This document shows, one piece after another, positions 1 to 64,000 of a stretch of 64,000 nucleotides of DNA. Both the position numbers and the translations under genes were made by a program. The DNA is from Thermoplasmata archaeon (lineage in GTDB: Archaea > Thermoplasmatota > Thermoplasmata > Lutacidiplasmatales > UBA184). The notes beneath the pieces were generated by a model, which was given only the letters and a program-made list of their open reading frames with translations, was not told the origin of the DNA and searched no databases. Each line of letters opens with the position of its first letter. Within the stretch, counting starts at the first letter, position 1. The DNA is taken from assembly GCA_022750055.1 (NCBI GenBank), contig JAKIWL010000001.1, forward strand, positions 248,001 to 312,000. Reading direction: 5' to 3'.

Positions 1-95
1 TCGTACCCAGGGGCGGGCGACCCCCGATTCGGTCCACGAGAGGCCAGCCGCGAGCGGAGACCGACTCAATCCTGCGCGGCCGCTACTGCGGAATC

Positions 96-111
96 GTAGT
101 CTATATACTAC
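96..111 (+). promoter_or_regulatory. TATA-like element with flanking inverted repeat
   Basis: An AT-rich island in GC-rich DNA reads GTAGT-CTATAT-ACTAC, so a TATA-like core is flanked by a 5-bp inverted repeat. It lies about 40 nt before the ATG at 149 and would place a transcription start near 130. The repeat could bind a regulator, but this is inference. Confidence 0.4.
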
Positions 112-148
112 TATGGACCATACTTAATGTGACGAGCTAGGTCACCGC

Positions 149-559
149 ATGCTTTCTCACCTGCCCAGGGGTTCTCTTCGGGTTCTGAAGGGGCTCGGCG
201 CCTTCGCCTTGGCTGATTTGATCACTGGGATGGCCGCGTTCTCCGTCATCATTCTTTCGAGCTTCTGGTTCTTTTCCATTGGCTGGCTGACCCTCACCCA
301 AGAGTACGCGGCTCGAGGGGTGACGTTCGGGAGCCCCGCCCAATCCGGCCTCGCGTGGATCGGGGTCCTCGTGGCGCTCCCGTTGGTCGCGCCAACCCTC
401 TATCTCGCCCTCAGGGCGTATCGGCTTCCGTACTCGCTGTTCCGTTCGATCACCACCGGCCTCGATCACCAGGTAGGGGCCGGTCACCCCCCGACCCCCT
501 CGATCGGATCCCGACTTCGGCGTCGTTGGGCGACGCTTCGTCGACCCCGGTTGCCCTGA
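149..559 (+). CDS. Small predicted membrane protein
   Basis: I do not recognise a family. The 136-residue product has two clear hydrophobic segments, roughly residues 18-50 and 72-93, and an Arg/Pro-rich cytoplasmic-looking tail after residue 115. A TATA-like element lies about 40 nt upstream. The gene stands alone and converges on the ABC exporter permease at 647, with 87 nt between them. The bulky aromatic membrane stretch (FWFFSIGW) makes it look coding rather than random GC-rich frame. It could be a small accessory membrane protein; function unknown. Confidence 0.5.
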   Translation: MLSHLPRGSLRVLKGLGAFALADLITGMAAFSVIILSSFWFFSIGWLTLTQEYAARGVTFGSPAQSGLAWIGVLVALPLVAPTLYLALRAYRLPYSLFRSITTGLDHQVGAGHPPTPSIGSRLRRRWATLRRPRLP

Positions 560-646
560 ACCGACCCGCCCCGGGTACTGACGGTAGCCGCAAGACGGGC
601 GACGGGACGCGGGAAGCCGGCGCGGTCGGTCTACGTTACCGAGGAT

Positions 647-1498
647 TCATTCAAGGGGGCGAAGCGCTCGGCGCACGAGAGCCAAGGCGATCCCGATCAG
701 GACGGCGCTCCAAGCGAGCAGGCCGAGCAAGTAGACTGCCGGCGAGTACGGGTACGCGGAGGATCCGAAGAACGTCTCCCGGAGGACATTCACCGCGAGG
801 GAGACGGGGTTGTACTGGGAGATGTTCTGCAGCCATGGGGGCATCGAACCCCATGGGTAGAGGGCGTCGGAGGTAAGGAGGACCGGTAGGTTTAGGACGT
901 TCACCGCAGCGAAATAGGTCTGGGGGACGTCGATGAGGACGCCAAAGGTCAGGAACAGGGTCGCGAACATCAGGGTCAGAAGGACGATCGCGAGCACGAC
1001 GTAGATCACGCCCACGACCCCGACCGACTGGGTGACCTGGAGTCCCTTCAGCCCGGGTACGTGGTCGAAGAGGACCGCGAGCCCGAGCACGAAGAACGCG
1101 AGCGCGATCGGTTGGGTCGACCCGGCGACCAGTCGGGAGCCAAATACCGCCGCGCTGGGAGCGGGGGTGCCCCGGGTTCGCTTGAACACACCGAACAGCT
1201 TGTCGAAGATGACGTTCGCGCCAAGGAACAGCGTCGCCGTGACGGCGACGAAGCCGACCATCCCGGCGGAGAAGTAGGAGTAGTAGTTCGGAGCGCCCCG
1301 GAAGTAGGAATGCAGGATGTCCTGGATGACCCCGGGCGGCGTTCCGACCGGCAGGTACTGGGCCGGGTTGATGTTGAACCCCTGGCCGAACAGGAGCAGA
1401 TACAGGAGCGGAAGCAACAACGAGGTGAAGATCGCCTGAGGATTCCGACGGAGCTTGATGAACTCCCGCCGCGTCAGGGCGAGGAACTCCCGCAGCAT
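647..1498 (-). CDS. ABC-2 type transporter permease
   Basis: Membrane subunit of an ABC exporter of the DrrB/ABC-2 type, 283 residues. After a short cytoplasmic N-terminus (ALTRREFIKLRRNP) there are about six hydrophobic segments, the usual topology of this family, with an extracellular loop around residues 45-70. The ATG overlaps the stop of the upstream ATPase gene by one base (TGATG), so the two are translationally coupled. Family members export drugs, lipids or other hydrophobic compounds; the substrate here cannot be read from sequence. The PadR regulator at the head of the operon suggests an inducible detoxification role. Confidence 0.85.
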   Translation of the reverse strand: MLREFLALTRREFIKLRRNPQAIFTSLLLPLLYLLLFGQGFNINPAQYLPVGTPPGVIQDILHSYFRGAPNYYSYFSAGMVGFVAVTATLFLGANVIFDKLFGVFKRTRGTPAPSAAVFGSRLVAGSTQPIALAFFVLGLAVLFDHVPGLKGLQVTQSVGVVGVIYVVLAIVLLTLMFATLFLTFGVLIDVPQTYFAAVNVLNLPVLLTSDALYPWGSMPPWLQNISQYNPVSLAVNVLRETFFGSSAYPYSPAVYLLGLLAWSAVLIGIALALVRRALRPLE

Positions 1499-2520
1499 CA
1501 GCGCCTCCCGCGCAGATTCTGTTGAACGCGTTGGATCATGACCGCCCGGTCGGTGGCCGTGGGACCTTCCTCTTCACGATACTCGCGGCCGGTGAACTCG
1601 AGGAAGACCTCGTCCAGGCTCGGACGCTTGACGATGACCCCGGTGACCCCGACGCCGGCCTTGGAGACCGCCTCGACGGCTAGGGGCACGAACGTCTCTC
1701 CGCTCGCGCACTTTACGCGGTAGGAGGCATCCTTCTTCTGCAGCGAGTTCACGCCGGGAAGGGCGTGCAGAACCCCGGTCATGTCCGGGTTCTCGGTCGC
1801 GGTCTTGATCGTGACGATGTCGCCGCCGAGACGGTCCTTCAGCTCGGTGGGGGTTCCCGTCGCGACGATCTTCCCATGGTCGATGATCGCGATGCGCTCG
1901 CACAACGTGTCGGCCTCGTCGAGGTAGTGGGTCGTGACGAAGACGGTGGTCCCGTTCTCTTGGCGGATCTTCTGGATGAACTCCCAGAACCCGGCTCTTC
2001 CTTGAGGGTCGAGCCCCAGGGTGGGCTCGTCGAGGAAGAGGATCCGAGGCTGATGGACCAGCCCCACGGCGAGTTCGAGCCGACGTCGCATCCCTCCGGA
2101 ATAGGTCTTGGCGTAGCGCTCCGACGAGTCGCCAAGGTGCATCTTCTCGAGCAACTCATCGGCCCGCTTGCGGCTCTCCGCACGGCCCATCCCGTAGGCC
2201 CCTGCGGCGATCTCGAGGTTCTCCCGGCCCGTCAGGTCCCCGTCGGCCGTCGACTCCTGGAAGATCACGCCGATGTGGCGCTTCACTTGCTCCGGATTCC
2301 GGCTCACCTCGAGCCCGTCCACGACGGCCCGACCCGAGGTCGGTCGGAGGCCGGCGGAGAGCATCGAGACGCTCGTCGTCTTTCCGGCGCCGTTGGGGCC
2401 GAGGAACCCGAAGATCTCCCCGGGGCGGACGTCGAAGGAGACCCCGTCGACGGCGCGGACCTTGCCGCCGTATACCTTGACCAGATCCTCGGCGAGGATC
2501 GCTCCGTGGTTCTCCGCCAT
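1498..2520 (-). CDS. ABC transporter ATP-binding protein (DrrA type)
   Basis: ATPase subunit of the exporter, about 340 residues. Walker A GPNGAGKTT is at residues 41-49, the signature SGGMRRR begins at 141, and Walker B LFLDEP is at 161-166, followed by the D-loop. The extra C-terminal ~100 residues are typical of DrrA-like exporters. ATG at 2520 is preferred over an adjacent TTG three bases upstream. The PadR gene ends 7 nt upstream and the permease overlaps downstream, so padR-ATPase-permease form one operon. Partner of the 647-1498 permease at the cytoplasmic membrane. Confidence 0.9.
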   Translation of the reverse strand: MAENHGAILAEDLVKVYGGKVRAVDGVSFDVRPGEIFGFLGPNGAGKTTSVSMLSAGLRPTSGRAVVDGLEVSRNPEQVKRHIGVIFQESTADGDLTGRENLEIAAGAYGMGRAESRKRADELLEKMHLGDSSERYAKTYSGGMRRRLELAVGLVHQPRILFLDEPTLGLDPQGRAGFWEFIQKIRQENGTTVFVTTHYLDEADTLCERIAIIDHGKIVATGTPTELKDRLGGDIVTIKTATENPDMTGVLHALPGVNSLQKKDASYRVKCASGETFVPLAVEAVSKAGVGVTGVIVKRPSLDEVFLEFTGREYREEEGPTATDRAVMIQRVQQNLRGRR

Positions 2521-2527
2521 CAACCCG

Positions 2528-2926
2528 TCAGTCCCTCAGGCGCCGAATTCGGTCGGCGACCTGATCGATCTCCTTCTTTACGGAATCGGTGAATCCAGGC
2601 GGGGTCCCTTTCAGGTCTTCGAGGAAGGAGGTGAGCCCTGAGATCTCTCGCAAGGCATCCGAGGACGTCCGGGGTTCGACCCCCCTCGGTCCCCAGTCGA
2701 AGGTCGGAAGCGTGAGGAGTTCGTACCGGCCGTCGGGCAGCCTTCGGGCCGTTCCGTCCGCGACCATCTCCTCCAGCAGCGGGTAGACCGAACCCGGAGA
2801 AGGGCGCCACCAACCGTGGGTCATGACCTCCATGTCGTTCATGATCTCGGCCCCGTTCCTCGCCCCCCGTCGAAGGATGGCAACGACGAACTGTCGAAGG
2901 CCTCGCTTCCGGTGTCCTCCCCACAT
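2528..2926 (-). CDS. PadR-family transcriptional regulator
   Basis: Winged-helix repressor of the PadR type, 132 residues from the ATG at 2926. The core RGLRQFVVAILRRGARNG..SPGSVYPLLEEMVADG is the classic PadR wing-helix, where helix 3 reads SPGSVYPLL. The C-terminal half is helical, as expected for dimerisation. The reading frame is open to 3016, but the upstream codons fall in a 24-bp palindrome and a TATA box, so the longer start is rejected. It heads the ABC exporter operon. It very likely represses its own operon by binding the palindrome at 2931-2954. Confidence 0.85.
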   Translation of the reverse strand: MWGGHRKRGLRQFVVAILRRGARNGAEIMNDMEVMTHGWWRPSPGSVYPLLEEMVADGTARRLPDGRYELLTLPTFDWGPRGVEPRTSSDALREISGLTSFLEDLKGTPPGFTDSVKKEIDQVADRIRRLRD

Positions 2927-2930
2927 CGCT

Positions 2931-2954
2931 CGAAATTTCGATATCGATATTTCG
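2931..2954 (-). promoter_or_regulatory. Palindromic operator before padR
   Basis: This 24-bp element is a palindrome except for one mismatched pair, built from CGAAAT / TCGATATCGA / ATTTCG. On the minus strand a TATA-like CTTATATCG (2953-2961) overlaps its upstream edge, and the padR ATG lies 4 nt past the other edge. That geometry, operator between TATA box and start of a near-leaderless message, fits autorepression by PadR. The divergent methyltransferase may also be affected. Confidence 0.75.
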
Positions 2955-3099
2955 ATATAAGGATTTCGAGAAGTGCCGACGGGAGTGGGATTCACCGCTT
3001 CCTTTCCGCAGACCATTTGGCCTTTTAGCGAGAACCGTCTGGCTGGACTCCTTGACGGGCGTAGGTGAGCTTACCGTCCTACCGACCCAGCCGGACCGG

Positions 3100-3684
3100 A
3101 TGTGCTGGGCACGCGGTATCGATAACGGGCTTCGGAGGCGCTGGGCCCCTCCCCGGGTCGAGGTCGAAATGCTGAATCCCCTGCCCGGGGAGGTCGTCGT
3201 CGACCTCGGGGCCGGGCCGGGCTACTACGTGACGGAACTCCTGCACCGGCTGGGGCCGACCGGCCGATTGCTCCTCGTTGACATCGACGCGGAAAACCTC
3301 GAGATGGCCCGCCGGAAGGCTCCAAGCGATAGCCGGGTCGTCGTTTGGGTTGGCTCCGCAGCCCGCGCCACGGACATTCCCTCGGGAAGCGCGCATCGGG
3401 TTCTCCTATCGCTCGTGCTCTGTTGCCTCTCAGACAAGGCTGGGGCGCTATCGCAGGCATGGCGAATCCTTCGCCCCGGGGGCCGATTGCTGGTCACGTT
3501 CCCTCGAGTGGGGCAACGCCTTCGACTTCGACGACGAACGCTCGGACTAACTCGAGAACGATGGACCTTCCTGATGGGCGCACTTCCGTGGAAACAGCGG
3601 CCAGTTCGCTCCGGCTGGTTCGTTAGGCGATTTCTTCTGGAAAAGCCCGCCGCCCAGGCGGCCCCGGCCGATCGTGCGGGCTAG
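3100..3684 (+). CDS. Class I SAM-dependent methyltransferase
   Basis: About 194 residues from ATG 3100; the frame is also open from a TTG at 3052. Motif I VVDLGAGPGYY lies near residue 32 and an acidic strand-2 end (LLLVDIDAENLEMARRK) follows. A later strand reads RILRPGGRLLVTFPR, as in UbiE/Methyltransf_11 enzymes. The substrate is unknown; relatives methylate quinones, lipids or small molecules. The gene is divergent from the PadR operon, so it may be co-regulated with the exporter. Start choice is uncertain because a TATA-like TTTTAGC near 3025 would also suit the TTG. Confidence 0.75.
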   Translation: MCWARGIDNGLRRRWAPPRVEVEMLNPLPGEVVVDLGAGPGYYVTELLHRLGPTGRLLLVDIDAENLEMARRKAPSDSRVVVWVGSAARATDIPSGSAHRVLLSLVLCCLSDKAGALSQAWRILRPGGRLLVTFPRVGQRLRLRRRTLGLTRERWTFLMGALPWKQRPVRSGWFVRRFLLEKPAAQAAPADRAG

Positions 3685-3782
3685 GCCAGCCGATTCTCTC
3701 GAGGCGAAGCACGCTTAGTTCGCTCGGTGAAAGAGAACGCGAATCGGTAACGACGTCGAGATCGGTCGCCGCATAGCAACGG

Positions 3783-3789
3783 TATTATA
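3783..3789 (+). promoter_or_regulatory. TATA box for rpoK
   Basis: TATTATA in an otherwise GC-rich gap. A start of transcription about 26 nt downstream would fall near 3812, after the in-frame GTG at 3801 and before the ATG at 3828, which favours the ATG as the rpoK start. Confidence 0.6.
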
Positions 3790-3827
3790 GCGAACCTAGA
3801 GTGGCCGACCCCTTGACGGCCGCGACC

Positions 3828-4070
3828 ATGTCGGCCGCCCTTGTTGGAACCGTGTCGGACGCCCCTCCCGGAACGACCGACCTGGCGCAATCGGAGTTCA
3901 CCCGCTTCGAACGCGCCCGGATCCTCGGGGCGCGGGCGTTGCAGGTATCCCTCGGAGCGCCGATCCTCCTCGATGTCCCGGCGACGCTCGTCGACCCGGT
4001 CGAGATCGCCGAACTCGAGTACGCCGCCGGCGTGATCCCGATCACGGTCCGGCGGGGTCAAAGTCGGTAA
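3828..4070 (+). CDS. rpoK: DNA-directed RNA polymerase subunit K
   Basis: Archaeal homologue of eukaryotic Rpb6, a small subunit that stabilises the clamp and largest subunit of RNA polymerase. The diagnostic stretch TRFERARILGARALQVSLGAP is followed by a short PVEIAELEYAAGVIPITVRR tail, just as in RpoK/Rpb6. From ATG 3828 the protein has 80 residues; a GTG at 3801 would add nine residues that are not conserved. It is not embedded in a ribosomal or polymerase operon here, having its own TATA box and converging on mtnP. Confidence 0.9.
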   Translation: MSAALVGTVSDAPPGTTDLAQSEFTRFERARILGARALQVSLGAPILLDVPATLVDPVEIAELEYAAGVIPITVRRGQSR

Positions 4071-4087
4071 CGGGCGCTGGCGACCGC

Positions 4088-4879
4088 CTAGAGCGCGGCG
4101 TGCTCGAGCGATCCGGAGCACGGACAGTCCCGCCGGCCGGCGATCTTCGGTAGCAGAGCGGACAGGACCGCCCGCATCCGACCGACGTTCTTTTCCATCG
4201 TTTCGGTGATCTCTCGGGCCTCGACGGCCCGTTCCGCCCACGTATCGAAATCCGTCACCATCGCGAGACAGACGTAGCAGAGCGCGCGCTCGCGGGCGAG
4301 GGTGACCTCGGGGACCAGGGTCATCCCGATGACGTCGGCGAAGGAGCGGAACCAGCGGGACTCGGCGCGGGTAGAGAACCTCGGACCCTCGATGCAGACG
4401 TACGTCTTGTCCTCAGCGAACGGGCTATCCGTGGCGCGTCCGGCGTCGGCCGCTGCCCGGAGGACCCTCGGGCAGAACGGGTCTGCGAGCGAGACGTGAA
4501 AGACCTGGCCGCCATCGTAGAACGTCGTGGGGCGCTGTTTGGTCAGGTCGACGAACTGGTTCGGCAAGACGAACCGGCCGGGGGGGAGGTCCTCCTTCAG
4601 CGACCCGACGCTGCTCACGGTGACGATCGTCTCCGCCCCCAGGCTCCGGAGCGCGTCGAGGTTGGCCCGGTAGTTCACTCGGTGCGGGGGGATCGAGTGG
4701 CCGGGTCCATGCCGGGGCAGGAAGAGGACCTCGACTCCGCCGACCGTACCGGACTCGACCGGGCCGGACGGAGCGCCCCAGGGCGTGGCGACCCGATGGA
4801 GTCTGCGGGTCGAGGCCTCGACCAGTTCGGAGATCCCCGATCCTCCGATGATCCCGATCTTTCGGCCTGCCTCGACCAT
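4088..4879 (-). CDS. mtnP: S-methyl-5'-thioadenosine phosphorylase
   Basis: Cleaves methylthioadenosine (or a related purine nucleoside) with phosphate, salvaging adenine and methylthioribose-1-phosphate. The 263-residue protein starts with IGIIGGSGIS, carries the phosphate/ribose motif RHGPGHSIPPHRVNYRAN near residue 55, the SVGSL stretch, and VTDFDTW near residue 213, which corresponds to the adenine-preferring VTDYD of this family. A C-terminal CPCSGSLEHA cysteine pair resembles the disulfide motif of thermostable archaeal enzymes. Its ATG overlaps the translin-family stop by one base (TGATG), so it is the last gene of the DUF357-translin-mtnP cluster. Confidence 0.9.
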   Translation of the reverse strand: MVEAGRKIGIIGGSGISELVEASTRRLHRVATPWGAPSGPVESGTVGGVEVLFLPRHGPGHSIPPHRVNYRANLDALRSLGAETIVTVSSVGSLKEDLPPGRFVLPNQFVDLTKQRPTTFYDGGQVFHVSLADPFCPRVLRAAADAGRATDSPFAEDKTYVCIEGPRFSTRAESRWFRSFADVIGMTLVPEVTLARERALCYVCLAMVTDFDTWAERAVEAREITETMEKNVGRMRAVLSALLPKIAGRRDCPCSGSLEHAAL

Positions 4880-5547
4880 CAGGACCCCCTGGTACGGCGC
4901 GATCGGACCCCGGCCCGTGCGAGGACCTCGGCGAGCGCGACATCGCCTCGCGTCTTCTCCAGGATGGCGCGAGCGGCATCTTGCTTGGGCTTCAGCGAGA
5001 CGATCGCCCGAGGGCCCTCGAATCGCAGCAACGATCGGAACACGGACTCCATCTCCCTCAGATGCTCGCGGGCCCCTGGGAGCTTTCCTTCGGATAGCGC
5101 CGTCAACGCGAGCCGTCGCATCTCCCCGACGAGGTCCCCCAACCCACCGAGGTACTCCTCCGGCCCGATCCCCAACTCCTTGGGCGACGGAAAGCTTGAC
5201 CCTCGGACCACGCAGTCGAGGAGGATCGCCTCGACGCTCTCCTGGAGCGCGTCGTGGGCGAGGCCCCGGTCCCCGCCGCCGTCGCCCCGGACCCGTTCGG
5301 CGAGGGCGCGAGCGGTTCGCGCGAGGGTGACAATCTCGTCGTCGACCCGTCGCCCTTCGTGAATTCTCCCCATGATGCCCTGCGCCTCGCGACGCAGGGA
5401 GCGACTGGCCTCGAACAGGTCGTCCCGGCGCTGTTCTCGGCGCTTCAGGTGAGACTCGATCTCGCGGACCGTGGGTTCGCCGAGGAGCGAGCCCCGGGCC
5501 GATCGGTCAGCGGAACGACGTGAAGTGGACGTCGTCGTCCCCCCCAT
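4879..5547 (-). CDS. Translin-family protein
   Basis: All-helical nucleic-acid-binding protein related to eukaryotic translin/TRAX, which form octameric barrels that bind and can cut RNA or single-stranded DNA. About 222 residues from ATG 5547 (another ATG lies at 5574). Helical repeats include LKRREQRRDDLFEASRSLRR, an acidic helix EYLGGLGDLVGEMRRLAL, and a C-terminal KPKQDAARAILEKTRGDVALA. The first ~20 residues overlap the DUF357 gene in another frame and are low complexity, so the true start is uncertain. It is coupled downstream to mtnP. Confidence 0.75.
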   Translation of the reverse strand: MGGTTTSTSRRSADRSARGSLLGEPTVREIESHLKRREQRRDDLFEASRSLRREAQGIMGRIHEGRRVDDEIVTLARTARALAERVRGDGGGDRGLAHDALQESVEAILLDCVVRGSSFPSPKELGIGPEEYLGGLGDLVGEMRRLALTALSEGKLPGAREHLREMESVFRSLLRFEGPRAIVSLKPKQDAARAILEKTRGDVALAEVLARAGVRSRRTRGS

Positions 5548-5797
5548 CCAGGAGTCCGAGGCGGACCCCGGCATCTAGCCACCCGTGGGCGTAGCTCGCG
5601 GCGGCGAGAGCCCGGGGGTCGTCGCCGATCGAGCGGAAGTGCTTCGCGTCGGAGAGATAGGAGCGGGCCATCGATAGAAAGTCCTCCGACGCCCCGACGA
5701 GGAACGAACGCGCCGGTGGAGCCGGTCGCACCCGAGCGAGCGCTTCGGTCGTCAGGCGCAGGTAGCGCTCGACCAGCGGCTCCGCCGACTCGCTCAC
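5507..5797 (-). CDS. DUF357 protein
   Basis: Short helical archaeal protein of the DUF357 family, 96 residues from a GTG start. The hallmark ARSYLSDAKHFRSIGDDPRA and SYAHGWLDAGVRLGLL stretches are both present. Family function is not established; in many archaea it sits beside translin or translation genes, as here, where its 3' end overlaps the translin gene. The overlap (about 41 nt) and shared strand suggest co-translation. The transaldolase gene ends 47 nt upstream, so this cluster may be a continuation of the nfo operon. Confidence 0.8.
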   Translation of the reverse strand: MSESAEPLVERYLRLTTEALARVRPAPPARSFLVGASEDFLSMARSYLSDAKHFRSIGDDPRALAAASYAHGWLDAGVRLGLLDGGDDDVHFTSFR

Positions 5798-5843
5798 CTC
5801 GACCCTCCGGGGCGGTCCCCGCGTCCCTGGCCGCAGGGCCCCA

Positions 5844-6491
5844 TCAGCCCTTCGGGACCTTCTGCCAATCCTTCAGGAACCGGGCGAGTCCGATGTCGGT
5901 GAGCGGATGCTGGCAGAGCTTCTCCATGACGGCGTAGGGCATCGTGCAGATGTCGGCCCCGAGCTTGGCCGCCTCCAACACGTGGACAGGATGCCGCACG
6001 CTCGCGACGAGGATCTCGGTCTTGAACTTGTAGTTCCGGTAGATCTGGACGATGTCGGCGACGAGTTCGAGCCCGTTCTGGCTCTGGTCGTCGAGGCGGC
6101 CGATGAAGGGGCTAACGTAGGCCGCCCCGACCTTGGCCGCGAGGAGCGCCTGGTTCGCCGAGAAAACGAGGGTCATGTTGACCCGCGTCCCTTCCGAGGC
6201 GAGGATCTTCGTGGCCTGAAGTCCCGCGGGCGTCATCGGACACTTGACGTAGATGGACTTGTGCAGCCCGCGAAGGTGGCGCCCCTCGGCGAGCATCTCG
6301 TCGACCGTCGTGCCGACCACTTCCGCCGACACGGACGGAACGCCGAGGGCGCAGATGTCCTGGATCACGGTTTCGAACGGACGGCCCTCCTTGGCGACCA
6401 GGCTGGGGTTCGTGGTGACCCCGTCGAGGATCCCTCCGTCCCACATCGTTCGGATCTCGGTCAGGCTCGCTGTGTCGAGGAACAGTTTCAT
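5844..6491 (-). CDS. Transaldolase / fructose-6-phosphate aldolase family
   Basis: Small (215-residue) TIM-barrel enzyme of the TalC/MipB type that moves three-carbon units between sugar phosphates in the non-oxidative pentose phosphate pathway, or cleaves fructose-6-phosphate. It begins MKLFLDTAS and shows GVTTNPSL near residue 26, the Schiff-base lysine in IYVKCPMT near residue 85, and the conserved [13 protein letters not shown] and [11 protein letters not shown] stretches. The ATG at 6491 gives the standard family length; the open frame upstream is not conserved. It lies 29 nt behind a transketolase-like gene and completes the nfo-tkt-tal operon. Confidence 0.88.
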
Positions 6492-6520
6492 GCTCGCCTC
6501 CCACCCCCGAGCCCGCGGGC

Positions 6521-7471
6521 CTACTGAACCTTGCCGCGTGCCCGCAGAAGCTCGTAGGCCTCCTCGAGGCAGTGGTCCAGGGCGAGACCGTACGGGTCGT
6601 CGGGGGAGACTCCGGAGGCCCCCCCCGGGAAGAGGTCCGGGGAGCCGAGACGGCGGACTGGAACCGGGTACTCCTCGGCCGTGCACGCCGCTACCAGGCT
6701 CCCGACGCCGGTAACGACGGAGTGCTGCTCGAGACAGAGTATCGCACCCGTCTCGCGAGCCGCTCGCAAGACCGCCTTGATGTCGAAAGGCTTGACCGAG
6801 GCCAGGTCGAGAACGCGAACTTCCACCCCGACCCGAGAGAGCGCCCGGGCGACCTCGAGGGCCCTCGATACGGCAGGGCCGATCGCGGCGACCGTGAGGT
6901 CGCGCCCGGGGCGCAGTTCCTGGGCCCGTCCCAGCTCGACCACACCGTCCGTGACGTTCGGGGCATCGTCCGGACCCAGGCGAACGTAGGCCGGACCCTC
7001 CAGGGCCGCGACCGCACGCATGGCCGACCCCGCGCTCGCTGGGTCCGCCGGGCAGACGACCGTCATCCCGGGGAGTCCCCGCATCAGGCCGATGTCCTCG
7101 ACCATCGGGGGGGATCCGCCGCTCTCCTGAGGCAGTGACGTGGTGGGGTCCGCGAGGAAACGCACCCGGGCGCGAGGACGACAGATCGACTCCCGAACAG
7201 AGTAGTACCCCTGGCCGGCGATCAATCCGGCGAGTCCATAGGCAGCGACGGTTCGCCCTTCCCCCGCGAGTCGGGCGGAGGAAGAAACCGTGACCGGGTC
7301 CGAGACCGTGACGTCGAAGAACCGATACGGGAACTGCTTCGAAAAGGGGGATTCGCGGGTGGGCCGCCCAAAGTCCGCGTCGACGACGACGAGCTCGGGA
7401 TCGCTACGACCCAATTCCAGGACGGCCGCATCGAGGGTTTCCCGCTGGCTCGCGCCGGAGACGGCGCTCAG
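6521..7471 (-). CDS. Transketolase C-terminal half, degenerate and orphaned
   Basis: About 316 residues matching the PYR plus C-terminal domains of split archaeal transketolase: [24 protein letters not shown] at the start and a final [18 protein letters not shown] region. The position of the catalytic glutamate (normally GIAEQ) reads TVSDP, and the usual DGxTHQ histidine motif reads SGGSPP, so normal thiamine-diphosphate chemistry is doubtful. No N-terminal subunit gene is adjacent. Conserved sequence extends upstream of the first ordinary start (TTG 7414) to a CTG at 7471 that overlaps the nfo stop as CTGA, which I take as the likely start. It could be a regulatory or neofunctionalised protein. 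Confidence 0.7.
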
Positions 7472-8394
7472 GGGGACCCCCCCTTCCCAGCTCGAGGGCG
7501 GGTCGGACGGGGTCGGGAGGTAGCGGCCCTCGCGGGTATGGCCGGGCCGCCCTCGAGTGACCGCAGGGTCGCAAGGTCGACCCGATAGGCCTCGTAGTCA
7601 TCCTCGGTGAGCGGGGTTTCGAGGTACGCCGGTCGTCCCTCCCATCGCCGGTCGTTCACGAAGTGTCGGAAGCCGTCAAGGCCGATCTCGCCCTTGCCGA
7701 TGTTCTCGTGGCGGTCCCGATGGGACCCGAGGGGGCCCTTCGCGTCGTTAAAATGAAAGGCGTGGACCTGGTCGAGTCCCAGCTCCGCTTCCAGGAGTTC
7801 CATCAGGCCCTGATAGTTCTCCGCCGACCGGAAGTCGTGGCCGGCGGCGAACATGTGACAGGTGTCAAGGGCAACGCCGACCCGATTCCGGTCCGATACG
7901 CCCTCTAGGATCTGGGAGAGCTCGCCGAACTGGGAACCGAGGGTCGACCCCTGCCCGGCCATGTTCTCGAGGAGCGTACGGACATGGAACCCCTCGGTGA
8001 GCGAGAACGCCTCGTTCAGGCTCTCGCTGACCCGCTGGATGCCCGGTGCTACCCCTGTCCCCAGATGGGCGCCGGGGTGGACGATGAGGGCGTCGACGCC
8101 CAGCTGTTCCGCACGTCGGAGCTCGTCGAGGAAGGCATGGCGGGATCGCTTCAAACCGGCCGCCTTGGGCGAGGCGAGGTTCGTTAGGTAGCCGTGGTGG
8201 ACCGCCGTGGCCTTCAAGGCCTCTCGACGGACCCCCTCGCGAAACCCTTGGCTCCCTTCCACCGAAAGGGGGGGACCGGCCCACATTTGCGGGCTCTTGC
8301 TGAAGATCTGGATGGCCTCGCACCCGAAGCTCCTGCCCAAGGCGGGGGCTCCCGCGATCCCTGCGGAGATCCCGACGTGCGCTCCCAGATGCAC
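7468..8394 (-). CDS. nfo: Endonuclease IV (AP endonuclease)
   Basis: Metal-dependent AP endonuclease that incises DNA at abasic sites in base excision repair. The 308-residue protein starts MHLGAHVGISAG and carries the trinuclear zinc-site motifs: ALDTCHMFAAGHDF near residue 170, HAFHFNDAKGPLGSHRDRHENIGKGEIG near 205, and a terminal YLETPLTEDD. The C-terminal ~25 residues are basic and unlike the family. A TATA box at 8418-8426 is centred 27 nt before the ATG, predicting a leaderless message. It heads the operon with the transketolase-like and transaldolase genes. Confidence 0.93.
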   Translation of the reverse strand: MHLGAHVGISAGIAGAPALGRSFGCEAIQIFSKSPQMWAGPPLSVEGSQGFREGVRREALKATAVHHGYLTNLASPKAAGLKRSRHAFLDELRRAEQLGVDALIVHPGAHLGTGVAPGIQRVSESLNEAFSLTEGFHVRTLLENMAGQGSTLGSQFGELSQILEGVSDRNRVGVALDTCHMFAAGHDFRSAENYQGLMELLEAELGLDQVHAFHFNDAKGPLGSHRDRHENIGKGEIGLDGFRHFVNDRRWEGRPAYLETPLTEDDYEAYRVDLATLRSLEGGPAIPARAATSRPRPTRPRAGKGGSP

Positions 8395-8417
8395 GGGGCG
8401 TTCGACCCTCGCTTGGG

Positions 8418-8426
8418 ATTTAAACG
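8418..8426 (-). promoter_or_regulatory. TATA box for nfo operon
   Basis: On the minus strand GTTTAAATC is centred 27 nt upstream of the nfo ATG at 8394, the distance expected when transcription begins at the start codon. Confidence 0.7.
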
Positions 8427-8445
8427 CTCGGCATCGATTGAGGAC

Positions 8446-8459
8446 GAGCCGTGCGGCTC
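8446..8459 (-). terminator. Hairpin behind the 5S gene
   Basis: GAGCCG-TG-CGGCTC forms a perfect short inverted repeat 12 nt past the predicted 5S 3' end. It may help end or process the 5S transcript; there is no T-run, so termination is only a guess. Confidence 0.3.
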
Positions 8460-8471
8460 AGAGAATCGGGA

Positions 8472-8596
8472 GGCTGACAGCTTTCCGCGGTTCCCGTAGG
8501 CTCGCGCACTTCAGTACCGCGCGGAACGTCGGTGGGCTTAACTTCCGGGTTCGGAATGGGACCGGGTGTTTCCCCACCACTTTGGCCGTCAGCCAA
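8472..8596 (-). rRNA. rrf: 5S ribosomal RNA
   Basis: Read on the minus strand, the segment contains the universal 5S core CCCGGTCCCATTCCGAAC followed by CCGGAAGTTAAGCC. Its ends pair in a terminal helix (GGCTGAC at 8594-8588 with GTCAGCC at 8478-8472), giving about 125 nt. A TATA box at 8615-8622 is correctly placed upstream. No 16S or 23S gene flanks it: nfo lies downstream and an aminopeptidase gene is divergent, so it is transcribed on its own. Exact ends are approximate. Confidence 0.92.
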
Positions 8597-8614
8597 CGGG
8601 TCCACCGAGCGTCG

Positions 8615-8622
8615 TTATTTAA
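8615..8622 (-). promoter_or_regulatory. TATA box for 5S rRNA
   Basis: TTAAATAA on the minus strand, about 22-26 nt before the predicted 5' end of 5S rRNA. Confidence 0.7.
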
Positions 8623-8713
8623 GATTGGCCAAAAGGCACCATAACGATAACTCGGTCTCGGCCTCCGTCCGAGCGGCTGGACCCTCCGTCCAGTTAGGAA
8701 GGTGCGCCGTTCG

Positions 8714-11152
8714 ATGCCGCCGGATCGAGAGATTCCCAAGGTCCGCGAGTACCTTATCGACCTCGACGTGAACCACCGGTCACTCTGGTTCACGGGAACG
8801 GTCGTCGTGGTCCTCGAGGTCCCCACTCCGAGCCTCCGCCTCAACTCGGTCGACCTCGAGATCCTCGAGACCGAACCGGAATCCAAGCTCCGGGCGCTCC
8901 CGGACTCCGAGGAGGTCTCGTTCGAGGCACCCGAGCCGCACGACCGATGGACCGTCCGTTTCCGAGGACGGGCTTCGGAGAAGGGCCTGCTCGGTCTGTA
9001 TCGTTCCCGCTACGGGGAGGGGTACATTCTCACGACTCAGTGCGCCGCCACGGCGGCGCGCAACCTCTTCCCGTGCATCGACCGACCGGACCGTCGCGCG
9101 GTGGTTCGACTCCGACTGACGATCGATTCCAGTCTCGAAGCGATCTTCAACACGCCGCCGCGCTCGAGCGTCGACGAGGACGGCCGCACGACGATCGAGT
9201 TCGAACCGACGCCGCCGATGGCGACCTATCTCGTCTATCTCGGGGTCGGCCAGTTCGAGTGGTTCGAGGGGGCCGGGGGTCACCCGACGACGATCCGCGG
9301 GGCCGCCCCGAAGGGGCGGTCGGAGTCGGCGCGTTACTCTGTGGACCGGGCCACCGAGATCCTCCCGGCGCTGGAACGGTACTTCCAGATACCCTTCCCG
9401 CTCCCGAAGCTCGACCTGATCGCGGTCCCTGAGTTCGCCTATGGGGCGATGGAGAACTGGGGGGCGATCACCTTCCGGGACATGCGCTTGCTCGTCGACG
9501 CCACCACGAGCAACTCCCAGAAGCGCTCGACCCTCTCGACCATCGCCCACGAGATCGCCCATCAGTGGTTCGGGAACCTCGTCACCATGGAGTGGTGGAC
9601 GGACATCTGGCTGAACGAGAGCTTCGCCACGTTCACCGAAGAGAAGGTGCTCGAGGAGCTCTACCCAGCGTCCCAACCGCTCGCCGACCTGCTGCACGAT
9701 TGGACCGGACCGGCGAAGACGGGGGATTCTCTCTCGACGACCCATCCGGTCAGCGTGCCCGTCGAACGTCCGGAGGAGATCGGCCAGATCTTCGACGAGA
9801 TCAGCTACGGGAAGGGGTCGGCGGTGCTCCGCATGATCGAGGCCTTCGTCGGCCCGGAGGCCTTCCGGACCGGAGTCTCGGCCTATCTGAAGCAGCACGC
9901 CTACGCGAACGCTTCCTCGGCCGACCTTTGGAGCGCCCTCGAGGTCGCGGCCGGCCGGCCGCTCCATCCGATCCTGGAGGCTTGGATCACTCGGCCCGGC
10001 CTTCCGCTGATCGATGCGAAGGCCGAGGCCGGGTCGATCGTGCTCTCCCAGCGTCGATTCCTCATGGACGGGACCCACCGGGCGGAACGATGGCCCATCC
10101 CTCTCGCGCTGCCGGGCCGGGCCGACGGCCCCCGGGCGCTCTGGGACGAGGATGGGCCGTTCGTCCTCCCGGACTCCGGTAGGACCCCGCGGTTGAACGT
10201 CCGGGCGGCGGGATTCTACCGTGTGCTGTACGATCCGCCCCTGTACGACCGGCTGCTCGCCGAGTTCCCTTCGCTTCCGAGCGAAGAGCGCTGGGCCGTC
10301 ATTGAAGACCTCGGCGCATTTCTCGTATCGAGAGACATTCCTGCCGAGCGCTACTACCAGTTCCTCGACTTGGGCCGAGCCGAGACCGACCCGCTCGTGG
10401 TGTTCGAACTCGCCTCCCAACTTTCTGCGTCGAACCCCGGACGCATGCTGGTCGTCCTGGGGGCGTTGCTCGGGGAGCGGGATTCGTTCCGGCGGCGGGC
10501 CCGATCGTTCCTGAGCGCGCAGCTCGGGCGCTTGGGCCTCACCGCGCGAGCCGGCGAGCACGAACTGGAACCGCTCGTCCGCGGCGCAGTCGCGAGCGCC
10601 GGTCTCGCACTCGACCCGGCGCTCAGGGCCGAGCTCGCCAACCGCTTTCCGGGATACGCCGACCTCGCGCCCGACCTCCGATGGTCGGTCGCGTTCGCCT
10701 TCGCCCGGACCGGGGGCGAACCCGAGTACGAGCAGATCCTCACCGCGCTGGCGCGAGCTCCCATTGAGGGCGAGGCGATCCGGTTCGAGCGCGCCCTCGC
10801 GCAGTTCCCCCACCCCCATCTGGTCCAGCGGACTCTCGACCTTGCCCTTACCCCGGTCTTCAACCGCGCCCACCTCGTGAGCGTGGTCCGGGAGGCCTCC
10901 CTCAATCCGGCGGGTCGCGCCGTCACCTGGGAATGGATCCGGTCGTCCTTGCACACTGTCGAGGCCGACTACAAGGGGACGTCGGTCATCGGGCAGGCGC
11001 TCGAGTACGCCCTCCCGTTCGTTGGGCTAGGGCGGGCGGCGGAGGTACGCGACGAACTGTCGGCCCGCCCGTTCCGAGAAGGGGACCGCGGGGCGAACAA
11101 GGGCCTCGCGATCCTAGCGCTCTACGAGCGTCTCCTTCGAGCGGTCGACTGA
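8714..11152 (+). CDS. M1-family zinc aminopeptidase (tricorn-interacting factor type)
   Basis: Removes N-terminal residues from peptides, in archaea typically finishing the work of the proteasome or tricorn protease. About 812 residues from ATG 8714 (a GTG at 8702 would add four). The exopeptidase motif GAMENWGAITF is near residue 244, the zinc motif HEIAHQW near 279, and the third ligand in NESFATF about 19 residues on, all intact. A long helical C-terminal domain follows, as in tricorn factors F2/F3. No signal peptide is visible, so it should be cytoplasmic. Its end overlaps the convergent thioesterase gene by 31 nt. Confidence 0.93.
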   Translation: MPPDREIPKVREYLIDLDVNHRSLWFTGTVVVVLEVPTPSLRLNSVDLEILETEPESKLRALPDSEEVSFEAPEPHDRWTVRFRGRASEKGLLGLYRSRYGEGYILTTQCAATAARNLFPCIDRPDRRAVVRLRLTIDSSLEAIFNTPPRSSVDEDGRTTIEFEPTPPMATYLVYLGVGQFEWFEGAGGHPTTIRGAAPKGRSESARYSVDRATEILPALERYFQIPFPLPKLDLIAVPEFAYGAMENWGAITFRDMRLLVDATTSNSQKRSTLSTIAHEIAHQWFGNLVTMEWWTDIWLNESFATFTEEKVLEELYPASQPLADLLHDWTGPAKTGDSLSTTHPVSVPVERPEEIGQIFDEISYGKGSAVLRMIEAFVGPEAFRTGVSAYLKQHAYANASSADLWSALEVAAGRPLHPILEAWITRPGLPLIDAKAEAGSIVLSQRRFLMDGTHRAERWPIPLALPGRADGPRALWDEDGPFVLPDSGRTPRLNVRAAGFYRVLYDPPLYDRLLAEFPSLPSEERWAVIEDLGAFLVSRDIPAERYYQFLDLGRAETDPLVVFELASQLSASNPGRMLVVLGALLGERDSFRRRARSFLSAQLGRLGLTARAGEHELEPLVRGAVASAGLALDPALRAELANRFPGYADLAPDLRWSVAFAFARTGGEPEYEQILTALARAPIEGEAIRFERALAQFPHPHLVQRTLDLALTPVFNRAHLVSVVREASLNPAGRAVTWEWIRSSLHTVEADYKGTSVIGQALEYALPFVGLGRAAEVRDELSARPFREGDRGANKGLAILALYERLLRAVD

Positions 11153-11634
11153 TCGGTCCGGGCCTGGGCTTCCTTCTTCCACGTCGGGTCGCTTGCCGAC
11201 CAGATGTACCAGGTCCCGTGGGCCTGGCTGAGACGCGTCCCGTCGCCATCGAGGAGATTGCCCTCGACGAAGGCGAGGTGACGGCCCCGACGGACGACCT
11301 CCCCCCGGGCTCGGAGCACCTGTCCCTCCCGGGCCGGCCGCAGGAACTCGACGTAGAGGGAGGTCGTCGCGGTCGTCTCGTCCTCATCGAGCATCGTCAC
11401 GACCGCCCCCCCCATGGCGGTGTCCAGGATCGTCGCGTACACACCCCCGTGCACCACGCCGTTGATGTTCAAGTGGCGGGCCTCCACGCGGCCTCCGACG
11501 ACGCAGTGTCCGTCCCGGGTCTCGCCCGGGTCGACACGGAACCCGACCTCCTGGTGGAACCCGCCCAGTCGGTCGGCCCATCCGACCGGGATGCGAACCG
11601 GTCGTGGAGCGGACGTCTCGCGGGCGCTCGACAT
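11122..11634 (-). CDS. PaaI-type hotdog thioesterase
   Basis: About 170 residues from ATG 11634. The hotdog core HLNINGVVHGGVYATILDTAMGGAV contains the HGG turn and acidic D of PaaI/YbgC-like acyl-CoA thioesterases, followed by the strands TTSLYVEFLRPA and VLRARGEVVRRGRHLAFVEG. Such enzymes hydrolyse acyl- or aroyl-CoA thioesters, often as housekeeping partners of aromatic or fatty acid breakdown. A PaaA-like oxygenase and an enoyl-CoA hydratase lie 1.6 kb away, which is suggestive only. It shares a bidirectional promoter region with the mevalonate decarboxylase-family gene. Confidence 0.85.
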   Translation of the reverse strand: MSSARETSAPRPVRIPVGWADRLGGFHQEVGFRVDPGETRDGHCVVGGRVEARHLNINGVVHGGVYATILDTAMGGAVVTMLDEDETTATTSLYVEFLRPAREGQVLRARGEVVRRGRHLAFVEGNLLDGDGTRLSQAHGTWYIWSASDPTWKKEAQARTDQSTARRRRS

Positions 11635-11657
11635 GGCTCGTTCGCATCGCACACACG

Positions 11658-11669
11658 AGATAAGTACTC
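11658..11669. promoter_or_regulatory. Shared TATA region between thioesterase and decarboxylase genes
   Basis: GAGATAAGTACTC is nearly palindromic and TATA-like on both strands. Its centre lies about 30 nt before the thioesterase ATG (11634) and 34 nt before the decarboxylase-family ATG (11698), so both divergent genes may use it. Confidence 0.5.
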
Positions 11670-11697
11670 ACCTCTTTGGTCGGAGACGGCGGTCGAA

Positions 11698-12714
11698 ATG
11701 GGGAAGGTCGTGGGTCGGTCGGCGACCTACGAGGCCGGCCCGAACATCGCACTCGTGAAGTACTGGGGGGTGCGCGATCCGACCCTCGTCCTCCCGTACA
11801 ATAGTTCGCTCTCGGTCACGCTCGGACGGTTCCGCACCCGGACGACCGTCTCGTTCGAGCCGGTCCTCGTTCGCGACGAGTTCACCCTCAATGGCGCCCC
11901 GATCGAGGGCACCCCTCGGGACGACGTCGTCCGGTTCCTGGATCGCGTTCGCAACCTCTCGCATCGCTCCGAACGCGCCCGGGTCCGGTCCTCGAACAAC
12001 TTTCCGACGGCGAGCGGCCTTGCGAGCAGCGCGAGCGGGTTCGCGGCCCTCGCCGGCGCCGCCTCGGCCGCTGCCGGCTTGCGACCCACCCCTCGGGCGC
12101 TCTCCCAGCTCGCCCGACTCGGCTCGGGAAGCGCCTCGCGTTCTGTCTTCGGGGGGTTCGTGGAGTGGAGGGCGGGGTCGCGTGCGGACGGGGCCGACTG
12201 CTACGCCGCGCCGATCGCGAGCGCCGATCACTGGCCCGAGCTCCTCGACCGCGTCGCGATGGTCCGGGACGCACCCGTGAAGACGACCCGGTCCGCGCTC
12301 GCGATGCAATCGACCGTGGCCTCGAGCCGCGGCTACGCCCAGCGGCTCGCCGACGTGCCCGGTCGGATCGCGCGCCTTGAACGGGCGATCCGGGACCGCG
12401 ACGCCGAGACGCTCTTCGCCACGACGATCGAGGAATGCGATAGCTTCCGCTCGGTCTGCGAGACGACCGACCCCCCGCTCGATTACCTCACGGCGACCTC
12501 CCGATCGATATTAGCTGCGGTCCGGGCGGCGAACGACGAGGCGGGGCGTCCGGTCGCCGCCTACACTCACGATGCCGGGGCGCACGTGCACGTCTTCACG
12601 TTGGACGGCGCTCTCTCCAAGCTTCGCAAGCGGCTCGACCGGATCGCCGGCGTCGAACGCTGGCTTACCGTGCGGCCCGGCGCCGGTGCCCGGCGCGTGG
12701 GCGGGCCGACGTAG
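11698..12714 (+). CDS. Mevalonate (bis/di)phosphate decarboxylase-family enzyme
   Basis: GHMP-superfamily enzyme of archaeal isoprenoid synthesis, 338 residues from ATG 11698. It shows NIALVKYWGVRD at the N-terminus, the ATP loop NNFPTASGLASSASG, the substrate motif LGSGSASRSVFGGFVEW, and the catalytic-aspartate motif YTHDAG near the C-terminus. The family's usual WGKRD reads WGVRD, so one lysine is lost while the aspartate stays. Thermoplasmata use modified mevalonate routes (mevalonate-3-kinase, bisphosphomevalonate decarboxylase), so this may decarboxylate 3,5-bisphosphomevalonate rather than the 5-diphosphate. It overlaps the convergent VOC gene by 50 nt. Confidence 0.8.
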   Translation: MGKVVGRSATYEAGPNIALVKYWGVRDPTLVLPYNSSLSVTLGRFRTRTTVSFEPVLVRDEFTLNGAPIEGTPRDDVVRFLDRVRNLSHRSERARVRSSNNFPTASGLASSASGFAALAGAASAAAGLRPTPRALSQLARLGSGSASRSVFGGFVEWRAGSRADGADCYAAPIASADHWPELLDRVAMVRDAPVKTTRSALAMQSTVASSRGYAQRLADVPGRIARLERAIRDRDAETLFATTIEECDSFRSVCETTDPPLDYLTATSRSILAAVRAANDEAGRPVAAYTHDAGAHVHVFTLDGALSKLRKRLDRIAGVERWLTVRPGAGARRVGGPT

Positions 12715-13174
12715 GTCGGGCGGCCCGACGTGGCTTCGCCCGCACCGGGCGTCGGGCCTTGCGGCGCCGCTCCTCGAATGCGTAGAGCTCGAGCGCGATC
12801 CCGTCCGGGTCGACCCAGGTCGCGGAGAAGTACCCTGGCCGGAACTCAGGGTGCTCCTCCCCTCGGAAGATCGGGTAGAGTTCCTCTCGCTCGAGGGTCT
12901 GCTCCCGCGCTCGGACCGCGTCGGTCGAGGGCAGCCGGAAGGCGAGGTGCTCGGCGATGATCTCCTCCTCACCGGTCGGCGGGTGACGGTGGATCCGGGG
13001 TTTCGGACTCTTCAGTAGCCACAGGGTCATCGTCCCGTCGGTGTAGCCGAGGTAGGCGTCGGCGATCACGAATCGACGGAAGCCCATCGGGACGAGAAAG
13101 CGGTCGTAGAAGAACTGGGCCCGGACGACGTCGGTGATCTCGAGCGACACATGATGGAGAACCCCGTGCACCAT
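12665..13174 (-). CDS. VOC-superfamily (glyoxalase/dioxygenase fold) protein
   Basis: 169 residues. The first half GVLHHVSLEITDVVRAQFFYDRFLVPMGF and the later FSATWVDPDGIALELYAF are the paired beta-alpha-beta modules of vicinal-oxygen-chelate proteins; the H at the first strand and the E of ELY are the usual metal ligands. After residue 140 the tail is a run of Arg, Ala and Pro with no conserved features. Substrate unknown: relatives are glyoxalases, methylmalonyl-CoA epimerases and resistance proteins. It is the first gene after the diiron protein on the same strand but 40 nt separate them. Confidence 0.75.
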   Translation of the reverse strand: MVHGVLHHVSLEITDVVRAQFFYDRFLVPMGFRRFVIADAYLGYTDGTMTLWLLKSPKPRIHRHPPTGEEEIIAEHLAFRLPSTDAVRAREQTLEREELYPIFRGEEHPEFRPGYFSATWVDPDGIALELYAFEERRRKARRPVRAKPRRAARPTSARPRAGHRRRAAR

Positions 13175-13216
13175 GGCGTCCTCGATCCATCCCGGGGGCG
13201 TCCCTCGGGCCGACCC

Positions 13217-14095
13217 TCAGAGAATGTGCCGGTCGAAGTCGGGGTTGGGCAGGGACAGTCCCGCGGCCTTGACGAGCGGGGTCACCTCTTCGATGTAACG
13301 GGCCCGGGCCTCTTCGTTGGTCCAGCGCTTGAGTCCCATCTCGATCGCGCGCCGGCTCGTCTCCGAGTTCGAGTGGCCGAACATGTCGAGGGCCCGGGGG
13401 TACCACTTGTCGAGAGCGGCCTGGGCTTCCTCCTTGGTCCCGTAGTACTTGCCCTCGTCCTTGGCGATCCGCTTGAGGACGCTGTAGCCGAAGTTCAGAT
13501 GCAGCTGCTCTTCGGAGAGCATTAGCGGCATGGCCCGGGCGAGCGGGCCGTAGGAGCACTCCTGGAACGCCCGAAGCTGGTAGACCCCGACCCGGTCCAC
13601 GAAGCAGCAGAAGGCGCCAACATCCGACCACCGGTCGAACTTCATGTTGAACGCATCGAGCTTGTGCTGGCCCTCTCGTTTCGCGAGGAGCTCGTCGATG
13701 TAGCCCTGTCCCTCCTCGCCGAAATCCCGGAGGATCCGGCAGGCCTGGAGGCCGTGGCGCGCTTCGTCGGCGACGATCCGGGCCTCGATCCATCGGTCCT
13801 CGAGGGTCGGGGCGCTGTCGAGCCAGGGCCGATGCTGTTGGATGGAAGCGAATTCGGTGTCCGCCTGGACGACCATGAGCTTGATGATCAACTTGCGCAT
13901 GTCGACCGGCAGCTCCTGGGCGGTCTCGAACTTGCGGACCCCGACCGAGTTCCCCCAGAGGATCTCCCGCACCGGTTCGATCGTGCCTCCCTCCTTCAGG
14001 GACTTCGAGGCGGGCGCCCCGGAAGCGGGGGCACGCGGGGGGGCCGGAGCGGCTGCGTTCAAATCGGGAAACCGGACACGTGTATCAGAACTCAC
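13217..14095 (-). CDS. PaaA/BoxB-like diiron oxygenase subunit
   Basis: Ferritin-like protein of 292 residues related to the catalytic subunit of phenylacetyl-CoA or benzoyl-CoA epoxidase. Candidate diiron ligands are E in ADTEFAS, the ExxH of ADEARHGLQ, a later E in AFQECSYGPL and the EEQLHLNFG ExxH, arranged as in that family. The first ~35 residues are Pro/Ala-rich and look disordered. Its ATG overlaps the stop of the enoyl-CoA hydratase gene by 4 nt (ATGA), so both are made together. No PaaB/C/D/E partners are adjacent, so the electron donor and true substrate are unknown. Confidence 0.75.
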   Translation of the reverse strand: MSSDTRVRFPDLNAAAPAPPRAPASGAPASKSLKEGGTIEPVREILWGNSVGVRKFETAQELPVDMRKLIIKLMVVQADTEFASIQQHRPWLDSAPTLEDRWIEARIVADEARHGLQACRILRDFGEEGQGYIDELLAKREGQHKLDAFNMKFDRWSDVGAFCCFVDRVGVYQLRAFQECSYGPLARAMPLMLSEEQLHLNFGYSVLKRIAKDEGKYYGTKEEAQAALDKWYPRALDMFGHSNSETSRRAIEMGLKRWTNEEARARYIEEVTPLVKAAGLSLPNPDFDRHIL

Positions 14096-14874
14096 CGGCC
14101 CTTAAAGGTGGGCTTGCGCTTCTCGACGAACGCGCTCAGACCCTCCTTGGCGTCCTCGGTGATGAACAGTCGGTTCTGAAGTTCGCGCTCGAGCGCAAGA
14201 CCCGCCACGAGCGGCATCTCGACCCCTTCGAGGACCGAGCGCTTGATGAGCGAGATCGCACGGGCTGGGCCGTGGGCGAGCGTTTGCGCGTACTGGTCGA
14301 CGTCCTTCACGAAGGACTCCTTCGGGAACACGTAGTTGACGAGCCCGATGTGCAGGGCCTCCTCGGGGGTCAGTAGCTTCCCCGTGATCATCATGTCGAG
14401 CGCCCGGGAGGTCCCGATGGCGCGAGGAAGCCGTTGGGTCCCGCCGGTCCCGGGAAGCACGCCCAGGGTGACCTCGGGGAGCCCGATCTTGCCGGAGTCC
14501 TTCGCCATCAGGCGGATGTCCGTGGATAGGGCGATCTCGAGGCCGCCCCCGACGCAGTGGCCGTTGATGGCGGCCAGGACGACCTTCGGGGTCGAGGCGA
14601 ACTTGTTGAGCGTCTCCTGGCAATGCAGGCAGAACATCGCCTTGAAATCCGGCTGGCTTCCCTTGAGCATCTCGATGTCCGCCCCCGCGCTGAAGAACCC
14701 CGGAAGGCCGCTCATGAGGACGATCACGCGCGCGTTCTCGTCGAAGCGCATCTCCTCGATCGCTTCGTCGAGCTCCCGCATCATGTGGATGTCGTAGGTG
14801 TTCGCCTTTCCCTTGGCGATCTCGATGTAGCCGACGTTGTTCTCCACGCGGGTCTTGACGAACTTGCCTTGCAT
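14092..14874 (-). CDS. Enoyl-CoA hydratase/isomerase family protein
   Basis: Crotonase-fold enzyme of about 260 residues from ATG 14874 (a GTG at 14883 is possible). The oxyanion-hole motifs SGLPGFFSAGADIEML near residue 55 and NGHCVGGGLEIALSTDIRLM near 105 are intact, as is the LPEVTLGVLPGTGGTQRLPR stretch with the glutamate that activates water. It adds water to, or isomerises, unsaturated acyl-CoA thioesters. Coupling to a PaaA/BoxB-like diiron protein suggests ring-opened aromatic CoA substrates, as for PaaG or BoxC, rather than plain fatty acid oxidation. A TATA-like CTTTATCG sits at about 14924-14931. Confidence 0.88.
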   Translation of the reverse strand: MQGKFVKTRVENNVGYIEIAKGKANTYDIHMMRELDEAIEEMRFDENARVIVLMSGLPGFFSAGADIEMLKGSQPDFKAMFCLHCQETLNKFASTPKVVLAAINGHCVGGGLEIALSTDIRLMAKDSGKIGLPEVTLGVLPGTGGTQRLPRAIGTSRALDMMITGKLLTPEEALHIGLVNYVFPKESFVKDVDQYAQTLAHGPARAISLIKRSVLEGVEMPLVAGLALERELQNRLFITEDAKEGLSAFVEKRKPTFKGR

Positions 14875-14967
14875 CGATGACACCCATCCCCGATAGGGGG
14901 AGTCGGGGAGCCGGGTCGGTGCGATAAAGCTAGCGGCCGAAATCCTCGATCGATAGCGAGTCGACGC

Positions 14968-15666
14968 TCATCGACGAACGCGCTCCTCGACCGTGCCATC
15001 GGCGTGCCCGACGAAGACACGCTCGGCGAGGCCCACGAAGAGCCCGGTCTCGAGCACGCCGGGGATGCCGTGGATCTCTGCGTCGAGGGCCCCGGGGTCC
15101 TCGATCGGAGTCGGAGGTCGGACGTCGAGGATCTCGAGACCGTTGTCCGACCGGAACGATTGGGTCGTCCCTGGCACGGTCCGCAGGATCGCGGGAAGGC
15201 CCCGTTTCCCGAGTTCCTCCACCACGACCGGACGGGCGAACGGGACGACCTCGACCGGGATCGGGGTGCGGGTACCCAAGCGCGGGACGAGCTTCGTCGG
15301 GTCGACCATGATGAGAAGCTTTTTGGCCCGACGAGCCAGCAGCTTCTCCCGGAAGAGGGCCCCGCCTCCCCCCTTTGTGAGGTCGAGGCGGTCGCTGACC
15401 TCATCGGCGCCATCGAGCATCACGTCGAAGGAGTCGCCGGCGGCGAGGTCCCGGACCGAGAGTCCGAGCTCGCCCGCGAGGGTCGCCGTCGCGGCCGAGC
15501 TCGCCACGCATTGGAATCCCCCACCGTCCGGAAAACGACGGGCGATCTCACGAACTGCGTAGGCGGCGGTCGATCCGGTGCCCAATCCCAACCGCTGCCC
15601 TCGGACGACCTGCGCCGCCGCGGCCCGTGCGGCGGACTGTTTGGCGCGCTCTACGCCGGGGTCCAT
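14968..15666 (-). CDS. rpiA: Ribose-5-phosphate isomerase A
   Basis: Interconverts ribose-5-phosphate and ribulose-5-phosphate, supplying ribose for nucleotides. The 232-residue protein has the phosphate loop GLGTGSTAAYAV, the DGADEV motif with catalytic aspartates near residue 82, KGGGGALFREKLL with the active-site lysine and glutamate, and the C-terminal GIPGVLETGLFV. Start ATG 15666 gives family length and is only about 4 nt downstream of the predicted transcription start; a frame open further upstream is not conserved. Functionally linked to the transaldolase gene at 5.8 kb. Confidence 0.93.
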   Translation of the reverse strand: MDPGVERAKQSAARAAAAQVVRGQRLGLGTGSTAAYAVREIARRFPDGGGFQCVASSAATATLAGELGLSVRDLAAGDSFDVMLDGADEVSDRLDLTKGGGGALFREKLLARRAKKLLIMVDPTKLVPRLGTRTPIPVEVVPFARPVVVEELGKRGLPAILRTVPGTTQSFRSDNGLEILDVRPPTPIEDPGALDAEIHGIPGVLETGLFVGLAERVFVGHADGTVEERVRR

Positions 15667-15690
15667 CGGGAGCCGGAGGGGGTCGCGCGG

Positions 15691-15700
15691 CTTGATAAGC
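15691..15700 (-). promoter_or_regulatory. TATA box for rpiA
   Basis: GCTTATCAAG on the minus strand, centred about 29 nt before the rpiA ATG, predicting a nearly leaderless mRNA. Confidence 0.6.
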
Positions 15701-15762
15701 GTGCCGAGGAAGGCCCCGCCCACGGCGAAAGGCAGATGCCCACGGGGCGGTAGCCCCCCCTC

Positions 15763-16494
15763 GTGACTCCCTCTACCGAGCCGTTGACCGGGACCGTCGC
15801 GCTCTCCGTGGGAGGCTCGGTCCTCACGACGGGCTCCGACGACGCGGAGTATCTGGGGCGTCTCGCGGACCTGCTGAAGAAACGGGGTCGAGAGTTTCCC
15901 TTGGTCGTGACGACCGGGGGGGGACGAACGGCCCGCGACTACATCCGGCTCGGACGAGCCCTCGGACTCACCGAGGTCGAACTCGACGAAGTCGGTATCG
16001 ATGTGACGCGGCTCCACGCTCGTCTGCTGGCCGCCCGGATCGGGGCTCCCACGCCGGCGACCCCCCCCACCACCGTCGCCGAGGCCGTCCGCGAGCTCCG
16101 GCACGTCTCACCGGTCATTCTCGGCGGAACGGAGCCTGGGCACACGACCGATGGAGTGGCCGCGTTGCTCGCCGTCCGGCTGCGAGCGGTGCGGGTCGTC
16201 AACGCGACTCGCGTCGACGGGCTCTTCGACGCGGACCCGAAGCAGCACCCCGAAGCGAAACGGATAGACCGACTCGGGTTCGAAGAGTTCCGCCGCATAG
16301 TTCAGCGGGGCAGCTCGGGCGAGGCCGGCCAGGAGTTCCTGTTCGACCGCCTGGCTGCCGACGTGCTGTCGAGGGCCGCTATCCCAGTCTCCATCCTCGA
16401 CGGCCGCGACCTCGACAACCTCGACGCGGCCCTCCTTGGTCGGAGATTCCGGGGGACGTCGGTGGGAACGCCAACGACGGACCGTCGAGGTTAA
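15763..16494 (+). CDS. pyrH: Uridylate (UMP) kinase
   Basis: Phosphorylates UMP to UDP in pyrimidine synthesis. 243 residues from a GTG start, of the archaeal amino-acid-kinase type. VALSVGGSVL is the first nucleotide-binding loop, VVTTGGGRTARDYI the UMP-binding loop, VILGGTEPGHTTDGVAALLA the switch to the second domain, and NATRVDGLFDADPKQHPEA the ATP-binding segment. It is divergent from rpiA and followed after 25 nt by adk, so pyrH-adk form a small nucleotide-kinase operon. The last ~15 residues are not conserved. Confidence 0.9.
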   Translation: MTPSTEPLTGTVALSVGGSVLTTGSDDAEYLGRLADLLKKRGREFPLVVTTGGGRTARDYIRLGRALGLTEVELDEVGIDVTRLHARLLAARIGAPTPATPPTTVAEAVRELRHVSPVILGGTEPGHTTDGVAALLAVRLRAVRVVNATRVDGLFDADPKQHPEAKRIDRLGFEEFRRIVQRGSSGEAGQEFLFDRLAADVLSRAAIPVSILDGRDLDNLDAALLGRRFRGTSVGTPTTDRRG

Positions 16495-16519
16495 GCCTCC
16501 TACGGTGGCTCGCCCGTCG

Positions 16520-17149
16520 ATGCCCCGAGTCGTCCTATTGGGCCCTCCCGGCTCCGGCAAGGGGACCCAGTCCGAGTGGGTCGCACACTCCCTGGGGGTA
16601 CCGCATCTGTCGACGGGGGACCTGTTGCGGGCGGCCGTTCGGGAAGGGACCAAATTGGGCCTCGAGGCGGACCGGTTCATGCGCGAAGGCCGGCTGGTAC
16701 CCGATGAACTCGTGCTCGCCATCTTGGGCGACCGGCTCTCCATGCCCGACTGCCGGGACGGGTTCCTCCTCGATGGATTCCCACGCAATGAAGTACAAGC
16801 CGAGGCGCTCGACCGGATCGCCCCGATCGAGCGCGTACTCTCTTTCGAGATCCCGGAGAGCGCGCTCCTCGAACGATTGACCGGGCGACGGAGTTGCCCC
16901 AAATGTGGGACGGTCTACAACATCCATACCCGACCCCCCCGCGTCGCCGACCACTGTGACAACGACGGAGCGACCCTGGTGCATCGCTCCGACGACCACG
17001 AAGGGGCTGCCCGGACCCGGCTCGAGGTCTATCGGAGGGAGACTGCCCCGTTGCTCGCGTTCTACGCGGGGCGCCATGTACTGTTCCCGATCGATGCGAC
17101 CGGTGCCCCCGACGAGGTCGCTGCCCGGATCCGTCGCGTCATCGGATGA
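16520..17149 (+). CDS. adk: Adenylate kinase
   Basis: Interconverts ATP, ADP and AMP. 209 residues from ATG 16520; a GTG at 16505 would add five. P-loop GPPGSGKGT is at 8-16, STGDLLRAAV binds AMP, DGFPRN is near 85. The long LID domain carries C126, C129, C146 and D149, the Cys3-Asp zinc site known from some bacterial enzymes. This is the bacterial-like long form of AMP kinase rather than the short archaeal type, so transfer is possible. It follows pyrH closely. Confidence 0.93.
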   Translation: MPRVVLLGPPGSGKGTQSEWVAHSLGVPHLSTGDLLRAAVREGTKLGLEADRFMREGRLVPDELVLAILGDRLSMPDCRDGFLLDGFPRNEVQAEALDRIAPIERVLSFEIPESALLERLTGRRSCPKCGTVYNIHTRPPRVADHCDNDGATLVHRSDDHEGAARTRLEVYRRETAPLLAFYAGRHVLFPIDATGAPDEVAARIRRVIG

Positions 17150-17242
17150 ACGCGAGAGCCGGGGTTTCAGGGTCCCACCCGCAGCGCGGGCCGGGTCCAC
17201 GTGGAGCCGCTCGCTCGACCCAAGCGCGCCCGCCGAGAAGGC

Positions 17243-17248
17243 TTATAG
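17243..17248 (+). promoter_or_regulatory. TATA box for tRNA-Tyr
   Basis: TTATAG centred 28 nt before the first base of the tRNA. Confidence 0.65.
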
Positions 17249-17273
17249 GACTCCCCCCGCTCTCGAGGCTCGT

Positions 17274-17379
17274 CCCGGCTTAGCTCAGTGGTAGAGCGGG
17301 GGACTGTAGTCGCGACCGCCGGACACCGGCGGCCCCCGTAGATATCCTCAGGTCGCCTGTTCGAGTCAGGCAGCCGGGA
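17274..17379 (+). tRNA. tRNA-Tyr (anticodon GTA) with intron
   Basis: Acceptor stem CCCGGCT/AGCCGGG with the archaeal tRNA-Tyr C1-G72 pair and discriminator A at 17379. D-stem GCTC/GAGC, anticodon stem GGGGA/TCCTC, anticodon GTA at 17306-17308, T-arm GCCTG-TTCGAGT-CAGGC. A 34-nt intron at 17310-17343 sits at the canonical 37/38 position and can fold into a bulge-helix-bulge. CCA is not encoded. Confidence 0.95.
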
Positions 17380-17786
17380 CCTGAGGAGGAGCGGGCACGC
17401 CGAAGAGGACGTCGGGGACCGGGACCGCCGGCCCGAACACCGACCGTCCCTCGGACCCTCAAAGCGAGCTCGCATTCGAACTTTTCCCTCCGTCTGCACC
17501 CCGGGTTCATCGGCGAGGCTCGATCGGTCCCGGGAGGATCGTCCGTCGGGCCGGTCTCCTAGCCTATGTCCGCCACCGCTCAACGCGCAGCCTTATCCGC
17601 CCGACCCGCCCATTCTGCCGGTTGGGTACGCCGAGAGCGGTTCCCGCCATGATCCGGGCCAACGAGAGGGGGTTCCGACGGCACCTCATCCCGGTGCCGG
17701 ACGAGCGCCGGATGCAACGGAAGTTCCTCCTCCTCCATCCGACGGTTCGGAACTCCTCGGCTGCCCAGCTTCCCCGGGTGTGAAAC
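17380..17786. other. Gap between tRNA-Tyr and the pyrophosphatase-like gene
   Basis: Apart from the possible 44-codon frame at 17649-17783, I see no gene. The first 270 bases are GC-rich without clear repeats. A weak TATA-like CTTATC near 17591 could serve the downstream genes. Confidence 0.4.
17649..17783 (+). CDS. Possible 44-residue basic protein
   Basis: A short frame starting MIRANERGFRRHLIPVP and ending AQLPRV stops 3 nt before the GTG of the next gene, a spacing typical of translational coupling. It is rich in Arg and has two Leu-rich stretches but no recognised motif. It may be a real leader-type protein or chance; a homologue upstream of the same membrane gene in related genomes would decide. 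Confidence 0.3.
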   Translation: MIRANERGFRRHLIPVPDERRMQRKFLLLHPTVRNSSAAQLPRV

Positions 17787-19685
17787 GTGGCGATTCCCGG
17801 AGCCACGATCGAAGGTGCCGTGTTCATCGTAGGGGCGATCGCGCTCGGCTGGGGCCTATGGGACCTTCCCGGACGCATGGCCAACCTCCGTGCGACCGCA
17901 CTCGACGTGGGCGACGGCTGCCGCTTCCCGTTCCGCGATTGGGCCGTTCCTTCTGCCGTTCTGCTGGGGGTGTCGGCCGTGGCGGCCGGTGTCGCGGGGG
18001 TCGTCGCGGAGGGGGTCCACGGTGGCCCCGCGGGAGTTTGGGTCGCGGTGGGATGGGTCAGCGCCGCCCTGGCGACGCTGGGCGTTGGAGTCGGAGTGGC
18101 CCTCGTGGGGGCCACGGGACCCAAGGAGGTATCCGAGGCGGAGCTGGCCGAACTCCCCCGACGAGCAGTCGGTCGTCTGCTCGCCGCGGGTCGGACCGTC
18201 GCAGCCCTCTGCGGGGGGATTGCCGTCCTCGCCTTCGAGCTCATCCTGGTGGAAAGCAACCTTTCCCAGTTTGCACTCGCAGGGTTCCTGGCCGGAGCCG
18301 CCGCAGGGCCGGTCCTGCTCGGCCTCGTCGGTCCTAAGGACCGCCGTTCCACTCGCGATGAAAAGGGACCGGCGGTAGGAACGAAACGACCCGGGGCGGC
18401 GGCCTCTAGAACGCCATTCCAGGCGCCGGCCGCTGCCTCGGGTCTGGCTTTCTTTAGCCTCCTGTGCATCGCCTTGGCCGCTAGCACGCTGTTCGTCGAG
18501 CGGTTCCCGCTCGGTCTGTTTCTCTTCTCCAATGCGGTCGATCTGCCGCTCGTGCTCGTCGCCGTGGGAGTCGGAATGTCGCTCTCGGGATGGGGGGCAT
18601 GCGAGGCGCTCCGGCCCTCGACCACCACCGTCTCGATTCGGTGGATCGTAGGTCTCTCGATGGCCGCGGGGCTGATCGCCGGAACCTGGGTCATCGTCAC
18701 AGTCGGCGGCGCAGAGGTCCAGCTCTGGTTTCCGGTCGCGATGGGCGCCTTGATGACCGCAACGCTCGCGACCTGGTCCCTCTGGCGCGGATCCCGCCAC
18801 GTCTCAACCGTGCCCGATCGGAGAGCCCTCCGGCGCGCCCTCGAGGGGGCGGCGAGCACAGCCTTGCTTACCGGTATCCTCGCGACGGGATTCGTTGGGT
18901 CCTTCCTTGGTGCCGGAGGGTCGGGGGGAGCCTCCATCCTATTCGACGTCCAACTCGGATGGGCCGGGGTCGTTCTCACCGGGGTCTCTCTCGCGGCGTG
19001 GGCCCCCACCGCCGCCGGTTTGACCGCGGTGGCCGAGCTCCACTCTCAAGCGCGAGCCGGAGCCGTCCTGGACAGACGCGATCGGCAGACATCTGACCCG
19101 CTCCCTACGTCAGGATCGGAGTTGGATTGGCCCTCCTCCCTGGGGCTTGGCCACGGGATGATTGCCTCGGCGGGTGCAGGGGTGCTCACGCTCGTAGCCA
19201 TGGTCTACTCGATCCCCGGTAGCTTCGGGTCCTCCCCGCATTCGTTCTTTTCGAGTCTTGCCGCTGGGAACGCCCGGTTCCTGCTCGGCCTCGCGATCGG
19301 TATGGCTGGGACCTGGGCGATCGTTCATCCCGCCCGGCTTAGGGGGGTCGTCCCTGTGGTCAGATACTCCGTCGCGGTCGGCGCACTGCTCGTGACGGCC
19401 GCTTTGCTTGGACCAGTCGGGTTGACCGGCGCAGCCGTGGGTGGGCTTGCGCTCGCGACCGCTGTCGGCGCGTGGGCCACGGTCCGGGACACCTCCCCCA
19501 ACCGGATGGGGGTCGCGACCGGAGATCACGGAGCGTTCGACAGCCCGAGTATCGAACTGGGACGACCCTCGGGCCGAGTCGAACCCAGCGCGGCATTGGC
19601 CGGCCAATGGGCCCGTGTCCTACCCGCGGCCGCTCTCGTCATCGTACTGGTCTGGACCGCCCGCGGCATCTTTGGGGGGCAATAG
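17787..19685 (+). CDS. Polytopic membrane protein resembling a dead membrane pyrophosphatase
   Basis: 632 residues with about 14-16 hydrophobic segments, GTG start. By eye it follows the order of membrane-bound pyrophosphatases (PF03030). Residues ~168-187 (FLAGAAAGPVLLGLVGPKD) resemble the segment before DVGADLVGKVE. Residues ~394-415 (LTGVSLAAWAPTAAGLTA) resemble the GMLST..DAYGPIADN helix. Residues ~452-468 (GLGHGMIASAGAGVLTL) resemble GNTTAAIGKGFAIGSA. FLLGLAIGM near 498 and a GPVGLTGAAVGGL helix near 540 also fit. None of the aspartate-rich catalytic motifs survive, so it cannot hydrolyse pyrophosphate in the known way. The match is manual; it might be an unrelated transporter. No partner gene is obvious. 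Confidence 0.5.
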   Translation: MAIPGATIEGAVFIVGAIALGWGLWDLPGRMANLRATALDVGDGCRFPFRDWAVPSAVLLGVSAVAAGVAGVVAEGVHGGPAGVWVAVGWVSAALATLGVGVGVALVGATGPKEVSEAELAELPRRAVGRLLAAGRTVAALCGGIAVLAFELILVESNLSQFALAGFLAGAAAGPVLLGLVGPKDRRSTRDEKGPAVGTKRPGAAASRTPFQAPAAASGLAFFSLLCIALAASTLFVERFPLGLFLFSNAVDLPLVLVAVGVGMSLSGWGACEALRPSTTTVSIRWIVGLSMAAGLIAGTWVIVTVGGAEVQLWFPVAMGALMTATLATWSLWRGSRHVSTVPDRRALRRALEGAASTALLTGILATGFVGSFLGAGGSGGASILFDVQLGWAGVVLTGVSLAAWAPTAAGLTAVAELHSQARAGAVLDRRDRQTSDPLPTSGSELDWPSSLGLGHGMIASAGAGVLTLVAMVYSIPGSFGSSPHSFFSSLAAGNARFLLGLAIGMAGTWAIVHPARLRGVVPVVRYSVAVGALLVTAALLGPVGLTGAAVGGLALATAVGAWATVRDTSPNRMGVATGDHGAFDSPSIELGRPSGRVEPSAALAGQWARVLPAAALVIVLVWTARGIFGGQ

Positions 19686-19749
19686 CGGGGACCGCCGGAA
19701 GGGAACTTCGCCGGACTCCCCAAACGACGTCGGTGGCCCCGGTCCTCGA

Positions 19750-20973
19750 TCACGAGGGGGCGGGAGCGGGAACGCGCGACAGGTCGGGTCGAGGCGGTCT
19801 TCGTTTCAGGAACGCGGCGACCCCCACCGGGACGGCGATGAGGAGGATTCCCACAGCCACGATCGCCGGATTCAGAGGGGCCGCCGCACCCAACGGATTG
19901 GGGGGAGCCTTGGGGGCCCCCCACGTCCAGCAATCGTTCAGGAACCGTGCCCCGCTCGGATCGGTGCCCCCGCAGAGGATCACAGCCCCACTCGAATCGT
20001 AGACGAGGGTCGCGCCGCTCCGGGCCGGCGGATCCGGGTTGGAGGGCGCTATCTCGGTCCAACCTGGGTTCGTCAGGGTCCAGCTCTGCGTGGAACTCCC
20101 TGGACCCGTGCCGACGAGAAAGACGCCCTGGAGAAAGGGGTGGTCAACGGCCGTCGCGTTCCACAACGGCGGAGGGGGGGAGGTGGCGAACCGGGTCAGC
20201 GTCCAAACGCCCCCGGAGTAGCTCCACGTGTCGTTGAGGGGGATCCCCCGGGCGGGGATCTCGCCGCCAACGAGGTACACTCGGTTCTCGGTCGTGTCGG
20301 TCACCATGACCTCGCCGGACCGAGGCGCGGGCGACGGGGATTGGGCGTGGGAGCTCCAGACCCCCGCATGGTAGGTCCAAGTGAGAATGGAACCTGGGTC
20401 GATCAGAACGACCTGTCCGGATACCGGGTCGTACGCCATGGCGCTGCCGGAACCGGGGGGTGGAGCCATCGACGTCGTCCGATTCGTCCATTGTGAGGTT
20501 CCCGCCGACCAAGACCAGGTACCGCCGTACGGTTCTCCGTGCGCGGTCTGACCCCCGAACAGGAGGACGTAGCCGTCGCTCCCATCGAAGGTCAGGGCTG
20601 CCCCGTAGAGCGCGGGCGGCGAACTCCCGTGAATGTACGGCGTGATGTTCTCCCAGTTCCCGTCGTCGAAGATCCAGGTCGATGAGCTGACCACCCCTCG
20701 CGCGCCAAGCCCCCCGAACACCGTGGCCGTCCCACCGTTCGGATCGAACACCGCCGAAGCATGCGCAAGAGGCGCCGGCGAGGAATCTCCGAGCGAGGCG
20801 GTTTCATTGACCCACCCGGTCCGATTTGGAGGGGGCGGCTGGACGTCAGATAGCTGGATCGATCGGTCCGGTCGAGGGTGTCCAGGGAGACCCCCGTTCA
20901 CGGGGGAGAGGGTCAGCGCGAGGATGAGGGCCCATGTGAGCACGCCGAGCGGGCCGCGGACCCCGTCTGGCAT
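19750..20973 (-). CDS. Secreted Kelch-repeat protein with C-terminal membrane anchor
   Basis: About 407 residues from ATG 20973 (a GTG at 20994 is upstream of the likely promoter). An N-terminal hydrophobic segment (LTWALILALTLS) is a signal peptide. The body has repeated blades with motifs such as TVFGGLGARG, YVLLFGGQT, YLVGGEIPA and ILCGGTD, each preceded by W-containing strands and NDTWS turns, the pattern of a Kelch beta-propeller. A C-terminal helix (IVAVGILLIAVPVGVAAFL) followed by Arg-rich residues anchors it in the membrane. Probably a surface protein binding carbohydrate or other cells; function unknown. It is divergent from a second Kelch gene. Confidence 0.75.
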   Translation of the reverse strand: MPDGVRGPLGVLTWALILALTLSPVNGGLPGHPRPDRSIQLSDVQPPPPNRTGWVNETASLGDSSPAPLAHASAVFDPNGGTATVFGGLGARGVVSSSTWIFDDGNWENITPYIHGSSPPALYGAALTFDGSDGYVLLFGGQTAHGEPYGGTWSWSAGTSQWTNRTTSMAPPPGSGSAMAYDPVSGQVVLIDPGSILTWTYHAGVWSSHAQSPSPAPRSGEVMVTDTTENRVYLVGGEIPARGIPLNDTWSYSGGVWTLTRFATSPPPPLWNATAVDHPFLQGVFLVGTGPGSSTQSWTLTNPGWTEIAPSNPDPPARSGATLVYDSSGAVILCGGTDPSGARFLNDCWTWGAPKAPPNPLGAAAPLNPAIVAVGILLIAVPVGVAAFLKRRPPRPDLSRVPAPAPS

Positions 20974-21513
20974 CCGGATTATCGAGGTGGGCACAGCGCT
21001 TTACAGTTTTCTTTGAAGCTGGGGTCCTTGCCGCCCGCCCTGTTGGGCGCGCTGGGCGACCTCCGCCGCCCGTAGGCCCGGACCTTTTCAGGGAGCAGAG
21101 CGGGCCGCCACCGAGGATCGAATACGGCGATCGCACCTTCCCGAATTGTTCGGTTCCTCAAGCTATCGGTGAAACGGAAGGTCTGGGACGGTTCGGGGGA
21201 ATCCTACCAACCCATGGGGCTCGGACAAGCTCCCTAAGGGCGCGGACCGGCACCGCATGAGCGCCTAGTGCCAAGGCGTGGGCCCGGCGCCCGTTCAAGG
21301 GAATGTCAATCGGGACCCGGCCGGCGCCTCTGAGTTGTTCTTCGGGTGTGCCTAAGGTGGAATCGAGGGACGAGTTGGAGGGTGGCCGTCCCTCGTGCCG
21401 GCGGCGTTTCCTATCCGTTGACGAAGGGGGCCGCGTCGCCCGATGGCGGGGCGAGCACCGTCGGGACCCGGGATGAGGGACCGGTCTTTAAGACCCGTCT
21501 CCGTTTCCGTCCC
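20974..21513. other. Divergent intergenic region between two Kelch genes
   Basis: About 540 bases with promoters at both ends: a TGTAAAG element near 21003 for the minus-strand gene and CTTTAAG at 21486-21492 for the plus-strand gene. Frames crossing the middle have no conserved features, and I see no RNA gene or repeat. Confidence 0.5.
21486..21492 (+). promoter_or_regulatory. TATA box for the Kelch/PKD gene
   Basis: CTTTAAG is centred 25 nt upstream of ATG 21514, predicting transcription starting at the initiation codon and fixing this start over the longer open frame from 21346. Confidence 0.65.
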
Positions 21514-23397
21514 ATGCATCCCGCCCATCCTATGGCCCGCGCACTCTTCGTCGTAGCGATCCTGCTCGCCTCAGCCCCTGCCGTGGTGGCGACGTTCCAT
21601 GCCGGGGCGGCTCCGGGCTCGCCGGTAAGCCAACCCGCCGCCGGTCCGGGCCGATCCGTCGAGCAACTCGGCTGGGCCCGATCTACTCTCGCAGAGGGAG
21701 CGGGCCCGTCGGCGAGCCATCCCCTCGGGGGAGTCCCGTCCATCGGCACTTGGACGAACCTCTCCTCTCGGGTCGGGGCGGGCCCTTCGGCCCGGTTCAC
21801 CTTCATGGCGTGGGACCCATCCGACGGCTACGTCCTCCTCTATGGCGGCCTAAGCTGCTCCCAGAACTGCTATCCGAGGGACACCTGGTCGTTCGAGAAC
21901 GGCGTCTGGACCAACCTGACGCCCTCCGTGACGGGCACCCCTCCGCCCTTAGGTGACGCCGGCCTCGCCTATGACCCTTCGACCGGCAAGGTGATCCTGT
22001 TTGGGGGTGACAATCCGTCGAATCTCTACGAGGCCCAGACCTGGGCCTACTCAGCCAAGACGTGGACCAACCTCACCGGTGCGACCGGTGCCACGCCACC
22101 GGGAAGGGAGTCCCCAACGTTGCTCACCGATTCCACCGACGGCGAGGTCGTCTTGACCGGAGGAATCTTGATCTCGGGTTCCGCCACGGATACATGGGTG
22201 TTCCAGCATGGGACCTGGACCAACAAGACCTCGACCGCCGGCGTCCCGGGCCACCTCTTCTACCCGACCGGCTCGGATGACCCCGCCGATCACGGCGTCC
22301 TTCTCTTCGGCGCCCAATCGGGGAGTGCCGGACACTCGGCGACCCTGGTCTACAGCTCCGGGCTTTGGCACAACCTCACTGCCTCCCTGTCGGTCCCTGC
22401 GCCGGACATGCTGTTCGGCAGCGCCGGGTACCTCGCCAGCGACCGGGCGGTAGTCGCCTTCGGCGGGGACATATTCAACTCGACCGGCTCACTGAAGTTC
22501 TTCGACGCGACCTGGGCTTTCGCAGGGGGAGGATGGAGCAACCTCACCGACCTCGTTGGCGCCCCTCCGGTGGCGGACGTCTTCATGGGGGTGACCGTCG
22601 ACCCCGGCGCCGGCGCACTGCTAGTGTTCGGCGGCTGGAGGCTCCCCTCCGCTGTCCAACTATCGTCCACCTTCGCGCTTTCCTCCGCCGCCCTCGTGAG
22701 CGCGACGGCCTCTCCCACCGCAACGGACGCAGGACAGGCCGTCACGTTGAAGGCCACGTGGACCGGAGGACTGACGCCGAACGCCGTCTCCTGGGACTTC
22801 GCCGACGGGTCCCCCAATGCGACCGGCACGAGCGTCACCCACACGTATTCATCGGCAGGGCGATTCATCGCGGCCGCTACGGTGACCAGCTTCGCCGGCG
22901 CTGTTTCCACCGGGGAAGTGACGATTGATGTGAACCCTGCCCTATCGATTTCTCCCAACGCGAGCGCACACCCGACCGCCGGTACCCCCACGTCCTTCGC
23001 CGTCACACTCGTCGGCGGGACCGCTCCGTTCACCTACGCCTGGTCCTTCGGCGACGCGTCGACGAGCTCTCTCGGGAATCCCAGCCATGTCTATGCGTCG
23101 TCCGGCACCTACTCCGTGGCCCTCCGGGTTACCGATGGCGCCGGCGCCAACGTCACCAAGACCCTCGCCGTCGTCGTGGTCGGCCCTCCTGCTGCCCCGG
23201 CCGCAAGCCTCACCTCGGGACTCGGACTGGCCCTTCTCTTGGGCCTCATCCTGCTCGTCATCGTCGTGCTCGCACTCGTCGGCCTCCTCATGGCCCGCAA
23301 GCCCAAGGGGCCGACGACGATCATGGCCCCCCCTGCCGCCTCGTCAACGCCGGCCTCCGACCCGATGCCGCCGGGACCGCCGCCGAGCGCCGGGTAG
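21514..23397 (+). CDS. Kelch-repeat and PKD-domain surface protein
   Basis: 627 residues. Signal peptide ARALFVVAILLASAPAVVA, then a Kelch propeller with blades marked YVLLYGGLS, VILFGGDNP, VVLTGGILI, VLLFGAQ, VVAFGGDIF and LLVFGGWR. Two PKD domains follow: the first has WDFADGSPNATG, the second YAWSFGDASTSS, each with the HxYxxxGxY strand (HTYSSAGRF, HVYASSGTY). A C-terminal helix (LALLLGLILLVIVVLALVG) and a short basic/Pro tail anchor it. Architecture implies a cell-surface adhesin or ligand-binding protein. Many NxS/T sequons suggest N-glycosylation. Confidence 0.85.
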   Translation: MHPAHPMARALFVVAILLASAPAVVATFHAGAAPGSPVSQPAAGPGRSVEQLGWARSTLAEGAGPSASHPLGGVPSIGTWTNLSSRVGAGPSARFTFMAWDPSDGYVLLYGGLSCSQNCYPRDTWSFENGVWTNLTPSVTGTPPPLGDAGLAYDPSTGKVILFGGDNPSNLYEAQTWAYSAKTWTNLTGATGATPPGRESPTLLTDSTDGEVVLTGGILISGSATDTWVFQHGTWTNKTSTAGVPGHLFYPTGSDDPADHGVLLFGAQSGSAGHSATLVYSSGLWHNLTASLSVPAPDMLFGSAGYLASDRAVVAFGGDIFNSTGSLKFFDATWAFAGGGWSNLTDLVGAPPVADVFMGVTVDPGAGALLVFGGWRLPSAVQLSSTFALSSAALVSATASPTATDAGQAVTLKATWTGGLTPNAVSWDFADGSPNATGTSVTHTYSSAGRFIAAATVTSFAGAVSTGEVTIDVNPALSISPNASAHPTAGTPTSFAVTLVGGTAPFTYAWSFGDASTSSLGNPSHVYASSGTYSVALRVTDGAGANVTKTLAVVVVGPPAAPAASLTSGLGLALLLGLILLVIVVLALVGLLMARKPKGPTTIMAPPAASSTPASDPMPPGPPPSAG

Positions 23398-23460
23398 GCC
23401 CCACGAGGGTCCACGGCGCCCTCGCCAGTTCGCCCGGGCGAGTGGGCACGTAGGTTCGAG

Positions 23461-23532
23461 TGCGGTTGTCGGGATTTGAACCCGAGTAGGTAGCTTGGGA
23501 AGCTACCGTCCTAACCGCTAGACCACAACCGC
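23461..23532 (-). tRNA. tRNA-Gly (anticodon CCC)
   Basis: On the minus strand the acceptor stem GCGGTTG/CAACCGC closes a 72-nt cloverleaf with discriminator A. The anticodon arm is GTAGC-TTCCCAA-GCTAC, giving CCC. T-arm contains GGTTCAAATCC. No intron and no encoded CCA. A TATA-like CCTATGT at 23558-23564 is about 29 nt upstream. Confidence 0.95.
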
Positions 23533-23580
23533 GCGTTCGGAGCCGAGACGGTCACGCACATAGGCTTGCCGGGGCCCGGG

Positions 23581-24069
23581 TCACATCAGCAGGCCGACCG
23601 ATTCGGATGGGATGCTTGGGGCGTAGGCGAGGAGGTCCGCGTTGCTCGTCAGGAGTTCGGCCGTCTCCGAGAGCACCCCTGCCTTCTCCAGCACCTGGCG
23701 GGCCTTTCGGATGTCGGAGGTGGACAGGGCGATCAGGCTCTGCGACCCTTCCCGCGCGACGAGGATCGCGACGCTCGTGACGTTCAATCGCGCCTCGGTG
23801 AGCAGATCGAGGATCCGAAGGAAGCTCCCGGTCTCATCGCTCAGATGCACGGCGATCAGTTCCCGGCTCTCGACGGGGAATCCGGCCGCAGTCAAAAGAC
23901 CCAGGGCCCGCTCCGGCCGGTTGACGATGATCCGCACGTGGCCGTTCTTGCCGCTCGAGTCGACCGAGATGGCGGCCAGGTTGATCCGTTCGCGCGCGAG
24001 GATCCTCGCGACCCGGGCGAGTTCGCCCGGTCGGTTCGTGACCCGCAATCCGATCTCTACGAGCGCCAT
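23581..24069 (-). CDS. Tandem ACT-domain protein
   Basis: 162 residues from ATG 24069. Residues 1-70 form one ACT domain (EIGLRVTNRPGELARVARILA and INLAAISVDSSG), and residues 70-140 a second (VHLSDETGSFLRILDLLTEARLNVTSV). Such stand-alone ACT pairs bind amino acids and regulate biosynthesis or transcription. No enzyme domain is fused and the neighbours (tRNA-Gly, pilins) do not reveal the pathway. A TATA-like TTACATTATT at 24107-24116 supports this start over the longer frame from 24153. Confidence 0.8.
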   Translation of the reverse strand: MALVEIGLRVTNRPGELARVARILARERINLAAISVDSSGKNGHVRIIVNRPERALGLLTAAGFPVESRELIAVHLSDETGSFLRILDLLTEARLNVTSVAILVAREGSQSLIALSTSDIRKARQVLEKAGVLSETAELLTSNADLLAYAPSIPSESVGLLM

Positions 24070-24197
24070 CGCCGGACCTGTAGAGGACAACGTACCCGAC
24101 CCCCCAATAATGTAACGGCTGGAGTTCGGGCCGATCCCGGGACCGGACCGCACCTGGAAGGCTCCCCGCCCCGCGCGCCCGGTTCGGCGACGCCCGA

Positions 24198-25046
24198 TCA
24201 GGTGACGATCACCTGGACCGGGATCTCGGTCGCGATGCCGAAGTTGTCGACGGCCGTGATGAAGATATAGTAGGTTCCGGCGCTCTGGGTGTTCGGGACC
24301 GTATAGCTATAGCTCCAGATCCCCGAGGAGAAGGTCAGGGCGTGGAACAGTTTCGTGCCCTTGTTGATCTCGGTCAGGTTCACGTTCACCTTGGCGGGGG
24401 ATTGGCCGACCGTGAGTCCGTCCGGGGTGACGAGGGTACACGAGATGAGGAGGCTCGAACCATGGACCACCGGCATCGGCGCGACCGATTCCGTGGTGAA
24501 GTACGGGGCGCTCACGGCATTGGGCCCGGGGACGACCGAATTGAGGACGAGTTGGCTCTGGGAGTCCACGACGACGGTGAGGTTGTCATAGAACGGGAGC
24601 CCGTAGGTCGTCAGGTTGAGCGACCAGGTCTGGCCGGGCGACCAGCTCGGGGAACCGGCCAGGCCGCTTCCCAGGCTGAACGGGCTCGTGAAGGCAGAGG
24701 GGACCTGCTGGGAGGCGAGACGTACGGACGATTGGCTGACGATCGCACCGACGACCCGAGGCCCGGCGAGCAGCTGGATGTTGATTCCGTTCATCGCTGG
24801 GGCCCGGACCGCGCCGCCGTGACCGCAATTGAGCACGCAGACGGTCCCGCCGTAGGTAAGATTCACCGCGAACACGTCGGTCCGATTCGCGGTCTGGACC
24901 GGATAGGTGTCGACCCACAGGGTCACGATCCCGGCGAGGACGACCGCGATCGCGAGGATGATGATGGTGCCGATGACATCCTGGACGGCGCGCGAGCGAG
25001 CCTGCCGACGGCCCCTCGCCCGGATCATCCTTCGGCCACGGCTCAT
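24198..25046 (-). CDS. Archaeal pilin-like protein (family A, copy 1)
   Basis: 282 residues. The N-terminus is a class III signal: basic RARGRRQARSRA, then VQDVIGTIIILAIAVVLAGIV, cleaved by an archaeal prepilin peptidase so the hydrophobic helix forms the pilus core. A beta-rich globular domain follows (PFSLGSGLAGSPSW, NLTTYGLPFYDNLTV), then an Ig-like C-terminal domain ending GTYYIFITAVDNFG. The same plan occurs in the proteins at 27972 and 28952, so the three are paralogues. It lies on the opposite strand from the machinery genes but in the same locus. Several NxT sequons are present. Confidence 0.78.
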   Translation of the reverse strand: MSRGRRMIRARGRRQARSRAVQDVIGTIIILAIAVVLAGIVTLWVDTYPVQTANRTDVFAVNLTYGGTVCVLNCGHGGAVRAPAMNGINIQLLAGPRVVGAIVSQSSVRLASQQVPSAFTSPFSLGSGLAGSPSWSPGQTWSLNLTTYGLPFYDNLTVVVDSQSQLVLNSVVPGPNAVSAPYFTTESVAPMPVVHGSSLLISCTLVTPDGLTVGQSPAKVNVNLTEINKGTKLFHALTFSSGIWSYSYTVPNTQSAGTYYIFITAVDNFGIATEIPVQVIVT

Positions 25047-25182
25047 GGGTCGGGACTCCCGTGTGGTTCCGGTCCGCTTTGTCCGGAGGCGGGCGGGATG
25101 CCCGGGGATCGCCTTGACAGCCCGACGGCCGGTGAGTGGGATCGGGGTTTCTCGAGGGTCTGCGCGTCCATGGCCCCTCGCG

Positions 25183-25914
25183 CTACTGCCGGCTCAGCCC
25201 GTACAGGGAGAAGCTCATGACGAGGTCGTTCGTGGAGCCGCTCGAATAGGTCACCGACACGCTGCACGCGCCCTGAACGGTGAAGCACCAAAGCGGGGCG
25301 CCGTGGTAGTCATCGTCGGGGCAGTTGCCGTTGTAGTCGCAGAACGCCGTGGCCGGGTGGGCGAAGATGACGATCACGTCCCCCTGGGCGATCCCCGGCA
25401 CCCCGGGCGTGAACTGCTGGTAGTACAGCAGCCGGTTGAAGAACGTGCCCGTGAACCCGCCCCCTCCGGACCCCCAGACCCAGGTGCCGCAGTTCCCGAT
25501 GGTCGGTGAGCCCACCGGGGGCGATGCACCGGAGCCCGGAATGACCTCGAGGCTCTGCAGGTTGGCGTTGATCAAGTCGGTCCCGTTACAGACGAAGATC
25601 AGGTTCAGGTTGGAAAGCTTCAGGAACGACGGGGAATACCCGTTGATCAGGACGAACATGGCCGGCAGGGAATTGCAGTGGGCGTACTGGGTCGTATTCG
25701 TGCAATCCGTTGGATCGCTCCACGCCTGTTCGGAGAGTCCTCCCTTGACCAGATAGGCGATGGAAGGGGGAGGCTGGTTCAAGGACGGCCGGAAGGTGGC
25801 GAGCACAACGACCGCGATGATCGTGATCGCTAGCAGGAGGATCGTCGCAATGATCCCGGACACCCCGGAGCGAGTTTGAGAGCGAGAAAGACGGCGCCAA
25901 CGAGAGATCGTCAT
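25183..25914 (-). CDS. Archaeal pilin-like protein (distinct)
   Basis: About 243 residues from ATG 25914. After a basic leader (RWRRLSRSQTRSG) comes VSGIIATILLLAITIIAVVVLA, a class III signal and pilin core helix. The globular part has five or more cysteines (e.g. CTNTTQYAHC, CDYNGNC, CFTVQGAC), unlike the other pilins here, suggesting disulfide bonds. It shares no obvious C-terminal Ig domain with family A. A TATA-like GTTTAAGG at 25947-25954 lies upstream. Possibly a minor or tip pilin. Confidence 0.7.
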   Translation of the reverse strand: MTISRWRRLSRSQTRSGVSGIIATILLLAITIIAVVVLATFRPSLNQPPPSIAYLVKGGLSEQAWSDPTDCTNTTQYAHCNSLPAMFVLINGYSPSFLKLSNLNLIFVCNGTDLINANLQSLEVIPGSGASPPVGSPTIGNCGTWVWGSGGGGFTGTFFNRLLYYQQFTPGVPGIAQGDVIVIFAHPATAFCDYNGNCPDDDYHGAPLWCFTVQGACSVSVTYSSGSTNDLVMSFSLYGLSRQ

Positions 25915-25954
25915 GAACAGCCGTCTGATAGACGCTCGGGACACCCCTTAAACA

Positions 25955-26260
25955 TTTGGAGCCTCAAATTCAAGCCGCGGCGCCGGCCCTAGTCCGCCGA
26001 CGCCCCGCGGACGACGAACCCTCCATCCCCCTTCTCTGGAGGATCGAGAGCCCGGTCCGAAGGGGCCGGTCCGGGCGAGACCCGTCCACCGACCGCTCGC
26101 ATTCTGAGATTGGACCCAACGTCGAAGGACTGCTCCGCCCAAGACCGATCGATGGCAAGGATCCCCGTTTGCAGGCCGCATCGGAAGCCGCAGGGCACGG
26201 ATCGCTCCTTCCCCGCGTCACCATATTTAAATAGGGTTCTCGAGGTAGAATAGGTGCTTC
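25955..26260. other. Divergent intergenic region between pilin genes
   Basis: About 300 GC-rich bases with no gene I can support. It carries the outward promoters of the flanking pilin genes at 25947 (minus) and 26224 (plus). Confidence 0.5.
26224..26233 (+). promoter_or_regulatory. TATA box for the 526-residue pilin-like gene
   Basis: TATTTAAATA, a strong AT block in GC-rich sequence, centred 32 nt before ATG 26261. Confidence 0.7.
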
Positions 26261-27841
26261 ATGAGGCGCATTGGTACGCATTCCGTCCGGACGATGCGCC
26301 GGCGGTTCCGGGCCGACCGCCGAGGGCAGGTCGCGGCCGTGGCGACTCTGTTCGGCTTGCTGATCGTGGTTTCCCTGATCGCCGAACTGGCCCTCGCGCC
26401 CCTGCCGACGGCCGAGCAGAACGCCGAGCTCCAGCACTTGCTTCTCGAGGAGAACCAGTTCGGCCAACTCCAGACCGACCTCCTGGTCGAGGTCGCTTCC
26501 CCTTCGGTGCACCAAGTCCTCACCGCCCCCGTGACCCTCGGCTCCAGCCCGATACCCCCATTCGGGCCCGCCGCGAGCAGCCAACTCTCCCTTTTGCCCT
26601 CGGGGGCGAGCACCCGCGTGACCGCGGAATCCGTCAAGCCGGGACCCGTATCGAACACGGGGGGCCTGTGCAATGGGGGCCTGGTCACCTCCGGGAACCG
26701 CACCACGTGCACGTTCACGGTGAACTCATGCACTTCGGCCGAGACCTGGAATGTGACGCTGAGCCACCAATCCTATTTCTTCGCTATCGCGGGGAGCTCC
26801 GGGGCGTGCCCGTATGTCAACGTTACCGGAGACTTCAACACTATCACCCTCAACATCACGGACAACAACATGGTCCCGGCGTTCAACTTCACACTGTACG
26901 GAAGCCACGACACGGTCGTAGTGAATTGGGAGGGCGGTTCGGGCTCCGTCCTGAAGTTCACACTCTACGGGTCGAACAACACCTACCGATACGGGTCGAA
27001 GTATAACGGGAAGGGTTCGGCCGTCGTGACCAAGTTCATCGGGGAACCCGAACCCCAGGTCGCCCCGGGGTGTCCGTACAAGAACCTCGCGTCGACGGAC
27101 AAGGTCGGACCGCTCCCGGTCAGCAGTTCGGGCAACGTCCAGAGCCTTTTCTTCTACAATTCCCTGGGGATAAATAACGGTCCCCATCTAGTCACTCCGG
27201 CCGGCGGTCCGGCGCTCACTTGGCAGAACATCAGCCAGGCCCCCTCGGCGACTCAATGCGCCTTTGGTGGGACCGGCCCGACGGGCGTCTTCGCACCGTT
27301 CCTCGTCGGGGCCGGTAGCCTGAGCGCGGGACTCCAGAACCACTACCTGGGAACCGAGACGCTCTCGCTCGAGGGCGGGGCGGTCCTCGTCGGACAGGCT
27401 AGCGGCTCGACCCTCATCGACCCCCCGTCGTTCAACTTCACCTCGAATGCGACCGCCAATTCTGCCGAATTCACGCTCATCAACTTCGTGGAATCGACGT
27501 CGCGGACCGCCAGCGGATACTCTACCGCGGCGATCGTCACCCAGCTCGTCTCGGAAACCAGCTTCCAGGCGACCTTTCCCATCTCGATCGGAGGCGGCAC
27601 GGTCTTCGTCGACCCCACCCTCAACGTCACGACGGCCTACCCGGCCGCCTGGGTGAGCTATTTCCAGAGCCTGGCCCCCACCTTCCTGAATGGGACCATC
27701 GGCTGCTCGTCGGCCGCCTCGATTGCCTCCCCCGCGACCTGCCTGAACCCCCCGATCGGCCAGTACGTCTCGCTGTCGATCCCCCTCAACATCCAGTTTC
27801 TCGAGGTCACGGTCGCGGTGATCCAGATCTCGGTCGAGTAG
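26261..27841 (+). CDS. Large pilin-like surface protein (family B, copy 1)
   Basis: 526 residues. A basic leader (RRRFRADRRG) precedes QVAAVATLFGLLIVVSLIAELAL, a class III-type membrane helix. Residues ~170-260 contain short repeats (GDFNTITLNITDNN, FTLYGSHDTVVVN, FTLYGSNNTYRYG) like a small parallel beta-helix. The C-terminal half (ETLSLEGGAVLVGQASG, then PPSFNF) matches the region ENDAIIQSQGNG of the 29950 protein, so the two are paralogues with different middles. Probably a minor pilin or pilus-associated adhesin. Numerous Asn glycosylation sequons. Confidence 0.65.
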   Translation: MRRIGTHSVRTMRRRFRADRRGQVAAVATLFGLLIVVSLIAELALAPLPTAEQNAELQHLLLEENQFGQLQTDLLVEVASPSVHQVLTAPVTLGSSPIPPFGPAASSQLSLLPSGASTRVTAESVKPGPVSNTGGLCNGGLVTSGNRTTCTFTVNSCTSAETWNVTLSHQSYFFAIAGSSGACPYVNVTGDFNTITLNITDNNMVPAFNFTLYGSHDTVVVNWEGGSGSVLKFTLYGSNNTYRYGSKYNGKGSAVVTKFIGEPEPQVAPGCPYKNLASTDKVGPLPVSSSGNVQSLFFYNSLGINNGPHLVTPAGGPALTWQNISQAPSATQCAFGGTGPTGVFAPFLVGAGSLSAGLQNHYLGTETLSLEGGAVLVGQASGSTLIDPPSFNFTSNATANSAEFTLINFVESTSRTASGYSTAAIVTQLVSETSFQATFPISIGGGTVFVDPTLNVTTAYPAAWVSYFQSLAPTFLNGTIGCSSAASIASPATCLNPPIGQYVSLSIPLNIQFLEVTVAVIQISVE

Positions 27842-27931
27842 GCTCGTGTCCACGATCCGCCCGTCGATCCCCGCTGATCGAGTCTTCGTCGAGCCACCCG
27901 GCTCGGATCCGGGCAATCTGTCCGGGGAAGC

Positions 27932-27938
27932 AATAAGT
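27932..27938 (+). promoter_or_regulatory. TATA box and Shine-Dalgarno for pilin at 27972
   Basis: AATAAGT is followed 24 nt later by GGAGG at 27962-27966, which is 5 nt before ATG 27972. This gene therefore has a leader with a real ribosome-binding site, unlike the leaderless genes nearby. Confidence 0.55.
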
Positions 27939-27971
27939 AGCCATCCCCGCCATAGAACGGGGGAGGAGTAG

Positions 27972-28784
27972 ATGGATACGCGCGCGCGGCATCGATGCTC
28001 GATCGACGGCCCCCTATTCCACTGCCACGGAGCTCGGCGGAGGCCTCGGGGTGTATCCTCCATCGTCGCCACCATGCTCCTCCTGGCGATCACCGTCATC
28101 CTGTTCTCGGCGATCTTCATCTTCATCGGGCGGATCCCCAAGCCCGGCCCTCAGCCGCTCGACCAGTTCGACGCGTCCTTGAGCTACAGCGGCACCACGG
28201 TCAGCCGGATATCCATCCTACACCTCTCGGGATCCACCCTGAGCGGCCCCACGACCTCCCAGGCGGGGGTGTACATCGTCTCCCAGAAGCACCCCGTGGC
28301 GATCCCGAACCCCTTTACCCTCGCCGCCGGGCTGTCGGGATCTACGGTCTGGACCTTCGGACAGACATGGACGATCAACATGACGAGCTACGCGATCACC
28401 GCCTCTGACAACCTGACCGTCTCGGTCATCTCGGCGGGGCAGCTGCAGTTCCGGTCCACCTTGGCGGTCTCGGTCGCGACCTTCGCCCCCTACTTCGGCC
28501 CGATCGTGGTCACGCCGACCGGGGTGATCCCGGCGGCGCATGCGTACACGGTGAACGCATCGGCCTACTTCGCCACCCTGTCCGGCGACAGTGTGAAGAT
28601 CAACACGACGGAATTCCCGGGGGGGGCCGTGACCACCATGGCCGGATCTGGGGGAAGCGGTTACTATACTTTCTCCGGGACGACTCCAAGCCCGGCCTCC
28701 CAGACCAGCTACTATCTTTTCCTGACCGCCACCGACGGCAACAACCTGCGCACCGTGCTCGCGATAATCGTCACCGTAGCCTGA
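27972..28784 (+). CDS. Archaeal pilin-like protein (family A, copy 2)
   Basis: 270 residues. Basic leader ending RRRPRG, then VSSIVATMLLLAITVILFSAIFIF as prepilin helix. The globular domain includes TSQAGVYIVSQKHPVAIP and AAGLSGSTVWTFGQTW, nearly the same as in the next gene, and a C-terminal Ig-like domain ends TSYYLFLTATDGNN. Tandem duplication with 28952 is plain. Predicted pilus subunit exported and processed at the membrane. Confidence 0.8.
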   Translation: MDTRARHRCSIDGPLFHCHGARRRPRGVSSIVATMLLLAITVILFSAIFIFIGRIPKPGPQPLDQFDASLSYSGTTVSRISILHLSGSTLSGPTTSQAGVYIVSQKHPVAIPNPFTLAAGLSGSTVWTFGQTWTINMTSYAITASDNLTVSVISAGQLQFRSTLAVSVATFAPYFGPIVVTPTGVIPAAHAYTVNASAYFATLSGDSVKINTTEFPGGAVTTMAGSGGSGYYTFSGTTPSPASQTSYYLFLTATDGNNLRTVLAIIVTVA

Positions 28785-28881
28785 CGGGCCGCGTCAGGCG
28801 TCGGGCGGGCCAGGATCCGGATCCTCCGATCCAGGGCCGTCGGTCCTCCAATCCGCTCTCCGACGAGACCGCCCGCGAAGG

Positions 28882-28887
28882 TTTATC
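28882..28887 (+). promoter_or_regulatory. TATA box for pilin at 28952
   Basis: TTTATC preceded by a purine-rich GAAGG element, about 65-70 nt before the GTG start; transcription would begin near 28911 with a ~40-nt leader. Confidence 0.5.
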
Positions 28888-28951
28888 TAGCCCATCCGAG
28901 CATGAATCATGGCCGGGGTCGGTCGTAGGGTCCGCCCCGCCTGAAGGTCTC

Positions 28952-29737
28952 GTGATCGCACGTCGTTCCCTTCGTCGCCGCCGACTCGGCCGGCGGGGCG
29001 TCTCCGAAACGGTCGCGACCATCCTCCTCCTAGGGATGACCATCACTCTGTTCTCCTCGATCTTCGTCTTCACCTCGAGGAACCCGACTGCCCAGCCTCA
29101 GGCCCTGAACGAATTCACCGCGGCGCTCTCGTACGGCGGGTCCGGCGGGCTCCAGGTCCTGACCGTCTCGATCACTCATCTGTCGGGGAACGTCATCACC
29201 GGGTCCGCGACCTCCCAGGCGGGGGTCTACGTGACCTCCCAAAGGCACCCGGTGGCGATCCCCAACCCGTTCTCGCTCGCGGCGGGCCTGTCCGGCTCGT
29301 CGACCTGGGGGTTCGCCCAGACCTGGAGCGTGAGCCTGTCCACGTATTCGATCACCTCGCCGGACAACCTCACCGTGTCGGTGATCTCCCATGACCAGCT
29401 CCAGTATCACACGGTCCTCTTCGCACTCGTCCCGTCCAACTACCCGTACTTCCTCAACGTGAAGATCACCCCTGTTTCCGTCGCCCCGAACGCCGCGTTC
29501 AACCTGTCGTCGATCGTTCAGTTCGCCTCCAGCCTCGGGGACAATGTGAAGGTGAACCTGACGGCCATCGGAGGCTCCGCGGTTCAGGCGATGAACGGCC
29601 CCGGGGGCGTCGGACTGTACTATTACGACGGGACGGCCCCGAATCCCGCCATGGCGAAGACCTACTATCTGGTCCTTACGGCGACGGACATGAACGGCCT
29701 CAAGACGAACTTTGCCGTGGCTCTGATGGTCACCTGA
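28952..29737 (+). CDS. Archaeal pilin-like protein (family A, copy 3)
   Basis: 261 residues, GTG start. Leader RRLGRRG, then VSETVATILLLGMTITLFSSIFVF. The globular part shares TSQAGVYVTSQRHPVAIP and AAGLSGSSTWGFAQTW with the preceding gene; a C-terminal Ig-like domain ends TYYLVLTATDMNGLK. It probably arose by tandem duplication of 27972-28784. The two may be alternative major pilins or form a mixed filament. Confidence 0.8.
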   Translation: MIARRSLRRRRLGRRGVSETVATILLLGMTITLFSSIFVFTSRNPTAQPQALNEFTAALSYGGSGGLQVLTVSITHLSGNVITGSATSQAGVYVTSQRHPVAIPNPFSLAAGLSGSSTWGFAQTWSVSLSTYSITSPDNLTVSVISHDQLQYHTVLFALVPSNYPYFLNVKITPVSVAPNAAFNLSSIVQFASSLGDNVKVNLTAIGGSAVQAMNGPGGVGLYYYDGTAPNPAMAKTYYLVLTATDMNGLKTNFAVALMVT

Positions 29738-29889
29738 ACGTGCGGGCCGCTCGGGACCCGACCGTGTCGAGTCCGGTCGGCGCGTCGAAAGGCCGATCCG
29801 GGAGACGGGGAGGACGGCCCGAGTCGGGTCGAACGTCGCTCCAAGAGGCCCGGTCCTCGAGTCGCCGATTCGGCCTTGAAATGAGAGCG

Positions 29890-29897
29890 TTTATATC
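29890..29897 (+). promoter_or_regulatory. TATA box for the pilus machinery operon
   Basis: TTTATATC, the best TATA box in this stretch, centred 56 nt before ATG 29950. It probably drives the five-gene run 29950-36284. Confidence 0.7.
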
Positions 29898-29949
29898 TGA
29901 AGCCAACTAGGATTACTATCCTGGTGGATTCCACCGGGGACGGCGTTCG

Positions 29950-30891
29950 ATGAGGGTTGCTTCAACAGGGCGGCGACGCCTCTGCTACCGCCGGGGTTTT
30001 CGACGCGATTCCCGAGGGGTGGTCTCGGTCGTCGGGACCCTGCTCGCCCTGCTCGTCTTCTTCGCCTTGTTCGGGGTCTTCTTGACCCAGTACGTCCCGC
30101 TCTGGATGAGCGAGAACGAACAGACCCTCACCACCCAGGTAGAAACGGCGCTCGCGAACCTCAAGGGGGGCATTGACGGGCAGGTCGCCTCCCAGGGTCC
30201 GGCGGTCATCGCGACGCCCTTCCCGATCAGCTCCCAGAGCATCCCCCTGATCGCCCAGCCGACCGCGGCGGCCATCACCTTCGTCCCCCCCAGTCCGGGC
30301 GGCGGGACCTACTCCAACGTGTCGATGAAGCCTGGTCCGGGGGGCTCTACCGGGGCCTTCTTCGAGAATCAGACGGTGGGAACGGTCCAGATCAAGATCC
30401 CCTCCCGGTACTATTCGCCAGAGACCTTCCTGCTCGAGAACGACGCGATCATCCAGTCCCAGGGGAACGGGCAACAGGTCGTCGAATTCCCCCCGACCCT
30501 ATCGGTAAACCAGACCGGATCGGGCTACGGAGTGACCGCCTCCCTGATCCAGGTCACGGGCATCTCAACGCAGGCCACCGGGGTCGGCACGCAGGAGATC
30601 TTCAGCCATTTCGTCTATAGCGACGCGTTCACGAGCACCAGCGCCGCTGGCACCCTAACGGCCAAGTTCATCGAGGCGACCTTCTACCCCTGCGCTTGGT
30701 CGTCCTTCGTCACGAGCACGTTCGCCCAGGCGCCCTCTGGGTTCAGTTCGCACTACACGATCACCGCTCCGGGCAGCTGCTCTGGCCCGCCCGCGACGTC
30801 CTACCCGTTCAAGGTGGCCTTTACCGGCCTCACCTCGTTCACCCTGATCTGGGCCGAGGTCCACCTCGTGATCGGCGTGGGGACGGAATAG
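29950..30891 (+). CDS. Pilin-like protein heading the pilus operon (family B, copy 2)
   Basis: 313 residues. Leader RRGFRRDSRG, then VVSVVGTLLALLVFFALFGVFL. The rest is beta-rich: YYSPETFLLENDAII and QGNGQQVVEFPPTLSV match the C-terminal half of the 26261 protein. The stop lies 8 nt before the first ATPase gene, so it is made together with the machinery, which suggests a core minor pilin or initiator. Two cysteines near the C-terminus could pair. Confidence 0.7.
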   Translation: MRVASTGRRRLCYRRGFRRDSRGVVSVVGTLLALLVFFALFGVFLTQYVPLWMSENEQTLTTQVETALANLKGGIDGQVASQGPAVIATPFPISSQSIPLIAQPTAAAITFVPPSPGGGTYSNVSMKPGPGGSTGAFFENQTVGTVQIKIPSRYYSPETFLLENDAIIQSQGNGQQVVEFPPTLSVNQTGSGYGVTASLIQVTGISTQATGVGTQEIFSHFVYSDAFTSTSAAGTLTAKFIEATFYPCAWSSFVTSTFAQAPSGFSSHYTITAPGSCSGPPATSYPFKVAFTGLTSFTLIWAEVHLVIGVGTE

Positions 30892-30898
30892 GGTACTC

Positions 30899-32548
30899 AT
30901 GAGCAGCTCCTCGTTCCGCGTCAAGATTCCCCGCGCCGGGGAGGCTCCCGAAACGGGCGGCCCGGCTCCGAGTCCTCCGGAGGGTTCGGACCTTCCTGGG
31001 ACGTTCATCACCGCGATGCCCCCACTGGGCGGTCCGGAGGTGAAGCAGATGCAGGTCACGGCGATCCAGCCTCCGTACTCCTACAGCCGGATCAGCTACA
31101 ACGAGGTCCGCAAGGAGCACCTATACGAGGTCATCGAACCCCAACTCTCCTCCCACGAGCGCGACCTGGTCGACCACATGAAGGCGACCCTGACCCAGAT
31201 CATGGGCCCGGAGGTCTCCAACATGACGACCAGCGACAAGCGCGCCTACCTGCGCGGCGAGGTCGAAGAGTACCTGAAGAGTCGGGAGATCACGATCGGG
31301 CCGCTCTCCGTCGAGCGCCTGATCTACTACATCCAACGCGATTTCGTCGGATACGGCCCGGTCGACGCACTCATCCTGGACCCTGAGGTCGAGGACATCT
31401 CCTGCGACGGGGTCGAGGTACCCCTCTTTGTCTTCCATGGGAAGTACGAGTCGATCAAGACGAACGTGATGTTCGACGACGAGGATACGTTGAACTCGTT
31501 CATCGTAGCGCTCGGACAGCGCTGCGGGAAGGCGGTCTCGGTCTCCGCGCCCATCTTGGATGGGACCACCCCCGAGGGTCACCGGGTCCAAGCGACGTAC
31601 GCCCGCGAGATCACGACGCGCGGGGCGAGCTTCACGATCCGGCGGTTCAAGGAACGCCCCTTCACGCCCGTCGACCTGATCACGACGGGGAGCGCGAGCG
31701 AAGAGATGATCGCCTACCTTTGGCTCGCCGCCGAGCAGGGCGAGTCGCTGATCATCTGCGGCGGCCCCGCCTCCGGGAAGACGAGCACGCTCAACGCGGT
31801 CGCCCTCTTCATCCCCCCGACCTCCAAGATCGTTTCGATCGAGGACACTCGGGAGGTGAACCTGCCTCACGAGAACTGGATCCCGGGCGCGACCCGCAGC
31901 GGGACAGGGGACCGCGGCCCGGACGGCAAGGCGGCCGGGGAGGTCGACATGTTCGACCTCGTACGCGCGGCCCTTCGACAGCGACCGAACTACATCATCG
32001 TCGGGGAGGTCCGCGGCAAGGAGACCTACACCATGTTCCAGGCGATGGCGACGGGCCACACCACCTACTCGACCATGCACGCCGACAGCGTGAAGTCGAT
32101 GGTGAACCGCCTGGAGAATCCGCCCATCAACACCCCGCGAATCCTGCTCTCCGCGTTGAACAACGTCATCATCCAGATCCAAGCCCGGACGGAGAAGGGA
32201 GTCGTTCGGAGGCTCAAGCAGGTGCTCGAGATCGTCGGGTTCGAGCCCGAGACGAACGAGCTCATCACCAACACCGTCTACGAATGGGACCCGGGCACGG
32301 ACAAGTTCGTCTTCAAGGGCCATTCGTTCCTGTTTGACAAGATCATGGAACTGAAGAACCTGACCCACGACGAGATGGACGCGGAGTTCGAGCGCCGCGT
32401 CTCCGTCCTTCACTCCCTCGCGTTGAATCGGATCAACGATTACCGGGCCCTGTGGAAGGCGGTCACCGCCTACTACAAGGATCCGGCCGGGGTCGCCGCG
32501 ATGATGAAGGCGAAACTGCCCGAGCCGGCCCCGACGGAGGCCGTCTGA
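30899..32548 (+). CDS. Type II/IV secretion ATPase, ArlI/TadA type (first copy)
   Basis: 549-residue hexameric ATPase that powers pilin insertion at the membrane. An N-terminal domain (EHLYEVIEPQLSSHERDLVDHM; GYGPVDALILDPEVEDISCDG) leads to Walker A GGPASGKTS near residue 287, the Asp box SIEDTREVNLPHENW, Walker B YIIVGEVRG and His box TTYSTMHADS. All catalytic elements are intact. The first ~50 residues are Pro-rich. It is 2 nt upstream of a platform protein gene. A second, related ATPase ends the operon, which is unusual. Confidence 0.9.
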   Translation: MSSSSFRVKIPRAGEAPETGGPAPSPPEGSDLPGTFITAMPPLGGPEVKQMQVTAIQPPYSYSRISYNEVRKEHLYEVIEPQLSSHERDLVDHMKATLTQIMGPEVSNMTTSDKRAYLRGEVEEYLKSREITIGPLSVERLIYYIQRDFVGYGPVDALILDPEVEDISCDGVEVPLFVFHGKYESIKTNVMFDDEDTLNSFIVALGQRCGKAVSVSAPILDGTTPEGHRVQATYAREITTRGASFTIRRFKERPFTPVDLITTGSASEEMIAYLWLAAEQGESLIICGGPASGKTSTLNAVALFIPPTSKIVSIEDTREVNLPHENWIPGATRSGTGDRGPDGKAAGEVDMFDLVRAALRQRPNYIIVGEVRGKETYTMFQAMATGHTTYSTMHADSVKSMVNRLENPPINTPRILLSALNNVIIQIQARTEKGVVRRLKQVLEIVGFEPETNELITNTVYEWDPGTDKFVFKGHSFLFDKIMELKNLTHDEMDAEFERRVSVLHSLALNRINDYRALWKAVTAYYKDPAGVAAMMKAKLPEPAPTEAV

Positions 32549-32550
32549 CC

Positions 32551-33519
32551 ATGGCGATCACCACCGCCTCCCGGGGGAAGCCCCTCCCGTCGGACGACAA
32601 CGCCACGCTCGTTCGCGTGAAGCGCGGCTCCCAACCCAGCTTCTCCACGCTTTCTCCCTTCCAACGGTGGGCCTGGAGGACGTTCCGGGCGCGAGTCCTG
32701 CGACGGCCACCGAGTCCGTCCCTCGACGAGTCGCTCGCCCGGGCGCACCTGCGGATGCGGGGGGACGAGTACCTCGCTCAGGTCTACGGCATGACGCTCA
32801 TCATCGGCCTCGTTCTCGCGGTCCTCGGCGGGGTCCTCTTCACGATCCTGTTCCTGTCGGGCCAGACGATCCTCGGCCTGGCCCTCGGGGTCCTCGTGCC
32901 GGTCGCCATCACGCCGCTCCTCTTCCTCCTCCTGCAGGGCCAGCCGGCTTCGACCGCCAAATCGCGGGGCCGCAAGATCGATGCGAAGATCTCCTCGGCG
33001 ATGAGCTTCGTCTCGGCGATGGCCTCGGCCGACGTCAACATCGATCAGATCTTCCGCGAGCTCGCCCGCCAGAAGATCTACGGTCAGGTCGCCGAGGAAG
33101 CAGCCTGGATCACGCGCGACACCGAGCTCCTGGGCGTCGACATCCTCACGGCCCTGAAGGACGGGGCGACCCGAACCCCTTCCAAGCGCTGGCAGGAGTT
33201 CCTGCAGGGCGTCGTCACGACCGCGACGAGCGGGGGGCAGCTCAAGCCGTACTTCCTGCTCAAGGCCGAGCAGTTCGAGCAGGAGCACAAGCTCGAGATG
33301 CTGCGACGGGTCGAGACGATGGGTCTGTTCGCCGAGACGTTCGTCACGGTCGTCGTCGCCTTCCCGCTCTTCCTGGTCATCATCATCGCGATCTTCGCGA
33401 TCATCGGCAGCGGGGGGAGCTTCATGATCCTCGTCCTCTACCTGATCGTGGGCATCATGATCCCCGTCTCCCAAGTCGGCTTCATCATCCCGATGCAATC
33501 GTTGGCCTCGGAGGTCTAG
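32551..33519 (+). CDS. Pilus platform protein, single T2SSF domain (first)
   Basis: 322 residues from ATG 32551. Two hydrophobic hairpins, near residues 78-130 and 265-315, flank a helical T2SSF domain (RKIDAKISSAMSFVSAMASADVNIDQIF ... RWQEFLQGVVTTATSGG). This is the TadC/ArlJ membrane platform on which the ATPase acts. Usual archaeal ArlJ proteins fuse two such domains; here each is a separate gene. It directly abuts the second platform gene (TAG then ATG). Confidence 0.85.
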   Translation: MAITTASRGKPLPSDDNATLVRVKRGSQPSFSTLSPFQRWAWRTFRARVLRRPPSPSLDESLARAHLRMRGDEYLAQVYGMTLIIGLVLAVLGGVLFTILFLSGQTILGLALGVLVPVAITPLLFLLLQGQPASTAKSRGRKIDAKISSAMSFVSAMASADVNIDQIFRELARQKIYGQVAEEAAWITRDTELLGVDILTALKDGATRTPSKRWQEFLQGVVTTATSGGQLKPYFLLKAEQFEQEHKLEMLRRVETMGLFAETFVTVVVAFPLFLVIIIAIFAIIGSGGSFMILVLYLIVGIMIPVSQVGFIIPMQSLASEV

Positions 33520-34497
33520 ATGGCGGGCGCGAACGCGACGGCGGGTCAGGTCGCCCAGAAGGTGAGCGGGGCCGGCGTCTTTCAGATCCACGAGGAGAAG
33601 GAGCACCTTCGCAAGGAGCTCCTCATTCTCCTCCTCGGAGTGGTCCTCGCGATGGCCCTCTGGGTCGTCGCGGTCCTCAACCTCACCGGCACGCTCAGCA
33701 CCCCGCTCGCGCCTGGGGAGGTGACCGGGGAGAATCCGGCGATCGACTTTTTCGTCCTGGGCGCCATCCTGGTCCTCGGACCGTTCGGCTTCGCCGAGAC
33801 GGCGCGCATCCGCCGGATCGACAAGATCGAGGAGCGCTTGCCGGACTTCCTGCGCGACGTGGCCGAGGCCGGACGGTTCGGCATGACGCTGCCCGATGCG
33901 ATCATCGTCGCCTCGAAGGGACGCTACGGCCTGCTCACCGACGAGATCAAGCGGATGGCGAGCCAGCTCGAATGGGGGGTCCCGGTCGCGACCGCGCTCC
34001 GCCTGTTCGAGGAGCGCGTCCCGACCCCGCTGGTCCAGCGCGTAGTCTCGATCATCACGCGCTCCAACGACGCCGGCGGGAACGTGGCGGACGTGCTCAC
34101 GATGGTGGCGCACGACACCCGGGAGGTCCAGAACCAGCTCGCGGCGCGGAAGATCTCGATGCTCACCTACGTCACGGTCATTTACATCTCGTTCTTCGTC
34201 TTCCTCGTCACGATCTACATCATGGCGGCGGTCTTTCTGCCCCAGATGGTCCTCGCCGGGCAGGGGATCGCCTCGAGCAGCCTGTCGAGCGGGGGCGCTG
34301 TGACGCTTTCGTTCACCCTCGTCCCGGCGCTGTTCGTGGCCTTCCTCGTGGCGGTCATCGTACACGCGATCGGCGACGGGATCATGGCCGGAGTCCTGTT
34401 CTCCGGAAAGTTTCCCGAAGGGTTCCAGCACGCGACGATCATGCTGATCGCCGGCTGGGTCATCATGCGGTTCGTGGTGCCGCCCATCACGGCGTAG
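33520..34497 (+). CDS. Pilus platform protein, single T2SSF domain (second)
   Basis: 325 residues. Hydrophobic segments near residues 33-55 and 65-85 are followed by the T2SSF domain (ERLPDFLRDVAEAGRFGMTLPDAI; VVSIITRSNDAGGNVADVLTMVAHD) and four further membrane segments. It corresponds to the second half of a two-domain ArlJ, so it should pair with the 32551 product in the membrane. It starts with no gap after the first platform gene and is 11 nt before the second ATPase. Confidence 0.85.
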   Translation: MAGANATAGQVAQKVSGAGVFQIHEEKEHLRKELLILLLGVVLAMALWVVAVLNLTGTLSTPLAPGEVTGENPAIDFFVLGAILVLGPFGFAETARIRRIDKIEERLPDFLRDVAEAGRFGMTLPDAIIVASKGRYGLLTDEIKRMASQLEWGVPVATALRLFEERVPTPLVQRVVSIITRSNDAGGNVADVLTMVAHDTREVQNQLAARKISMLTYVTVIYISFFVFLVTIYIMAAVFLPQMVLAGQGIASSSLSSGGAVTLSFTLVPALFVAFLVAVIVHAIGDGIMAGVLFSGKFPEGFQHATIMLIAGWVIMRFVVPPITA

Positions 34498-34508
34498 GGG
34501 TACAGACG

Positions 34509-36284
34509 ATGGCGAGCGCAGCGAGGAGGACCCAGACCGACGACGACGACCCGATTCCGAGCCGGAGCCAGCGACCGAGGACGTTCTTCTCCCCCCTCGT
34601 GCGGATCGGCGCACGCCTCTCCCGCGGCTCGACCGGTCCGCGTGCGGTGAAGCTCGCCCGGCTGGGGGTTTCGGGGCAAGGGGCCGAAGGGACGCCGACC
34701 CCGATCCCCGAACTCGACGACCCGCTCCTCAAGGAGGTCGAGCTCGCCCCGATCCGCGAGGGGCTATCGTACATCCGGGTGACCTACCACACCGGGAAGA
34801 ACGAGTACCTCTACGAGGTCATCGAACCGCTGATGTCCCCGATCGAGAAGACCCTCCTCGAGCGGCTCCGGGTCACGCTCATCGACCATTTCCAGCCCCT
34901 GCCGGAGCTCGACGCCGAGACCAAGCGGCGGGAGCTGCGCAAGATGGTCGACGACCAGCTCCAGGGATGGGAGCTTTCCCCGAGCCCGGTCACGAAGGGG
35001 CGTCTATTGTACTACCTCGAACGGGAGTTCATCGGCTACGGGATCGTCGAGGTCCCGATGAACGATAGCGAGGTCGAGGACATCTCCTGCGACGGGGTCG
35101 GGATCCCGCTCTACATCTACCACCGCAAGTTCGGCTCGATCCGCTCGAATATCAAGTTCACCGATTCGAAGGAGGTAGACGACTACGTCGTCTGGATCGC
35201 CCAGCGCTCGGGGAAGCACATCTCGGTCGCGAGCCCGATGCTCGACGCGACGATGCCCGACGGCTCGCGTCTGCAGGCGACCCTCGGCATGCACGTGACG
35301 AAGCGCGGGAGCTCGTTCACCATCCGGCGGTTCCGGGACAACCCGTTCACCCCGGTCGACCTGCTGAAGTTCAAGACGATGAGCCCCGAGATGATGGCGT
35401 ACATGTGGATCGCCATCGAGACCGGCCAGTCGATGATGGTCTGCGGGGGGACGGCGAGCGGGAAGACGACGACCCTCAACGCGACCCTGTTGTTCATCCC
35501 GAGCCAGATGAAGATCGTCTCGATCGAGGACACCCGGGAGTTGAACCTCCCGCACGAGAACTGGGTCCCGTCCCTGACCAGGGCCGGGTTCGGCGCGAAA
35601 AACGTCGTCAGCGGCAAGGCGCCCGGGGAGATAGACATGTTCGACCTGCTCGCCGCGGCGCTGCGGCAACGCCCTCAGTACCTGATGGTCGGAGAGGTCC
35701 GGGGTGCCGAGGCGTTCATCGTCTTCCAGGCGATGGCGACGGGAAAGACGTGCTATACGACCTTTCACGCCGAAAGCGTCTCCGCGATGGTCCACCGGAT
35801 GGAGAACCCGCCGATCTCTCTTCCACGGTCTCTCGTCAGCGCGCTCAACCTCGTGCTCCTCCAGCGCCAGGTCAAGGTCGGGACCAAGATGACGCGCCGG
35901 GTCCAGAGCCTGACGGAGATCGTCGGACTCGACCCGGAGACGAACGAGCTCATCACGAACTCCGTCTACTCCTGGGACCCCGGCGACGACGCGTTCCTCT
36001 ACTCGGGCCACTCCTACATCTACGAGCGGGTCGCGCTCATGAAGAACTGGACGATGAAGGAGATGGAGCGGGAGGTCCGAAACCGCGTCGAGATGCTCGA
36101 GTACATGAAGTGGCGCGAGGCGGGAGCGACCCGCCAACGCCCCTTCACGCACCGCGATGTCGGCCGGATCGTCGCCTTCTACTACAAGGACCCGAAGGAG
36201 GCCCTCGCCGAGGCGCGCGCTGAGATGGCGAGCAAGCCCCCGAGGGCGACCCCCGGCGCGACGCCGGCCGCCGGCACCGCGTAG
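34509..36284 (+). CDS. Type II/IV secretion ATPase, ArlI/TadA type (second copy)
   Basis: 591 residues from ATG 34509. It parallels the first copy: NEYLYEVIEPLMSPIEKTLLERL, GYGIVEVPMNDSEVEDISCDG, Walker A GGTASGKTTT near residue 313, Asp box SIEDTRELNLPHENW, Walker B YLMVGEVRG, His box TCYTTFHAES. Both ATPases look active, so one may drive extension and the other retraction or a second filament. The frame is open far upstream through the platform genes, but that part is a GC-driven artefact. The C-terminal 15 residues are Pro/Ala-rich. Confidence 0.9.
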   Translation: MASAARRTQTDDDDPIPSRSQRPRTFFSPLVRIGARLSRGSTGPRAVKLARLGVSGQGAEGTPTPIPELDDPLLKEVELAPIREGLSYIRVTYHTGKNEYLYEVIEPLMSPIEKTLLERLRVTLIDHFQPLPELDAETKRRELRKMVDDQLQGWELSPSPVTKGRLLYYLEREFIGYGIVEVPMNDSEVEDISCDGVGIPLYIYHRKFGSIRSNIKFTDSKEVDDYVVWIAQRSGKHISVASPMLDATMPDGSRLQATLGMHVTKRGSSFTIRRFRDNPFTPVDLLKFKTMSPEMMAYMWIAIETGQSMMVCGGTASGKTTTLNATLLFIPSQMKIVSIEDTRELNLPHENWVPSLTRAGFGAKNVVSGKAPGEIDMFDLLAAALRQRPQYLMVGEVRGAEAFIVFQAMATGKTCYTTFHAESVSAMVHRMENPPISLPRSLVSALNLVLLQRQVKVGTKMTRRVQSLTEIVGLDPETNELITNSVYSWDPGDDAFLYSGHSYIYERVALMKNWTMKEMEREVRNRVEMLEYMKWREAGATRQRPFTHRDVGRIVAFYYKDPKEALAEARAEMASKPPRATPGATPAAGTA

Positions 36285-36303
36285 GGCGGGGTGGCGCTCG
36301 AGC

Positions 36304-37299
36304 GTGAGCGCCTTGCCCACGACGCATCCGTTCGCTCGGTTCACCGGCCCCCAAGGTGCCCCGACGACGCTCTGCCGGGCGGACGCGTTGCGCTCGATGC
36401 CGCGGGACCTGGCCGCTGGCTCGGCCGACGTGGTCGTCACCTCCCCTCCGTACAACCTCGACGCGGCCTACGGCGAGTACGACGACGCCCGACCCTCCCA
36501 GGAATACCTCCGATGGATAGGGCGCGTCGGCCGGTGCGTGGCGCGGGTCCTCGCTGAGTCAGGGTCTTTCTTTGTCAACCTCGGCGGCCCACCGAGCGAC
36601 CCGGGTTGGCCCTGGGAGGTCGCGCGGGCGGCGGGTCGGCCCTTCGTCCTCCAGAACGTGATCCACTGGGTGAAGTCGATCGCCATCGAGAAGGCGTCGA
36701 CCGGTCGCACTTCCGGCCTCGACCGCGACATCGCGGTCGGCCACTACAAGCCGGTGAACTCGCACCGTTACCTCAACTCCGCCCACGAGTACATCTTCCA
36801 CTTCACCCACCGAGGCGACGTCGAGCTCGAGCGGCTCGCGATCGGTGTCCCGTACCAGGACCGGTCGAACGCGACCCGATGGGGGGCCGGTCGCTCGGGC
36901 CTTCGGTGCCGTGGGAACACCTGGTTCCTCCCGTACCCGACGATCCAGCACCGGTCGAGCGACCGGCCCCATCCGACGGCCTTTCCCCCCGAGCTCCCTG
37001 AACGCTGCCTTCGCCTCCACGGCGTCGGCCGTATCCGACTCGCCGTGGACCCGTTCGTCGGCATCGGGGGCTCGGCCATCGCCGCCCTCAGGGTCGGGGT
37101 CCCCTTCGTCGGATACGACATCGACGCGACCTACCTGACCGAAACGGCCCGCCTTCTCGAGCGGGCGGGTGCGGTTCGAACGGGGGAGACTCCCGATTTG
37201 GCTGCCCCCGTGGATCGAGGCGCCCCGCGGGCCCGCGAACGGATGGGGAACCGGGGGCGTCGGGTCGAGGGTAGGCCGACTCCCGGTCTAGCCGCCTAG
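36304..37299 (+). CDS. Site-specific DNA methyltransferase (N4-C/N6-A, beta class), orphan
   Basis: 331 residues from GTG 36304. The catalytic motif TSPPYNLD is at residues 46-53 and the SAM-binding motif DPFVGIGGSAIAAL near 250-263. This order (IV first, I last) marks the beta class of amino-methyltransferases acting on adenine N6 or cytosine N4. Between them is the target-recognition region with HRYLNSAHEYIFHFT. No restriction endonuclease is adjacent, so it may be a solitary epigenetic enzyme. It sits 20 nt after the pilus operon on the same strand, possibly co-transcribed. The last 40 residues are unconserved. Confidence 0.85.
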   Translation: MSALPTTHPFARFTGPQGAPTTLCRADALRSMPRDLAAGSADVVVTSPPYNLDAAYGEYDDARPSQEYLRWIGRVGRCVARVLAESGSFFVNLGGPPSDPGWPWEVARAAGRPFVLQNVIHWVKSIAIEKASTGRTSGLDRDIAVGHYKPVNSHRYLNSAHEYIFHFTHRGDVELERLAIGVPYQDRSNATRWGAGRSGLRCRGNTWFLPYPTIQHRSSDRPHPTAFPPELPERCLRLHGVGRIRLAVDPFVGIGGSAIAALRVGVPFVGYDIDATYLTETARLLERAGAVRTGETPDLAAPVDRGAPRARERMGNRGRRVEGRPTPGLAA

Positions 37300-37472
37300 T
37301 CCCGTGCGGCGCACCGCGCTTCGAGAAGGGCCCCCATCGAACCCCGGAGCCACCCCCGGAGGAGGACCTCGGACCGGTTGACCTTGAGACGCCGCCCGAG
37401 GAAAGGGATGGTCCCCCTGCGACCGAAGGCGGTCCGATCGAACGCCCGGGGGAGGGCGCGACCGGTTCGTGC

Positions 37473-37919
37473 CTACTGTTCCTCTTCGGCCTTCCGCGAC
37501 GCCGACCCGGGGTCGGACCACTGCTTCATCGGGGTCCGGCGAACCCCCGCGGCGGAGGCGAGCGCGTTCTTGGTGCCCTCGAGGGTCTTGTGGCCGACCG
37601 CGTCGAGTCCGTCACGGGTCACCTCTCCCAAGCGGGTCGCGCCGTTCTTGATGCCGTCGATGCCGGTGGAGATCCCATGGCCGATCTCCCCGGGGAGCTT
37701 CCTCAGCTCCGAATCGACCTTGTGGCCCATCGCGGCGAAATCGTCTTCGATATCGTAGAGCGCATACTTCGCCTCCTTCGCGGTCAACCTGGGCAGTCGC
37801 TCGATCTTCGCCCCGAGCTGTTCGAACCGGACCTCGAAATCCGAGCCGAGACCTCGGGCGGCCCGCCGAAGCTCGGCGAGGTGTTCGCGCATCTGGGCCT
37901 GCTCCGCGTGTGTCGTCAT
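37473..37919 (-). CDS. Uncharacterised amphipathic helical protein
   Basis: 148 residues from ATG 37919; the frame is open further upstream but unconserved. The N-terminal half is charged and coiled-coil-like (EHLAELRRAARGLGSDFEVRFEQL), and the middle has alternating Gly/Lys (GHGISTGIDGIKNGATRLGEV) like a long amphipathic helix. No known domain is recognised. A TATA-like CCTTATGA about 30 nt upstream supports the start. It could be a LEA-like or membrane-associating protein; function unknown. Confidence 0.5.
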   Translation of the reverse strand: MTTHAEQAQMREHLAELRRAARGLGSDFEVRFEQLGAKIERLPRLTAKEAKYALYDIEDDFAAMGHKVDSELRKLPGEIGHGISTGIDGIKNGATRLGEVTRDGLDAVGHKTLEGTKNALASAAGVRRTPMKQWSDPGSASRKAEEEQ

Positions 37920-38044
37920 GGTCCCAGAAGAAAAGTCCGGGCACGGCTCATAAGGATTCGTTTCGAGGTGCATCGGGGCCGGGTCCGACCCGATGGGTCC
38001 GCCGAGCGGGGTGGTCGAACGGGCGAACCGGGCGCGGTAGAGAG

Positions 38045-39925
38045 CTACCCACCCATCCTGCGGTCCGATTTGCGCCGTTTCCCTTTGGAGGCTGCGGTCG
38101 ACGGGCGACGCGCCGGGACAGCCTCGGCTTCGACCGGCCGTTTCACGGTCTCGGTACCGCCCGCCCATCGGATCAGAAGCTCGACGCCGAGCCGCTCGGG
38201 GTCGGTGACCGCGAGGGATCCTCCGACCGTTCTAGTGATCTCTCGGGCGGCCGCCTCGTATTCAGGGTGTTCGGACCGAAGCAGGATCATCGTGAACTTG
38301 AGCGGGGTCACTGTCGCGAGCTCCCGAGCCCGTTCGAGGGCCCGGGCCATGGCGACGTCGAGCTGGCCGGAGCGGACTCGCCCATCCCGATCGGTGTACG
38401 ACTCCGGTAGGCCGTCGGTCACGAGGTAGACCTCCCGCCGGCTCGCGCGGGAGGAGGCAAGCAACAGGTGCGCCGTGTGCAACGCCTCCGCGGTGTTCGT
38501 GAACGAGCCCGGCGTGCACTCCCAGAGTTCGAGCAGATCGAGGACTCGAACCTCGTTGTCGAACGCCACGACATCGATCGTGGCCTGGGGATTCCGCTTG
38601 CGGATCGCGACGTACAGGGCGAGGAGCGCCTTCTTCGCCGCTGGCAGCTTCTCCGACTCGGACATGCTGCCGGACTTGTCGAAGACGAGGACGACGTGGA
38701 CCCGTTCGCTCGTGATCTCCCGGTAGACGTAGCTTGTGGACTCATCGATGTGGCGGGACCCTTCCAAGCGCGCGGCGAGCAGCGAGCCGGGTAGGTCGAG
38801 GTGGGCGATCTCCTCGGACCGGCGCAACCGGGCCTTCTCGTACACACCCGTCGAGGCGCTCCCTGAGAGAGAGAGCCGTACATCGGCCGGGAGCTGCCGC
38901 GTCTCCTCCTCGAGGACCAATCGAGCGAACCGCTCGATGAGCCCGTAGGTCACCTGGATCTCTCCTTGCCGCTCGGCGACGAACCCGCGCTCCTTGAGTT
39001 CCCGTGCGAGGCGCTTCTCCTCCGTATCGCGGACCCGCCGGTCCGCGTCGTGCTCGGCCCGACGCTCGGCCTCCTTTCGTTCGGCCTCGAGCGCACGACG
39101 CTGCGCCTCGGCCTCCTTGCGCTTCTCCTCGGCGGAACGCGCGAGGTCGCGTTCTCGGGCCTTGTACGACCGGTCGACGGAGCTCGCGAGCTCCTCGCGC
39201 TCCCGACTATTCAGTTGGGCGATCGCGTCTCCGATCTCCGAACGTCCGATGGTCCGTCCGCTGCCCGAGAGCGCGGCAAAGACGATCGTCCGGTCCTTCC
39301 GCACCGGCTCCGTCGAGCGCTTCCTTCGACCGAAGAGACCCCGGAGCCAGGCGACGAGGCGCCGGAACAGGGCCCGGAGTCGGTCGAGGAACCCGGGGGA
39401 GGAGGGCGGATGCATCCAGGGCTGGTCGGGGAGCAGGAGCGCCGACCGAACCTCCTCGAAGAGCCCGGCATCGAAGTTCGACAGGTCGAGTGATCGGGCC
39501 CGTTGTCGTCGGGCCTCCATGGCCGCCAGCTCTGCCGCGATCTCGGCCGCAGAGCGCCGGCCCACCGTTTCCAGCTCCACGATCCGGCGGTCGTACTCGC
39601 TCATCGTGCGGGCCACGTTGCGCTCGGCCTGGCGTCGGACCCGCTCGCGCATTTCGGCGATCCGCTGCGCCAGCGCCGGGTCGGACGCGGCCCGGGCATC
39701 GAGGATCGCGCGCGCGGCCTCGAAGCCCCCTTCGGCGAGGGCGCGGATGACCTCCTTCGAATCGAGGAGGTCGAACAGGTCGTCGGAGGTGACGTCCTCC
39801 GGAAATTTCGTGCAGTCCGGAAGCTCGATCGCGTCGCTAGAGGGGGGCGTCGTCGTCCGCTTCCTCCGGGGAGCAGGAGAACACAGAGTATTTGTCCAGA
39901 AGGCCGAACTCGGCGGCGGCGGCAT
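38045..39925 (-). CDS. VWA-domain protein with coiled coil (MoxR partner)
   Basis: Up to 626 residues. A C-terminal von Willebrand A domain carries the MIDAS motif DKSGSMSES near residue 415 and a later DGLPES. It is preceded by a long charged coiled coil (residues ~250-320, EEKRKEAEAQRRALEAERK). A hydrophobic patch with basic residues (LRALFRRLVAWLRGLFGRRKR) lies near 185. It follows a MoxR-like AAA gene, the classic chaperone pair. The start is unclear: the only ordinary start before the conserved region (ATG 39925) overlaps the AAA gene by 89 nt. Confidence 0.8.
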   Translation of the reverse strand: MPPPPSSAFWTNTLCSPAPRRKRTTTPPSSDAIELPDCTKFPEDVTSDDLFDLLDSKEVIRALAEGGFEAARAILDARAASDPALAQRIAEMRERVRRQAERNVARTMSEYDRRIVELETVGRRSAAEIAAELAAMEARRQRARSLDLSNFDAGLFEEVRSALLLPDQPWMHPPSSPGFLDRLRALFRRLVAWLRGLFGRRKRSTEPVRKDRTIVFAALSGSGRTIGRSEIGDAIAQLNSREREELASSVDRSYKARERDLARSAEEKRKEAEAQRRALEAERKEAERRAEHDADRRVRDTEEKRLARELKERGFVAERQGEIQVTYGLIERFARLVLEEETRQLPADVRLSLSGSASTGVYEKARLRRSEEIAHLDLPGSLLAARLEGSRHIDESTSYVYREITSERVHVVLVFDKSGSMSESEKLPAAKKALLALYVAIRKRNPQATIDVVAFDNEVRVLDLLELWECTPGSFTNTAEALHTAHLLLASSRASRREVYLVTDGLPESYTDRDGRVRSGQLDVAMARALERARELATVTPLKFTMILLRSEHPEYEAAAREITRTVGGSLAVTDPERLGVELLIRWAGGTETVKRPVEAEAVPARRPSTAASKGKRRKSDRRMGG

Positions 39926-41411
39926 CGACCGCGTTCGCCGAATCGGGCAGCCGCTCCCGCTGCGAGACGTAGGCGAGGAACGGTCGGAACTTGGGGAAGA
40001 GCTCCGGGCTGGAAGGGAGCTGGGACCTCAACTGGGCGTCATTCAGGAGTCGGCGGCCCTCCCCGACCAGGGCCTTGCCCTCCCCCTCGTTCTCCTTGAG
40101 GATGCTGCGGAAGAATCGGCACCAGTAGACCCCCGAGCTCCGACGGAGCGCGGGTTCGGTATGCTGGGCGAGGAAGTTGATGACGCGTCGTTCGTTCTGC
40201 CGGAACGAATCCCCGCTCCGGGCGCGGATCCGACCCCGCATGGCATGCAGCAGTCCCGCCTTCAGGTCGTCGGGCGATGCGAACGGGCGCCCAGCGAGGG
40301 TCGCGATCGCGTTCGTGCGGTGGGCGACATCGATGAGCGTGCGGTTCGAACCGACCTCCCCGATGTCCGGGTTGTCATCGGAGACGCGAAGCCTCCACGC
40401 CTCGATGACCCGGACCCCCGAATCGATCAGGATCTCCGGGACCACGGCACTCGTCCAAGCGCCGGCCCCGAGGTCCACGATCTGGCGATTCGGGGCGTGT
40501 TGGGGATTGAAGCCTACGTGGAGGCTCGTCAGCCGGTCCGAGAGTGGGTCGTTGATGTTGTCGAGGTCGGAAAGGTTCGAGGTGCAGACCGCCACGAAGC
40601 TCGCCGGAAACGTCTCCCGGGATTTCGAGGGGGTTACGGTACCTTCCTGGAGTGCCTGCAGTAGGACATTCTGGGTGCCCAGGGGAAGCTTTCCGATCTC
40701 ATCGACCAGCAGCAGGCCACGGTTCGCCTGGAGCAGCTTGCCGGGTTCGAGGACGAGGGGACTCATCGGGTCCCCGATCTCCTCGAGCTTCCGGAGGTTG
40801 ATGTTACCGGTGAGGTGATCCGGGAAGACCTCGGAGCTTCCCTGCAACCGGGCAAAGCCAAACCCCTCCCGCATTCGGACGAACTCGGCCGGGACCTGGT
40901 TCGGGTCCGTTCGGTCCGGGGCCCACGCGGCGACCTCACCGTTCGGGGCGAACCGTCGTCGGCAGATCGGGCAGGGTGCGAAGCGTTCGGCCGCCTCCGG
41001 GTCGCACAGGCTCAGCGGGTGATCGAGGACCGGGCAACCCTGGACGACCCAATTGTCCTTCGGAAACAGGTCCCAGACCTCCTTGGCGAGGCTGGTCTTG
41101 CCAGCGCCGGAGGGTCCGAAGAACAGGAGATGCGCCCCGGCCACGAGCCCGGTCACGAGGTCGTCGTAGGTCGAGTCCGGGAGGATCGTCTTGGGGAAGA
41201 GAGAACGGACTGCGGCCTCCCGGCTCAGTCCGTCCTTGCGCGCGATCGCGATGCGCCCGAGCACCTCGGTGCGAAGCCGGTCCTGAGGGGATTCCACCCG
41301 AACCCCCGAGTCTTGGAGCTGTCGGGCGGTCGCCTTCGCACCAATGGACGGAACCTTCGAGCCCGTCGCCCCCGTCCCGGTCGCCACGGGCCGGCGACAA
41401 AGGGTCGCCAT
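39837..41411 (-). CDS. MoxR-like AAA+ ATPase with inserted zinc-finger-like motif
   Basis: 524 residues. Walker A GPSGAGKTS at 99-107, Walker B LLLVDEIGKL near 233, sensor-1 CTSNLSD, and the lid helices further on, as in MoxR/Mg-chelatase AAA+ proteins. Between Walker A and B lies an unusual insertion with C126, C136, C147 and C150 (CPICRRRF), which could bind zinc. A helical C-terminal domain of ~130 residues has no known match. Together with the VWA partner it probably remodels or inserts cofactors into a target complex that is not in the window. Confidence 0.82.
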   Translation of the reverse strand: MATLCRRPVATGTGATGSKVPSIGAKATARQLQDSGVRVESPQDRLRTEVLGRIAIARKDGLSREAAVRSLFPKTILPDSTYDDLVTGLVAGAHLLFFGPSGAGKTSLAKEVWDLFPKDNWVVQGCPVLDHPLSLCDPEAAERFAPCPICRRRFAPNGEVAAWAPDRTDPNQVPAEFVRMREGFGFARLQGSSEVFPDHLTGNINLRKLEEIGDPMSPLVLEPGKLLQANRGLLLVDEIGKLPLGTQNVLLQALQEGTVTPSKSRETFPASFVAVCTSNLSDLDNINDPLSDRLTSLHVGFNPQHAPNRQIVDLGAGAWTSAVVPEILIDSGVRVIEAWRLRVSDDNPDIGEVGSNRTLIDVAHRTNAIATLAGRPFASPDDLKAGLLHAMRGRIRARSGDSFRQNERRVINFLAQHTEPALRRSSGVYWCRFFRSILKENEGEGKALVGEGRRLLNDAQLRSQLPSSPELFPKFRPFLAYVSQRERLPDSANAVDAAAAEFGLLDKYSVFSCSPEEADDDAPL

Positions 41412-41533
41412 AATTAGTTTTGGGAGAGCGGGTCTCTACGACGACCGGAGGGGCGTCGCGGGGGGCTTCCGGCCAGAAAGCGGACCGGTTACGACATCAT
41501 TATGTAAGGGGGTCGGGTGGGCGGCCCCGCGCG

Positions 41534-42253
41534 ATGGCCGAGAAGGAGACGACGCCGAAGAAGACGACGCTCGCACGTACGGTCAAGGACAAGTGGCGCT
41601 CCAAACACTGGTTCAAGGTCCGCGCCCCCGGCTTCTTCGCCCATGCTGAGATCGGGGAGACCATGGCCTCCGAACCGGAACAAGTGATCGGACGGACCCT
41701 CGAGACCACGCTCCAAGAGATCTCCGGCGGAGCGGACATCGGCAAGGCCCACGTGAAGTTGCGCTTCCAGATCGACCGCCTCAGCGGAGAGAATGTCGCC
41801 GAGACGCGGTTCATCGGCCACGACCTTACCTCCGACTACGTCCGCCGGCTCGCGCGTCGAAAGCGGTCGAAGATCGACACCTCCCTTCTCGTTACGACGA
41901 AGGACGGAGTACAGATGATCCTCAAGCCGGTCGCGGTCGGGGAGCAGCGGCTGCAGACCCGGCTGCGGGCCGAGCTGCGCCATCGGCTCCGGTCGATCCT
42001 CGTCGAGGAGGCCGCGAAGAAGACCTCCGCCGACTTCGTCCGCGAGATGCTGCAGGGGGAACTCGGCAAGATCCTCGCCCACGGCGTCAAGCCCCTCTAC
42101 CCTCTGAAGAAGATCGAGATCCGGCGCTCGGAGGTCCTCGGGATCATCTCGGAGGAATCGGCCACCCCCGAAGGCGTTCTCCCTCCCACCCCTCCGAGTG
42201 AGGAGATTCCGGCGACCCCGGAGACAGCAGCGGTCGAGCCTCCAACGGCATGA
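41534..42253 (+). CDS. rps3ae: 30S ribosomal protein S3Ae (eS1)
   Basis: 239 residues from ATG 41534. Archaeal/eukaryotic small-subunit protein, recognised by KDKWRSKHWFKVRAPGFFA at the start, the RTLETTLQEISGGADIGKAHVKLRFQ core and KIDTSLLVTTKDG. The C-terminal ~35 residues are Pro/Glu-rich and extend past the usual end. A TATA-like CATTATG near 41498 lies 36 nt upstream. It is divergent from the MoxR gene and followed by a tRNA gene. Confidence 0.93.
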   Translation: MAEKETTPKKTTLARTVKDKWRSKHWFKVRAPGFFAHAEIGETMASEPEQVIGRTLETTLQEISGGADIGKAHVKLRFQIDRLSGENVAETRFIGHDLTSDYVRRLARRKRSKIDTSLLVTTKDGVQMILKPVAVGEQRLQTRLRAELRHRLRSILVEEAAKKTSADFVREMLQGELGKILAHGVKPLYPLKKIEIRRSEVLGIISEESATPEGVLPPTPPSEEIPATPETAAVEPPTA

Positions 42254-42292
42254 ACCCGACGAGATCTCCCTATGGCTCTCCCGATCCTGGAC

Positions 42293-42396
42293 GTCGGGGT
42301 GGCTCAGCCCGGTAGAGTACGGGACTCATAGGAGATCGGCGGAGCGCCGATCTCGGAGAGATCCTGGGGCCGGGGGTTCAAATCCCCCCCCCGACA
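42293..42396 (+). tRNA. tRNA with CAT anticodon (elongator Met or Ile2) with intron
   Basis: Acceptor stem GTCGGGG/CCCCGAC, discriminator A at 42396. D-stem GCTC/GAGT, anticodon stem CGGGA/TCCTG, anticodon CAT at 42327-42329, T-arm GGGGG-TTCAAAT-CCCCC. A 30-nt intron at 42331-42360 sits at 37/38 and has a GATCGGC..GCCGATC stem. The anticodon stem lacks the three G-C pairs of initiators, so it is elongator Met or the Ile tRNA whose C34 is modified. CCA is not encoded. Confidence 0.93.
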
Positions 42397-42521
42397 CGGA
42401 GCATCCGATCGCCGCCATGGTCCCCAGCTCGGCTCCACTTCCACCCGAGGGCAGTTAGCGGCGTATAGGCTGAACGATAAAGTCCCGGGAACCTCGGGCC
42501 GTTCGAAACCACTGAGTCCGG

Positions 42522-43097
42522 TCAGTTCTCCGTGTCACCGGGAGCGGACCCGCGCGACGCCACCTTAGCGAGGACTTCCACAATGGAGGGACTCTGCACA
42601 GTTCGTGAAATCAGTTCGACGGGGTCGCCCCGGCCGATGTCCCCCTCCTCGATCGGAGCCAGGTAGAACCCCGAACGCCCTGAACGGTTGAACCGCTCGA
42701 TCATGTCCGCTCGGCCGAACGTCGCGTTCATCTTGTAGCAGGGGCTTCGCGGTTGAGTCACCTCGAGCTTCGCATTGCCGATGCGCACGACATCTCCAAT
42801 GTGAGCGGTCGACTCAAGCCATCCGACCGTGGTCAGGTTCTCTCCAAACGCTCCCCACTCGAGGGAAGGGAGTTCGAGCTCCTCCCGCCAGAACCGGTAA
42901 TGTTCCGACGGGTAGACGTAGACCGCCTTTCGCCGACCCCCGTGGACGCTTCGGTCCGCCTGGTCATCGCCGCGCAGGTTCACTCCGACGAGCGCAACCC
43001 GCCCTTCCGTCGGATGCTTTCGGAATCCGGTCCGGATCGGACGTCCCTCCCACAGGAACGTCTCGATCTTCCCGACGTTGAGGGACACGACGTGCAT
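42522..43097 (-). CDS. MOSC-domain protein
   Basis: 191 residues from ATG 43097, leaderless by promoter position. MOSC domains bind molybdenum cofactor or carry persulfide on a conserved cysteine. Here the motif TQPRSPCYKMNATFGR contains that cysteine near residue 112, and KAVYVYPSEHYRFWREEL plus AFGENLTTVGW are the standard YiiM-like stretches. Relatives reduce N-hydroxylated compounds or bind sulfur. The C-terminus after residue 170 is divergent. No molybdopterin genes are near. Confidence 0.85.
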   Translation of the reverse strand: MHVVSLNVGKIETFLWEGRPIRTGFRKHPTEGRVALVGVNLRGDDQADRSVHGGRRKAVYVYPSEHYRFWREELELPSLEWGAFGENLTTVGWLESTAHIGDVVRIGNAKLEVTQPRSPCYKMNATFGRADMIERFNRSGRSGFYLAPIEEGDIGRGDPVELISRTVQSPSIVEVLAKVASRGSAPGDTEN

Positions 43098-43585
43098 GCG
43101 AACACGGGAGGGCAACCTGCCTCGTAAGTCTTCACCGTCCAGTCTGGGACTTCCTCGCCTTCTGCCGGCCTCCGGCGGGGGCGCGGTCCTTCGAACACGC
43201 CGCCCTCCCCCGGCGGTAGCGAACCCTGCCCTAGCGGCCAATGCGAGTTCGGGAGAAAGCGCGAGGTCCCATCGAGGACCGCCCCCGGGGGTCCGGCCAA
43301 GTACGCGATCCGACTCCCTGCTTGTCGAGGGCCGCTCCGAATCCTTGATGAGGCCAGACTCCTCCGAACCACTGTGATGCACCGACCGGGCCTCGCTCGC
43401 GTGCGGGGGGAGCGTCTGGAAACGGATCCGGTCCGGTCCGAAGGCCCCGGCCCAGCGAGCCCGGCCCCGAACGGTCGGGACCGACGGTCCGGCGTCCCGG
43501 CGGGCGTTGGGCCGAGCCGGGTGAGGGCGCGGTCCCGTCGCCCTCCGAGGACGGTCACGATTCGGCAGAGGGCGCCCTCTTCGCG
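43098..43585. other. GC-rich gap between MOSC gene and HExxH gene
   Basis: About 490 bases. At its left edge GACTTACGAG (43121-43130, minus strand) is the MOSC promoter, 28 nt before its ATG. Beyond that I find no supported gene, RNA or repeat. Confidence 0.45.
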
Positions 43586-44221
43586 GTGGTGGCTCGATTG
43601 AGCGGGAGGAGATCCACGCGGCCGGCCGTTGTCCTTCCCGAGGTCGCGCCGGGAGAGGCGAAGGATCGATATCCCGTACCGCGCGTGTTCCGGCCGGAGA
43701 AGGCGACGCCGCCCGGTCGATTCCGCCTACTCAAGGTGTTCGGGGGCCTCGAGGAGACGGTCCCGTTTCACAAATACCCCGGGGACGACACGGCGATTCT
43801 GAAGACGGCTCGGAACACCTGGGCCCACGTCACGGAGGGACCCGGTTGGATGTACGTGGCTCCGATCCGGACCCCTCCAGAGGTCCGGTCGGCGGGATTC
43901 CGTATGGTGGAGAGCCGCGCCGATGAGATCGTCGTGGCCCGGTCCCATCTCGCGAACAGTCCGACGATGGATGTGTATCTCGACGTCATCCACGAGTTCT
44001 TGCACATCCTCCAACGCCGGCAAGGGCGAGAGCTTTGGCTGGGCCCGAAGGTCCCATACGTCGATCGACCCACGGAGGTGGAAGCGTACGCCTTTTCGGT
44101 CGCCGAGGCGCGGCGGCTAGGGGTTCCAGACTCCTATCTGCGGGAGTACCTCAACGTGACCTGGGTCAAGAGGTCCGAGTACCGCCGTCTGCTGCGGCAC
44201 GTGGGCGTGTCTGCGAAGTAG
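43586..44221 (+). CDS. HExxH-motif protein, putative metallopeptidase
   Basis: 211 residues, GTG start. HEFLH is at 136-140, followed 24 residues later by TEVEAYAFSVAEARRLG, so E164 or E166 could be the third zinc ligand, as in ImmA/IrrE-type and other gluzincin-like proteins. The N-terminal half includes FHKYPGDDTAILKT and a GPGWMYVAPI strand with no known match. No signal peptide or membrane helix. Target unknown; no nearby antitoxin or repressor is seen that would mark an ImmA system. Confidence 0.6.
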   Translation: MVARLSGRRSTRPAVVLPEVAPGEAKDRYPVPRVFRPEKATPPGRFRLLKVFGGLEETVPFHKYPGDDTAILKTARNTWAHVTEGPGWMYVAPIRTPPEVRSAGFRMVESRADEIVVARSHLANSPTMDVYLDVIHEFLHILQRRQGRELWLGPKVPYVDRPTEVEAYAFSVAEARRLGVPDSYLREYLNVTWVKRSEYRRLLRHVGVSAK

Positions 44222-44462
44222 AGCGCTCGACGAATCGCCCCCCAGCGGGGAAGGCCGTCCTTCCCAGCAGGGGGATTGCGCGCGCCCATCGATTTCCGAG
44301 CGCTCCGCCTAGGCGAAATCGCTCGTCTCGAGCCCCCTCTGGAGCGGGATGGGGGGCGATCGTATCGCCCCTCTCTCGATCAGAGACCCCGGGGTCAGTC
44401 AACGGGGGGAGTTCAGGGACCGTTTCGGTTTGCCCACCCAGCGGTTTCCAAGCCCCTTATCT

Positions 44463-44467
44463 GGAGG
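44463..44467 (+). promoter_or_regulatory. Shine-Dalgarno for the CxxCGC micropeptide
   Basis: GGAGG, 6 nt before the GTG at 44474. Good spacing and a perfect core support translation of the 22-codon frame. A TATA-like CTTATC overlaps just upstream at 44456-44461. Confidence 0.5.
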
Positions 44468-44473
44468 CGAGCC

Positions 44474-44542
44474 GTGTCAGGTACAGAGGGTGAGACCTTG
44501 TGCGACACCTGCGGCTGCCAGGACTCAAAGAAAAAGACGTAA
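44474..44542 (+). CDS. 22-residue CxxCGC micropeptide
   Basis: Reads MSGTEGETLCDTCGCQDSKKKT with a GTG start (quoted in two parts: MSGTEGETL, CDTCGCQDSKKKT). It has three cysteines in a CDTCGC cluster and a Lys-rich tail. The CxxCGC motif resembles the metal-binding N-terminus of the hydrogenase maturation GTPase HypB. A Shine-Dalgarno lies 6 nt upstream. Too short for normal gene callers. It might bind zinc, nickel or iron, or act as a redox/thiol carrier. Upstream 44222-44473 holds nothing else I can support. Confidence 0.5.
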   Translation: MSGTEGETLCDTCGCQDSKKKT

Positions 44543-45251
44543 CTCGTCCAAGGGGGGGGCTCGTTCTAACTCCCTCGAGACGATGGGGCCACCTAGCGGG
44601 AGCCAGGATCCTCGGGGTCCCTCGGCGGGAAAAACCGGGTTCCATATCAACCGTTTCGGTTAACTGAGTACTCTCCCGAGTCGCTCATCGCCGATTCCGT
44701 CATAGAAATCCGGCCGGCCGGCTCATCGAGCGTCGAGCGGAGTCGAGCGGCGAGATCCGCAGGAGGAGCATCCGGAATGGGCTGCCGGGCCCAGTTCATC
44801 GCGGAATCAGGCTTTCGGGGGGCGTTCCGAGGGGCCACCCGGCCAGGCGTCCCGGAGCGACCCGTGGGTCCCCCGATGCAGCCCCAAGGACCGATGCGGA
44901 TCGGAAGGGGGATGAGTGACCAAAAACCAAACTGGCTTATGGTGGATGCCGATACGACACGGCACTCGCTCAGGAGGGACTGAAAGCTTGGATACAACAT
45001 CCCCGCGGTGGCATTCCACGCCGGATTCGATCAGAGTTCGAGTCAGGGTTCGCTCGCTGAAATCCGGCGCAGGTTCGAGGTCCGAGTTCCTCCCGACCCC
45101 CGTCCTTGCCTCGCCCGGTTTCCGTGGGCCCGTCGTTCGTTTCGGAGCGATCTCGACTGCCCCGGCCGTGCGCCATGACGCTTCCGAGCTGAGCGCTGGT
45201 CCCGTGCTCTCTGCAGCCCGCCGTCGGAGTGTCCGGAGCCATTCGCGCTCC
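44543..45251. other. Long gap before the giant Kelch gene
   Basis: About 700 bases of lower GC than the surroundings. The frame of the Kelch gene is open back to an ATG at 44916, but the extra codons are Arg/Ser-rich and lack domain features. A TATA-like GGCTTATGG near 44936-44943 may be its promoter, which would give a long leader. A 50-codon minus-strand frame (44647-44798) is possible but unsupported. Confidence 0.35.
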
Positions 45252-48200
45252 GTGGCAGCGAATTCGGCTCGCGGCCGCACCCGCTGGCTTTCCATTGCGC
45301 TGGTCACTCTGATGCTCGTCTCGGGGATTCCGGCCTTGAGCTCGCTGGCTCGCCCAGGTGGGATCGCCCTTCCGCCAGTCTGGGGAAGCGACCATTCCGT
45401 CTCCCCCCCGACCCGTTCCGCAGCACCCCTCTCTCCCCTGGCGAGCGTAGGATCTGGACTGGCAGCTGGCCCACCCGTGGATGAACGAGCCCTCTGCCTG
45501 CTAGGAATCGCCCCCCGATGCGCTCCGTCGTCGTCCCCCCAGACCCCCGCCACTCGTCCCGCTCTCGGGACTCCCTCCTCTTGGACCGACATCACCCCGC
45601 CACCCGGGTCGCCGAATCCCACGACCCGTATCCTGGCTGCGACCGTGTACGACCCATCCGGCCACGATGTGATCCTCTTCGGGGGGTACGGGGCCGGCCC
45701 GCCGAGCTTCCTGACCACCTATTACCAGGATACGTGGTCGTTCGCCGGCCACACCTGGACCCCCCTCATCCAGAATTCGACCTGCACGCCCACCACATGC
45801 CCATCGCCCAGAGCCGGGGCCATGATCGCCTACTATCCTGCCGATAACGCGCTCGTCCTGTTCGGCGGATTCATCTACACGTCCCGGTACGTCGACTTCA
45901 ACGACACCTGGCTCTTCGCGAACGGAGCCTGGCAGAACATCACAGGAATGGCCGGCGCGGCTCCCTCCCCTCGATCCGAGGGGGCGATGAGCTACGATCC
46001 GTCGGACAACTATGTGCTGCTGTTCGGAGGGGCGACCGCCGCCGGGTCGCCGCTCGGCGACACCTGGACGTTCTCGAACGGTCGGTGGACCAACATCACC
46101 TCCCTGGAAGGCGGGGTGAACGGGTATACCACGAACCTCGCTCCGGAGCCTCGGGCCGGGGCCGCGATCGCCGACTCCCCGAGCGGATACGTCCTTCTGT
46201 TCGGCGGCACGAGCGGATACACTATCATCGAAAACGACTGCGCGTACGGTCACTACGACATTCCCGGCACCTCGTCGATCGGCTGGTGGTTCTATCAGGG
46301 GAAGTGGTCCCTGCAGGCCGGCTGGGGGTTCGATGCGGGGTACCCGGGATGTGCCCCCCACCAACCCACGCTCGATGCTTTCGCCTCGGTACGACCTTCC
46401 GCCGTCACCCCGAGGATGACGCCCCCGTGCGGGCGCGTCAACCCTGCGCTCGGGTGGAGCCCGAAGAACGAACGATTCGTCGTCTACGGCGGGGTGGGGC
46501 CACCGAAAGAGAACGTGGACGGGAACTGCACCGGGACCAACACGTGGTTGAACGACACCTGGATCTCCACGCTCCCGGTGGGTGGCGGATCCCTGTGGCG
46601 GAACGCAGGGGACTCGGGCGACCCACCCTGGCGGACGGAGGCGGGATACGCGAGCGACTTCACGGACGGCTACTTCCTCGTCTTCGGCGGAACGGGGAAC
46701 GGTTCGTTCCTGAACGACACCTGGCGGTTCTTCGAGCTCGTTCACGCCCAGCTGACGGGGCCGTCGGATATCGACACCGGGGGCTCGAACCAGTTCGCGA
46801 TCCCGTTCGACGTGGTCGGCTATGGCGGGTCGGGCGACCTCACGTACCAGTACTCGATCCACTCCCTGCGTTCCCTCACCCGCACGCTTTCCGGGACGGG
46901 CTGCCTCCCGCTCACCGCGGGCCCCACCACCGCACTCCCCTACGATGGGACGGCTTCGAACCTGTGCGCTCCCACCCCGACGAGCTACAACATCTACCGA
47001 CTCACCGTCTCGGTCAAGGACGTCAACAACGCGACGAACTTCGCCACCGCCAATTGGACGTTCACGGTGACCCCACCGGAAGGCATGGCGATCTACTCCC
47101 AGTTCAAGGGAGACTTCTACTCCGGCGTCACCTTCCCGGACAAGCTCGGGCTCTACGCAGAGGTCGCGGGCCAGGCGGCCGTGTCGATGTCGGCGACGCT
47201 CGGTGGCTTCCCGTTCACGTTCACCCAGCGATCGAGCGACCCCAAATGGTGGGACGCTACGATCGACATGGGGCTCGTGACCCCGGGGACCGGCTTCCAG
47301 GCGACGGCCCAGTTCGGGGACTGGACTCAGAACGCCACGTTCAATCCCATCGTCGTGCAGAGCCCCGACTGGCTGCTGAGCATCCTCCTGTATCCGGACA
47401 TCCACCAGGCTATCACCACCAAGGGGGCCGGGCCCTACAACGAATCGTTCTCGATCAGCGAGACGTTCTCCTGGTCGCTCGATAAGGCGCTCGGATTCAA
47501 CATCAAGATCCCGCTCGCCGGCGGGAACTACTCGCTCATCCCGGCCCTGAAGGTCGTCTTCACGGCCGGTTCCTCAGGGAACATCAGCCTCGCGGGCACG
47601 CTTTCCCTCACCCCGCCTAAGATCAGCATCGGCCCGGCCGACCTCACGATCACGGCGGCGATCTCGCTCAAGGGGACGTTTGCCCTCGCCCTCGTGGGAC
47701 CGCAGATAACCGGGGTCAAATGGCTCTCGGCGACGGCCACGATCTCGGTCTCGGGCAAGTTCTCCGGCAGCATTCCCCTCTACGGGTTCGAGATCTTTGG
47801 CGTCAAGGTCGGATTCACGTTGGAGGTTGAGGTCGACCCGTCGGTCACGATCGGAATGGTCTTAGTCCCCACGACCCCGGGATTCGAGGAATTCATCAGC
47901 GGCATCCAGGCGAAGGTGCAGAGCATGTTCGCCTCCTTCACCCTCCCACTCTCGGTCGCGGTGAACTTCGGGATCGGCATCGCCTCGATCGGCATCGGTG
48001 GCACGATCGGGATCGCCCTGTCCTTCCGTCTCAATCCGGGGATCACGCTCGGCGGCGGCTGGGTCAACGGGTCGTTCTTCGTCGAGGCGTCCGCCTTCTG
48101 GTGGTCTGACCAATGGGACATCGTTAGCGGGACGATCTACACCTGGACCAACCCGCCGGCAGCCCCGTTGCGCCCCTCGGTGACCGGCGTCGGCTACAAC

Positions 48201-49598
48201 GACGGTACGAACACGACCTGGGTGGTCCAAACCCGATACTACACCTCGGGAGGCTACGACGCGAACGTCTGGAAGTCGACGTCGACCTCCGGGCCCGCCA
48301 TCACCGACATCTACCCGCACACCGAGGTCTCGGGCGCGGCCGCTTACGACGGGGCGTACCTGTTCTACACGAACGACAACCCCAACGTCTCCGCCCAGCA
48401 AGGGATCGGGGTTTCGGGACTTCGCCTGGACTCCGATACGAACGGGGTAAGTGGCCTCCCGTCCCCTTCGGACCCGGGCTTCATCCTCTCCTCCCCACAA
48501 TCCACCCGGCTACCGGACGGGAGCCTGTACGTCCTGTGGGACGCGCTCCCGGCCGCGGAGGAGAGCCTGTCCGGACCCACCGGGATCACCGCGCTCGCCC
48601 TCCACGGGGCCCACTATTTCCCGGGCAACCACTCTTGGGGGCCGGTGCATGCCTGGACCACCTGGGGCCTCGCCCAGTCCTATCTGGTCGACGCCACCGA
48701 CGGTGGCGGTCACGTAGCGGCGCTCGTCACACCGGGCTTTGCGATCGGGGAGGCCACCCCCGAGCGCCTCGTCTCCTTCAACCTCACCACGGGCCAGGAG
48801 GACGGGAACTCGAGCCTATCGGGCATCGCGAAGATCGTCTCGCTCCGATCTGGGACCGGGGCGATCGTGGAGAGCCTGGGGGGCAACTTCACGACGATCG
48901 CGCTCGATAGCGGAACGGTTGGCGCAATCGGCACGAATGCTCCGAGCGGCTATCATCTGCTCTCGGCAGCGTACGCCGTTGGGTCCCGGTCCTCGGCCGT
49001 TCTCCTGTACCGGGGCCAGAACGATTCGCTACTGGTCCTCTACGACCTCGCCGCTCACGCGACGATCGGGAGTCTGCCGCTCGGGCAGGACGTATCCGAG
49101 GCCCAGGCGGTCGGGGGGGGAGGCGCCCAGTACGTCTTCGTCCGGACCTCGGAGGGGATCGACGGTTGGTCGGAGTCCGGAGGCACCTTCCAGAACCTCA
49201 GCGCCATCCCCCTGGCCGGGGTGGTTTCGTACTCGCTGGTCCAGGACGGAGGATCCGTCCTCGTGTGCTCGTTGACGAGCCGTGGGAATTCGACCCAACC
49301 CATCGTATCCCTCAACTTCGCCGAGATCGGGGCGAGCGCCTTGCCGCTAGTCAGCGCGCCCCCAACCTCGACCCCCTCCTCGAGGTCCCCGACCCAACAG
49401 CCGAACTACCTGCTCTATCTCGCGGCGGTGGCGGGCGCCGTGGTGGTGCTCCTCGCGGTGGTGGCCGTGGTAACTCGCCGTCGGCCACCCAGCCCGGCGA
49501 CGGCCCGGACGACCTCCCCAGAGGCTCCCTCCCCAAGTAACCCGCGCGAAAAGCCGGCCGATGCCGATGAGACCTCCTCCCCTCCTCCGGCGGGGTGA
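45252..49598 (+). CDS. Giant Kelch-repeat surface protein
   Basis: About 1448 residues from GTG 45252, which places the signal peptide (RWLSIALVTLMLVSGIPAL) right at the N-terminus. Kelch blades (VILFGGYG, LVLFGGFIY, YVLLFGGAT, YVLLFGGTSG, FVVYGGVG, FLVFGGTGNG) fill residues ~110-510. A beta-rich, glycine/serine-rich middle (SISETFSWSLDKALGF; IGIASIGIGGTIGIALSF) and a second WD/propeller-like region after ~970 follow. A C-terminal helix (YLLYLAAVAGAVVVLLAVVAVV) and Pro-rich cytoplasmic tail end it. Several cysteines and many sequons. Probably a large adhesin or S-layer-associated protein. Coupled by GTGA to the next Kelch gene. Confidence 0.75.
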   Translation: MAANSARGRTRWLSIALVTLMLVSGIPALSSLARPGGIALPPVWGSDHSVSPPTRSAAPLSPLASVGSGLAAGPPVDERALCLLGIAPRCAPSSSPQTPATRPALGTPSSWTDITPPPGSPNPTTRILAATVYDPSGHDVILFGGYGAGPPSFLTTYYQDTWSFAGHTWTPLIQNSTCTPTTCPSPRAGAMIAYYPADNALVLFGGFIYTSRYVDFNDTWLFANGAWQNITGMAGAAPSPRSEGAMSYDPSDNYVLLFGGATAAGSPLGDTWTFSNGRWTNITSLEGGVNGYTTNLAPEPRAGAAIADSPSGYVLLFGGTSGYTIIENDCAYGHYDIPGTSSIGWWFYQGKWSLQAGWGFDAGYPGCAPHQPTLDAFASVRPSAVTPRMTPPCGRVNPALGWSPKNERFVVYGGVGPPKENVDGNCTGTNTWLNDTWISTLPVGGGSLWRNAGDSGDPPWRTEAGYASDFTDGYFLVFGGTGNGSFLNDTWRFFELVHAQLTGPSDIDTGGSNQFAIPFDVVGYGGSGDLTYQYSIHSLRSLTRTLSGTGCLPLTAGPTTALPYDGTASNLCAPTPTSYNIYRLTVSVKDVNNATNFATANWTFTVTPPEGMAIYSQFKGDFYSGVTFPDKLGLYAEVAGQAAVSMSATLGGFPFTFTQRSSDPKWWDATIDMGLVTPGTGFQATAQFGDWTQNATFNPIVVQSPDWLLSILLYPDIHQAITTKGAGPYNESFSISETFSWSLDKALGFNIKIPLAGGNYSLIPALKVVFTAGSSGNISLAGTLSLTPPKISIGPADLTITAAISLKGTFALALVGPQITGVKWLSATATISVSGKFSGSIPLYGFEIFGVKVGFTLEVEVDPSVTIGMVLVPTTPGFEEFISGIQAKVQSMFASFTLPLSVAVNFGIGIASIGIGGTIGIALSFRLNPGITLGGGWVNGSFFVEASAFWWSDQWDIVSGTIYTWTNPPAAPLRPSVTGVGYNDGTNTTWVVQTRYYTSGGYDANVWKSTSTSGPAITDIYPHTEVSGAAAYDGAYLFYTNDNPNVSAQQGIGVSGLRLDSDTNGVSGLPSPSDPGFILSSPQSTRLPDGSLYVLWDALPAAEESLSGPTGITALALHGAHYFPGNHSWGPVHAWTTWGLAQSYLVDATDGGGHVAALVTPGFAIGEATPERLVSFNLTTGQEDGNSSLSGIAKIVSLRSGTGAIVESLGGNFTTIALDSGTVGAIGTNAPSGYHLLSAAYAVGSRSSAVLLYRGQNDSLLVLYDLAAHATIGSLPLGQDVSEAQAVGGGGAQYVFVRTSEGIDGWSESGGTFQNLSAIPLAGVVSYSLVQDGGSVLVCSLTSRGNSTQPIVSLNFAEIGASALPLVSAPPTSTPSSRSPTQQPNYLLYLAAVAGAVVVLLAVVAVVTRRRPPSPATARTTSPEAPSPSNPREKPADADETSSPPPAG

Positions 49599-51700
49599 AC
49601 CGGACGATGGTCCCGGAGCGCGCGTCTGGTCACCGCCCCGGTCGGCCCGCCTCCGTGGTTCTTTTGATCGTCCTGCTCCTCTCGAGCGTGGCGGTCGCGG
49701 CAGTCGACCCAACGCCGCGCCATGCCCTTGCTTCCAGATCGGCCTTCGGCTCCGTTTCCTCCGATGCCCCGTCCCCTCCCCCCCCTGTCCGGGTCGCCCT
49801 TCACCCCGTGGTCGGCCCTCCGGTCAAGTCCCCGGCGCTCGTCGGCCCATCGTGGATCAACATCACCCAGGCCCAGCCGAACCCGCGACTGGCTCAGGGA
49901 TACGGTCGGAGCGAGGCGTCCGATCCCTTGGACCACGTGACCCTGCTGTTCGGTGGGTGCCTCCCCACCCAGTGCCCGAGCGCTCAGACCTGGCTCTTTG
50001 CCCACGGCTCATGGGTCAACACGACGAACCCCCACGACGCCCCGCCCGCGCGAGAGTTCGCGAGCATGGATTTCGACGCGAACATGCAGGGGGTGCTCCT
50101 GTTCGGCGGGCGAGGAGCGAACTCCACCCTGCTCAACGACACCTGGCTCTACCAGGGCGGGACCTGGACGAACGTGACCGCGGTAGGTGGGGGACCTGCC
50201 CCTCGAGAGGGGGCGAGCCTCGCGTTCGACCCTGAGCCCGAAGAGAACGGCTCCGTGCTCTTCGGCGGGTGCGTCCCGGGGCTCGTGTTCAGCTGCTTCA
50301 ACGACACCTGGGTCTGGAAGAGCTGGTCCGGATGGGTGCCCTTGTCCCCTTCGGCCCCCCCGTTGGGCGTAGCCTTCCCAGCCATGGCCTACGACCCGGC
50401 GTCAGGGCATATCGTGCTGTTCGGCGGATGCGCCGGATTCGTTTGTCTCGGCGCGATCCAGTCCACGTACGAACTCTACTCGGGGCAGTGGTGGCAGATC
50501 CAGCCGACGGGTCCTCCGGTGAACCGGTCCCAGAGTTCGATGGTCTACGTCCCGTCGCTTCAACGACTCGTCCTGTTCGGGGGGTTCAATCAAACGGTGG
50601 TCCCCTTGGGCGACACCTGGGAATTTTATGGCGGATCGTGGCAACTCCTGTCGGCCGCGGGGGGTCCGTCGGCCCGCGGCGATTCCGGGCTCTCGCTCGA
50701 CCCTACCGGGCAGACGCCGATCCTCGTCGGGGGAGAATCCGTGACTCCGGCCCTGAACGACACGTGGGCGTACGAGGTGGCCCCCTCGGCGACCCTGATC
50801 GTCTCAGGGGTGGCGGCCGAGACGTCCCAGCCGGTCACCTTCACGGCGAGGGTCCAGGGGGGAACCCCTCCGTACAGTGCCCTGTTCACCTTCGGTGACG
50901 GGACGAGCCAGCTCGTGGTGGCCAACGGTCCGACGATCACGGCATCGCATGCGTACCTGACGACGGGAAGCTTCGCCGGGTCGCTCAACGTGACCGACTC
51001 GGTCGGTGTCGTCTCGGCCGCCCCGGCCACGACCGTGGTCGTGTCCGCGGGTCTCGCGATAACGGCCGCCGCGAATCCAGGCTCGGCCGATGCAGGGAGC
51101 CGATTCACGTTCTCCGGGCTCGCAACTTCTCCGGGGACCCCACCGGTCGGGTACACCTGGCAGTTCGGCGACTCGAGCTCGGGCACCGGCGGGAACGTGA
51201 ACCACTCGTACCCATCCGCCGGGAAGTACCGGGTGAACGTGACCGCCGTGGACGCCCGTGGGGCGAGCGCGGACTATTCGCTCGAGGTTGCCGTCGCCCC
51301 CCTTCCCACCATCACGCTCGCGCAGGGGCTGCCGGCCCCCGCGGCCGGGCATCCGGACCCGTTCTACGCGAACGTCTCCGGTGGGACTGCCCCGTTCTTC
51401 TTTGCCTGGCAGTTCGGTGAGGGCGGGTCGAGCGCGGGCGCGGCGCCGGCGCACGTGTTCGCCCAGCCGGGGACGTATTCGGTCACCGTATGGGTCAACG
51501 ACTCTGGGGGTGGGGCTGTGAAGGGGTCGATCTCGGTCTCCGTCTCCCCGGCGCCCTCCGGAAGTTCGTCCTCGGGAGCGGCGGGCGGTCCGCCCGTCTG
51601 GTACTGGCCCGCGCTCATCGGCCTGATCCTCGCCGGTGCGGTCGGAGCGGTCGTCCTCGCCCGATCGCGCCGCCCACCGGCCGCCCCGAAGGCGTCCTGA
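49595..51700 (+). CDS. Kelch-repeat and PKD-domain surface protein
   Basis: 701 residues from GTG 49595, which overlaps the previous stop (GTGA). Signal peptide RPASVVLLIVLLLSSVAVAA, then Kelch blades with VTLLFGGCLP, GVLLFGGRG, SVLFGGCVPG, IVLFGGCAG, LVLFGGFNQ and ILVGGESV. Three PKD-like domains follow (LFTFGDGTSQ, YTWQFGDSSSG, FAWQFGEGGSS, each with an HxYxxxGxF/Y strand). A C-terminal helix (YWPALIGLILAGAVGAVVLA) and a basic tail anchor it. Same plan as the 21514 gene but with paired Cys in several blades. Made together with the giant Kelch protein. Confidence 0.85.
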   Translation: MNRTMVPERASGHRPGRPASVVLLIVLLLSSVAVAAVDPTPRHALASRSAFGSVSSDAPSPPPPVRVALHPVVGPPVKSPALVGPSWINITQAQPNPRLAQGYGRSEASDPLDHVTLLFGGCLPTQCPSAQTWLFAHGSWVNTTNPHDAPPAREFASMDFDANMQGVLLFGGRGANSTLLNDTWLYQGGTWTNVTAVGGGPAPREGASLAFDPEPEENGSVLFGGCVPGLVFSCFNDTWVWKSWSGWVPLSPSAPPLGVAFPAMAYDPASGHIVLFGGCAGFVCLGAIQSTYELYSGQWWQIQPTGPPVNRSQSSMVYVPSLQRLVLFGGFNQTVVPLGDTWEFYGGSWQLLSAAGGPSARGDSGLSLDPTGQTPILVGGESVTPALNDTWAYEVAPSATLIVSGVAAETSQPVTFTARVQGGTPPYSALFTFGDGTSQLVVANGPTITASHAYLTTGSFAGSLNVTDSVGVVSAAPATTVVVSAGLAITAAANPGSADAGSRFTFSGLATSPGTPPVGYTWQFGDSSSGTGGNVNHSYPSAGKYRVNVTAVDARGASADYSLEVAVAPLPTITLAQGLPAPAAGHPDPFYANVSGGTAPFFFAWQFGEGGSSAGAAPAHVFAQPGTYSVTVWVNDSGGGAVKGSISVSVSPAPSGSSSSGAAGGPPVWYWPALIGLILAGAVGAVVLARSRRPPAAPKAS

Positions 51701-51749
51701 GACGGGTTCTCGCTCGATGGGGCCGCGCCGGGACATTCGAGCCACGGGG

Positions 51750-51823
51750 CGGGCCCGAGGGGATTCGAACCCCTGACCTTGCGGTTAAGAGCCGCCTGCT
51801 CTACCGGGCTGAGCTACGGGCCC
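51750..51823 (-). tRNA. tRNA-Lys (anticodon CTT)
   Basis: On the minus strand: acceptor GGGCCCG/CGGGCCC, D-stem GCTC/GAGC, anticodon loop CTCTTAA giving CTT, T-arm AGGGG-TTCGAAT-CCCCT. The outermost anticodon-stem pair is G-A, the other four are Watson-Crick. Discriminator G; no CCA, no intron. A TATA-like CTTAATA at 51860-51866 lies upstream, inside the end of the deoxyhypusine synthase gene. Confidence 0.93.
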
Positions 51824-51861
51824 CAGCGCGCGTCGAGGCGTTCCGACCCATCGCCGGCCTA

Positions 51862-52842
51862 TTAAGTTGAGCGCGACCGGGAGGCACGTTTTCCTCGGCG
51901 CTGGCCTAGTCGCTCGAGCGCGGCGCCCACCATGAGAGGGAAGAGGGCGGTCACGTCTCCCGGGACGGTCGTGTGCCGGGCGGTCGGCTTGACCTTCCCC
52001 CAGGAGACCGCCTCGCGGGTCCGGGCCCCGGAGAGGCTGCCGTCCCATTCGACGGCCGTCGTCAGGTAGAGGGCCGCATCGAGTCCCTCGCGGAACTGGT
52101 TCCACCAGATGGTGTGGTGCTTGGAGATGCCTCCCCCGAGCAGGATCGCTCCGGTCCGCTTCGCCTCGAAAACGAGGTCGGAGAGGATCTGCTCGTCCGC
52201 GAACAGGTCGAGGCGAAGCTCCTTGTGTCGCTGCCAGAACAGCCAGAGCTGGGACCCGACGGCCCCGTCGGTGATCCCGGGGACGAGCACCGGTACCCTT
52301 CGCTCGAAGGCCGCCCTCGCGAGGCTGCCGTGTCCTCGCTCGGGTCCGATCTCTTCCCCGATCGCCCAGACGAGGTCGCGCGTCGAGAGCGCGCGGACCC
52401 CTCGGCGCCAGAGCTTCTCGAGCAGCCCTTGCATCTTCTGCTCGACGATCCGGCCGTAGTTCGCCTGGGGGATGACGAGGTTACCGAGCCGATACAGGCC
52501 CTTCGAAAAGAGCTCGGCATCGTCGAGCTCCCAAGCCCCGTGGTAGTACGGTCGAAAGGAACGGGCGAGGTCGTGGTCGAGGGTGCCACAGGTCGTGATC
52601 ACCCCATCGATCCGGCCGGACCGAATGAGCTCGTAGAGGACGCCCCGGGTGCCGGTCGCGACAAGGTCGGCGGGGAAGGAGAGGAAAACGGTCATGTCGT
52701 CGTCTCCCAGGATCTGGGCCAAGAGGTCCACCCCCTCCGCGACCTCCCTGCCGGAGAATCCGCCGGCCGCCTCCATCCGACGGACCAGCGCATCGAGGCT
52801 CGGCGCGTCGTCGATCCGGATGTCCTCGACCTTTCGCCGCAT
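51862..52842 (-). CDS. dys: Deoxyhypusine synthase
   Basis: Transfers aminobutyl from spermidine to a lysine of aIF5A, the first step of hypusine formation needed for translation. 326 residues with the family order: ADLVATGTRGVLYELIRSGRIDGVITTCG, HGSLARAAFERRVPVLVPGITDGAVGSQ, and GGGISKHHTIWWNQFREGLD, which holds the catalytic lysine near residue 245. An SFP and ALYLTTAVEWDGSLSGA segment completes the NAD site. Last gene of the long minus-strand train, starting 10 nt after the presenilin-like gene. Confidence 0.95.
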   Translation of the reverse strand: MRRKVEDIRIDDAPSLDALVRRMEAAGGFSGREVAEGVDLLAQILGDDDMTVFLSFPADLVATGTRGVLYELIRSGRIDGVITTCGTLDHDLARSFRPYYHGAWELDDAELFSKGLYRLGNLVIPQANYGRIVEQKMQGLLEKLWRRGVRALSTRDLVWAIGEEIGPERGHGSLARAAFERRVPVLVPGITDGAVGSQLWLFWQRHKELRLDLFADEQILSDLVFEAKRTGAILLGGGISKHHTIWWNQFREGLDAALYLTTAVEWDGSLSGARTREAVSWGKVKPTARHTTVPGDVTALFPLMVGAALERLGQRRGKRASRSRST

Positions 52843-52852
52843 CGCTGCGATC

Positions 52853-53836
52853 CTACAGACCGAGGCCGAGCCCCAGCCCGAGCCCGTGGTAGACGAGGAC
52901 GAAGGCCAGGATGTAGCCGGCGAGCGCCCCCCCGTCCAAGAACGGCAGTCCCGCCTGGGCGCGACCGCGGTCGACGAGCCGCATCAATCCGACGTAGCCC
53001 GCGAGCGAACCCAAGAGGGCCCCGACCGCGACGAGGAAGTTCGACCCGACCCCCAGGATCGCCGGGTGGGTCGGCAGCCACACGAACGCGGAGACGACGA
53101 GCGTGCCGGGGATCACCACGTCCCCGAGCCCCATGAACAGGGCCTCCCGTTCCACGACGGGCTCCCCTTCGGACGCGCTGCGCGCCTTGAGCGAGGGGGC
53201 GTTCGGATAGTCGTACCCGGCGCGTCCGGGCATCACCATCAGGATCGGGAGCTTCATGTCCGCCACGACGTCGGCGAGCGAGAGCATGTGCTTGGTCCGG
53301 TAGACCGCGATGTAATCGTAGACGGCGAGGGCGCCGAGAAGGATGAACGCCGGCAGGGGTCCGAAGGAGATCCCGAGGATCGCGATGAGGGAACCGGCGG
53401 CGAGGAAGCCCGCCGCGTCCACGACATACCATTCCGGTTCGATCAGCAGGGCGAGCAGGATCCCGACGGCGACGATCGCCGCCAGGGGGTCCGCCGCGCT
53501 GGCGGCCTGCGCCACGCCGTACGGACGAAGGTAGACGGCGTGGGGGAGCAGGAGCGAGAACGTCGCGTCGAGGGTGATCGCGAGGGAAAAGGCGATCCCG
53601 ACGAGGATCACGAGCCGGATCGTCTGCGGGCCGCGGTTGCGCCGCGCGAGCAGGAGGATCCCGATCGGGGCGAGGACGATCAAGACGATGATGTAGATCG
53701 GGTCGGCCGGGTTATTCGCGTTCGCCGAGGTGGTCGTGGAGAGGCCTTCCGAGATGAACGGAAAGGCGAGCGCGAGGGCGACGATCTGGGCCCCGATGTA
53801 CAGGAGGAGCAGGCCGATCGACCGGATCCCCCGCAT
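52853..53836 (-). CDS. Presenilin/signal-peptide-peptidase-like aspartyl protease
   Basis: 327 residues with about nine membrane helices. The paired catalytic motifs are intact: YD at 173-174 (AVYDYIAVY) and GLGD at 236-239 (GLGDVVIPG), with GLPFLDGGAL near 300 in place of the PAL motif. This is the archaeal A22B family (PSH), which cleaves peptides inside the membrane. It lies between aIF2-beta and deoxyhypusine synthase with gaps of 7 and 10 nt, so it is co-transcribed with translation genes. Substrates unknown; remnant signal peptides of the many secreted proteins here are candidates. Confidence 0.88.
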   Translation of the reverse strand: MRGIRSIGLLLLYIGAQIVALALAFPFISEGLSTTTSANANNPADPIYIIVLIVLAPIGILLLARRNRGPQTIRLVILVGIAFSLAITLDATFSLLLPHAVYLRPYGVAQAASAADPLAAIVAVGILLALLIEPEWYVVDAAGFLAAGSLIAILGISFGPLPAFILLGALAVYDYIAVYRTKHMLSLADVVADMKLPILMVMPGRAGYDYPNAPSLKARSASEGEPVVEREALFMGLGDVVIPGTLVVSAFVWLPTHPAILGVGSNFLVAVGALLGSLAGYVGLMRLVDRGRAQAGLPFLDGGALAGYILAFVLVYHGLGLGLGLGL

Positions 53837-53843
53837 GGGGCCC

Positions 53844-54485
53844 CTACGGCTCGACGACGGCGTAGGCGTTGTTGCCGAGCACCTTCGTGATCTTGGCCTT
53901 CACCGTGGTGCCGCGCTGGGTCGCCCCGGTGACGAAGATCACGAAACCCTCTTTCTTGGCGACGCCGTCGCCGCGCCGGCCCACGTCCTCGATGAGCAGA
54001 TGGTAGACCTCGCCGACGACGACGGGGGTCTTCGGCTTGGTCGGCTCCACGACCCGCCGGACGGTCACCGGCCGCTGGGCCCCGCACGCCTCGCAGATGA
54101 GCAGCGTGAGCCGACCCTCTTTGGACAGATGGGTATCGGGTCGCTTGCACTCCGAGCAGATGACGTACTTTTCGCTGTATTCCCGCAGGCGCTGCGTGAT
54201 CTGATCGCGGCTCACCCGGGACTTCAACACCCCTCGCGGGAGGTCGAGGACCCCGGGCGAGCCGAGCTCGCGCGCGAGGTAGCCCATCACGTGCTCGGGC
54301 TCGCGTCGCAGGACGTCGGCGATGTCCTTGAAGTTGCGGATCAGGGTGTTCTTCCCATCGGACATGACGTCCGGGTCGGGGATCTGGAACCGTTCGGTCG
54401 CGACCCGGACCGGGGGCAGGAGGCGGTGCGCCCGGTCGAGGAGCGCGCGATACTCTTCGACCATCGTTCGGGAGGAAGCGACCAC
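53844..54485 (-). CDS. Translation initiation factor aIF2 beta subunit fused to TRAM domain
   Basis: 213 residues from ATG 54485 (another ATG at 54464). Beta subunit of the factor that brings initiator tRNA to the small ribosomal subunit. The eIF2-beta/eIF5 domain (TLIRNFKDIADVLRREPEHVM) is followed by a zinc ribbon with CSEC and CEACG. The last ~60 residues (GEVYHLLIEDVGRRGDGVAKK, GTTVKAKITKVL) are a TRAM domain, an RNA-binding beta-barrel. The fusion is known in some euryarchaea but not in all. Embedded in the minus-strand gene train. Confidence 0.92.
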   Translation of the reverse strand: MVASSRTMVEEYRALLDRAHRLLPPVRVATERFQIPDPDVMSDGKNTLIRNFKDIADVLRREPEHVMGYLARELGSPGVLDLPRGVLKSRVSRDQITQRLREYSEKYVICSECKRPDTHLSKEGRLTLLICEACGAQRPVTVRRVVEPTKPKTPVVVGEVYHLLIEDVGRRGDGVAKKEGFVIFVTGATQRGTTVKAKITKVLGNNAYAVVEP

Positions 54486-54496
54486 CCTCGCCTCGT

Positions 54497-55186
54497 TTAA
54501 GAAGGTTGGGAGCGCGCGGGCGCAGTCGCGACCCCGGCGGCCCCGGTTCCGAGGAGCGCGCCCAACGCCTTCGAAAGGTCCCGCTCCTCGACGACCGCGG
54601 TCGCCGCGCGGCGGACCGCGTCATCCTCGGGAGCGAACGCGACCCCGACCCGGGAGCGTCGGAACATCCCGACGTCGATCTCGGAGTTGCCGACCGAGCC
54701 GGTCTCGGAGGGGTCGAACCCCAATTGCTCCTGGATCCCGGCGAGGATCCGCTCCTTGCCCCAGATCGGCACCCGTATGATCCCCTCTCCGGTCAATCGC
54801 CCGCTGGCGTCAGTACGGAAGCCGTTCGCGAGGACGTAGTCGATCCCCAGCTCCCGGCCGACCCGCTTCGCGAGCAGATCGATTCCGCCGCTGACGATGG
54901 CCGTGCGGATGCCTCGCGCGTGCAAGGCTCCCAGTAGTTCGGTCGCCCCCGGCATCAAGGGAACGGGCGCCAGGATCCGCTCGAGGTCGAAGACCGAGAT
55001 ATCGGGTTGATGCCGCCACCAGATCCGGATGTCGCTCCGCACGAACTCCTCGTCGTCGATCCGGTTGGAGAGGAACGCGTTCAGACCCTCTTCGTTCTGG
55101 TCGTCGAAGTGTTCGTGGACCGACCGCCAGCTGCTCGCGACGTCGACAAGCGTGCCGTCCATGTCGAACGCCACGAACCTAAGCAT
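54497..55186 (-). CDS. HAD-superfamily phosphatase (SerB-like)
   Basis: 229 residues from ATG 55186. FDMDGTLVDVASSW gives the nucleophile DxDxT-type motif at residue 8, SGGIDLLAKRV is motif II, and GNSEIDVGMF is motif IV. The layout matches phosphoserine phosphatase and related small-molecule phosphatases with a helical C1 cap. Substrate unproven. The aldo/keto reductase gene overlaps its start by 8 nt, so the two are translationally coupled. Confidence 0.8.
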   Translation of the reverse strand: MLRFVAFDMDGTLVDVASSWRSVHEHFDDQNEEGLNAFLSNRIDDEEFVRSDIRIWWRHQPDISVFDLERILAPVPLMPGATELLGALHARGIRTAIVSGGIDLLAKRVGRELGIDYVLANGFRTDASGRLTGEGIIRVPIWGKERILAGIQEQLGFDPSETGSVGNSEIDVGMFRRSRVGVAFAPEDDAVRRAATAVVEERDLSKALGALLGTGAAGVATAPARSQPS

Positions 55187-56087
55187 CGGTCTCCCCGAGC
55201 GCGATCCGGTCCGCGCGCTCGAGGACCGAGCGCTCTGGGGCGCTCGCGAACGCCTCGAGGACCGCGTCCACCTGGTCGGGACGCGAGGCCCCAAACACGG
55301 GAGCGGCGCCCCGATCCCTCAACCAGTGGAGGGCGAGCGAGGCCATCGGGAGCCCGACCTCCTTCGCGAGGTCCCGGAGACGGCGGGCGCGCAGGAGGAT
55401 CTCGGAGAGCGCTTCGTCCTCGAGCAGACGGTGGGTGAACCGCTGCACCTCCGGTGGGGGGCGAGTGCCATCGAGATACCGACCGACAAGCAGCCCCCGC
55501 AGAAGCGGCGTGTACGCCTCCAGCACGATCTTTCGCTTCGCACAGTACTCCCGGATCGGGTCAGCGTCCTCCCGGTCGAACAGGTTGTAGCGCACCTGGG
55601 CGACGACGATCTCCGCTTCCGCGAGCGCGGATTGCGCCCGCTCGAGCTCCTCGATCCCGAAATTGCTGACTCCGATCGCTCCGATCTTCCCCTCCTTCCA
55701 GAGGGTCTCGAGGGCCCCCATCGTCTGGGCGATGGGGACGTGGGGGTCGGGGGCATGAACGAGATACAGGTCGACCGACCGACGGCCGAGGCGCTGGAGA
55801 CTGCCGGTCAGCGCGGCTCGTACCTGGGTCGGGCGAAGATGCTCCCAGGAGACCTTGGTCCCCAGGAAGAGGCCCTCGGCCGGCGCGCCTCCCGAGGCGA
55901 GCACGTCCCCAAGGACCCGCTCCGATCGGCCGGTGCCGTAGACCTCGGCGGTATCGAACCATCGCAGCCCGCGGGCCAAGGCGTGGACGATCGTCTCCCG
56001 GGTCCGGGATTCATCCGCAGCGGTCCAGCGGCCCACGGCCCAGAGCCCGAGGCCGATCGCCGGGTGCGGCTTCCCGTCCCGTCCCAT
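55179..56087 (-). CDS. Aldo/keto reductase
   Basis: NADP-dependent oxidoreductase with TIM-barrel fold, 302 residues from ATG 56087. The catalytic tetrad is visible: D in RWFDTAEVYG, the Y of that motif, K in FLGTKVSW, and H in LYLVHAPDP. The C-terminal FGASRPDQVDAV binds the cofactor phosphate. A GTG at 56180 overlapping the valS stop would give 333 residues, but its extra N-terminus is Pro/Arg-rich and unlike the family. Substrate unknown. Part of the gene train. Confidence 0.85.
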   Translation of the reverse strand: MGRDGKPHPAIGLGLWAVGRWTAADESRTRETIVHALARGLRWFDTAEVYGTGRSERVLGDVLASGGAPAEGLFLGTKVSWEHLRPTQVRAALTGSLQRLGRRSVDLYLVHAPDPHVPIAQTMGALETLWKEGKIGAIGVSNFGIEELERAQSALAEAEIVVAQVRYNLFDREDADPIREYCAKRKIVLEAYTPLLRGLLVGRYLDGTRPPPEVQRFTHRLLEDEALSEILLRARRLRDLAKEVGLPMASLALHWLRDRGAAPVFGASRPDQVDAVLEAFASAPERSVLERADRIALGETDA

Positions 56088-56176
56088 CGATAGGTCCGGG
56101 AGTCGGCTCTGAGTCGGGGCCTTGGAGGAGGGCCGGGGGGCCGAGCGTCGAGTTCGCGTCGGCGGTACGCTGGGGC

Positions 56177-58852
56177 TCACGGAGTCTCCTGGCGCGCGGG
56201 GGCCAGGTTCCCGTCGATCTTGCGGATCCGTTCGGCGAGCTCCGAGGCCTTCTCCTCCGCCTCCGCCACGACGTGGGGCGGAGCGCGGGATCGGAAGCCC
56301 GGGTCGGACAGGCTCCGGCGGGTCTTCTCCAGCAACTCGAGGAGCTTTCTGCGCTCCCGAGCAAGCCCGCCGGGCTCGACCGCAGCGACCGTAGGTCGCT
56401 CGAGGAAGAATTCCGCATGGGGCGTCACCGAGCTAGCGTATCCGGCCGGGGCAGCGACCCCATCGGGGAGGACCGTGAGGGAGGCGACGCGGCCGAGCCG
56501 CATGATGACGGAGCTCTGTGACTCGAGGGCCCTCGCCGCCTCCGGTCGGGACGGTCTGAACCGGGCCATCGGCAGGTCGGAGGCGGGCGTTGCCAGCTCG
56601 GTGCGAAGGCTCCGAAGGGACCGGATCCCGTCGAGCACGATCTCCATCGTCGCCAGGGCGGGACGGTCGAGAGGTGCCTCTTCCGGCCTCGGCCAGCTCG
56701 AGACGGCGAGCAACGTCCCTTCGTGAGGCAGGGCGTGCCACAACTCTTCGGTAACGTGCGGGACGAACGGATGGAGCTGTCGGAGCGTGCGGTCGAACAC
56801 GAACTGCAGTACCTCGCGAGCCTCTCGGCGTGCGAGCTCCCCCCGGGCCCCTTGGAGGGCGTCCTTCGCCATTTCGACGTATCGGTCGGCGAGATCGTGC
56901 CATACGAATCCGTGGAGCACTGTGGCGGCGTTCGTGAACTCGAATCCATCGAGGGCTTCGTCCACGGCCGTTGCGTTCTCGCGCCAGCGCGATAGGATCC
57001 AGCGGTTCTCGAGGGCACTTGCGCCGTCCAGGGGCGGCGGCCCGGACGGTCCCGCCGCCCCGTCGGGGAGGTGACCGAGTAGGAACCGGCCTAGGTTCCA
57101 GAGCTTCGTGAGGAAATTCCGGCCCCCGTCCAAGGTCGAGGAGGTGAACGGGCCATCCTGGTCGACCGGATTCGGATGGACCAGGGAGAAGCGAAGGGCA
57201 TCGGCGCCCCGGTCCCGGATCAAGTCGAGCGGTTCCGGGGAGTTCCCGAGGTGCTTCGAGAGCTTGCGCCCGGTCTCGTCGCGCAGCATGCCGGTAAAGT
57301 AGACGTGCTCGAACGGACGGCGGCCGGTGAACCGGTAGCCCGCCATCATCATCCGGGCGACCCAGAAGAACATGATGTCGCGGCCGGTCACGAGCACATC
57401 GGTTGGATAGTAGCGCTCGAGGTCCGCCGTGGCCTCGGGCCACCCCAGGGTGACGAAGGGCCACAGCCAGGAGGTGAACCAAGCATCTAGCACGTCCGGG
57501 TCGGCCCGCAACCGCGACCCGTGGCACCTCGGACAGCTCACGGAGGGCTCGACCGAGACGACCTCCATCGCGCAGTCCTCGCAGTATTGCACGGGGATCG
57601 GGTGGCCCCAGGTGACCTGGCGCGAGATGCACCAATCTTCGAGGTTCTCCATCCACCGATGGAAGGTCAGCGTCCATCGGTCCGGGTGGAATCGGATCGC
57701 CCCCGTCCGAACCGCCTCGGAGACGGGCGGGGCGAGGGCCGCGATCCGCACGAACCACTGCATCGACAGGGATGGCTCGATGACATCGTCAGAACGCTCG
57801 GAGTGGGCGACACGATGGCGATACCGCTGCGTCCGGGTGAGGAAGCCGCCCTCCCGAAGCGCCTCGGTGACCTGCGCTCGCGCTCGATCCCGGTAGAGAC
57901 CCTGGAACCGGGCCGGAACGAGCTCTCCGACCAGCCGCGCGCTCTCGTCGAAGATCGACGGAGGGATCACGACCTCCGGGTGGCGCTTGGCGATCTCGTG
58001 GTCGAGCAGGTCGTGTCGTGGGGTGACCTTGAGGGCGCCGTTGCCGAACTCCGGGTCGATCCCCGAGTCCGCGATCACCGGGACGGCCCGCCCCGTGAGG
58101 GGGACGCGGACGGACCGACCCACGGCTTCCCGGTGGCGCGGATCGTCGGGGTGGACGGCGACCGCCGTGTCCCCGAAGATCGTCTCGGGGCGCACCGTGG
58201 CGACCACGAGCCCCCCGGGGCTTCCGTCGGCCCACGGATACTGGAGGAACAATAGGTCGGTCTCCTCCTCCCGGTGCACGACCTCGAGGTCGGAAACCGC
58301 GGTCCGCATCTTCGGGTCCCAGTTGACGATCCGTTCGCCGCGGTAGATGAGCCCGTCCCGGTAGAGGCGGACGAAGACCTCCCGCGTCGCGCGCAGACTG
58401 CCCGGGTCCATCGTGTATCGGTATCGCGACCAATCGACGGAGAACCCGGCGAGCCGAGTCTGATCTCGGATCGTGGCCTCGCGGGCCTCCTTCCACTCGC
58501 CGATCTGCCGGAGGACCTCCTCCTTCGGGAGGTCCTCGAGCCGGACCTTGCCCTTCGCTAGGTGCCGTCGGACGGCGACCTGGGTCGAAAGGCCGGCGTG
58601 GTCGACACCCGGCAGCCACAGGACCGCGTCCCCTCGCATCCGGTGCCAGCGGGCGAGCACGTCCATCACCGTGTCCCCCAAGATGTGCCCGAGCGTGAGC
58701 ACCCCCGTCACGTTCGGCGGGGGAAGCACCATCGCAAACCTCGGTCCGGACGGCGTATCCGGGGCTCGGAAACAGCCGGCTCGCTCCCACTCGCCTTGCC
58801 AGCGCGCTTCGACCTCGCTCGGCACGAACCGAGAGGGGATCTCCTTCGGCAT
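56177..58852 (-). CDS. valS: Valyl-tRNA synthetase, bacterial type
   Basis: 891 residues from ATG 58852. The HIGH region reads NVTGVLTLGHIL (residues 48-58) with T for the first His, and KMSKS reads RKLSKHLGN near 530. The editing-domain and core motifs (NWDPKMRTAVSD; LDAWFTSWLWPF) and a C-terminal coiled-coil arm (residues ~825-885, LLELLEKTRRSLSDPGF) are of the bacterial form, whereas typical archaeal ValRS lacks that arm and reads DSSISPL. This suggests horizontal transfer. The start overlaps the upstream permease stop (TGATG). The frame open further upstream is not this gene. Confidence 0.92.
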   Translation of the reverse strand: MPKEIPSRFVPSEVEARWQGEWERAGCFRAPDTPSGPRFAMVLPPPNVTGVLTLGHILGDTVMDVLARWHRMRGDAVLWLPGVDHAGLSTQVAVRRHLAKGKVRLEDLPKEEVLRQIGEWKEAREATIRDQTRLAGFSVDWSRYRYTMDPGSLRATREVFVRLYRDGLIYRGERIVNWDPKMRTAVSDLEVVHREEETDLLFLQYPWADGSPGGLVVATVRPETIFGDTAVAVHPDDPRHREAVGRSVRVPLTGRAVPVIADSGIDPEFGNGALKVTPRHDLLDHEIAKRHPEVVIPPSIFDESARLVGELVPARFQGLYRDRARAQVTEALREGGFLTRTQRYRHRVAHSERSDDVIEPSLSMQWFVRIAALAPPVSEAVRTGAIRFHPDRWTLTFHRWMENLEDWCISRQVTWGHPIPVQYCEDCAMEVVSVEPSVSCPRCHGSRLRADPDVLDAWFTSWLWPFVTLGWPEATADLERYYPTDVLVTGRDIMFFWVARMMMAGYRFTGRRPFEHVYFTGMLRDETGRKLSKHLGNSPEPLDLIRDRGADALRFSLVHPNPVDQDGPFTSSTLDGGRNFLTKLWNLGRFLLGHLPDGAAGPSGPPPLDGASALENRWILSRWRENATAVDEALDGFEFTNAATVLHGFVWHDLADRYVEMAKDALQGARGELARREAREVLQFVFDRTLRQLHPFVPHVTEELWHALPHEGTLLAVSSWPRPEEAPLDRPALATMEIVLDGIRSLRSLRTELATPASDLPMARFRPSRPEAARALESQSSVIMRLGRVASLTVLPDGVAAPAGYASSVTPHAEFFLERPTVAAVEPGGLARERRKLLELLEKTRRSLSDPGFRSRAPPHVVAEAEEKASELAERIRKIDGNLAPARQETP

Positions 58853-60528
58853 CAGTTCGTTCCACCTCCGGCCCCGAGGAGAGAAAACGTCGCCGCACCG
58901 CCGAGCTCGACGATCGCGACGAGCGCGAGCAGCCCCATCCCAAGGGCCGGGGAGCTCGCCCGTCCCAGCTCGAACAGGGCGAGAGGCGCGCCGGCCACGA
59001 TCACCCCGGGCACGGCGACGGCGGTGGCCCACCAGCTCCCCGAATACAGGTTCGTGATCGGGAGGCCGCGGCGTCGAGCCACGCGCACGAGGATCCCGAT
59101 CTCCAGGAACGCCGCCGCGAGGACGGCCGGGAGCTCGGCGAGCACGAACAGGGCGAACGGCAACGGGTCGAACAGCCGGGCCAAGGTGATCACGAGGACC
59201 GTTCCCGCGGACAGGAGATAGACGCCGGCGACGAGGAGCACTTTCCCCAGGATCAACGAACGCTGAGAGAGGGGAAGGGTTCGGGTGTAGGAGTATCCCA
59301 TCAGTTCGATGGCGAAGAAGGCGGGGCTGAAGAATGTCGCGAGGAGCGCGGCCGTGGCGGCGGCGGCCGAGGCGATGTTCAGAGCCTCCGTGGGGTCCGG
59401 GCCGCTCAGCAGGGTCCACCCGCCGATGGCGACGGCGTCGAGCAGCGGGAGGAGGATGAGAAAGGCGAACGCGGGGGTCCGAGAGGCGATGCGCAGGTCC
59501 TTCACCAGGATCGAAACGGGAGCGGAGCGGGTGACGAGACGGAGGGATCCCGAGTCCGTGTAGGCGCCCGCTGCCCGCGTCGTCGTCAGGGAGCGAGGAG
59601 CGGTCAGCAGCCAGCCGGCGAGAAGGATCGTGAGCAGTCCGTAGGCGAGCGAGCCGGCGAGCACGACGAGGACCGGTCCCGGCCCGGAACCGGTCCCCGA
59701 GAGGGCCCCGTTCGCCGCGAGCGAAGGAAGGGAGGCGAGCGGGAACGGATACGCCGCAAGGAGTCCGTCGACGATGCCCGCCGGGCCCGTCGCGACGACC
59801 CCCGAGAGCCAGGCCACGGCTCTCGGACCGATCGTCACGTATCCATACATCGCGAACGCTGGGATCGCCCAGAGGACCAGGTACGCCCATCGCAGCGCCA
59901 TCCGGCTCGACCCGCCCGGCGATCCCTGGACATGCCGTACGAAGAACCGGCCTGTGACGAGCGCGAGCGAGAGCGCGAACACCACGACGGAGATCGCCCC
60001 GGGCAGGATCGCGAGCCCGGCGAGGACGGAGTGTAGGGCCAGGCCCACCGCGATCGGGGTGAGCACCACCGTCGTGGCGGCGGGCAGGTCGAACAGGCGC
60101 AGGAACAGAAGGAACCCCGCCCGGTCGACCGTCGCGCTGGGGACCGGCAGCGTCTCCAGGGTCGGGAGGATGGGCGAGGAGAGGAAGGTCGGTAGTACCT
60201 GCAGGCCGGTCCACCAGATCAGGGCGAGCTCGAGCACGAGCAGGCCCACCAGCACCGTCGCGACGTAGAGCGCCGGGGCGAGGTCCGGGGCGAGGAGGCT
60301 CTTTGCCGTGGGTCCGAGGACGGCCGTGGTCCCGAGCGCCACGAGCCCGAGGAGGATCGAAACGAGCAGCTTGCTCTGGACCACCCGCCGCATCGATCGT
60401 CGGGCGATCTCCGACGGCGGAAAATTCGGGGCCAGGTTTCCCTGGCGTACCGCGTAGATCGCCTCGTAGGCGAGCTCGGGGAATGCGCGCTGCTGGAGCC
60501 GATAGGCCTCCCGCCAGGACCCTGTCAT
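58852..60528 (-). CDS. ABC exporter membrane subunit
   Basis: 558 residues with about 12-14 hydrophobic segments, so larger than ordinary ABC-2 permeases. Resembles large uncharacterised archaeal ABC permeases that pair with a single ATPase. A cytoplasmic N-terminus (EAYRLQQRAFPELAYEA) is followed by membrane helices from residue ~50 on; a central loop (TRAAGAYTDSGSLRLV) divides two halves. Its ATG overlaps the ATPase stop by 4 nt (ATGA) and its own stop overlaps the valS start. Substrate unknown. Confidence 0.78.
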   Translation of the reverse strand: MTGSWREAYRLQQRAFPELAYEAIYAVRQGNLAPNFPPSEIARRSMRRVVQSKLLVSILLGLVALGTTAVLGPTAKSLLAPDLAPALYVATVLVGLLVLELALIWWTGLQVLPTFLSSPILPTLETLPVPSATVDRAGFLLFLRLFDLPAATTVVLTPIAVGLALHSVLAGLAILPGAISVVVFALSLALVTGRFFVRHVQGSPGGSSRMALRWAYLVLWAIPAFAMYGYVTIGPRAVAWLSGVVATGPAGIVDGLLAAYPFPLASLPSLAANGALSGTGSGPGPVLVVLAGSLAYGLLTILLAGWLLTAPRSLTTTRAAGAYTDSGSLRLVTRSAPVSILVKDLRIASRTPAFAFLILLPLLDAVAIGGWTLLSGPDPTEALNIASAAAATAALLATFFSPAFFAIELMGYSYTRTLPLSQRSLILGKVLLVAGVYLLSAGTVLVITLARLFDPLPFALFVLAELPAVLAAAFLEIGILVRVARRRGLPITNLYSGSWWATAVAVPGVIVAGAPLALFELGRASSPALGMGLLALVAIVELGGAATFSLLGAGGGTN

Positions 60529-61310
60529 TCCTGGCCAAGCGACTCGACCGCGGCCCGAACGCCCTCATCCTCTCGGGTGAGTTTCAAGAACGCCTCCTCC
60601 AGGTTGTGGGAGTGGGACCCTTGGAGTTCGCTGATCGTGCCCTCCCCGACGAGGCGTCCCCGATCGAGGATCCCCGCCCGGTCGCACAGCCGTTCCGCGA
60701 CCTCCATCGTGTGCGTTGAGATCAGGACCGCACCGCGACCCTCGGAGGCGTGTTGGCGGAGCAGGTCCCGGGCAATCCGTACGGCCCGGGGATCGAGGCT
60801 GTGGAACGGTTCGTCCAGCACGAGGAGCGGAGGCCGGTGCAGGAGCGCCGCGACGAGCAGGACCTTCTGGCGGTTGCCCATGGAAAGGGTCGCTATCGGC
60901 TGGTGGAGCTCGGGGGTGAGCTGGAGCGCCTCCGCATAGCGGGCCGCACGCTTCGTCACCGCCTCTCCCTCCATGCGACGGACGCTGGCCACGAACTCGA
61001 GGAACTCCCAGGGGGTCAGCGCGTCGAAGAGGAGCGGCGTCTCGGGAACGTAGCCGATGCGCTGCTTCGCTTCGACCCCCCCGGTCGTCGGGTCGAATCC
61101 GAAGACCCGGACCGAGCCGGAGTCCGGCCGCTGAAGGCCGACGATGGTCTTCATCGTGGTGGACTTCCCGGCGCCGTTCGAGCCGAGCAGGCCGTAGATC
61201 TCCCCCGGTCGAACGACGAGGGTGAGGTCCTGGATGCCGACCCGCTCGCCGTATCGGACCGTCAACCGATCGATGACGAGCGGGGTCGGGCGGGCGGTGG
61301 CACCCTCCAT
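60525..61310 (-). CDS. ABC transporter ATP-binding protein
   Basis: 261 residues. Walker A GSNGAGKST at 43-51, signature LSMGNRQK at 141-148 (unusual MGN in place of GGQ), Walker B LLVLDEP at 161-167, and switch STHTM near 198. Energises the adjacent multi-spanning permease. First gene of the long minus-strand train and divergent from a membrane protein/winged-helix pair. Promoter CTTTATAG (61336-61342) is centred 29 nt before the ATG, predicting a leaderless mRNA. Confidence 0.9.
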   Translation of the reverse strand: MEGATARPTPLVIDRLTVRYGERVGIQDLTLVVRPGEIYGLLGSNGAGKSTTMKTIVGLQRPDSGSVRVFGFDPTTGGVEAKQRIGYVPETPLLFDALTPWEFLEFVASVRRMEGEAVTKRAARYAEALQLTPELHQPIATLSMGNRQKVLLVAALLHRPPLLVLDEPFHSLDPRAVRIARDLLRQHASEGRGAVLISTHTMEVAERLCDRAGILDRGRLVGEGTISELQGSHSHNLEEAFLKLTREDEGVRAAVESLGQE

Positions 61311-61335
61311 CCTACTGTCAACTGGACGGCGCGCA

Positions 61336-61342
61336 CTATAAA
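61336..61342. promoter_or_regulatory. Bidirectional TATA box between ABC and winged-helix genes
   Basis: CTATAAA on the plus strand is TTTATAG on the minus strand, a usable TATA box in both directions. Its centre is 29 nt before the ABC ATG (61310) and 31 nt before ATG 61370, fixing the latter as start over the ATG at 61358. Confidence 0.65.
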
Positions 61343-61369
61343 GGGGAACATGCGTCCATGGGGGGCCGC

Positions 61370-61642
61370 ATGGATTTGACGGCGATCACCAATCTCGCCT
61401 TCGCCGGAATCGCCGTGTTCGGCGCGGTCCTTGGGGTCCTCGCGATCGCGGCGTGGAGGCGGGCGCCCTCGAGGCGGATGGCCCTGGTCGCGGGCGGGTT
61501 CTGGTTGATCGCGATCCAGGGGGTAGTCGTCGGGGTCGGGCTGTTCACCACTGGACTCGACGCCCCGACGCTGCTCGCGATCTCCGCCGCGTTCGAGGCC
61601 GCTCTGTTGGTCGTCTTGTTCGTCGCGACGCTCGTGCGGTAG
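61370..61642 (+). CDS. Small membrane protein paired with regulator
   Basis: 90 residues from ATG 61370, with three hydrophobic segments (TNLAFAGIAVFGAVLGVLAIAA, LVAGGFWLIAIQGVVVGVGLF, LLVVLFVATLV). No family recognised. It is 15 nt upstream of a winged-helix protein gene and shares a promoter region with the divergent ABC operon, so it may be a membrane sensor for that regulator. Confidence 0.6.
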   Translation: MDLTAITNLAFAGIAVFGAVLGVLAIAAWRRAPSRRMALVAGGFWLIAIQGVVVGVGLFTTGLDAPTLLAISAAFEAALLVVLFVATLVR

Positions 61643-61657
61643 GGGAGGACCTCCCCG

Positions 61658-62200
61658 ATGCCCGCGGAGGAACGCCGCGGGACCTGGGCCGAGACCCTCC
61701 TTTCGTTCGTCCAGCGCTATCCCGGCGTCCACCTCCGGGAGATCCGCCGCCGCCTGAGCATCCCGATCGGGACCCTCGACTACCATCTCTACCGCCTCGG
61801 CAAGGAGGGCCTGATCACGGTTCGGTTCTCGGGAGGCTACAAGTGCGCCTACCCGGCGGTCGTGGAGGAGATCGGGGGTCCGATCCCCGACCAGGACCAG
61901 CAGCTCCTCGCTCTCCTCCGCCAGTCCGTTCCAAGGGCGCTACTGCTGCACGTATACCTGGATGGAGCCTCCGCGCCGTCCGGCCTCGCCGCTGACCTCG
62001 CGACGACCCCACAGAACCTGTCGTATTTCCTGCGGCGGCTCGAGACCGTCGGGGTCATCCTGCGAGAGGGAACCGGGTCCGAACGCCGGGTGCGACTCGT
62101 CGACCCGAAGCGGGTCCACACGCTCCTGCTGCGCTTTCCCCCTCTGCCCGAGGACGTCGTCGACCGATTCATCCGGTTCTGGTCCGAGTTACATCCGTGA
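61658..62200 (+). CDS. Winged-helix transcriptional regulator
   Basis: 180 residues. The N-terminal winged helix (YPGVHLREIRRRLSIPIGTLDYHLYRLGKEGLITVR, given in pieces: PGVHLREIRRRL, IGTLDYHLYRLGKEG) is of the archaeal ArsR/MarR type, and a second helix-turn-helix (AADLATTPQNLSYFLRRLE) follows around residue 110. Two tandem wHTH domains without a ligand domain are common in Thermoplasmata and haloarchaea. Probably controls the divergent ABC operon and its membrane partner. Confidence 0.8.
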   Translation: MPAEERRGTWAETLLSFVQRYPGVHLREIRRRLSIPIGTLDYHLYRLGKEGLITVRFSGGYKCAYPAVVEEIGGPIPDQDQQLLALLRQSVPRALLLHVYLDGASAPSGLAADLATTPQNLSYFLRRLETVGVILREGTGSERRVRLVDPKRVHTLLLRFPPLPEDVVDRFIRFWSELHP

Positions 62201-62265
62201 ACGTTCAAGGCCTGTTCGGGAATGGTTATAGACCCGTGTCCCGGGTCGACCGGTCGGGTTCTTCA

Positions 62266-63309
62266 ATGACTCATGGCCCGCTCGGCCGCCGCTGGAACTG
62301 GCGGTCCATTGGCCGTCTCGTTGGGTGGGGTGCGGCCCTCCTCTCCCTGTTCGTGGCCTCCGCCTCGGCGGGGGCGGAGACTCCCGCGGCCGCCCCGCTC
62401 GCCTCGGCCGTTCCGGCGACGATCGCCGTGAACTTCCCGTCCGCCTATCCAGACGTGACCCTGAGCGAGGTCGGTAATCGAACCACCACGACCTCTCTCT
62501 CCGTGGACCAGATCCTGGAAGCCACCCCCTCGGCCTCGGCCCCCCAGATCGTGGCGGTCGCGCTCCCTTCGAACATCGTGGTGACGAGCGGTTCGAGCGG
62601 GTCGAGCTCGCTGCCGTTCGACCTGACCGCGACCCTGACCGTCTACCAGGCCAACGCGGGCCTCTGGCAGGGCCCGAACGACCTCGTTCAGGCCGACGGC
62701 TCACCGCTCGGGACCGCGCACCTCTCCATCGACTATGCCTTGAACGCGCCGGCGGACCCGTCGCAGGGGGTCGGTACTCATTGGGTCGTCAGCGGTTGGC
62801 CGTGGGTCGCTTCGAGCGACCTCCTCGGGATCCAGATGAGCCTCTCGACGCCTCTCGCCCATAGCTTCGTCGCCTGTACCGGATCGGAGGCCTCGGTCGA
62901 TCAGGTCGGATGCCCGGGGGCGACGCTCGTGGACGGGACGAGCCAGTGGACGGTTGGAGTCCTAGGGATCCAGGGAAACGTCCCCGGCGGGCCCACCTCG
63001 ATCGTCCGATGGGACCGGGCGTTCGGTTCCTCCTCCGCCCCGTCCAATCCTTCTGTCTCGGTCGGGGTGCTCGTCTCCTCCCCAGCCCTGAGCCACCTGC
63101 TCGTGGCAGCGCCTGGGGAGGGGGCTGGGACGCTCAGTGGCAACCTCTCGTTCTCCTTGCTGACCCCCATCCCCGGCCTCCCCGCTCCCCAGGTCCTCCA
63201 CGGACAGCTCGGTTGGTTCATCGCTGGGGGTGGGGCTTCCGCGGCCGCCGGGATCGTGGGCATCCTCGCCTTCCGATCGCGGCAACGCGGAATCGAGCGG
63301 GAACTCTAG
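62266..63309 (+). CDS. Secreted, membrane-anchored protein of unknown fold
   Basis: 347 residues from ATG 62266, which is 38 nt after a TATA-like GGTTATAG. Signal peptide (RLVGWGAALLSLFVASASA), a beta-rich Ser/Thr-rich domain of ~260 residues with three cysteines, then a C-terminal helix (GWFIAGGGASAAAGIVGILAF) and a basic tail. No domain recognised. Likely displayed on the outer face of the membrane. It follows the regulator gene on the same strand but has its own promoter. Confidence 0.65.
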   Translation: MTHGPLGRRWNWRSIGRLVGWGAALLSLFVASASAGAETPAAAPLASAVPATIAVNFPSAYPDVTLSEVGNRTTTTSLSVDQILEATPSASAPQIVAVALPSNIVVTSGSSGSSSLPFDLTATLTVYQANAGLWQGPNDLVQADGSPLGTAHLSIDYALNAPADPSQGVGTHWVVSGWPWVASSDLLGIQMSLSTPLAHSFVACTGSEASVDQVGCPGATLVDGTSQWTVGVLGIQGNVPGGPTSIVRWDRAFGSSSAPSNPSVSVGVLVSSPALSHLLVAAPGEGAGTLSGNLSFSLLTPIPGLPAPQVLHGQLGWFIAGGGASAAAGIVGILAFRSRQRGIEREL

Positions 63310-63310
63310 A

Positions 63311-64000
63311 CTAACCGGGCGAGCGCTCTCGCGTCGGCAGGAAGAGGATCACGTCCTTGATGGACGCGGTCCCCGTCAGGGCCATCACCATCCGGTCGAT
63401 CCCGATCCCGAGTCCGGTGGCCGGCGGCATCCCGAACCGAAGCGCCTCAACAAAGTCGGAATCGTAGGCGTAGTGGTCCTCGCCCCGGGAGGAGAGCTGT
63501 TCCCGGAATCGCCGCTCCTGCTCGTCGGGGTCGTTGAGTTCGGTGTACGCGTTCCCGAGCTCGATCCCACGGGCGAACAGCTCGAAACGCTCCACGCGGC
63601 CGGGTCGGCTGCGGTGGCGCTTGGCGAGAGGGGTCGTCGACTCCGGGAAATCGAGGACGAAGGTCGGCCGGTCCAGGGTCGGCTCGACGTAGTGCTCGAA
63701 AAGCTTGTCGAGGAACTTCCCCGGGGGCGAATCCTCCGGGACGGTCGCTCCCGCCGAGCGAGCGAGGGCTCGCAACTCCTCCCGGCTCTTTCCGAGGAGG
63801 TCGCGGATCCCGCTGCGGCGTTCGAGCTCCTCGACAAAATCGACCGTCGGGAAGGGGGCTCGGAACCGTGCGGGGGCTTCCTGAGCCGCGGGCGATCCAG
63901 GGAGCAGTTTCGCCACCTCCAGCGCGAGGGAGCCATAGAGACCTTCCAGAAGCCCGCGCATGTCCGTGTAGTCGGCGTACGCCCAGTAGAGCTCCATCAT
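63311..64000 (-). CDS. lysS: Lysyl-tRNA synthetase class II, 3' part
   Basis: C-terminal 229 residues of the class II LysRS catalytic core; the 5' part lies beyond the window edge. Recognised by ELYWAYADYTDMRG, FELFARGIELGNAYTELNDP (motif 2-like loop near residue 150) and GMPPATGLGIGIDRMVMALTG (motif 3 near 195) with the terminal SIKDVILFLPTRE. Attaches lysine to tRNA-Lys. It converges on the secreted protein gene, with 1 nt between them. Confidence 0.92.
   Translation of the reverse strand: MMELYWAYADYTDMRGLLEGLYGSLALEVAKLLPGSPAAQEAPARFRAPFPTVDFVEELERRSGIRDLLGKSREELRALARSAGATVPEDSPPGKFLDKLFEHYVEPTLDRPTFVLDFPESTTPLAKRHRSRPGRVERFELFARGIELGNAYTELNDPDEQERRFREQLSSRGEDHYAYDSDFVEALRFGMPPATGLGIGIDRMVMALTGTASIKDVILFLPTRERSPG

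Follow-up and report, generated by a model that had tools for sequence, protein, structure and literature searches.

An ATPase-TadC-TadC-ATPase gene order was published for Cuniculiplasma divulgatum in 2016 (PMC5155288), and the system was named CdiP in 2025, with CdiPE1, CdiPFa, CdiPFb and CdiPE2 corresponding to CSP5_0712-0715 (PMC12448462). Assembly of an extracellular pilus has been shown for CdiP, and its need for a second ATPase has been called enigmatic (PMC12448462). Aciduliprofundum boonei likewise carries two distinct ATPases in one type IV pilus locus (PMC4858521), and split platforms are common, occurring in Epd/Tad systems (PMC6668835) and at many clade 2 euryarchaeal loci (PMC4858521). 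The first-pass annotation of the locus described here had credited the known archaeal systems with a single ATPase and a single fused ArlJ-type protein each, a view contradicted by these published loci. What we add is that the ATPase pair is ancient and near-universal in the class Thermoplasmata, the architecture itself being already published.

In the window, by which we mean the whole analysed stretch of 64,000 nucleotides, we observe an operon of a pilin-like gene, two ATPase genes and two single-T2SSF platform genes, P-E1-Fa-Fb-E2, spanning 29950-36284 with all genes on the + strand. The leading gene P (29950..30891, 313 aa) is followed by the first T2SSE-type pilus ATPase, E1 (30899..32548, 549 aa; PF00437, 115.5 bits), the platform proteins Fa (32551..33519; PF00482, 47.7 bits) and Fb (33520..34497; PF00482, 66.8 bits), and the second T2SSE-type ATPase, E2 (34509..36284, 591 aa; PF00437, 116 bits, with a Pfam cut-off of 24.9 bits). 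Fa and Fb, with one T2SSF domain each, match positions 18-244 and 303-539, respectively, of the 555-position ArlJ model, so that Fa aligns with the N-terminal and Fb with the C-terminal half of fused ArlJ/FlaJ. Pfam and motif checks agree with the initial description of two full-length ATPases with intact motifs flanking two single-T2SSF genes behind a pilin-like leader; of the gap range of 2-11 nt given there, the maximum holds and the minimum does not, since the ORF calls give 7, 2, 0 and 11 nt. The start proposed earlier, 29890, lies about 60 nt 5' of P. The window genome is GC-rich.

Both window ATPases retain intact Walker A, Asp box, Walker B and His box motifs, and E2 has a canonical PDGSR loop and a TFHAE-type His box. 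Across the alignment, catalytic motifs are complete in 59 E1 and 58 E2 rows, save for Asp-box Thr changes in three E1s. The best solved relative of the pair is AfGspE (2OAP), scoring 391-405 bits (405 against E1), compared with 278-288 bits for FlaI. The ArlI equivalog model gives 414.7 bits for E1 and 401.3 bits for E2, below its cut-off of 550; the ArlI (414.7 bits) and BasE (201.5) models outscore TadA (148.2), and 2OAP outscores CpaF. The PilT-family model TIGR01420 reaches 46.6 and 39.7 bits for the two ATPases against a cut-off of 319, so that, judged by model scores, neither E1 nor E2 is PilT-like, the top scores belonging to the ArlI, BasE and TadA models. The tree separates E1 and E2 from the fused-platform ATPase clade (100/100). 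An archaellum is ruled out by the split platform, the sub-cut-off ArlI scores and the tree placement, in agreement with the original call of a type IV pilus machine. By motif content and placement, E1 and E2 are bona fide secretion ATPases of such a machine, and the possibility raised at the outset that the second ATPase might group outside the secretion-ATPase family is not borne out, as E2 groups within it.

The N-terminus of P is a class III (prepilin-type) signal, with RDSRG directly before VVSVVGTLLALLVFFALFG, and its predicted fold comprises a helix at residues 21-81 followed by a beta-rich head (AlphaFold2, pLDDT 86.5). No Pfam family matches P at E≤0.01, and a fold search of the predicted structure against the PDB gave no match at E≤0.001. 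A homologue lies directly 5' of E1 in most class families, and P probably serves the machine as its own minor pilin or pseudopilin. Upstream of the operon, we find three archaeal pilins (Pilin_N) as candidate filament subunits, at 28952..29737 (+; PF07790, 31.4 bits), 27972..28784 (+; 44.6 bits) and 25183..25944 (−; 26.4 bits, TIGR02537 25.9 bits), as well as a pilin-like protein at 24198..25046 (−), for which PF07790 gives 21.7 bits, under its cut-off of 25.2, and TIGR02537 gives 23.7 bits, above its cut-off of 20. A large pilin-like or surface protein at 26261..27841 (+) matches DUF7289 (PF23960) at 21 bits, under the cut-off, and has homologues at 56 loci. Position suggests that this protein and the two + strand pilins belong to the machine, and the neighbouring Pilin_N genes probably encode filament pilins.

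A synteny survey of the kind proposed in the first-pass annotation covered 141 loci across Thermoplasmata and found the E1-Fa-Fb-E2 order unbroken at 128 of them, a recurrence that argues against chance; the remaining class loci look interrupted by contig ends. Over 516 residues, E1 shares 48% identity with E2, and in the careful tree each copy forms a class-wide clade (E1, 99/94; E2, 100/100). This level of identity, together with the class-wide clade of each copy, rules out a recent duplication and dates the event to the origin of the class or earlier; the scenario of a recent duplicate with one decaying copy, envisaged at the outset, is thus absent for the window pair. Monophyly of E1 and E2 within the phylum, which bears on whether the duplication took place inside the class or before it, has an AU p of 0.19, and the tests do not reject a common origin of the E-F-F-E pair of family f36 and the class pair (AU p 0.26 and 0.48). 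Tandem ATPases in the order EEFF occur in two other families of the phylum (f39 and f41), and two-motor pili therefore probably arose more than once.

The two clades differ at the ATP-site loop, where PDGSR has become xGHR in E1 only. By pairwise alignment, GHR is found in 122 of 127 class E1s and GSR in 132 of 138 E2s; in the window, E1 codons 226-229 (31574..31585, +) read EGHR in place of the DGSR of E2, ArlI, AfGspE and CpaF. Clade-specific residues occupy 16 of the 156 columns conserved in both clades (threshold ≥90%, diverged lineages left out), the derived state lying with E1 at 10 of them and with E2 at 4, and they cluster around this loop. With the diverged rows included, no fixed E1/E2 differences were found at ≥93%.

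A structural reference for the active site is provided by CpaF, in which R347 binds the ATP gamma-phosphate of the neighbouring chain (PMC12019362). In the alignment of E2 to 9e24, R347 aligns with E2 Arg386 (35664..35666, +), which stands 10 residues before Walker B Glu396, the same distance as R347 before E357, and E2 D246 corresponds to CpaF D215. Through E1/E2 column equivalence, the E1 counterpart of this inter-subunit arginine finger is Arg360 (31976..31978, +). In the genus g82, E1 has lost Walker A, the Walker B Glu, the Asp box and the His in all five sampled genomes, with a dN/dS of 0.05-0.09 that is similar to those of E2, Fa and Fb. Its catalysis has decayed, yet purifying selection still maintains the gene, so that g82 E1 is, on sequence grounds, a conserved pseudo-ATPase. 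The trans arginine is kept in all five g82 E1s (RQRP) and lost in all five partner E2s; the cis residues D246, E340, E396 and H420 are kept in g82 E2 and lost in g82 E1. Four of the five g82 E2s have an Arg one position downstream, which could partly compensate for the loss, and the fifth (L214) is without Arg in that motif. The one-sided Fisher test of reciprocal retention gives p = 0.013 at 98% invariance, 0.14 at 95% and 0.14-0.21 at 90%, an outcome that is not robust to the invariance threshold, which was picked after the data were seen. Since the five genomes belong to one genus, the loss counts as one evolutionary event. The complementary cis/trans loss is seen in g82 for the catalytic residues named above and is absent from the window pair, which is complete in both copies.

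This reciprocal loss suggests that E1 and E2 form a mixed motor in which active sites are shared. P-E1-Fa-Fb-E2 would form the core of one CdiP-kind adhesive-type archaeal type IV pilus machine, in which Fa and Fb would jointly make one membrane platform, P would serve as the dedicated minor pilin, and E1 and E2, as old specialized paralogues, would drive the same platform. The likeliest division of labor would be a heteromeric E1/E2 ATPase ring or, at minimum, an obligate E1-E2 complex; E2 would be the principal ATP-hydrolyzing subunit, and E1, as its modified partner, would supply the trans arginine finger to the E2 active site and perhaps set direction or force. We hold it about an even call that the operon encodes one adhesive-type machine with E1 and E2 in a mixed ring or obligate complex. 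Our confidence falls somewhat short of even for the more specific proposal of a class-wide heteromeric motor whose composite sites combine an E2 catalytic pocket with an E1 trans arginine finger, hard-wired in g82 by a pseudo-ATPase E1. We infer both the physical contact of E1 with E2 and the extension of the g82 mechanism to the catalytically complete window pair.

Because both ATPases are complete in the main lineage, homohexamers are also conceivable, and three other arrangements have to be weighed. Two homohexameric motors could alternate on a single platform, with extension assigned to one and retraction to the other as in PilB/PilT, a bacterial pair that itself arose by ATPase duplication (PMC6668835, PMC6711533). 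The completeness of both ATPases in nearly all lineages and the joint retention of two anciently diverged copies are in keeping with this reading, which was the first suggestion made for the operon and is still tenable as a general possibility, but the g82 E2 trans-arginine loss does not sit well with it, and a stand-alone motor cannot account for a dead E1 under purifying selection. In addition, neither copy is PilT-like, PilT scoring far lower than the best models; one archaeal ATPase does both jobs in Aap, as CpaF does in Tad; and C. divulgatum, with the same pair, showed no twitching (PMC12448462). We consider separate extension and retraction motors unlikely. We have no positive evidence for the other initial suggestion, a platform shared by two filaments.

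The dead E1 of g82 beside an active E2 is closely matched by PilU and dead PilT, as PilU-driven retraction requires the PilT protein and not PilT ATPase activity (PMC6821130). PilT and PilU each form separate homohexamers (PMC6821130), so dependence between motors need not mean a mixed ring, and E1 and E2 could be stacked or side-by-side homohexamers acting in the same direction, one binding the platform and the other adding force. Such an arrangement does not predict that dead E1 should keep, and active E2 lose, the cross-subunit arginine, and we regard it as rather improbable. Interchangeable motors, with E1 and E2 serving different pilin sets or conditions on one platform through modular ATPase/TadC exchange, can draw on Makarova et al. 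and on the several pilin genes upstream of the operon; however, every complete locus of the class has both ATPases in one operon with a single Fa/Fb pair, and no second pilin set is linked to E2, which makes this reading very unlikely.

The field has yet to settle whether type IV filament motors can be heterohexamers (PMC6711533). The comparative data turn the enigmatic second CdiP ATPase into testable statements: the pair is old and nearly always kept together, E1 bears a distinctive signature at the ATP site, and the naturally occurring pseudo-ATPase, with its reciprocal trans-arginine loss, predicts a mixed motor. A composite-site E1/E2 motor, if real, would explain that second ATPase. To our knowledge, an obligate mixed ring would be the first for a type IV filament motor.

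With respect to known systems, split platforms are not a hallmark of two-ATPase machines: they accompany single ATPases throughout the phylum, and single-ATPase loci in most other classes carry Fa and Fb. These E-Fa-Fb pili share the ATPase family and split platform of the window operon but have one ATPase with PDGSR, and AfGspE of Archaeoglobus, from the same ATPase family, is also a single ATPase with a PDGSR loop. Bacterial Tad (TadA/CpaF, TadB, TadC) and archaeal Epd have two single-T2SSF platform proteins, as in the window (PMC6668835), and CpaF has a VirB11/TadA-like fold with a trans arginine, like the window pair (PMC12019362), but Tad and Epd use one bifunctional ATPase instead of two. 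PilT and PilU are akin to E1 and E2 as paralogous motors with one dependent on the other (PMC6821130); they differ in belonging to the bacterial PilT family, in forming separate homohexamers and in working beside an extra extension ATPase, PilB. In the locus (L071) of genome G218, which we take to be A. boonei, E1-Fa-Fb-E2 is led by P as in the window; sequence divergence is the only difference, with E2 63% identical. The Cuniculiplasma locus L084 has the same gene order, with its upstream ATPase (L084_6489) inside the class E1 clade (100, starred); its downstream ATPase is a long branch, unplaced in the quick tree, and those of L088 and L091 from the same family fall inside the E2 clade (careful tree, 100/100). 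Each window ATPase thus appears to be the orthologue of the Cuniculiplasma ATPase at the matching place in the gene order, both Cuniculiplasma ATPases being about 38-42% identical to window E2. P heads the window operon, whereas no P homologue was found 5' of E1 in the sampled Cuniculiplasma family, whose pilins are encoded elsewhere (PMC12448462). CdiP and the window operon have the ATPase-platform-platform-ATPase architecture in common, and the window operon belongs to this already known CdiP kind of machine.

The operon P-E1-Fa-Fb-E2 (29950-36284, forward strand) consists of five consecutive genes separated by gaps of 7, 2, 0 and 11 nt, in a genome of 1.52 Mb. Domain searches identify E1 and E2, which are 48% identical, as T2SSE ATPases and Fa and Fb as single-T2SSF platform proteins, with Fa matching the N-terminal half and Fb the C-terminal half of a fused ArlJ. 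The pilin-like protein P is predicted with good confidence (pLDDT 86.5) to fold into a long helix with a beta-rich head, a structure that gave no match to PDB folds at E ≤ 0.001, and several Pilin_N genes lie upstream of the operon. Domain matches and gene order thus confirm the gene set observed in the first-pass annotation: two ATPases, two single-T2SSF proteins and a pilin-like leader.

With respect to distribution, we searched 283 Thermoplasmata genomes for E2 relatives and observe some match at E ≤ 0.001 in 262, many holding only distant T2SSE paralogues, while a close relative (about 55-90% identity) is present in most families. In this search, a close relative was missing from family f8 except for genus g37, and some f31 genera (e.g., g73) gave no T2SSE match; the whole machine has apparently been lost from nearly all of f8, g37 aside, and from such f31 genera. 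We compared 141 loci, comprising 60 fetched from the searched genomes, 80 named loci and the window, in partly overlapping sets (e.g., L142 is L039). The full E-Fa-Fb-E order on a single strand is found in 128 of them, and the other 13 are partial sets, those inspected reaching contig ends. In most families a P homologue lies immediately upstream of E1; none was found directly upstream in f30 and f31, on the Cuniculiplasma side. Five loci of one genus (L040-L044; genomes G001, G002, G013, G018 and G074) carry E1-Fa-Fb-E2 at 44-56% identity to the window's E2, versus about 80% in sister genomes, which may be read as fast evolution or replacement within that genus.

Outside the class, most loci combine one ATPase with both Fa and Fb, indicating that a split platform does not depend on the presence of a second ATPase. 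The E-F-F-E order recurs in family f36, and tandem ATPases (E-E-F-F) are found in families f39 and f41 of the same phylum (L096; L108-L110). A careful IQ-TREE phylogeny of 86 ATPases, from which very divergent rows were excluded, places the E1s of the class in one clade (99/94) and its E2s in another (100/100). The two f41 ATPases are sisters to each other (100/98), as are those of f39 (97/96), suggesting from the tree that these pairs arose by independent duplications. The f36 pair is poorly placed (90/40), and AU tests do not reject its descent from the class duplication (P = 0.26 and 0.48). Grouping the class E1s with the class E2s is likewise not rejected (AU, P = 0.19), and the duplication may have occurred inside the class or earlier.

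Comparison of 40 E1s and 40 E2s from less divergent lineages revealed 156 columns conserved in both (≥90% in each), with differing residues at 16, derived in E1 at 10 and in E2 at 4. Six of the differing columns lie in a 20-residue stretch around the ATP-site loop (P = 0.013 by permutation, with window sizes picked after looking). This loop reads xGHR in 122 of 127 class E1s and GSR in 132 of 138 class E2s; the PDGSR form of E2 is also that of sampled single ATPases and ArlI-like ATPases (with small first-residue variations), the Archaeoglobus relative AfGspE (2OAP), FlaI and CpaF. Catalytic motifs are complete in both copies (59 E1 and 58 E2 rows), save for Thr changes in the Asp box of three E1s.

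Genus g82 (five genomes, G277-G281; L092, L211-L214) retains the operon order, and in its E1 the Walker A motif is lost (GGTASGKT has become GPDSPMK or a variant of it); the Walker B glutamate and the His-box histidine are gone, as is the Asp box. Judged by its motifs, this E1 is a pseudo-ATPase conserved across the five genomes sampled. Its dN/dS of 0.05-0.09 where measurable points to strong purifying selection, compared with 0.05-0.07 for E2 and 0.03-0.07 for Fa and Fb, although dS is saturated in most pairs and L212/L213 is the most reliable. In CpaF, R347 forms a hydrogen bond to the gamma-phosphate of the ATP bound by the neighboring subunit, and its equivalents (FlaI R326, PilT R207) are conserved throughout the superfamily (PMC12019362). 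Alignment places R347 at E2 R386 and E1 R360, each followed ten residues later by the Walker B glutamate. All five dead E1s keep this trans arginine, within RQRP, and all five g82 E2s have lost it while retaining Walker A and B and the Asp and His motifs; CpaF D215, which steadies the trans arginine, corresponds to D246, retained by g82 E2 and lost from E1. A mixed ring would contain two kinds of active site, and in g82 the one still intact would be that pairing an E2 pocket with an E1 finger.

An obligate mixed ring predicts this reciprocal loss; simple decay does not, and neither do two independent motors. Separate extension and retraction motors, one of two readings first offered for this operon, seem unlikely. 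The loss is seen in a single genus and hence counts as one event, an arginine sits at the adjacent position in four of the five g82 E2s, and a reciprocal-retention test over all invariant residues gave a weak signal (P = 0.013 with invariance set at 98%, but 0.14 with 95%). We favor, at about even confidence, a single type IV pilus machine whose two ATPases would drive the Fa/Fb platform jointly, most likely in a mixed motor that pairs the E2 pocket with the E1 arginine finger and has E2 as its main hydrolase. Heteromeric motors for type IV filaments have been put forward in general terms (PMC6711533). A motor that relies on a catalytically dead partner is known from PilT/PilU (PMC6821130), a precedent for the dependence proposed here for E1 and E2. 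We hold cooperating homohexamers of the PilT/PilU kind to be rather improbable, and interchangeable motors very improbable.

A vWA-domain protein and a MoxR/PrkA-like AAA ATPase (38045-41411, reverse strand) lie beside the operon, where the pair is conserved in close relatives; such pairs have been proposed as type IV pilus regulators (Makarova et al., PMC4858521). Immediately downstream of E2 is an N6/N4 DNA methylase (36157-37299, forward; PF01555, 109 bits) with homologues at 44 loci, whose true start is probably near 36304, since the listed ATG overlaps E2. Two forward-strand tRNAs of >100 bases (17274-17379 and 42293-42396), matched by the Rfam model and missed by ARAGORN, are probably intron-containing. 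Some 13-15 kb before the window start, the same contig carries a second module, E-Fa-Fb (L114 4973-6757, 4020-5042 and 2611-4287; G000:C1, about 233.5 kb), possibly acquired horizontally, whose ATPase, a third T2SSE in the genome, is only distant kin of E1 and E2; its closest grouping is with L116 and with L127, from family f38 of the same phylum.

The architecture, which the first-pass annotation took to be unprecedented, is already known. New here are the finding that the pair is old and nearly universal, the signature of E1 and the evidence that the two ATPases share an active site. Makarova et al. (2016, PMC4858521) described one Aciduliprofundum boonei locus with two ATPases and noted that many clade 2 euryarchaeal loci carry two tadC-like genes. 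In Cuniculiplasma divulgatum S5, the ATPases CSP5_0712 and CSP5_0715 enclose the TadC-like CSP5_0713-14, a locus whose likeness to Aciduliprofundum was remarked on by Golyshina et al. (2016, PMC5155288). A 2025 ISME J paper (PMC12448462) named the genes CdiPE1, CdiPE2, CdiPFa and CdiPFb, found no twitching in C. divulgatum, and described the ATPase pair as "unique" among operons of archaea, with an "enigmatic" role for the second ATPase. The window operon shares with this CdiP pilus its ATPase-TadC-TadC-ATPase architecture.
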